DNA of 25,012 nucleotides from a virus, in the IMG/VR virus record IMGVR_UViG_3300010883_018869, positions 1 through 25,012 of that record. One strand, 5' to 3'. Positions 1 through 25,012 of the stretch are shown here, in pieces. Within the stretch, counting starts at the first letter, position 1; each line of letters starts with the position of its first letter. The notes beneath the pieces were generated by a model that ran no database searches, was not told the origin of the DNA, and worked only from the letters and a program-made list of their open reading frames with translations. The position numbers were made by a program, and so were the translations under genes.

Positions 1-231
1 AGTACACCTTACTGGTGGTGGGCAGATATTGCTAATAGTTTAGATTATGTCGTTGAACAGGCATGTTCTGAAGATAGTTCTGCTATTAGACCGAGAGATG
101 ACTGGCAATCTAACATTAAAGAAGCGTGGGGTAAATTTACCGATAAACATGGGGTAGGACCTACTGCAGTACCTGATGTACCTGTTAATGTAGTAATAGA
201 AAAACTTAAACAAATAAAAAATGACCGATAG
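1..231 (+). CDS. 3' end of an unrecognised gene, cut by the window start
   Basis: Frame 1 is open from the first base to a TAG at 229-231, giving the last 76 residues of a protein whose start lies outside the window. The piece begins with an aromatic stretch (STPYWWWADIANSLDYVVEQ) and ends in a charged tail (KLKQIKNDR). It overlaps the next gene by 11 bases, as is usual in this cassette, so it is probably another sugar-biosynthesis or transfer gene. I do not recognise the family from this fragment. Its reality rests on the open frame, sensible composition and tight overlap. Confidence 0.6.
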   Translation, partial: STPYWWWADIANSLDYVVEQACSEDSSAIRPRDDWQSNIKEAWGKFTDKHGVGPTAVPDVPVNVVIEKLKQIKNDR

Positions 232-640
232 AAAGTATTTACCCACATTTGCAGAGCTTATAGATCGTATGACTATTTGTCAGTTAAAGTCTATCTTTAT
301 ACCTAGTAATAAAGAGGCATATGATCAAGAGATTAGTGATATAAAGCATGACTTAGATCAAATTATTAAGGAAAAGGATATAGATCTTACAGCAGAACTG
401 ATTAGAGCGGTTAGTATTGTAATGTTATCTAATAGGTATATATGGGAAAATGAAAGCAAGGTTAGAAATAGTGCAGATGACGACGAATCAAACCTACTTA
501 AACTAACACACTCTATTAATGGTGTTAGAAATACTGCTAAAAATGTAATTTCCAAAGAACTAGGTGAGCGAGTTGACCTAAAAACAGACTGCCTTGCTGC
601 AGAACTTAAATCAAACCTACAAAATTGGGATGTATTTTAA
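221..640 (+). CDS. Small helical protein of unknown function in the sugar cassette
   Basis: This 139-residue protein starts at an ATG that overlaps the end of the upstream gene by 11 bases, and its own end overlaps the RmlC-like gene by 11 bases. It is predicted mostly helical and charged, with no signal peptide, membrane segment or catalytic motif that I can name. The middle (SNRYIWENESKVR, about residues 70-82) and the following HSINGVRNTAKN segment (about 97-108) are faintly like small bacterial proteins of the DUF4254 type found in sugar clusters, but that likeness is weak. Its position just before a nucleotide-sugar epimerase suggests an accessory role in the same pathway; this is inference. 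Confidence 0.6.
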   Translation: MTDRKYLPTFAELIDRMTICQLKSIFIPSNKEAYDQEISDIKHDLDQIIKEKDIDLTAELIRAVSIVMLSNRYIWENESKVRNSADDDESNLLKLTHSINGVRNTAKNVISKELGERVDLKTDCLAAELKSNLQNWDVF

Positions 641-1154
641 GTCTATTGCAGATATAGAAGGGTTAACCTTAATTAAACCCGATTTATATAAAGACGAACG
701 TGGCGAAAACTTCGAAGCATACGACACACACACCTTTTTAGAGTTTATAAACGGTAGCCCAACACTTTCCCAACAATTTAAAGGTAAAGAATTCGTATTA
801 GATACGTTTTCTAAGTCTAAGCAAAACGTATTTAGAGGGTTACATGGAGATAATAAAACATGGAAGCTTATTAACTGCTTATACGGTGAAATATACCTTG
901 TAGTGGCTCAACCATCGACGAAAAAATGGGTAGAATTTTATTTAGACAGCAAAACACGTAATCAAGTGCTCGTTCCTGCAGATTGTGTAAATGGTCACTA
1001 TTGTATTAGTAAAGAGTGCTTATTTAGTTATAAAATGACAGAACACTATGGCGGTGTTGCTAGCCAACACACCGTAAAGTGGCATGATAAAGATTATAAT
1101 TTTAATTGGCCAATTGATTTAAACCAAGCTATAATTTCAGATAGAGACAAATAA
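630..1154 (+). CDS. RmlC-like dTDP-4-dehydrorhamnose 3,5-epimerase family (cupin)
   Basis: A 174-residue protein of the RmlC sugar-epimerase family, which epimerises 4-keto-6-deoxy nucleotide sugars at C3 and/or C5. The RmlC-type start (LIKPDLYKDERGENFEAYD) is followed by the VFRGLHGDNKTWKL strand carrying the conserved His, then GEIYLVVAQP and the NGHYCIS...FSYKMTEHY segment that corresponds to the region of the family's catalytic Tyr. Length is close to the usual 180. I chose the ATG at 630 because homology begins right after it; a TTG at 594 would add 12 residues lying inside the upstream gene. The stop is followed 1 base later by the epimerase ATG. Exact sugar and positions epimerised cannot be read from sequence. 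Confidence 0.8.
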   Translation: MYFKSIADIEGLTLIKPDLYKDERGENFEAYDTHTFLEFINGSPTLSQQFKGKEFVLDTFSKSKQNVFRGLHGDNKTWKLINCLYGEIYLVVAQPSTKKWVEFYLDSKTRNQVLVPADCVNGHYCISKECLFSYKMTEHYGGVASQHTVKWHDKDYNFNWPIDLNQAIISDRDK

Positions 1155-1155
1155 T

Positions 1156-2091
1156 ATGAAAGTGTTAATTACAGGAGGAGCAGGTTATATAGGTAGTATT
1201 TTAACAGGGTTACTACTAGATAATAAGTATAAAGTTACAGTTGTAGATAATTTAATTTATAAACAGCTAAGTTTAACAGATTATTGCTATAATGAGGATT
1301 TTACCTTCATAAAAGGCGATATCCGTAATTTAAACCAGCTGGTTAACCTTAAAGATTATGATGTTATTATTCCATTAGCAGCTATCGTCGGTATGCCAGC
1401 GTGTGATCGTAATAAGATTGCAGCAACACAGATTAATTACGATCAGATCGAGAATTTAGTCAAAAATACATCAAAAGATCAGCAATTAATACTACCAAAC
1501 ACAAATTCACAGTATGGTTCCTCAGCAGAGGTTATTACTGAAGAAAGTCCATTTAATCCGCTGTCACATTATGCAAGAACAAAGTGTGAAGCTGAATCAT
1601 GCTTGCTAAGCAGCGATCGATCAGGTGTAGCGTTAAGATTGGCTACTGTATTTGGTCTATCACCACGTATGAGATTGGATTTATTGGTAAATGACTTTGT
1701 GTATCGAGCTGTTACAGACAAATTATTAGTGTTATTTCAATCTTCTTTTAAAAGAAACTACATTCACGTAAGAGATATCGCTAATACCTTCTTATTTGTT
1801 AGAGAAAACTATGATAAATGCGTGGGTGAACCATTTAATGTTGGTTTATCATCAGCTAATTTAAGTAAACTAGAATTAGCTCAACGTATTAAGCAATATA
1901 TACCAGAATTAGTAATTATAGAAGAAGAATTTACAGAAGATTTTGATAAACGCAACTATATTGTGTCAAATGACAAGCTTGAAGCCCTGGGATGGCATCC
2001 TACTTTTACGTTAGATGACGGTATTAAAGAGTTAATTAAAGGTTATCAGATTATAACCACATTTAACAATAAAGACTTTACTAATTTATAA
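1156..2091 (+). CDS. NAD-dependent nucleotide-sugar epimerase/dehydratase (extended SDR)
   Basis: A 311-residue extended short-chain dehydrogenase. The N-terminal Rossmann motif GGAGYIG (residues 7-13) binds NAD(P), an Asp near residue 31 closes the second strand (TVVDN), and the catalytic YxxxK is Y139-ARTK143. The family includes UDP-galactose 4-epimerase, dTDP-glucose dehydratase and GDP-sugar reductases; the substrate here is not determined. It follows the RmlC-like gene by 1 base and its last stop base is the A of the next ATG, so it is co-translated with its neighbours. With the RmlC-like and ColD-like enzymes it forms a plausible deoxysugar pathway. Confidence 0.88.
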   Translation: MKVLITGGAGYIGSILTGLLLDNKYKVTVVDNLIYKQLSLTDYCYNEDFTFIKGDIRNLNQLVNLKDYDVIIPLAAIVGMPACDRNKIAATQINYDQIENLVKNTSKDQQLILPNTNSQYGSSAEVITEESPFNPLSHYARTKCEAESCLLSSDRSGVALRLATVFGLSPRMRLDLLVNDFVYRAVTDKLLVLFQSSFKRNYIHVRDIANTFLFVRENYDKCVGEPFNVGLSSANLSKLELAQRIKQYIPELVIIEEEFTEDFDKRNYIVSNDKLEALGWHPTFTLDDGIKELIKGYQIITTFNNKDFTNL

Positions 2092-3617
2092 TGGACGTAC
2101 TATTTATAACACCGGGTAACACCAAGGGTATATATCAAGACCTAGCAACAACTTACGCAGCTATTGAACCTCCTACATGGGCCCTGCTACTAGCAGAGTC
2201 GTGTAGATCTGTCGGTTATAAAGTAGCTATATGTGATGCCAATGCCGAACAACTAACTGCTACCGATGTATTAGAGCGTGTTAACAAGCTAAATCCACGT
2301 CTTATATGCTTTGTAGTATATGGACAAAATGTTAATGCTGGTACAGTTAATATGTCTGGTGCGGTATATGTTTCTAACCACCTTAAAGCACATAATATTA
2401 AAACACCTATAGCTTATGTTGGCTCGCATGTACAAGCATTACCTATAAAATCATTAAGAGATGAACCTTCTATTGATTTTGCATTTGCAAACGAAGGTGT
2501 TTACTCTTTAAGAAACATTCTAAGCTTAAAAAACATAGATATTACCGATTTAGGTGATATTAACGGTATTGTATGGCGAAAAGACGGTGTACCAACGTTT
2601 AATCCCCCTGAAAAAGTGGTACCCCGTGATAGAATGGACATAGATCTACCTGGATATGCGTGGGACCTATTACCATACGACAAATCCCCGTTAGATTTGT
2701 ATAGAGCCCCCATGTGGCATGCAGAATACGATGAAACAAAGCGTTCTCCCTACGCAGCTATCCAAACTTCACTAGGATGTCAGTTTGGATGTAACTTTTG
2801 CATGATTAATATACTAAACCGCAATGATAACGAAGAAATTGGTGTTGCTGGTAATTATAGCCTTATGAGACACTGGTCTCCGGAGTTTATTATTAAAGAA
2901 TTTGATAAATTAGCAGAATTAGGCGTCTATACTATAAAAATTACAGATGAATTATTCTTATTCAATAAAAAGTACTACGAACCTTTGTGTTTAGCCCTTA
3001 GTAAACGGTCATATGTTGATAAATTGACAATGTGGGCTTATTCTAGGATTGATACAATAAGAAGACCGGATCTTTTAACTACAGTCAGGGCAGCCGGTAT
3101 TAAATGGTTAGCACTTGGTATAGAAAGTGGTGAAAAGTCAGTAAGATTAGAGGTTGCAAAGGGTAAATTCGAGGAAGTTGATATACAAAAGGTTGTTAAT
3201 CAAATACATGATGCAGGAATTAATGTTATGGGTAATTATATCTTTGGTTTACCTGGCGATACACAAGAAAGTATGCAAAAAACGCTACAACTTAGTAAAG
3301 ATTTATGTACTATGGGGTGGAATGCTTATGCAGCAATGCCATTACCAGGTAGTCAGTTGTATAGAGATGCATTAGATAAAGGATACAGTTTACCAGAAAC
3401 TTACGAAGATTATTCTTTCTTTGGATATAATACATTACCTTCACCAACTGATAAATGCACAGCGGGGGAGATTTTAAAATTTAGAGATGAAGCATATAAT
3501 GACTATCATACTTATGGTCCTTTCTTAGAATTAGTTAAAAGTAAGTATGGGCAGAAGCAAGTAGATAACATATTACAAATGACAGAGGTAAAACTAAAAA
3601 GAAAACTATATGAATAA
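2091..3617 (+). CDS. B12-binding-domain radical SAM enzyme
   Basis: A 508-residue protein with an N-terminal cobalamin-binding Rossmann-like domain (about residues 1-160; DANAEQL at 49-55 is typical of radical SAM proteins that lack the DxHxxG cobalamin-His motif). The radical SAM core has the CxxxCxxC cluster motif at Cys230, Cys234 and Cys237 (SLGCQFGCNFC), and later GIESGEKSVR and MGNYIFGLPGDT motifs typical of the fold. Such class B enzymes often methylate unactivated carbon or phosphorus centres, but some do other chemistry. In this sugar cassette C-methylation of a sugar is a reasonable guess. The start ATG shares one base with the upstream stop; the end overlaps the next gene by 8 bases. 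Confidence 0.88.
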   Translation: MDVLFITPGNTKGIYQDLATTYAAIEPPTWALLLAESCRSVGYKVAICDANAEQLTATDVLERVNKLNPRLICFVVYGQNVNAGTVNMSGAVYVSNHLKAHNIKTPIAYVGSHVQALPIKSLRDEPSIDFAFANEGVYSLRNILSLKNIDITDLGDINGIVWRKDGVPTFNPPEKVVPRDRMDIDLPGYAWDLLPYDKSPLDLYRAPMWHAEYDETKRSPYAAIQTSLGCQFGCNFCMINILNRNDNEEIGVAGNYSLMRHWSPEFIIKEFDKLAELGVYTIKITDELFLFNKKYYEPLCLALSKRSYVDKLTMWAYSRIDTIRRPDLLTTVRAAGIKWLALGIESGEKSVRLEVAKGKFEEVDIQKVVNQIHDAGINVMGNYIFGLPGDTQESMQKTLQLSKDLCTMGWNAYAAMPLPGSQLYRDALDKGYSLPETYEDYSFFGYNTLPSPTDKCTAGEILKFRDEAYNDYHTYGPFLELVKSKYGQKQVDNILQMTEVKLKRKLYE

Positions 3618-4209
3618 ACAAGATTTAATAGATTTCGAAGAAGATATAGCCGTTGAATTTAATAATTCAAAAATACAAGCTCCTGTACACCTCTACTCAG
3701 GTAATGAAGAGGAAATAATATCTATTTTTAAAGATATTAAAAAGGATGATTGGGTTTTATGTACATGGCGTAGTCATTATCAGTGTCTCTTAAAAGGGGT
3801 GCCTGAAGCAGATGTTAAGGAGGAGATTATGGCAGGTAGATCTATTTCTTTAAACTTTCCTGAATATAGAGTATTTTCTTCTGCAATTGTTACCGGTGTT
3901 TTACCTATTAGCGTTGGTCTAGCGTTAGATATTAAGAGAAGCGGTGGTAGTAATAAAGTATATTGTTTTGTAGGTGATATGACGTCTTTAACCGGTTCAT
4001 TTAGTGAGTGTTTAAGATATTCTAAAGCATACGACCTACCTATTAAATTTATAATCGAAGATAATGGTAAATCAGTCTGTACTGATACGAAGGATACTTG
4101 GAATGTAAAAAAACACCCCTACGAGGGGATAAATGATGACTACATCTATTATTATAAGTATGAAACCAAATGGCCTCATGCCGGCGCAGGTCAAAGAGTA
4201 CAATTTTAA
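3610..4209 (+). CDS. TPP-dependent enzyme, alpha (TPP-domain) subunit, miniature E1-alpha type
   Basis: A 199-residue protein like the thiamine-diphosphate (TPP) half of pyruvate dehydrogenase E1-alpha or transketolase. CTWRSHYQCLLKGV (about 51-64) corresponds to the substrate/TPP-side RSH motif of E1-alpha. The TPP motif is VGD at 121-123 followed by N152 about 29 residues later (IIEDNGKSVCT). Typical E1-alpha proteins are about 330 residues, so this is a core-only version. The partner pyrimidine-binding subunit starts 2 bases downstream. No lipoyl E2 partner is visible, so a role in two-carbon transfer or keto-acid decarboxylation for sugar modification is more likely than a pyruvate dehydrogenase complex; that is inference. 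Confidence 0.8.
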   Translation: MNKQDLIDFEEDIAVEFNNSKIQAPVHLYSGNEEEIISIFKDIKKDDWVLCTWRSHYQCLLKGVPEADVKEEIMAGRSISLNFPEYRVFSSAIVTGVLPISVGLALDIKRSGGSNKVYCFVGDMTSLTGSFSECLRYSKAYDLPIKFIIEDNGKSVCTDTKDTWNVKKHPYEGINDDYIYYYKYETKWPHAGAGQRVQF

Positions 4210-4211
4210 TT

Positions 4212-4742
4212 ATGAAATATTTTGATGAATTAAAACGATCTATGGAGATGCTAGCTGAGCACTCCGATACTTTATTTTTAGGGCAAGCGGTAAACTATGC
4301 TGGAACAGCGATGTCAAATACGCTTAAGGATGTTGCTGGAGATAAAAAACTTGAACTACCAGTTTGTGAAGACTTACAGATGGGTATAACTAATGGATTA
4401 GCGCTTGCAGGTAAGATACCAGTAAGCATTTTCCCGAGATGGAATTTTTTAATATTAGGTACAAATCAAATTGTAAATCATTTAGATAAATTCCCTGTAA
4501 TATCAAACTTTAAGACAAAAGCTATAATTAGAACTGGTATTGGCTCTATTAGACCTTTACATCCACATCATCAACACACTGGGGATTATACAGAAGCGTT
4601 TACAAATATGTGTAATAATGTAGAGGTTATTCGTCTAGATGAACCAACAGATATTTTCCCAGCTTATACAAAAGCATTAACACGTAAAGACGGTAAATCA
4701 ACAATCTTAGTAGAGTGGGGAGATTATTACAGCGAAAAATGA
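4212..4742 (+). CDS. TPP-dependent enzyme, beta (pyrimidine-domain) subunit, miniature E1-beta/transketolase type
   Basis: A 176-residue protein matching the pyrimidine-binding domain of E1-beta/transketolase. The LELPVCEDLQMGITNGLALA segment (about 47-66) carries the candidate catalytic Glu53 that would activate the TPP aminopyrimidine, followed by PVSIFPRWNF. It lacks the C-terminal transketolase domain of normal E1-beta (about 325 residues). I chose ATG 4212, just after the alpha-subunit stop; an upstream start at 4170 would read into the alpha gene with no homology. The end overlaps the next gene as ATGA (4739-4742). With the alpha subunit it should form one heteromeric TPP enzyme with active sites at the subunit interface. 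Confidence 0.78.
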   Translation: MKYFDELKRSMEMLAEHSDTLFLGQAVNYAGTAMSNTLKDVAGDKKLELPVCEDLQMGITNGLALAGKIPVSIFPRWNFLILGTNQIVNHLDKFPVISNFKTKAIIRTGIGSIRPLHPHHQHTGDYTEAFTNMCNNVEVIRLDEPTDIFPAYTKALTRKDGKSTILVEWGDYYSEK

Positions 4743-5950
4743 GTTATAACATACCACTAATGACAGATAATATCACACGTAGTGATATAAACGAATTAAT
4801 AGAATTTTTACAGCAAGATCCTGTACCAAGATTAACAAATGGCCCTAAAGTAGAAGAATTTGAAAAGCAATGGTCTGAATGGTTAGGAGTTAAGCATAGT
4901 GTTTTTGTAAATTCTGGTTCTAGTGCTAATTTTATAACCATGCAGCTGCTACATTACATGCATGGTAGCTGTGAAGTAATCGTCCCCCCATTAACTTGGG
5001 TATCAGATGTAGCAAGTGTACTAAACGCCGGTCACAAGCCAGTGTTCGTTGATATAAACTTATCAAATTTAAGTTTTCATCTAGATAAACTTGAACAAGC
5101 TATTACGCCGAAAACAAAGGCTATATTCTTAACACATGTTTTAGGTTTAAATGCACTTACTGATAGGTTAATTAAAATTTGTAAGGAGCGAAATATACTT
5201 TTGATAGAAGATGTATGTGAATCGCATGGAGCAACATTTAAAGATAAAAAAGCCGGCTCATATGGTGATATAAGTAACTTTAGTTTTTATTTCGCACACC
5301 ACATGTCGACTATAGAAGGTGGTATGGTATGTACAAATAATGATACATTTTATGATATACTACGGTTTAGTAGGTCACATGGTATGTTAAGAGAGTGTAA
5401 GAGTGAAGAATTTAAGAATAACATTAAAAAGGCTCACTCAGATCTTAATCCGGATTTTATTTTCTTAAATCCCGGTAATAATTTTAGAAGTACTGAAATA
5501 AATGCTGTGATAGGGTTAGCGCAAATAAAGAATCTAGATGATAATAATGTAAAACGTAAGGCTAATTTTAATTCCTTCATACAAAACCTAAATAAAAACA
5601 AATATATTACTACTCTTGATACAGAAGGTCAATGTAATTACGCTTTTATTGTTATTATGAAAATAGCTGATTTATATCAGCGTAATAAAATAGAAAAAGC
5701 ATTAACCGATAACAATATTGAATTTAGAAGAGGTTTATCTGGTGGAGGTAATCAATTACGACAGCCATATATTGAAAAACACGCGCAGAATATGGGCCGC
5801 GCGTGGCAAGCCGGTATGTCAGATGAAGAGCTGCAACAAAACTTTGCAAATACTGAACATGTACATAATTATAGTTGGTATATTGGTAATTACCCTTCTC
5901 TAGAGAAGAATAAAATTGATAATCTTTTAAAAATACTAAATAATGTCTAA
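4739..5950 (+). CDS. PMP-dependent sugar 3-dehydratase, ColD-like (DegT/DnrJ/EryC1 fold)
   Basis: A 403-residue member of the DegT/DnrJ/EryC1 sugar aminotransferase fold. The cofactor segment reads NFSFYFAHHMSTIEGG (about 180-195): His187 stands where aminotransferases have the PLP-binding Lys. This His replacement is the mark of ColD and RfbH-type 3-dehydratases, which remove the C3 hydroxyl of 4-keto-6-deoxy sugars. The protein lacks the clustered Cys of the [2Fe-2S] RfbH type, so ColD (GDP-4-keto-6-deoxymannose 3-dehydratase) is the closer model. Other shared motifs are VNSGSSANF (57-65), VPPLTW, and LLIEDVCESHGATF with the ring-stacking Asp158. ATG 4739 is used; a start at 4715 would only add residues inside the previous gene. 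The nucleotide carrier is unknown. Confidence 0.85.
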   Translation: MSYNIPLMTDNITRSDINELIEFLQQDPVPRLTNGPKVEEFEKQWSEWLGVKHSVFVNSGSSANFITMQLLHYMHGSCEVIVPPLTWVSDVASVLNAGHKPVFVDINLSNLSFHLDKLEQAITPKTKAIFLTHVLGLNALTDRLIKICKERNILLIEDVCESHGATFKDKKAGSYGDISNFSFYFAHHMSTIEGGMVCTNNDTFYDILRFSRSHGMLRECKSEEFKNNIKKAHSDLNPDFIFLNPGNNFRSTEINAVIGLAQIKNLDDNNVKRKANFNSFIQNLNKNKYITTLDTEGQCNYAFIVIMKIADLYQRNKIEKALTDNNIEFRRGLSGGGNQLRQPYIEKHAQNMGRAWQAGMSDEELQQNFANTEHVHNYSWYIGNYPSLEKNKIDNLLKILNNV

Positions 5951-6884
5951 AAAATACTTAGTTGTATATAATATTTGTGAAATAGGAAGAAGAAATTGTG
6001 ATTGGTATGTAAATTGTATAAACAATTTACTTAACCTTAATCATAAACGGTTTCATATCGTAGTTAGTGGTTGTAGAGTATCGGATAAAACCAAAGAAAC
6101 CCTATATAAAACCTTTAAAGACAAGATATCCTTTTGTTATACTGAGAATTTCTTATCAGTTAACATTACTTTCAATACTACCGTCTTGAGAAGTGTTAAA
6201 TCATACGGTAAGTTTACCGGTTATATATACTTTGATTCAGGTGTAGATATAGAAACTAACACTAATCTCCTAAATGACATAGAAAGTCGTATTAATACTG
6301 ATCAATATAGTATGATTAGTATTCAAACCGACACAGATCACGGTCATCACTGGTTTAAACATGATCATGTTCATAACCCTTACATAAAAGGTGAAGATTT
6401 TGTAATGCCTGTAGGTAAATGTTGTAATTTACATGTGTCTTATTTTTCTAATGATCTATTAGAAGCGTATGACCGGCTAATCCCGGACATTTTTAACGCA
6501 TATTGTACGGAATCTGTATTTTCTTTCTTAAATGCTGCTATAAACAAGCAGTGGGTTATACTAAAAGATACTATTTTAACACATATTAAAGAAAAAGATG
6601 GAGCTACTCTTAGTTACGATCATGTAGGCCCACGAGGTCAGCCCTGGAACAACCTTTATGGTGTAGCTGACATGTCGAAAATCGTTGATGACCCTAAAGC
6701 CCGTGAAGTTGGGTTGGGATATGAAGAGTTAGGTAAGGTACTTATGCATGATCCAAAATTATACACCGCAGATGGTCATGCAACCAATGAAAATTTAAAA
6801 GAATATATTAAAAATAACTTGTTCCTTAAACCTAGTCAGCTAGATTATAATCATATATATAGCTCATACACTCCTATAAAATGA
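5943..6884 (+). CDS. Putative GT-A-like glycosyltransferase
   Basis: A 313-residue cytosolic protein with a GT-A-like start (YLVVYNICEIGRRN) and a central IYFDSGVDIE segment (about residues 97-106) that may supply the DxD-type nucleotide-sugar/metal site (FDSGVD). No signal peptide or membrane helix is seen. A His-rich stretch at about 122-132 (DHGHHWFKHDHVH) is unusual. It overlaps the upstream dehydratase by 8 bases and the next glycosyltransferase by 4. The family assignment rests on general fold features and on context, so it is less sure than its neighbour. It may transfer a sugar made by the cassette enzymes. Confidence 0.55.
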   Translation: MSKKYLVVYNICEIGRRNCDWYVNCINNLLNLNHKRFHIVVSGCRVSDKTKETLYKTFKDKISFCYTENFLSVNITFNTTVLRSVKSYGKFTGYIYFDSGVDIETNTNLLNDIESRINTDQYSMISIQTDTDHGHHWFKHDHVHNPYIKGEDFVMPVGKCCNLHVSYFSNDLLEAYDRLIPDIFNAYCTESVFSFLNAAINKQWVILKDTILTHIKEKDGATLSYDHVGPRGQPWNNLYGVADMSKIVDDPKAREVGLGYEELGKVLMHDPKLYTADGHATNENLKEYIKNNLFLKPSQLDYNHIYSSYTPIK

Positions 6885-7648
6885 TATCGATAATTATTCC
6901 TACTAAAGATAGAACAGATAATCTTAAAGAGGTATTTAAGTCTCTTAACAAGACTACACTCTACTCAAAAGATGTAGAGGTTGTGTTGTATGTTGATTAT
7001 GACGATAAAAACACCATAGATTTTTTAAAAAACGAAATTAATGATCATATAGGTGTAATAAAAGCATCAGCTATCGTTGGTAAGACTAAAATAAAACTGG
7101 CGGATATGTACAACGAAGCATTTAAAAAATGCACCGGGGATATTATTATGTATTCTGCGGATGATGTACAATTTAAAACGCAACATTGGGATGTATTAAT
7201 AAATGAAGAATTTAATCGCTATGCTGATAAGATTTGCTTAGTGTTTGGCCCAGATGGTATACAACCTATAGGTACTTTAGCTACTCACGGCTTTTTAAGC
7301 AGGGCAGCTATTGAACAACTCGGGTATGTTCACCCAATTGGGATGGGATATAACTATTCTGATAACTGGTTAACAGATATTTATAGAAAGCTTAACCGGT
7401 TATGTTACACTCCAGTATATTTTGAGCATTGTCACTGGGGGGTTGGTAAGGCCACTTATGACAATACATACAAGACAGGGTCTGATGCTCCACATGATGA
7501 TAGTATTGATCTTTGGCGTAATAGTCTAGAGCAACGAGACAAGGATGTAAAATTGCTGCAACAAATAATTACTGATGGACCAGTTGGAAACTCAACAGAA
7601 AATAACCTTATTGAAACTGCTTACGGTTTAGATGCGAGAATAGAATGA
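6881..7648 (+). CDS. GT-A glycosyltransferase (family 2-like)
   Basis: A 255-residue glycosyltransferase. It opens with ISIIIPTKDRTDNL, the classic family-2 first strand, and has IIMYSADDVQF (about 89-99) in the position of the DxD-type metal and nucleotide-sugar site. Later GFLSRAAIEQLGYVHP and YNYSDNWLTD resemble acceptor-side motifs of family 2. There is no membrane anchor, so it would act in the cytoplasm. It overlaps the gene before and after by 4 bases each (ATGA). Donor and acceptor cannot be read. Confidence 0.8.
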   Translation: MISIIIPTKDRTDNLKEVFKSLNKTTLYSKDVEVVLYVDYDDKNTIDFLKNEINDHIGVIKASAIVGKTKIKLADMYNEAFKKCTGDIIMYSADDVQFKTQHWDVLINEEFNRYADKICLVFGPDGIQPIGTLATHGFLSRAAIEQLGYVHPIGMGYNYSDNWLTDIYRKLNRLCYTPVYFEHCHWGVGKATYDNTYKTGSDAPHDDSIDLWRNSLEQRDKDVKLLQQIITDGPVGNSTENNLIETAYGLDARIE

Positions 7649-8400
7649 AGCCGGTATTATTATTAGGAGATTCTTGTATAGATAAATTTGTATATTGTAA
7701 ATGTGAGCGCCTTTGCCCAGAAGCGCCTATTCCTCTTTTAGATGTTATTAAAACTACCACTAATAAAGGAATGGCAGGTAATGTGTTTAAAAATTTACTC
7801 GCTCTTGGGTGCGAAGTTGAATTTCATACAAATACAAATTATAAAAAAGTAGTTAAAACGAGATACGTCGATCAAAAAACTAATCATATGTTTATTAGGA
7901 TTGATACAAAAGCTAAATCCAATTCTACCTTTAATGATATTATATCTGACATAAATTTTAATTACTATTCTGCTGTAGTTATTTCTGACTACGATAAAGG
8001 GTTTATAACAGAAGAACATATTAAGTATATTAGTCAGCAGCATCCAATAACTTTCTTAGATACAAAAAAGCATTTAGGTAGGTGGGCTGAAGAAGTAAAA
8101 TTTATAAAAATTAATAGAGCAGAATATGAGCTATCGAGAGATAATCTTACTCGAAAACTAAAAAACAATATTATTACTACGCTGGGAACCGGAGGAGCAG
8201 TATATAAAGATATACAGTACGATGTTGAAGATGTAGAAGTAAAAGATTTATCTGGAGCCGGGGATACTTTTCTTGCTGGTCTCGTGTGTACGTTTTTAAA
8301 TACCTATGATATAGAGCAAAGTATACAAGTTGCAAATGATTGTGCTACTTATGTAGTACAGAGAAAAGGTGTTACAGTAATTAACAAACAGAATTTATGA
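7645..8400 (+). CDS. PfkB-family sugar kinase, HldE N-domain-like (heptose-7-phosphate kinase type)
   Basis: A 251-residue ribokinase-fold (PfkB) kinase. The start LLLGDSCIDKFVYCKCERLCPEAPIP (about 5-30) parallels the kinase half of HldE/RfaE, where the SPEAP element follows an Arg. The PfkB signature DLSGAGDTF (201-209) supplies the anion hole and catalytic base Asp207. HldE kinases phosphorylate D-glycero-D-manno-heptose 7-phosphate at C1. It is shorter than the HldE kinase domain (about 315 residues) and is not fused to a nucleotidyltransferase; an HldE-type nucleotidyltransferase is encoded separately at 11936. Both ends overlap neighbours by 4 bases. The true substrate could be another phospho-sugar. 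Confidence 0.8.
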   Translation: MKPVLLLGDSCIDKFVYCKCERLCPEAPIPLLDVIKTTTNKGMAGNVFKNLLALGCEVEFHTNTNYKKVVKTRYVDQKTNHMFIRIDTKAKSNSTFNDIISDINFNYYSAVVISDYDKGFITEEHIKYISQQHPITFLDTKKHLGRWAEEVKFIKINRAEYELSRDNLTRKLKNNIITTLGTGGAVYKDIQYDVEDVEVKDLSGAGDTFLAGLVCTFLNTYDIEQSIQVANDCATYVVQRKGVTVINKQNL

Positions 8401-9320
8401 AATTATATCGCTACCCACAAGCATCGCCACATAACATAGATGATGGCCCGTATCGTAACTGCGTACCGCTTGGAATTGATGGATTAAAAAAATATTGTAC
8501 TATAGTTGATGACCCAGAAGAAGCAGATTATTTTCATGTAGGGCAGATCCGCGAAGATAGTAATATTAAATTATATGAATCTGATGGTAGTGAGTTTGAA
8601 TATTTTAAAGGTAATGAACATCGACATATTGTTGACATGGAAGGCGAAGGAGGTTGGGATATACCAGAGTGGATGAGAAAATGTATTCTAACAACAATGG
8701 GACCTCTCAAAAAATACAAATATTATAAACTTTTTACAAGACCATGTTTTTCTTCCCTTATGATTGATTGTTCTAAGGACGATAGACAGTTTGATTTTCC
8801 ATCCAAGCCCGGGTTTGGTTTTAGAGGGTGCTTAAATCACTCGACAAGAGATATATTATTTAAAGCTTTAAAGGAACCTGATCTCGATAACAAGCGAATA
8901 AGGCGAGAGGCTTATATAACCCCGGGGTGGTTTGGGCCAGCTCCTTCTAGATCTGAACCACATCTTATTTTTGAAGAATTAATGCTTAAACATCCCCTAT
9001 CACTATGCCCTCGAGGAGCTGGAATCGCTTCAACCCGAGTTATAGAAACATGTTTTTATGGAAGAATTCCAGTTATAGTATCGGATGAAGATTTCTACCA
9101 AGTTGGGGAAGATATATATGATACTTCTTTTATGTTTAAAATAATTGGTAATTTATCACCAAAAGATATGGCAAATCAGCTTATATCAATATATAATACT
9201 AATATAGGTGAATTAAAAGACCGCGGTGATGCAGCTAAGCAATATTTTAATAAAGTAATAAAGAAATATTTTGATGATCCTACACTATTTTTTATAAACT
9301 GGCTAAAAAACAATGATTGA
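8397..9320 (+). CDS. Exostosin-like glycosyltransferase (GT47 type)
   Basis: A 307-residue protein with the C-terminal exostosin signature: LCPRGAGIASTRVIETCF (203-220) followed by YGRIPVIVSDE (221-231), the usual nucleotide-sugar-binding region in which a 'PRG.G..S.R..E....G.IPVI' pattern is conserved. The N-terminal half has PEEADYFHVG, also typical (residues 40-49). Bacterial and viral exostosin-like proteins transfer sugars in polysaccharide synthesis. No signal peptide or membrane helix is seen. The overlap with the next gene is 8 bases. Donor is unknown. Confidence 0.75.
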   Translation: MKLYRYPQASPHNIDDGPYRNCVPLGIDGLKKYCTIVDDPEEADYFHVGQIREDSNIKLYESDGSEFEYFKGNEHRHIVDMEGEGGWDIPEWMRKCILTTMGPLKKYKYYKLFTRPCFSSLMIDCSKDDRQFDFPSKPGFGFRGCLNHSTRDILFKALKEPDLDNKRIRREAYITPGWFGPAPSRSEPHLIFEELMLKHPLSLCPRGAGIASTRVIETCFYGRIPVIVSDEDFYQVGEDIYDTSFMFKIIGNLSPKDMANQLISIYNTNIGELKDRGDAAKQYFNKVIKKYFDDPTLFFINWLKNND

Positions 9321-10536
9321 TATAGAACAACTACTTACATCTGGTAAAATTTTCAACCCGGGAGCAAAGATATATGCTAACGTCGACAGAGTTTTAGATT
9401 ACCTAGATAATAAAAACCCAGCACCGGTACTAGTAGAGGTTGATCCTAGTAATACTTGTAACCATGGATGTTATTTTTGTATATCATCATATATACATTT
9501 ACCAGAATCAAAAGATCTCGAGACATATGATAAAACAGTAATGCCTAGAGATGTTCTTTTAGGAGCATGTAAGGATTTTGTTGATATGGGAGTTAGATCA
9601 ATTAACTGGACAGGTGGTGGTGAGCCAACTATTAATAAACATTTAAAAGAAGCGATTACCTATATCGGTGAAAATTCTGATATTAAAATGGGTATTTTTA
9701 CCAACGGTACGTTACTAGATAGATGGGATCTTTTTGATACAATGGTTGATCATATGACTTGGGTAAGATTTTCTATCGACGCCGGTACAGAAGAAACTTA
9801 CAATAATATAAGAAGAGCTAAAGGAAACCATGGTTGGACTAAAATGGTCGAAAATTTAAATACTCTTATTAAGGTTAATAAGGAAAAGGGTAAAAAAATA
9901 GGCATAGGCGTTGGTTTTGTTATAACACCTGATACATGTCACGAAATAGTAGATTTTGCAAAATTCTTTGCAGATGTAGATGTAGATTACTGTCAGTATA
10001 AACCTGAAATTGTTAATAGAGAAAGGGAAGATGGTGTACAGCGAGATCTCGAGTTTTGGCAAAAAAATGTTGAACCACAATTAGATGTTGCTAGGGAAAT
10101 TTTGGGTGATAAATTCCAAATTAATGGATATAAGTTAAGTGATCTTATAGAAGATACATCATTATATGGTCGTAATTATAAGAAATGTATGGGATCACAA
10201 ATACAACCTTGTGTTGGTGCTGATGGTAATGTATATGTATGCACTAATCACCGTGGTTATAAGCAGTATAGTTATGGATCATTACACGATAAAAGCTTTA
10301 AAGAAATCTGGGATGATGTAGCTGCAAAAAAAGCAATAATGCATCAAATTGACGATGTAGAATGCTTTAAAAACTGTACACAGTTATGTAAACCTCATGA
10401 AAGTAATAAAGCAGTTTGGGATATACATAACTCATACAGCGCCGTTACCGACGAAGAAAAAGAAAGAATTAAAACAGACCTTTTAAAGTTACAGACCGAG
10501 ATAAAAAGTAAAATAATTCATAGTGAGTTTATATGA
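9313..10536 (+). CDS. Radical SAM/SPASM-domain enzyme
   Basis: A 407-residue radical SAM enzyme. The cluster motif CxxxCxxC is Cys49, Cys53, Cys56 (SNTCNHGCYFC), followed by a GGGEPTI SAM-binding element (about 97-103). The C-terminal part (about 290-370) has a Cys-rich SPASM-like auxiliary-cluster region: KKCMGSQIQPCVGADGNVYVC, a YSYGSLHDKSFKEIWDD segment, and CFKNCTQLCK. SPASM enzymes act on peptides or small molecules, including sugar epimerisation and dehydration. In this operon a sugar or aminosugar substrate is the likely choice but is not shown. It is unlike the other radical SAM enzyme of the cassette, which has a B12 domain instead. Confidence 0.88.
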   Translation: MIDIEQLLTSGKIFNPGAKIYANVDRVLDYLDNKNPAPVLVEVDPSNTCNHGCYFCISSYIHLPESKDLETYDKTVMPRDVLLGACKDFVDMGVRSINWTGGGEPTINKHLKEAITYIGENSDIKMGIFTNGTLLDRWDLFDTMVDHMTWVRFSIDAGTEETYNNIRRAKGNHGWTKMVENLNTLIKVNKEKGKKIGIGVGFVITPDTCHEIVDFAKFFADVDVDYCQYKPEIVNREREDGVQRDLEFWQKNVEPQLDVAREILGDKFQINGYKLSDLIEDTSLYGRNYKKCMGSQIQPCVGADGNVYVCTNHRGYKQYSYGSLHDKSFKEIWDDVAAKKAIMHQIDDVECFKNCTQLCKPHESNKAVWDIHNSYSAVTDEEKERIKTDLLKLQTEIKSKIIHSEFI

Positions 10537-11075
10537 TAATACTTAATAATGGTAAAGGTCAATTAGGAAAAACTTTATCTAATTACATTAAGAGTAATAC
10601 TGGTTTTAATATTTCAGCAAGGTTAGGTGATGACACAAACCGGCATTCAGATATTAATATTTACCATACTTGGAATATAGGAGATAAAAATAATAAACAA
10701 ATTCAAAAAGAGTGTTTAAATAGATTTAAATTGTTCGTTGATAATAATTATGATTCAAAAATAATCTTTACGTCTACTTATTCGGAACAAAACAATTTAT
10801 ATAATTTTTATAAACAAAAAGCGGAGGGTTATCTTTTATCTAATCACGACAATGGTTACGTAATTAAATTACCGGTATTAATAGGAAAGGGCATTTGTCA
10901 AAAATTAAAAGATGGTGAAACAACACCATATGGTAATATTGAACTAATGACGTTGCAAGAAGCTGCAGCATCCATTATTAGTATAGCTACCGTAAATAAC
11001 TATACTAATAGAGTCTTTAGATTAAATGGTACGCGCATACCAGCTACAGTAGTAAATGCATTATTGCATTTTTAA
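10533..11075 (+). CDS. Short SDR / RmlD-like Rossmann protein
   Basis: A 180-residue protein starting MIILNNGKGQLGKTLSNYI, a Rossmann-type loop with GQLG as in dTDP-4-dehydrorhamnose reductase (RmlD). STYSEQNNLYNFYKQKAEGYLL (about 90-111) places a YxxxK (YNFYK or YKQKAE) after a Ser/Thr-rich strand, as in extended SDRs. The C-terminal segment (IELMTLQEAAASIISI) also fits the extended-SDR pattern. It is much shorter than the usual about 290 residues, with the central part compressed, so it may be a reduced reductase or a non-catalytic relic. It overlaps the SPASM gene by 4 bases. Confidence 0.6.
   Translation: MIILNNGKGQLGKTLSNYIKSNTGFNISARLGDDTNRHSDINIYHTWNIGDKNNKQIQKECLNRFKLFVDNNYDSKIIFTSTYSEQNNLYNFYKQKAEGYLLSNHDNGYVIKLPVLIGKGICQKLKDGETTPYGNIELMTLQEAAASIISIATVNNYTNRVFRLNGTRIPATVVNALLHF
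11054..11071 (+). terminator. Possible weak hairpin at the end of the SDR gene
   Basis: AAATGCA (11054-11060) and TGCATTT (11065-11071) form a 7-bp stem with a TTAT loop, followed by two more T. The hairpin overlaps the last codons of the SDR gene and sits just before the gap that precedes apt. The stem is AT-rich and the T-tract short, so termination would be leaky at best. Confidence 0.25.
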
Positions 11076-11083
11076 AATTATTG

Positions 11084-11089
11084 TATAAC
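11084..11089 (+). promoter_or_regulatory. Possible promoter box upstream of apt
   Basis: TATAAC lies 7 bases before the ATG of apt in a 21-base gap (11076-11096), one of the few gaps in the otherwise overlapping sugar block. It is a weak match to the TAAATA/TATAAT boxes used by later genes and its spacing differs (7 not 5). Confidence 0.3.
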
Positions 11090-11096
11090 ATATATT

Positions 11097-11618
11097 ATGG
11101 TAGATGTTTCTAAAGCTTCGTCAGTTATTCACGACTTTAAACCATACATTAAGGATGTACCAGATTTTCCTATACCCGGGGTTACCTTTAAAGATATTCA
11201 ACCATTATTAGCTGATCCTAAAGTATTTAGACAAGCAATATTTGAAATGTTCTGCAAATTTGAAACTGTTGTAGATTATTGGGTTGGTATTGATTCAAGA
11301 GGATTTATTTTTGCTGCTGGTTTATCACAGTATTCAAATAAAGGGTTAAAACTCATTAGAAAGAAAGATAAACTACCCCCACCGGTGGAATCAAAAACTT
11401 ATGATCTAGAGTATGGTACTGATTCAATACAAATTCAACCAGGTAGCGGTCAAGTAATCATCGTTGATGATGTTTACGCAACAGGTGGTACAATGGATGC
11501 TGCGGAACAACTATGTGTTGATGCAGGGTATGATGTTGTGGGTAAGGTTGTGCTTATAGATCTCGCCTTTTTACATAAACCAACAGATGTTAGAAGTGTT
11601 ATAAAATATGAAGCCTGA
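11097..11618 (+). CDS. apt: Adenine phosphoribosyltransferase
   Basis: A 173-residue adenine phosphoribosyltransferase, which converts adenine and PRPP to AMP and pyrophosphate in purine salvage. Family hallmarks are visible: VPDFPIPGVTFKDIQPLLADP (about 21-41), the RKKDKLPPP loop (88-96), TYDLEYGTD (101-109) as in bacterial Apt, and the PRPP-binding motif VIIVDDVYATGGT (120-132). Length matches cellular Apt (about 170-183). It starts after a small gap with a possible promoter box and overlaps the cupin gene by 11 bases. In a phage it may recycle adenine from degraded host nucleic acid or from adenine-releasing reactions of SAM metabolism; the latter is inference from the two radical SAM genes nearby. 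Confidence 0.93.
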   Translation: MVDVSKASSVIHDFKPYIKDVPDFPIPGVTFKDIQPLLADPKVFRQAIFEMFCKFETVVDYWVGIDSRGFIFAAGLSQYSNKGLKLIRKKDKLPPPVESKTYDLEYGTDSIQIQPGSGQVIIVDDVYATGGTMDAAEQLCVDAGYDVVGKVVLIDLAFLHKPTDVRSVIKYEA

Positions 11619-11976
11619 AATTATAGAATATAAAGACTACCCTAAGGGCTGGGGTAACGAGAGATGGGTAGTAAACAAAGAAAAATACTGCTTAAAGATT
11701 TTATCTTTTAACAAAGGTAGTACCTTTTCTATGCACTATCATATTAAAAAAGAGGAAACCTGGTATGTTGCTAAAGGCAGTCTTGAGTTATCATACTATA
11801 ATTTAACTAATGCTACTCGAATTACAAAGACAATTAACCCAGGCGCGGTTGTTGATATTAAGCCTAATATACCTCACAAGCTTACAGCGTTAAAGGATTC
11901 AGAAATTATAGAAGTTAGTACCCAGCATTTTGAATATGATAGTTACAGAGTTGAACCCGGAGACAGTCAAAAGTAA
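11608..11976 (+). CDS. Cupin, mannose-6-phosphate isomerase type II-like
   Basis: A 122-residue single-domain cupin like the C-terminal isomerase domain of ManC/type II phosphomannose isomerase. GWGNERWVV (about 14-22), the metal-binding cupin motif FSMHYHIKKEETWYVAKG (about 42-59, with two His and Glu ligands), VDIKPNIPHKL with the last His (about 84-94), and the closing EVSTQHFEYDSYRVEPGD (about 102-119) match that family well. It would interconvert fructose-6- and mannose-6-phosphate or a related sugar phosphate. It overlaps apt by 11 bases and the nucleotidyltransferase by about 41. Confidence 0.75.
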   Translation: MKPEIIEYKDYPKGWGNERWVVNKEKYCLKILSFNKGSTFSMHYHIKKEETWYVAKGSLELSYYNLTNATRITKTINPGAVVDIKPNIPHKLTALKDSEIIEVSTQHFEYDSYRVEPGDSQK

Positions 11977-12397
11977 TATTAAGTTAACTTGTGGTTGTTT
12001 TGATATACTACACCGAGGGCATGTACAGGGGTTAAATGCTATAGCTGATGATGGCCCGGGCTCTTTAACGGTTTTAATTAATAGTGATAAAAGTGTAAAG
12101 AGATTAAAGGGTGATACACGACCGATCAACAATCAATATGATAGAAAGTATATATTACAAAGTTTAACTGCAGTAGATAAAGTAATAATTTTCGATACTG
12201 AAAATATTTCATCCCATCTCAACCTTCTTAAACCTGATATATTTTATAAATCAACAGACTATACAATAGACACTTTAAATAAGGAAGAATTGTATGAAAT
12301 TAAAAGGAACAATATTGAAGTTCGTTTTGTTCCTTTTGTTGATGGTTATAGCACTACAAATATAGTAAAGCAAATAAATGATGAAACTAATAATTGA
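11936..12397 (+). CDS. HldE C-domain-like sugar-phosphate nucleotidyltransferase
   Basis: A 153-residue nucleotidyltransferase of the RfaE domain II/glycerol-3-phosphate cytidylyltransferase group. LTCGCFDILHRGHV (17-30) contains the HxGH motif (His26-His29); GYSTTNIV near the end matches the C-terminal ligand loop (usually G.STT.I). In HldE this domain adenylylates heptose-1-phosphate. It is not fused to its kinase, which lies about 3.5 kb upstream at 7645. The start is uncertain: ATG 11936 is used, a TTG at 11930 adds two residues, and later TTG or ATT codons are possible. It overlaps the cupin gene deeply and the HAD gene by 20 bases. Confidence 0.82.
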   Translation: MIVTELNPETVKSNIKLTCGCFDILHRGHVQGLNAIADDGPGSLTVLINSDKSVKRLKGDTRPINNQYDRKYILQSLTAVDKVIIFDTENISSHLNLLKPDIFYKSTDYTIDTLNKEELYEIKRNNIEVRFVPFVDGYSTTNIVKQINDETNN

Positions 12398-12698
12398 TAT
12401 AGACAACACAATCTGCGATACGAGCACTCCAAGTTATTTAGAATCTAAACCCTATAAAAAATTAATAGAGCATTTTAATGAACTATATGATAAGGGATAC
12501 CACTTAACATACTATACTGCAAGGGGTGGTAATTCCGGTATAGATTGGACATATGAAACATCTAAACAGCTTAAAGAATGGGGTGTTAAATACAACAAAT
12601 TAATAATGCACAAACCATCGTATGATTTATGGATCGATGACAAGTGTATTAATATTAATGATTATAGAGCCTCTAAAGGTATAGTTGAAAATAACTAG
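12378..12698 (+). CDS. HAD-superfamily phosphatase, sugar-cluster type
   Basis: A 106-residue HAD-fold protein. IIDIDNTICDT (about 5-15) is the DxDxT nucleophile motif, YYTARGG (about 45-51) the second motif, and PSYDLWIDDKCIN the acidic metal motif near the end. No cap domain is present. Similar small HAD proteins are common in capsule and LPS clusters and are thought to remove a phosphate from a sugar phosphate. In the context of HldE-like kinase and nucleotidyltransferase genes it could fill the phosphatase step (GmhB in bacteria), although it is not the GmhB subtype by length. Two ATG codons are adjacent (12378, 12381); either may be used. Confidence 0.78.
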   Translation: MMKLIIDIDNTICDTSTPSYLESKPYKKLIEHFNELYDKGYHLTYYTARGGNSGIDWTYETSKQLKEWGVKYNKLIMHKPSYDLWIDDKCININDYRASKGIVENN

Positions 12699-12703
12699 TT
12701 ATT
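12690..12703. repeat. 14-base perfect palindrome upstream of the DUF366-like gene
   Basis: AATAACTAGTTATT is its own reverse complement. It spans the HAD stop codon and ends 3 bases before the TATAAT box at 12707, a place suited to an operator. AT-rich DNA makes short palindromes fairly common, so function is unproven. Confidence 0.4.
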
Positions 12704-12706
12704 CTA

Positions 12707-12712
12707 TATAAT
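12707..12712 (+). promoter_or_regulatory. TATAAT box 5 bases before the start of the DUF366-like gene
   Basis: TATAAT is followed by AAAGT and then the ATG at 12718, the same 5-base spacing as the TAAATA boxes of late genes. It marks the switch from the overlapping sugar operon to separately promoted genes. No Shine-Dalgarno sequence fits between box and ATG. Confidence 0.5.
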
Positions 12713-12717
12713 AAAGT

Positions 12718-13299
12718 ATGTTAATTGATCAAGGTGTTTATGACGGTAAGCTAATTCACGAGCGTTTTGCATATAAGTTCTTTCGAAAAGATGTTTCTCC
12801 GTATGGTAATATTGTTGCTTTTAGGGCTCCAATGTATGTTGAAGATGCTTTAATTGATTTAGAGGATACTTTAAGTAACGACTATATCCATAGTCAAGAT
12901 GCTATTAACTTTTGTTGGGAGATACCTGGTATGTGCCCACTTGGCGCTGTTGCATTTCAAAGACTTTTTAACACAGCAATTGCTAATATACTTGCAAGTA
13001 CTATTAATAAAAGTATTGTTGTTGAAGGTGATGATCTATTAGTTCAAGATCAATTTACAGGTTCGGATAATAAAGTACAGACATCAGGTAAAGTAAGTGT
13101 ATCTATTACGTATTCAAAAGACAACATTACATTAGGTCACACCGGTATTAATATTATAGCTGGTGATAAGGCTCCGGGGTTTGCTTATTCATCTAATCTA
13201 ACTGATGAGCAAGTAGATTACTTTATTGAATCAGCTATTAATTACTTTAATAGCGAAGTAAAAGACGAGTTTATTGCAACTACGAAAATTATAGTATGA
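12718..13299 (+). CDS. DUF366-like protein
   Basis: A 193-residue soluble protein that resembles the DUF366 family of archaea and some bacteria and phages: an early YDGKLIHERFAYKFF segment, IVAFRAPMYV followed by LIDLEDTLSNDYIHSQDAINF (about 45-65), GDDLLVQDQ (about 103-111), and a closing sheet KVSVSITYSKDNITLGHTGINI (about 124-145). The length agrees with that family (about 190). Its biochemical role is not known to me. It has its own promoter-like box and overlaps the clamp-loader gene by 4 bases, so it is probably transcribed with replication genes rather than with the sugar block. Confidence 0.6.
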   Translation: MLIDQGVYDGKLIHERFAYKFFRKDVSPYGNIVAFRAPMYVEDALIDLEDTLSNDYIHSQDAINFCWEIPGMCPLGAVAFQRLFNTAIANILASTINKSIVVEGDDLLVQDQFTGSDNKVQTSGKVSVSITYSKDNITLGHTGINIIAGDKAPGFAYSSNLTDEQVDYFIESAINYFNSEVKDEFIATTKIIV

Positions 13300-13673
13300 A
13301 CTTTTTTCAACTACAACATAAATTATTTTACTCTAAAAAAACAAAATCTGAAGAATTAGACGTAGAGGGTAATCAGACTTTTATACCGTTTCTTATTAAT
13401 AGGTGGTTATCATTTTATAATAATGATATGGCTGTTTTTACAAACGATACATTAAATCGATTTAGCTCCATCTTTGAGAATAAACAAGATACGTATAATT
13501 TATATTATTATTTTATTCCAAGTTTAAAGTGGAAGCGTATAAGCTATATAAAAAAGAAGAAAAAAGACGACCAAGAAGGTACAGAAAATTTAAATCTTAT
13601 AGCTAAAAATAAAAACATCTCAACACGTGAGATACAACAATATGTTGAATTAAGTAAAAGCTTTACTAAATAG
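13296..13673 (+). CDS. 62: Clamp-loader small subunit, gp62-like (Phage_clamp_A type)
   Basis: A 125-residue protein that matches the short form of phage clamp-loader subunit A. Typical motifs are FIPFLINRWLSFYNNDMAVF (about 29-48), DTYNLYYYFIPSLKWKRISYIKKKKK (about 66-91) and the C-terminal NISTREIQQYVELSK. In T4, gp62 forms a 4:1 complex with gp44 and loads the gp45 sliding clamp. This protein is shorter than T4 gp62 (187) but is in the range of other T4-like phages. It starts with ATGA overlap to the DUF366-like gene. gp44 and gp45 must lie outside the window. Confidence 0.7.
   Translation: MNFFQLQHKLFYSKKTKSEELDVEGNQTFIPFLINRWLSFYNNDMAVFTNDTLNRFSSIFENKQDTYNLYYYFIPSLKWKRISYIKKKKKDDQEGTENLNLIAKNKNISTREIQQYVELSKSFTK
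13653..13667. repeat. Inverted repeat abutting the gp31 promoter box
   Basis: AGTAAA (13653-13658) and TTTACT (13662-13667) are inverted copies around AGC, and the last base is the first base of the TAAATA box. This lies in the last codons of the gp62-like gene. It may be an operator or chance. Confidence 0.3.
13667..13672 (+). promoter_or_regulatory. TAAATA late-promoter-like box of gp31
   Basis: TAAATA then GCTGT then ATG 13678: exact 5-base spacing. The box overlaps the stop codon of the upstream gene. It resembles the T4 late promoter TATAAATA. Confidence 0.6.
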
Positions 13674-13677
13674 CTGT

Positions 13678-14094
13678 ATGGCTACAGCTAGTATTGATAA
13701 TTTGGCACCCACTAAAAGTTTAATTGACTTAACAAGATCTGATAGAGGAGACTTTGGTTTTGGAGATTATGAATTAAGTTTTATTTTTGATGATATTCTT
13801 TTAATTGAATACATTGATGAAACAGCGGAGGGTGATCTTAGTAGAGGCGGAATTGTAATACCTACCAATGCTTTAACAAGAGCATGGCGAAAAGGTAAAG
13901 TAATTTTAGCAGGCCCGGACACAAAATATGCAAAAGAAGGCGACGTTGTCGTCTTTCCTAATAATATGGGCGTTACAATTTCCGGAGTCGAAGTAACAGA
14001 TAAAGGTACGGTAAAAAAAGGTATTTTTCTAAACGAAGAGCGAATGTTTGGCATTTGTAAGAAAAGCAATGTTAGTGCAAAAACCAACACTTGA
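13678..14094 (+). CDS. 31: GroES-like co-chaperonin, gp31-like
   Basis: A 138-residue protein with a GroES-type barrel: DDILLIEYIDETAEGDLSRGGIVIP (about 36-60, where the acidic/Gly part would be the mobile loop that binds GroEL), then WRKGKVILAGPDTKYAKEGDVVVFP (about 69-93), in place of the GroES 'G.V.A.G.G......V..GD.V.F' pattern, and a final strand ERMFGICKK. T4 gp31 (111 residues) replaces host GroES so that GroEL can fold the capsid protein gp23. This version has a roughly 30-residue N-terminal extension. It has its own promoter-like box and an expected partner, gp23, at 23338. Confidence 0.82.
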   Translation: MATASIDNLAPTKSLIDLTRSDRGDFGFGDYELSFIFDDILLIEYIDETAEGDLSRGGIVIPTNALTRAWRKGKVILAGPDTKYAKEGDVVVFPNNMGVTISGVEVTDKGTVKKGIFLNEERMFGICKKSNVSAKTNT

Positions 14095-14446
14095 TTCATT
14101 ACTTTTAAATAATGTATGTGAAGTCAGATTTCCTCGTAGAATAATTTTAGCTGGTCAGGCACCTACACGAAAAATGTTATGTACTATGTCTCAATCGTTA
14201 CTTAATTCTATTAATGGTAGAATATCATTAAACTACTTTCCCCCAAAAGGTGCACCTAAACCTTATTTAGGTCCTGATAATTTATCCGTTGGTTGGGATA
14301 TTATAATGCAAGATTATAGAAATATTAATATGAACTCTTGTGAGTTAATTCAGGAAATTCCGGATGATGAGCAGTTTTGGGAATATTTTAATGAGAACAT
14401 ATACCCAATGTCACCATCTCAAAAATTTAATTTTATGAATTCATGA
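14069..14446 (+). CDS. Small phage protein, possible SH3-like barrel
   Basis: A 125-residue protein. A TTG start at 14048 is possible, but ATG 14069 reduces overlap with gp31 to 26 bases and is preferred. LLNNVCEVRFPRRIILAGQAPTRKMLCTMS (about 11-40) is like small T4-like phage proteins with an SH3-like/DUF2693 fold that start 'L..N.CEV.F....G..R.M.CT'. The C-terminal half has WDIIMQDYRNI and EFWEYF-like helical segments. The likeness is moderate and the function unknown. It overlaps the next gene by 4 bases. Confidence 0.65.
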   Translation: MLVQKPTLDSLLLNNVCEVRFPRRIILAGQAPTRKMLCTMSQSLLNSINGRISLNYFPPKGAPKPYLGPDNLSVGWDIIMQDYRNINMNSCELIQEIPDDEQFWEYFNENIYPMSPSQKFNFMNS

Positions 14447-14787
14447 ATGTTTGTTTAGAAAAAGTTACTAATTCCTTAAAGCCCTTTTTATTGAGAGATG
14501 TTATAATTAAAACCGATAAAAAAGTTTTAAAAAAAGGCCGCTTAAAGATTTTCCAAATTAAACAATACTATATTAATTTTACTTTAGAATTTAATGGGTT
14601 AAATAAGTCGTATGAGATACCTTACCCATACCTGGTAGAGATAAATGATGAGCAGAACTTAGCAATCCTTAATTACCATTTAAGTTCTTTTATACCTAAA
14701 AATCAAATAAACAAAGTAAAATGTTTAGATAAATCGTCCAAATCTAAAATTTACGACAACTTAATCTACATCTTGCCTTCTGAATAA
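14443..14787 (+). CDS. Hypothetical basic phage protein
   Basis: A 114-residue Lys-rich protein (KPFLLRDVIIKTDKKVLKKG, about 13-32) with alternating hydrophobic strands and an acidic middle (VEINDEQNL). I do not recognise a family. It overlaps the previous gene as ATGA and ends just inside a palindrome before the helicase gene. It is likely real because of its position and clean start. The fold looks beta-rich with a basic surface that might bind nucleic acid; that is a guess from composition. Confidence 0.55.
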   Translation: MNVCLEKVTNSLKPFLLRDVIIKTDKKVLKKGRLKIFQIKQYYINFTLEFNGLNKSYEIPYPYLVEINDEQNLAILNYHLSSFIPKNQINKVKCLDKSSKSKIYDNLIYILPSE

Positions 14788-14805
14788 AGTATATTATACT
14801 TTATT
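14783..14805. repeat. 23-base near-perfect palindrome upstream of the helicase gene
   Basis: AATAAAGTATA (14783-14793) and TATACTTTATT (14795-14805) are exact inverted copies with one central T. It begins at the previous gene's stop codon and ends at the base before the GTG start of the helicase. It contains a TATACT box. A dimeric DNA-binding protein could sit here, or it could fold as an RNA hairpin. There is no T-tract, so termination is unlikely. Confidence 0.6.
14795..14800 (+). promoter_or_regulatory. TATACT box 5 bases before the helicase GTG start
   Basis: TATACT, then TTATT, then GTG 14806. It lies in the right arm of the 23-base palindrome, so a protein bound there would block it. 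Confidence 0.45.
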
Positions 14806-16443
14806 GTGGTAGGTGGGCTGATAAAAGATTTTCCGGATGGATATACTCCAAACGCTTCTCAAGTAAAGCTTTTAAAAAATATTGATCAAGCTTTTAAAGA
14901 CGGTTATAAATTTGTTGTTTGTAATGCTCCAACCGGTTCCGGTAAAAGCTTTATATCAAAAACTATTGCAAATACCTCAGAAGAACCATCGCAAGACTTT
15001 AAAGACCTGATAACATCATACACTGCGTTTAAAATTGATCAAACCGGAGTTTATACACATGAAGAGGAGTGTAAAGATCAAAATTCTGCAGGAGCTTTTG
15101 CACTAACAATTACTAAAGCCCTGCAAGATCAATACAAGACTTTATTTAAAGGCACTACCATACTTAAAGGAAAGAGTAATTATATTAGTACAATTGACTC
15201 TGAAATTGACGTTGAGATGGAATCATTAATTATGCCTAAAAATATATTGGAGGACCATAGAAGAAGGCATAAATGTCCATATCATAATGACCGAAGTGAT
15301 GCTTTAACAAATAAATTCGCTGCTTTAAATTATAATATGTTTTTCTCTTTACCTAACCACGTAAAAAAGAGACAATACTTAATTTGTGACGAAGCTGCAG
15401 AATTAGAAGATCAATTAGTAAAAGAGTTTTCTTGTACTGTTAATTTTGAAATGCTAAGTAAAATGGATATATTAGTAAGACCCTTTTACACAAAAAACAG
15501 TGCAAATGTAATAAAATGGATTAATACCCTAATATTAGATTTAAGTGATAGAATAGATGAGCTTCGTGATATTATTAACAATAAGAATACCAATAATAAA
15601 AAATTCTTAATTGAAACAAAGAGACAGATAGTTGGTTTACGAAATTTACATTCCAAGCTTACTTTAATTACAGACACATGGAGTGAAAGTGAGTATCTCT
15701 TCGAAACAAATAAAGATGGTATTACATTTATGCCTCTAAAGGTTAATAAGCTCTCTAATCATTTATTTAAATATGCTGATAAGATAATATTAATGTCAGC
15801 TACAATTATAGACCCGTCAAACTTTTGCAAAAGCTTAGGTATAGATAAATTTAAATATGTTGAAGCGGCATCATCCTTTAATGCAAATGATTCACCTATA
15901 TATTGCAATACAAAGGTTAAATTAAATTACCATAACTTAACCCGCAATCTACCGAAAGTTATAGATCAAATAAAACAGATTTGTAAAATGCATAATCAAG
16001 ATAAAGGTATAATACATACACATAATAATAATATTACTAATCAATTAGCCGCGGCTGTAAAAGAAAGTAGATTTTTAATACGTGAACCTGGTGTACGAAA
16101 TGAATTATTGTTAGAACAGCATGCCGAAAGCCCGGATCCAACAGTTTTAATATCACCGTCTATGTCGCATGGGGTTGATTTAAAAGATGATTTGGCGAGA
16201 TTTCAAATTATAGTTAAAGCCCCCTTCTTACCTATAAGAGATAAGCGTATAGAGAAACTAATGAAAAATAATTACGACTGGTATGTAAATAAGATGTTAT
16301 GTGCACTTATTCAATCATGTGGACGTGGTGTTAGATCAAAAAAAGATCATTGTATAACATATATTTTGGACGGAGCTATTGTTGAAAGTGTTATAAACAA
16401 TAAACATAAGTTGCCAAAATATTTCCTTGACAGATTTTCTTAA
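14806..16443 (+). CDS. Rad3/DinG-type superfamily 2 helicase
   Basis: A 545-residue SF2 helicase of the Rad3/XPD/DinG group. Walker A is APTGSGKS (41-48); LTITKALQDQYKTLF (100-114) is motif Ia; the DEAH box is DEAA (195-198); motif VI is QSCGRGVR (503-510), matching the 'Q..GR..R' pattern. HTHNNN at about 403-408 begins the second RecA-like domain. In the usual iron-sulfur region (LKGKSNYIST to HKCPYHND, about 120-161) only one of the four expected Cys (Cys157) remains, so the [4Fe-4S] cluster is probably absent. It likely unwinds DNA in replication or repair. It starts with GTG; no ribosome-binding site is seen. Confidence 0.82.
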   Translation: MVGGLIKDFPDGYTPNASQVKLLKNIDQAFKDGYKFVVCNAPTGSGKSFISKTIANTSEEPSQDFKDLITSYTAFKIDQTGVYTHEEECKDQNSAGAFALTITKALQDQYKTLFKGTTILKGKSNYISTIDSEIDVEMESLIMPKNILEDHRRRHKCPYHNDRSDALTNKFAALNYNMFFSLPNHVKKRQYLICDEAAELEDQLVKEFSCTVNFEMLSKMDILVRPFYTKNSANVIKWINTLILDLSDRIDELRDIINNKNTNNKKFLIETKRQIVGLRNLHSKLTLITDTWSESEYLFETNKDGITFMPLKVNKLSNHLFKYADKIILMSATIIDPSNFCKSLGIDKFKYVEAASSFNANDSPIYCNTKVKLNYHNLTRNLPKVIDQIKQICKMHNQDKGIIHTHNNNITNQLAAAVKESRFLIREPGVRNELLLEQHAESPDPTVLISPSMSHGVDLKDDLARFQIIVKAPFLPIRDKRIEKLMKNNYDWYVNKMLCALIQSCGRGVRSKKDHCITYILDGAIVESVINNKHKLPKYFLDRFS

Positions 16444-16449
16444 TAAATA
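16444..16449 (+). promoter_or_regulatory. TAAATA box before the gp15-like gene
   Basis: TAAATA followed by TATATAG and GTG 16457. Spacing is 7 bases here rather than 5; the AT run allows other registers. Confidence 0.45.
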
Positions 16450-16456
16450 TATATAG

Positions 16457-17641
16457 GTGAAGAAAAGAGCATATCATTTTGAAATAAAAAATCTATTAAC
16501 TCAGTTTATAGCTGCCTTTGATGATGTAGTTATATCCCGGTATAATAAAAGCAGAGTTGCAAAACAAAATATAGATGTAAGGTATGTCTTTGCTCCAAAG
16601 CAAAGAGTAATGTATGACATTATTAATAAAGCTCAAAATTTAACACTACCGGTTGTAGCAGTCGACTTAACGAGTGTTACAAGAGACGATACAAGAGTCT
16701 TTAATAAAATTGTACCGTCTTATCTACCTACACAATTACTCGAAGCACCAAAAGCATCATCAAAATTTTTAATGCCAGTGCCTGTAAATTTAGAAATAAA
16801 CATGTCTATTTTAGCGAGGTATATGCAAGATGTAGATCAAATTGTTTCTAACTTTGTACCGTATAACAACCCATATATTATACTATCATGGCAAGTGCCT
16901 GAAGATTTTGGTACAGAATATACACAAGAGATTAGAAGTGAAGTATTGTGGTCAGGTAATCTAGATTATAATACTCCAACCGAAACCACTTATTCAGATA
17001 AATTTAGAATAACCGTTGATACATCCTTTACTATAAAGGGGTGGTTATTCCCAGAGCAAAAAGATACTTCAGCTACCATTTATAAAGTAGATAATAATTT
17101 TATAAATGTAGATTTAGCTAATAAAATCTACTCACCACTAGATAAAACTACGGTAGTTGGAGATAATACTTACCAAGAATATGGCTACGGTGTATTATCG
17201 GCATTTAATACCGAATCCTCAGGTCTTACTAGTAACACTGAAACAATTACTATATCAGCTATACCGGAGTTTACAAATATATTCTATGTTATTACAGGTC
17301 AGTCAATAATGCTGACCGAAAGCACCACAATTAAAAAAGATCGAATAAATTGGTTTACATTATATGGTAAGAGATTTAACTATAGTAATAATTTTTATCT
17401 AAGTTCTAATGTAGCAGACTTCCGTTCTAATTATACTGCAATAACGTCAGCTAAGTCTGATACAATATCCGGTTATAAGTTAGATGATAGTTTGTTTAAT
17501 GTGGTAAATGATAATGTGGTAAGTATATACTTACCTGCATCAACACTTAGCGCGACAGGAGACATAACATTTATAACAGGAAATGAAGCCGGTTGGGGTA
17601 CTTCTTATCAAGCTAGTAGCTCTATCATCACGGTAGCATAA
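16457..17641 (+). CDS. 15: Tail completion / sheath stabiliser, gp15-like
   Basis: A 394-residue protein similar in its N-terminal about 215 residues to T4 gp15, the hexameric ring that caps the tail tube and sheath and joins it to the neck. Shared features are an opening helix (NLLTQFIAAFDDVVISRYN) followed by a VRYVFAPKQRVMYDI strand, a VNLEINMSILARYMQDVDQIVSNFVPYNNPYI stretch (about 114-145), and a TVDTSFTIKGWLFPE segment (about 186-200). T4 gp15 is 272 residues; here the region after about 215 is an added Ser/Thr-rich, strand-rich domain of about 175 residues. It starts at GTG 16457 and lies directly before the portal gene, without the terminase, sheath and tube genes that separate them in T4. 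Confidence 0.72.
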   Translation: MKKRAYHFEIKNLLTQFIAAFDDVVISRYNKSRVAKQNIDVRYVFAPKQRVMYDIINKAQNLTLPVVAVDLTSVTRDDTRVFNKIVPSYLPTQLLEAPKASSKFLMPVPVNLEINMSILARYMQDVDQIVSNFVPYNNPYIILSWQVPEDFGTEYTQEIRSEVLWSGNLDYNTPTETTYSDKFRITVDTSFTIKGWLFPEQKDTSATIYKVDNNFINVDLANKIYSPLDKTTVVGDNTYQEYGYGVLSAFNTESSGLTSNTETITISAIPEFTNIFYVITGQSIMLTESTTIKKDRINWFTLYGKRFNYSNNFYLSSNVADFRSNYTAITSAKSDTISGYKLDDSLFNVVNDNVVSIYLPASTLSATGDITFITGNEAGWGTSYQASSSIITVA

Positions 17642-17644
17642 ATA
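17639..17644 (+). promoter_or_regulatory. TAAATA box before the portal gene
   Basis: TAAATA overlaps the gp15 stop, then 9 bases to ATG 17654. A TATATA at 17643-17648 gives the 5-base spacing instead; which register is used cannot be told. Confidence 0.45.
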
Positions 17645-17653
17645 TATATAATA

Positions 17654-19465
17654 ATGCCAGGTACAGGTTCATCAACGTCAGGAGGTTCAAATAAATCATA
17701 CGTTACAAACGATGGCCGCGCGTCGACGTTTGGTAGAAATTTAGTTCAGTATATTCAAAATAGACTGCCATACACTTACAATAGCAACGAAGACGACAAT
17801 TTAAATCCAAAATATAAATTCTTTGCTAAAGCTGGAATGCGTAGAGCGGAAGCTTTAGCAAAATCATCTGTTTCTTCATCTAATCCTTATAATAATATCC
17901 CCATTGGTGATTTTGCAAAAGATTCATCATTTGGGGATGTAATGTATGCGAATATACAAGAAGATAAGGGAGGTAGATTAAGAGATTATAGAATTATGGC
18001 AGCATATTCTGAAGTGTCAGACGCTTTGGATGAAATATGCGACGAGGCCATTAACCCCAATGAGGATGGATTTATTACTAAGCTACAACTTAACAATATC
18101 GATCTTACAGTAGATGAAAAAGAGCTTTTAGATAAAGAGTTTGATAAATTTGTAGAATATTTTGATTTAAGAACGAAAGGTTGGCAATACTTTAGACAAC
18201 TGTTAGTAGAGGGTGAAGTTTACTTTGAATTAATCATTCATGATGGATATGTAGATGAAGGCGTGCTGGGTGTAATTAATTTACCCGCTGAAATTATTGA
18301 TCCTGTATATAACAATATACAGAATATGTTAGTTAAGGGGTTTATCTATAGAAAGCCGATCTTTAGCCCGGATCAGCCTAGTAAAGTAGAGAAGGTTGAA
18401 TTTATTCCAATGGATCAAAACCAGATTGTTTATATTAACTCTGGTGTATACAACGAAACTAAAAATTTCGTTATACCTTTTCTAGAAAATGCTAGAAGGC
18501 CCTACAGACAATTATCATTAATTGAAGATGCTATTGTAATTTATAGGCTAGTAAGAGCTCCGGAGAGGTTAGTGTTTAATGTTGATGTAGGTAATATGGC
18601 TCCACCTAAAGCAGAAGCGTATTTAAAGAGATTAATTTCCAATTATTGGTCAAGAAAAACATTTGATGTTGATCAAAATGATGTCGTTAAAAAGTTTAAC
18701 CCACAGTCAATGCTCGATGCTTTTTGGTTCGCTAAACGTCAAGGATCTGAAGGTACACAAGTTACACAATTACCTGGAGGTAATAACTTAGGTGAATTAG
18801 CTGACCTAATGTATTTTATAAAGAAGCTATACAGAGCTTTAAAGGTACCTTCTGCTCGTTTAGATCCAGCTGATCAGGTTGATGCAACTGGTACTACGGT
18901 TTTAAGAGAAGAGTTAAAATTCGCTAGGTTTGTTATTAGACAACAACATCGTTTTGCAGCAGGTATTAAAAAAGGATTTATTACATCCCTAAAGCTAAAA
19001 GGAATTTTTGAAAAGCTCGATCTAAATGAAACAAATTTAGAGGTTGACTTTAATGTACCTACTAATTTTTACGAGCTTAGAGAAAATCAAAGGTTAGAGC
19101 TAAAATCTAACAACTTTACCAATCTAGCTGGCAGCGAATTTGTTTCAGCAACATATGCTCAAAAGAAATACCTTGGATGGAAAGATAGAGATATATTAGC
19201 CAATAGAGAGTTTTTGAGAAAGGATGCCGAACTGCAGTGGGAATTAGCACAAATTATGGCGGCAGGTCCAACTTGGAAGGAGCAAGCAGCTGCAGTTGGT
19301 GTAGCGGGAGACGAAGCTGCAATCGGTGGTGAAGGCGCTGGTATTGGCGGAGGCGGCGGCAGCGGTGGTATCCCTGAATTTGGAGGCGGCCCAGCTGAAG
19401 TTGAAGCAGATGTAGAGACTGAAACCGAAGTTGATACTTCAGTAGCTACTGAAGAGCCTACCTAG
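17654..19465 (+). CDS. 20: Portal protein gp20
   Basis: A 603-residue portal protein of the T4 gp20 family, the dodecameric ring at one capsid vertex that nucleates head assembly and passes DNA. Typical gp20 features are the RLRDYRIMAAYSEVSDALDEICDEA segment (about 109-133), YRLVRAPERLVFNVDVGNM (about 297-315), and the QLPGGNNLGELADLMYF, LKVPSARLDP and VLREELKFARFV motifs of the crown/stem region (about 373-430). T4 gp20 is 524 residues; the extra length is partly a C-terminal low-complexity tail of Gly runs and then Glu/Val/Thr (about 552-603). The last 8 bases overlap the end of the minus-strand gene. Confidence 0.93.
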   Translation: MPGTGSSTSGGSNKSYVTNDGRASTFGRNLVQYIQNRLPYTYNSNEDDNLNPKYKFFAKAGMRRAEALAKSSVSSSNPYNNIPIGDFAKDSSFGDVMYANIQEDKGGRLRDYRIMAAYSEVSDALDEICDEAINPNEDGFITKLQLNNIDLTVDEKELLDKEFDKFVEYFDLRTKGWQYFRQLLVEGEVYFELIIHDGYVDEGVLGVINLPAEIIDPVYNNIQNMLVKGFIYRKPIFSPDQPSKVEKVEFIPMDQNQIVYINSGVYNETKNFVIPFLENARRPYRQLSLIEDAIVIYRLVRAPERLVFNVDVGNMAPPKAEAYLKRLISNYWSRKTFDVDQNDVVKKFNPQSMLDAFWFAKRQGSEGTQVTQLPGGNNLGELADLMYFIKKLYRALKVPSARLDPADQVDATGTTVLREELKFARFVIRQQHRFAAGIKKGFITSLKLKGIFEKLDLNETNLEVDFNVPTNFYELRENQRLELKSNNFTNLAGSEFVSATYAQKKYLGWKDRDILANREFLRKDAELQWELAQIMAAGPTWKEQAAAVGVAGDEAAIGGEGAGIGGGGGSGGIPEFGGGPAEVEADVETETEVDTSVATEEPT

Positions 19466-19841
19466 CAGGGTTACTACTAAAGAACTGAGTTCTATAATAT
19501 AATGTCCCAGCGCCGGAGGAAGTAGCAGCAGATACCTGATTTACATTAGTTAACCCTCTAAGAGTTATTGTGTCATTATCATCTAATGCTAACCTATGAT
19601 CAACACTTGTAAAGGAATGATCATATATATATATAATCTGCCCAGTTTTATTATAAAGAATAACTTCTGAACAAGGCTGACCACCACTTAATATTGCAGT
19701 ACCAGCTGCAGTCCCTACTGGAGCTGCCCCTGTTAGCACTTTAACGGCTGTTGTGACATACTGGTTAAAGGATCTACACTGGTTTTGATTATAATACGTA
19801 CTAGTATACGGTTGGTTACTTTTAGGAGGTGATGTCGCCAT
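19458..19841 (-). CDS. Putative small virion protein on the opposite strand
   Basis: This 127-residue protein is the only gene read from the minus strand, and it fills the gap between the portal and neck genes. It begins MATSPPKSNQPYTSTYYNQN and has a strand-rich core: EVILYNKTGQIIYIYDH, then LALDDNDTITLRGLTN and GTLYYRTQFFSS near the C-terminus, which is the style of small phage decoration or fibre proteins. I do not recognise a named family. Support for a real gene is the TAAATA box exactly 5 bases before its ATG, lack of any + strand alternative, and non-random composition. It ends tail-to-tail with gp20 (8-base overlap). Confidence 0.72.
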   Translation of the reverse strand: MATSPPKSNQPYTSTYYNQNQCRSFNQYVTTAVKVLTGAAPVGTAAGTAILSGGQPCSEVILYNKTGQIIYIYDHSFTSVDHRLALDDNDTITLRGLTNVNQVSAATSSGAGTLYYRTQFFSSNPAR

Positions 19842-19846
19842 ATATT

Positions 19847-19852
19847 TATTTA
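19847..19852 (-). promoter_or_regulatory. TAAATA box of the minus-strand gene
   Basis: Read on the minus strand: CAGAC, TAAATA, AATAT, ATG (start at 19841). The CAGACTAAATA sequence is the same as that before the gene at 24972. It is back to back with the plus-strand box at 19860. Confidence 0.6.
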
Positions 19853-19859
19853 GTCTGAT

Positions 19860-19865
19860 TAAATA
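19860..19865 (+). promoter_or_regulatory. TAAATA box of the gp13-like gene
   Basis: TAAATA, ATTTT, ATG 19871: exact 5-base spacing. It forms a divergent pair with the box at 19847-19852; only 29 bases separate the two start codons. Confidence 0.6.
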
Positions 19866-19870
19866 ATTTT

Positions 19871-21118
19871 ATGGCACTTGCATGCACTATTCAACCACTT
19901 TCTGCGTTTTTATCTACCAATCTCAATAGTAAAGTAGAAACATATGACAGGTTGGGTGATAGAATAAAGAGAACACTAGGGTATCCTTTAATATCTTTAG
20001 AGATACACACCGATCAACTTAGAGAAAACATACAAATAGCGGTAGAATATTATACCAAATTTGCAGGCTTTACAAAGGAATTCTTAATATTTGATTCAGC
20101 TACGTATGAAACCAACAAAGGAATACGCTTAGATCTACTTTATACTTTAGCAAATACAGATTTAGATACCAATAAAAAGAAAACCGGTGGTACAAATCCA
20201 CTAGGCCCGGGCCCAGAATTTTATGGTTCTAACCCGCCATACACCGCAACTAATGGTCCTACCTTATTTGTATGTACTTCGGCAATACTCTCATCATACT
20301 TTGTTAATACAATAGCACACGCAGATTCAACTACGTTGTCCGCCTCTCTTTCTTCTATATTTACCCCTACCTCCGGAGGTACGAACGGAATTTCAAAATT
20401 CGAATTATTTGACAAAACGCTATACTCCTCTATTACCTCTCTAAGTGCTATTGGATCTCCGGTAATAATAGGGCATACTTTATCCGCATATTTTAAACAA
20501 ACAGCACAAAACACACTTACGTTTGAAGGATCTGCTTCTAACGCTATATTCTATCAGAATGTATTTGATTATGATATAATGGATTATAGAAAGGTAGTCG
20601 ATGTTACTGATTTTGAAGAAGGTTCAACAACTGGTATTAACACATTATTTACATTAGAGCAAACAATGGCGCAGCAAACTTATTTTAGTTATGCTATGGG
20701 TAACTATGGCTTTGATCTTGTATCATGGTATACTTTAAAAGAATGGATAGATACGAGAGAAAAAATGCTTGCTACGCGTAGAGATATTAAGTTTGATCCA
20801 AGAACACAATACATGCAAATGTATCCGCAGCCAGGTGGTGATAGATTTTACGGTGTTATTGCTTGTTACCTAGAACGCGCTATCCGGGATGTTATTATGG
20901 AGCAATGGATTTATGAATATTCATTAGCTCTAAGTATGATGACTATTGGTAGAGTTAGAGGTAAATTTGGTAATGTCCAACTACTTGGAGGCGGCGCGCT
21001 TAACTATGAAATGCTGCAAGAAGGTAGAGAGCGTAAAAAAGAACTAGAAGACCAATTATTACTAGGAGCATCACCGGGATTTGGTGATACAGACCCACCA
21101 ATGTTCTTTGTAGGATGA
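19871..21118 (+). CDS. 13: Neck protein gp13-like
   Basis: A 415-residue protein resembling T4 gp13, a neck protein that joins the filled head to the tail. The N-terminus (DRIKRTLGYPLISLEIHTDQLRENIQIAVEYY, about 30-61) and C-terminus (VQLLGGGALNYEMLQEGRERKKELEDQLLL, ending PPMFFVG, versus PPFGILVG in T4) both align. T4 gp13 has 309 residues; the difference is mainly a Ser/Thr-rich insertion at about 115-225. It overlaps the gp4 gene by 4 bases. In T4, gp13 lies next to gp14 and gp15, so gene order is rearranged. Confidence 0.78.
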   Translation: MALACTIQPLSAFLSTNLNSKVETYDRLGDRIKRTLGYPLISLEIHTDQLRENIQIAVEYYTKFAGFTKEFLIFDSATYETNKGIRLDLLYTLANTDLDTNKKKTGGTNPLGPGPEFYGSNPPYTATNGPTLFVCTSAILSSYFVNTIAHADSTTLSASLSSIFTPTSGGTNGISKFELFDKTLYSSITSLSAIGSPVIIGHTLSAYFKQTAQNTLTFEGSASNAIFYQNVFDYDIMDYRKVVDVTDFEEGSTTGINTLFTLEQTMAQQTYFSYAMGNYGFDLVSWYTLKEWIDTREKMLATRRDIKFDPRTQYMQMYPQPGGDRFYGVIACYLERAIRDVIMEQWIYEYSLALSMMTIGRVRGKFGNVQLLGGGALNYEMLQEGRERKKELEDQLLLGASPGFGDTDPPMFFVG

Positions 21119-21561
21119 AAAAGCCTAGAAAATGGCGTCAGGGTATCTTTGTACCTAATAATATAGACAAATTTATAGGTAACCGCGCTATATATAGATC
21201 AGGTTTAGAGTTAAAATTTTTTAGATTTTGCGATAATACCGAAAATGTATTAAAATGGGGTAGTGAAAACGTTGTAGTACCGTATAAAAGCCCGCTAGAT
21301 AATAGAATGCATAAGTATTATGTAGATAATTATATAGTTATTAAAGAAGGCTCGGAAATTAAGAAGTATTTGGTAGAAATTAAGCCATATAAACAAACAC
21401 TTAAACCTACAACCAAATATAAAAAGAAGCAACATATCATATATGAGCAAAAGGCATATATTACTAACCAGGCTAAATGGGAAGCAGCACAAAAATACGG
21501 TAAGAAACGAGGGTATTCCTTTATTATTTTAACGGAAAATGAGCTTTATTATAAAAGATGA
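21115..21561 (+). CDS. 4: Head completion nuclease-like protein gp4
   Basis: A 148-residue protein of the T4 gp4 (gp50) family, of nearly the same length (150). The family core is visible: IGNRAIYRSGLELKFFRFCD (21-40), WGSENVVVPYKSPLDNRMHKYY (48-69), then Asp71 and the YLVEIKP strand with E88-x-K90, which form a PD-(D/E)xK-like nuclease arrangement as in TnsA. Gp4 is needed to complete DNA-filled heads before tail joining. A GTAGG sequence just before the ATG may serve as ribosome-binding site, but coupling through the ATGA overlap with gp13 is also likely. Confidence 0.88.
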   Translation: MKKPRKWRQGIFVPNNIDKFIGNRAIYRSGLELKFFRFCDNTENVLKWGSENVVVPYKSPLDNRMHKYYVDNYIVIKEGSEIKKYLVEIKPYKQTLKPTTKYKKKQHIIYEQKAYITNQAKWEAAQKYGKKRGYSFIILTENELYYKR

Positions 21562-21562
21562 T

Positions 21563-21568
21563 TAAATA
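21563..21568 (+). promoter_or_regulatory. TAAATA box of the gp21 gene
   Basis: TAAATA, ACATT, ATG 21574, exact 5-base spacing; it lies in the 12-base gap after the gp4 stop. Confidence 0.6.
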
Positions 21569-21573
21569 ACATT

Positions 21574-22239
21574 ATGGCTTTAAAACTTAACCTGGTTGTC
21601 GAAAAACCTGATATAAATGATAAGTTTGAATATATTGAAGAAGAAGTAGATAGAAACTCTCCCTCTAATCTTTATATTAAGGGACCGTATATGATGGCGG
21701 AAGGTATAAACAGAAACAACAGACTATACCCTTTGGCTGAATTAAAGCGAGAAGCTAGCCGCTACATAGAAGAAATGGTAACCCCCGGGCGCGCGATGGG
21801 TGAACTTAACCATCCAACAACAGCTGATGTAGATCTAGAAAGAGCTTGTCACATGGTAACTGAATTAACACAGGATGGTAACGTGTTTTATGGTAAAAGT
21901 AAAGTATTAACAACCCCATGTGGTCAAATAGTTAGGTCTTTAATCAATGACGGTGTTAAAGTTGGTATGTCATCACGTGCTTTAGGTACATTGGACGAGG
22001 GATCTGACTTTAATACAGTAACAAACATGAAATTAGTAGCTATTGACTGTGTAGCTGACCCGTCATATCCTAAAGCTTTTGTAAATGGTATACTTGAATC
22101 AAAGCAATGGGTGATGGTAGATGATAATAAATACGAAGAAGTGTATAATAATTTTGAAGAATCAATTAAAACGTTACCTAAAAAGGATATAGATGCATAT
22201 TTGCGTAACAAAATTCTCACTTTTATTAACTCTATATAA
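21574..22239 (+). CDS. 21: Prohead core protease gp21
   Basis: A 221-residue serine protease of the T4 gp21 family, which matures the prohead by cleaving scaffold and capsid proteins after (I/L)xE sites. LYIKGPYMMAEGINRNNRLYPLAEL (about 33-57) is family-typical. The candidate catalytic residues are His80 (MGELNHPTT), Ser133/134 (VGMSSRALGT) and Asp158 or Asp162 (IDCVADPSYPKA). Length matches T4 gp21 (212). Its likely substrates gp22 and gp23 are encoded right downstream. Confidence 0.93.
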   Translation: MALKLNLVVEKPDINDKFEYIEEEVDRNSPSNLYIKGPYMMAEGINRNNRLYPLAELKREASRYIEEMVTPGRAMGELNHPTTADVDLERACHMVTELTQDGNVFYGKSKVLTTPCGQIVRSLINDGVKVGMSSRALGTLDEGSDFNTVTNMKLVAIDCVADPSYPKAFVNGILESKQWVMVDDNKYEEVYNNFEESIKTLPKKDIDAYLRNKILTFINSI

Positions 22240-22245
22240 TAAATA
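22240..22245 (+). promoter_or_regulatory. TAAATA box of the gp67-like/gp22 genes
   Basis: TAAATA, ATAAT, ATG 22251, exact 5-base spacing, directly after the gp21 stop. Confidence 0.55.
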
Positions 22246-22250
22246 ATAAT

Positions 22251-22397
22251 ATGGCCTCACAAAAAAATAAGATTGTTAAATTTATCGAGCATATTTCTAA
22301 TAAAAATTATGCCATGGCGCATAAATATTTAAAGAGCGTTATTGGTGATAAATTAACAACAAAGATCAGTAAGGCTGCAGAAAAACCACTCTTTTAA
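22251..22397 (+). CDS. 67: Small prohead core protein, gp67-like
   Basis: A 48-residue ORF. It begins MASQKNKIVKFIEHISNKNY and ends KISKAAEKPLF. The pattern of an amphipathic helix (FIEHI, then AMAHKYLKSVIGDKL) is like the N-terminal half of T4 gp67 (Pip), an internal core protein that acts with gp22 and gp68; it lacks the acidic tail of T4 gp67. Its position between the protease and the scaffold gene supports the role. In T4 the order is 20-67-68-21-22. It is preceded by a TAAATA box and followed 2 bases later by gp22. Confidence 0.6.
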   Translation: MASQKNKIVKFIEHISNKNYAMAHKYLKSVIGDKLTTKISKAAEKPLF

Positions 22398-22399
22398 TT

Positions 22400-23251
22400 A
22401 TGAATAAAAATGTATTACCCGAAAACGCTGAAAAGATGTTATCTGAAAAATCTATTGATGACATAGAAAATGCCATTAGTGAAAAAATTGAATTGCAGGT
22501 TGAAGCAGCGTTAACTAATCAAGATGAACTTTATGCTGGAAAATTACAAGAACTTGTAGCAGCTATTGATAAAGATCACTCTACTAAACTTACAAGAGTT
22601 GTAGAAGCTATTGATCATAGTAATGCTACTAAGCTAGTTAAGGTAGTTAAAAAGTATGAAAGAGAATTAGGCACAGATGCAAGTAAATTTAAAAATACTC
22701 TCGTAGAATCTATTTCCGACTACATTGAAGAGTATATTAAAGACAGTGTACCTACAGCAGCCATTGTTGAGGCTACACAAAATCGCGCAGCCCGTGACGT
22801 TTTAACTAATTTAAGAAAAGTTCTAGCAGTTGATTCATCGCTTATGAATGAATCAGTTAAAGAAGCTGTAGTAGATGGAAAGCAGCAAATTAACGTACTT
22901 GCAAAACAAGTAAATCAACTTGAAAAACAAAATAACCTTTTAAAAGAAGCTTATAATAAAAATAAAGCAGACTTATTGCTTGAAACAAAAACTGCAGGTA
23001 TATCAGATAAGAAAAAAGAATATTTGAAGAAGATCTTATCTGATAAAACACCAAAATTTATTGAAGAAAACTTCGAATATACCGCTAAACTCTTTGACAA
23101 AAAAGAGAATGAGCGTATACAGGTAATAAAAGAGGAAGCATTTGTACAGCGTAAAGTTAAAGCAGATGCTCCAAGAATAATTTCTAAGAAAGAAAAGCCA
23201 AAAGAGGCGCGTAACCCTTATTTAGAGGAGTTGCAGCGCATCCATAAGTAA
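22400..23251 (+). CDS. 22: Prohead scaffold protein gp22
   Basis: A 283-residue, highly charged, nearly all-helical protein in the place of T4 gp22 (269 residues), the major scaffold around which the gp23 shell forms. A long coiled-coil-like region (KQVNQLEKQNNLLKEAYNKNKADLLLE, about 172-198) and the C-terminal NPYLEELQRIHK, which fits the conserved scaffold tail that contacts capsid, support the call. Several L/I-x-E sequences offer sites for the gp21 protease. The start follows the gp67-like stop by 2 bases, and no ribosome-binding site is seen, so it is probably coupled. Confidence 0.85.
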   Translation: MNKNVLPENAEKMLSEKSIDDIENAISEKIELQVEAALTNQDELYAGKLQELVAAIDKDHSTKLTRVVEAIDHSNATKLVKVVKKYERELGTDASKFKNTLVESISDYIEEYIKDSVPTAAIVEATQNRAARDVLTNLRKVLAVDSSLMNESVKEAVVDGKQQINVLAKQVNQLEKQNNLLKEAYNKNKADLLLETKTAGISDKKKEYLKKILSDKTPKFIEENFEYTAKLFDKKENERIQVIKEEAFVQRKVKADAPRIISKKEKPKEARNPYLEELQRIHK

Positions 23252-23337
23252 TTTTTTCCCCTGAACAACGAGGTGCTTGTCACCTGAGTAACTTGGGACT
23301 AGATCCCATGAGGCAAAAATGAAAGGAAACGTCTAAT
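23252..23337 (+). promoter_or_regulatory. Structured 5' leader of the capsid gene
   Basis: This 86-base gap holds two small hairpins: AGGTG/CACCT with a 5-base loop (23271-23285) and TGGGA/TCCCA with a 5-base loop (23294-23308). An AAAGGA Shine-Dalgarno sequence at 23322-23327 lies 10 bases before ATG 23338. No TAAATA box sits next to this start. The hairpins could set mRNA stability, translation or ribosome access. I do not match it to a known riboswitch. Confidence 0.55.
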
Positions 23338-24855
23338 ATGAATAAACCACAATCATTTATCGATAGAGATAGAGCAGATACACTTCTAGAGAAGTGGGCA
23401 CCTGTTCTTGAATATTCTTCTGATAGTGTTAAGCCCATCGAAGACGATCATACCCGTTTGAATACCGCCATTCTTCTTGAGAACCAAGAACGATGGTGTA
23501 TTGAAGAGGGTTCCTCTGTAGGTGGAGGTTCTTTCGGAAAAGGTGCTAGTATGTCGAGTCTTTATAACCCGACAGACGGCACTATCAATTCCGGAGACAA
23601 CTACGCTGCAGGAGACGCTCGTCTTCCTAAGGTACTTATCCCAATGATACGTCGTACGTTCCCTGAGCTCATTACTAATGAGATCGTTGGTGTTCAGCCT
23701 ATGTCAGGTCCTGTTGGACTTGCATTCGCTCTTCGATATGCTTATCAAGCCGATTACTTAGGTAACGGTACTGATGGCACGAACGCCGGCAAGTCAACCA
23801 CTGGTCCTGGTACGCCTCCAAACACTCCTGACGGAGCTGATGGGGCGACACGAGGAACTTATACTGGTGTTGACGGTCTTAATGCAGATGAGCTTGGTTA
23901 CCAACTCCTTGATACACGTTTTACCGGTGCTTCGTCATACAGCTTGTCTGGTGATGACTCTAACTGGTCATTCGCTGATCAAGATCAAGGTGTTGCACAG
24001 ATCCTATCCGCTTTTGAGATTACTGGAAACATTCCTCAGGTCGAGGTTAAGTTCGAGAAGACCGCTGTTGAGGCTGGCACACGCCGCCTTGGCGCACGTT
24101 GGTCCGTCGAACTTGAGCAAGATCTTAAGAACATGAACGGAATCGATATCGATGCTGAAATTACGAATGCTATGTCATACGAAATTCAAGCTGAGATCGA
24201 CCGTGAAATGCTCATGAGAATGATTCAGTCAGCTCTTAATGCTGGAATTAATAAAGGATTCTCCTTCTGGTCACCTGCTTCTGCAGATGGTCGTTGGTTA
24301 GTAGAACGTAATAGAGACTTCTATCAGCGTCTTATCATCGAAGCCAATCGTATCGCCGTGCGCAACAGACGTGGTGCTGCAAACTTTATTGTTTGTACAC
24401 CTCGTGTAGCTGCTATCCTTGAGATGCTCCCTGAATTTCAGTGGGTACCAGTTCAAGGTGATGTAAATACACAGCCTGTTGGCATTGCAAAGGTTGGCTC
24501 ACTCGGTGGGAGATTCAGCGTTTACCGTGATACCCGTACAGAGGTTCAGAATTCCAGTATATACGACGAGCAAACATACACATCGAATGGTGCAGCAATC
24601 ACCACTTCAATTGAGTATGCACTGCTTGGCTATAAGGGACCTGAATTCTACGATACAGGTATCATCTATTGTCCTTACATTCCTGTCATGGTACAGAGAA
24701 CTATTGGTCCTAACGACTTCGCACCACGTGTTGGCTTGCTTACTCGTTATGGTGTTGTTGACAACATCTTCGGAGCAAATCTCTATTATCATGTCATACT
24801 TGTTCAGGGACTTGGTACTGCGTTCACTCCAGCTTCTCAGTCAGTATACTTCTAA
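23338..24855 (+). CDS. 23: Major capsid protein gp23
   Basis: A 505-residue T4-type major capsid protein, close to T4 gp23 (521). The region PKVLIPMIRRTFPELITNEIVGVQPMSGPVGLAFALRY (about 99-136) is diagnostic, followed by RRLGARWSVELEQDLKNMNGIDIDAE (about 249-274) and RRGAANFIVCTP (about 344-355). The N-terminal propeptide has an IEE-G site (Ile55-Glu57, Gly58) matching the gp21 (I/L)xE rule, so the mature protein probably starts at Gly58. Codon use is unlike neighbours: Arg is mostly CGT/CGC rather than AGA, and C-ending codons are common, fitting very high expression. A gp31-like chaperonin at 13678 is the expected folding partner. Confidence 0.96.
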   Translation: MNKPQSFIDRDRADTLLEKWAPVLEYSSDSVKPIEDDHTRLNTAILLENQERWCIEEGSSVGGGSFGKGASMSSLYNPTDGTINSGDNYAAGDARLPKVLIPMIRRTFPELITNEIVGVQPMSGPVGLAFALRYAYQADYLGNGTDGTNAGKSTTGPGTPPNTPDGADGATRGTYTGVDGLNADELGYQLLDTRFTGASSYSLSGDDSNWSFADQDQGVAQILSAFEITGNIPQVEVKFEKTAVEAGTRRLGARWSVELEQDLKNMNGIDIDAEITNAMSYEIQAEIDREMLMRMIQSALNAGINKGFSFWSPASADGRWLVERNRDFYQRLIIEANRIAVRNRRGAANFIVCTPRVAAILEMLPEFQWVPVQGDVNTQPVGIAKVGSLGGRFSVYRDTRTEVQNSSIYDEQTYTSNGAAITTSIEYALLGYKGPEFYDTGIIYCPYIPVMVQRTIGPNDFAPRVGLLTRYGVVDNIFGANLYYHVILVQGLGTAFTPASQSVYF

Positions 24856-24899
24856 TAGTACATCGCTGACTAAGCAGCAGTCGAGAGACAAATCACAAA

Positions 24900-24928
24900 C
24901 AGCAGAGCGAAAGCTCTGCTGTTTTTTT
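24900..24928 (+). terminator. Strong intrinsic terminator after gp23
   Basis: CAGCAGAGC (24900-24908) and GCTCTGCTG (24913-24921) form a 9-bp perfect stem closed by a GAAA tetraloop, followed by seven T (24922-24928); the AAA before and TTT after can lengthen the stem. It ends transcription of the head operon 45 bases after the gp23 stop. Confidence 0.93.
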
Positions 24929-24960
24929 GTTTTCCTCTGTAATTATTTTTATAAACAGAC

Positions 24961-24966
24961 TAAATA
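24961..24966 (+). promoter_or_regulatory. TAAATA box of the last gene
   Basis: CAGAC, TAAATA, TTAAT, ATG 24972. It is identical through CAGACTAAATA to the minus-strand box at 19847, and it comes after the terminator, so it must start a new transcript. Confidence 0.65.
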
Positions 24967-24971
24967 TTAAT

Positions 24972-25012
24972 ATGTCATTCAATTTATCATCGTTCGATAC
25001 TGGTCTTTATAA
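24972..25012 (+). CDS. 5' end of the next gene, cut by the window end
   Basis: An ATG 5 bases after a TAAATA box opens a frame reading MSFNLSSFDTGLY up to the window end. By T4 gene order a vertex, sheath or tube gene could follow, but thirteen residues are too few to tell. Confidence 0.6.
   Translation, partial: MSFNLSSFDTGLY

Follow-up and report, generated by a model that had tools for sequence, protein, structure and literature searches.

We propose that in a clade which, by its sequences, is one of uncultured marine T4-like phages, gp55-type late promoters and host-type early promoters would fire at the start codon itself and produce leaderless mRNAs, a reading to which we assign a probability of roughly 0.85. 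The argument starts from a TAAATA box at a fixed distance of five bases (N5) from the start codon, a position from which the mRNA most likely begins at the coding sequence and which excludes a ribosome-binding site. In the proposed mechanism, host RNA polymerase together with a phage gp55-type sigma factor would open the DNA at the box, whose centre lies near -9. The sixth base past the box, the first letter of ATG or GTG, would be the first base of the RNA. The first gene would thereby have an mRNA with no leader, which the ribosome would bind at a start codon on the 5' end. Downstream genes of the operon often overlap or touch the preceding stop codon (ATGA, TAATG) and are probably translated by coupling. 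The early and middle genes would use TTGA-N16/17-TATAAT promoters lying 1-2 bases further out, giving leaderless or nearly leaderless mRNA.

The window, i.e. the whole stretch of DNA analysed, is the 25-kb virus record IMGVR_UViG_3300010883_018869 (25,012 nucleotides, positions 1 to 25,012). A sugar/LPS-type gene block comes first, and after it a head module of T4 type in the order helicase, tail sheath stabilizer, portal gp20, head-tail adaptor, head closure, prohead protease gp21, a small head-module gene, a gene at the gp22 position and the major capsid gene gp23 (Table 1). Identity of the portal and capsid to the nearest named phages is only ~29-34%, and portal matches at 72-100% were found in 80 IMG/VR loci. 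Five long relatives (86-197 kb) were analysed, the three longest of which were used for ORF-based counts, with genes called by a simple ORF caller made for the present analysis.

Table 1. Promoter boxes, genes and the capsid gene leader in the window
Feature	Position	Strand	Support
Late box TAAATA, N5 before ATG 13678	13667..13672	+	spacing 5 in 35/39 orthologues
GroES-like co-chaperonin gene, predicted leaderless	13678..14094	+	PHROG 3188, E 7e-7
Late box TAAATA, N5 before ATG 19841	19847..19852	-	spacing 5 in 42/43 loci
127-aa gene without assigned function, predicted leaderless, divergent from 19871	19458..19841	-	ORF
Late box TAAATA, N5 before ATG 19871	19860..19865	+	spacing 5 in 67/68 loci
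Head-tail adaptor gene, predicted leaderless	19871..21118	+	PHROG 211, E 1e-16
Late box TAAATA, N5 before ATG 21574	21563..21568	+	spacing 5 in 46/50 loci
Prohead protease (gp21-like), predicted leaderless	21574..22239	+	PHROG 207, E 1e-54
Late box TAAATA, N5 before ATG 22251	22240..22245	+	spacing 5 in 45/45 loci
Small head-module gene, 48 aa, predicted leaderless	22251..22397	+	position of T4 gene 67
Late box TAAATA, N5 before ATG 24972, gene cut by window end	24961..24966	+	sequence
Sigma-70-like -10 box TATAAT, N5 before ATG 12718	12707..12712	+	TATAAT-like box near start among orthologues listed
DUF366 gene	starts 12718	+	Pfam DUF366
Sigma-70-like -10 box TATACT, N5 before GTG 14806 (DNA helicase)	14795..14800	+	TATAAT-N5-GTG among orthologues listed
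Late box TAAATA, N7 before GTG 16457 (tail sheath stabilizer)	16444..16449	+	spacing 7-12 in relatives
Late box TAAATA, N9 before ATG 17654 (portal, gp20)	17639..17644	+	spacing 6-11 in 74/75 relatives
Two-hairpin leader of major capsid gene gp23 (start 23338)	23256..23337	+	34 loci, 43 invariant columns

All six TAAATA-N5-ATG sites of the original prediction are present where it placed them, compared with 1.38 expected from dinucleotide shuffles (0/100 shuffles reach six) and a mean of 0.69 for TAAATA-to-ATG at other spacings in the window. Scanning of spacings 0-30 in the five long relatives revealed a sole sharp peak at 5 (43, 40, 30, 16 and 18 matches), with a shoulder at 6 and 0-5 matches at spacing 4; three long related records contain 113 copies of the motif, where spacings 12-39 predict 16.4. 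When the counts are limited to ORFs of at least 80 aa in three records, ATG starts have 88 boxes at N5 and 36 at N6, with mostly ~3 at other spacings, GTG starts have 24 and 4, respectively, and no TTG start has TAAATA at N5. Only 5/1647 internal ATGs are preceded by TAAATA-N5, which rules out an equal frequency of the box at random in-frame ATG codons, and among letter permutations of TAAATA a comparable peak appeared only in the overlapping ATAAAT frame. Across the 80 loci, the 269 N5 matches fall in 205 different contexts. The spacing is also kept among orthologues of the individual window genes (Table 1), in tests that, like the spacing scans, presuppose no N5 spacing; 28 of the 42 loci for the minus-strand box are listed as spacing 1 because of the overlapping TAAATAAATA. 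A family search with the 48-aa gene gave no match.

The five bases between box and start codon had been described as constant in length and variable in sequence. Constancy of length holds across orthologues, in which the five bases take 7-10 forms, and the freedom of sequence is only partial: base-frequency tables of the relatives, conditioned on the box, give T or C at -1 in 97% and T at -4 in 66%. The -1 pyrimidine followed by A at +1 makes an initiator-like step. The prediction that the A of ATG would be the +1 base agrees with the geometry of T4 late promoters, in which an 8-bp box beginning at -13 precedes the transcription start by one helical turn and no -35 element is used (PMC2988020); combined with N5, this geometry would bring +1 onto the A of ATG. 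Another way to read the same boxes is as promoters at which RNA starts 1-4 bases to either side of the A of ATG, yielding very short leaders or mixed starts. We regard this as unlikely, even though the N6 shoulder (36 vs 88) and the short-leader genes gp20 and 16457 speak for it and the choice of transcription start in bacteria is known to vary by a base or two, because the N5 peak is far sharper than such a scheme needs, N4 is nearly empty, and -1 Y/+1 A is the usual initiator step.

Start-site initiation would extend beyond the TAAATA boxes. The TATAAT-N5-ATG and TATACT-N5-GTG sites before 12718 and 14806 were both recovered, with TATAAT-like boxes close before the start in orthologues of both genes, and the helicase gene at 14806 has a GTG start in 47/47 loci. 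Their grouping with the TAAATA boxes stands for these N5 sites and fails genome-wide: in the relatives, the favoured distances of TATAAT from the start codon are N6 and N7 (33 and 26 matches), not N5, and TTGA lies 16-17 bases upstream of it, which marks a separate sigma-70-like class. The TAAATA boxes have no conserved -35 hexamer upstream. From this geometry, the TATAAT class is predicted to consist of sigma-70 promoters with the RNA start at or beside the start codon, and it would be difficult to account for the 1-2 bases by which the two classes differ if the RNA start did not set both spacings. A restriction of leaderless geometry to late genes does not fit these data, as the TATAAT class appears to place early-type genes in a similar arrangement. 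In relative G001 (L087-L097), 27/50 AAGGAAC sites have TANNNT, a TATAAT-like -10, at N5; AAGGAAC is perhaps a middle-promoter or activator element there.

The genes behind the boxes point to a late promoter. Family matches in the relatives assign box genes to tail tube, sheath, portal, protease, terminase, baseplate and fibres; boxless genes are mainly replication genes (DNA polymerase, helicases, clamp loader, UvsX, primase and nucleases), plus a small number of genes for head and baseplate, that of the major head protein included. A gp55-like late sigma factor, for which a search had been suggested, has a homologue in 5/7 clade records searched (E ~1e-26), sharing 41% identity with T4 gp55 over 80 residues; none was seen in the 25-kb window, which is a fragment. 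The gp33-like factor searched for at the same time was not detected in the clade, where it may have diverged, nor was the gp45 clamp (PF02916), for which the model is barely sensitive even in HTVC008M. Compared to the T4 octamer TATAAATA, the relatives have A at -12 in 64% and A (50%), C (26%) or T (12%) at -13; Aeh1, an accepted member of the gp55 system, likewise deviates at the first positions of the octamer (PMC2988020). The gp55-dependent late promoters of T4 and those of the clade share an AT-rich box without a -35 element, a place before virion genes and a gp55 gene in the genome. They differ in the -13 base, for which the clade mostly has A or C in place of T, and in the undetected gp33 and gp45. 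The main difference is one of position: T4 and cyanophages have the box ~20-29 bases before ATG and use Shine-Dalgarno (SD) sequences, whereas the clade has it 5 bases before. T4, S-PM2, Syn9 and P-SSM2 show a TAAATA hump at ~20-29 bases from the start and no N5 peak; KVP40, RM378, P-SSM4, P-RSM6 and SynMITS9220M01 gave no clear N5 excess, and CP220 gave 6 at N5 vs 2.

As the original prediction had it, the box genes lack SD sequences: an SD-like word stands before 6/151 of them in the three longest relatives, not above background. The boxless genes of the same relatives have such a word at the right place in 32/363 cases (control 41), compared to 123/190 in T4 and 85/152 in HTVC008M, reference phages with SD. 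Since both groups are at background, SD is missing clade-wide and not just from the box genes. About 26-33% of the relatives' genes are boxless with a start -20 to +12 bases from the upstream stop, most commonly at or near -4 (ATGA), and 22-28% (about a fifth to a quarter) fit no start class. It is reasonably probable that the whole clade gave up SD, such that early, middle and late mRNAs would start at the first start codon, the sigma classes would be offset accordingly, and downstream genes would be reached by coupling; late transcription in this scheme may lack canonical gp33/gp45.

The missing SD sites mean that some other initiation signal is needed, and the box could in principle be that signal, an AU-rich translation element (an S1-type enhancer or a Kozak-like context) inside a longer mRNA. 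We consider this very improbable. Divergent starts demand a promoter for each gene, because the two genes point away from each other, and most of them have a box: 74/92 divergent starts in three relatives have a late or sigma-70-like box at the leaderless position (0/10 in T4 and 2/16 in other reference phages), and at the window pair 19841/19871 two TAAATA boxes stand back to back, 7 bases apart. In addition, the two box types lie at different distances as promoter classes predict, with a -35 accompanying TATAAT only, and the TAAATA genes belong to the late class. That the N5 boxes are a by-product of AT-rich sequence (GC ~34%) and of short gaps with TAA/TAG stops beside ATG, as the overlap or contact of several boxes with an upstream stop might suggest, has next to no probability, given that the effect is missing in shuffles, reversed patterns, letter permutations and internal ATGs, and in the similarly AT-rich T4 and P-SSM2.

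Late genes made as leaderless mRNAs, the core of the original prediction, are thus favoured by the N5 peak, the gp55 homologue and the absence of SD, with gp20, the sheath stabilizer and gp23 as leadered genes to which it does not apply. At gp20 and the sheath stabilizer the spacing is N6-N12, which predicts leaders 1-7 bases long; not every box gene would therefore be exactly leaderless. On present sequences, the major capsid gene is the main exception to the leaderless rule. Its leader is a candidate new structured 5' UTR of ~80 bases that would fold into two hairpins, with compensatory changes at two pairs and a variable hairpin 2 that can carry an 11-base insertion. The conserved pattern reads GAACAAYGAGGTGCTTG..CACCTGAGTA..GGGA..TCCCATGAGGT..GAAAGGAAACG. 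Each clade record searched contains it once; in the window it precedes gp23, and in the relatives it has the equivalent location. Rfam gave no match to it. Immediately upstream of this leader, at the stop of gp22, there is a degenerate box, cAAATA.

Leaderless transcription has precedents elsewhere. Thermus phage phiYS40 produces leaderless middle and late mRNAs (reviewed in PMC3594737). Like the phages predicted here, it is a lytic phage whose middle/late mRNAs have no leaders; it differs in its host, and the clade, whose rule is known from sequence alone, also puts early-type promoters in the leaderless position. To our knowledge, phiYS40 is not a gp55 late system. TA-led leaderless genes are described in Actinobacteria and Deinococcus-Thermus, with a TA-like -10 signal ~10 bp upstream of the start codon as in the clade (PMC3160421); those genes are cellular, whereas the present ones are phage genes with a phage late sigma and no SD use at all. 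No report of a leaderless gp55/T4-type system was found in the open-access literature, which leaves subscription journals mostly uncovered. Joining a T4-type late system to leaderless translation, as the present data suggest, would merge the two, and would predict transcript starts exactly, and testably, for >100 genes of uncultured ocean phages. The N5 spacing also supplies a rule for correcting start-codon annotation in phages of the clade.

The pelagimyophages HTVC008M and Mosig have a weaker N5 excess (14 vs 4 control and 11 vs 3), and HTVC008M-type relatives mix N5 boxes with SD leaders (SD in 225/318 ORFs of related loci). Prediction of late promoters was unsuccessful in a study of pelagimyophages (PMC7029224), and the N5 rule may help explain why they were missed. 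Both phages encode ribosomal protein bS21 (HTVC008M 91237-91392, Mosig 9983-10132), a possible explanation of SD-free translation that was not detected in the window clade.

Under the leaderless reading, the host becomes a candidate bacterium with good translation of leaderless mRNA. Among genome contigs, the portal alignment yielded no relative. One sugar-pathway gene has 59-69% matches in Pelagibacteraceae and Rhodospirillaceae (marine alphaproteobacterial) and in a Parcubacteria bin, which is not diagnostic of the host; neither the genomes matched by this gene nor 150 genomes of the phylum showed a clear enrichment of sigma-70 leaderless patterns. A Bacteroidota host was considered because of the missing SD and is not favoured, as enrichment of the TAnnTTTG -7 motif is unconvincing and the early promoters resemble TTGA-N16/17-TATAAT.

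The sugar/heptose/aminotransferase block of the window (221-12698) is mostly 56-88% identical to relative G003 and absent or distant in other relatives. The DUF366 gene (12718-13299) is present in all long relatives read, which, with a QueC-like gene found in relative G002, makes a 7-deazaguanine pathway possible. An Rfam scan of the window gave nothing convincing; in two relatives, Rfam matched full-length tmRNA genes (L087:15777-16193 and L106:13253-13662).
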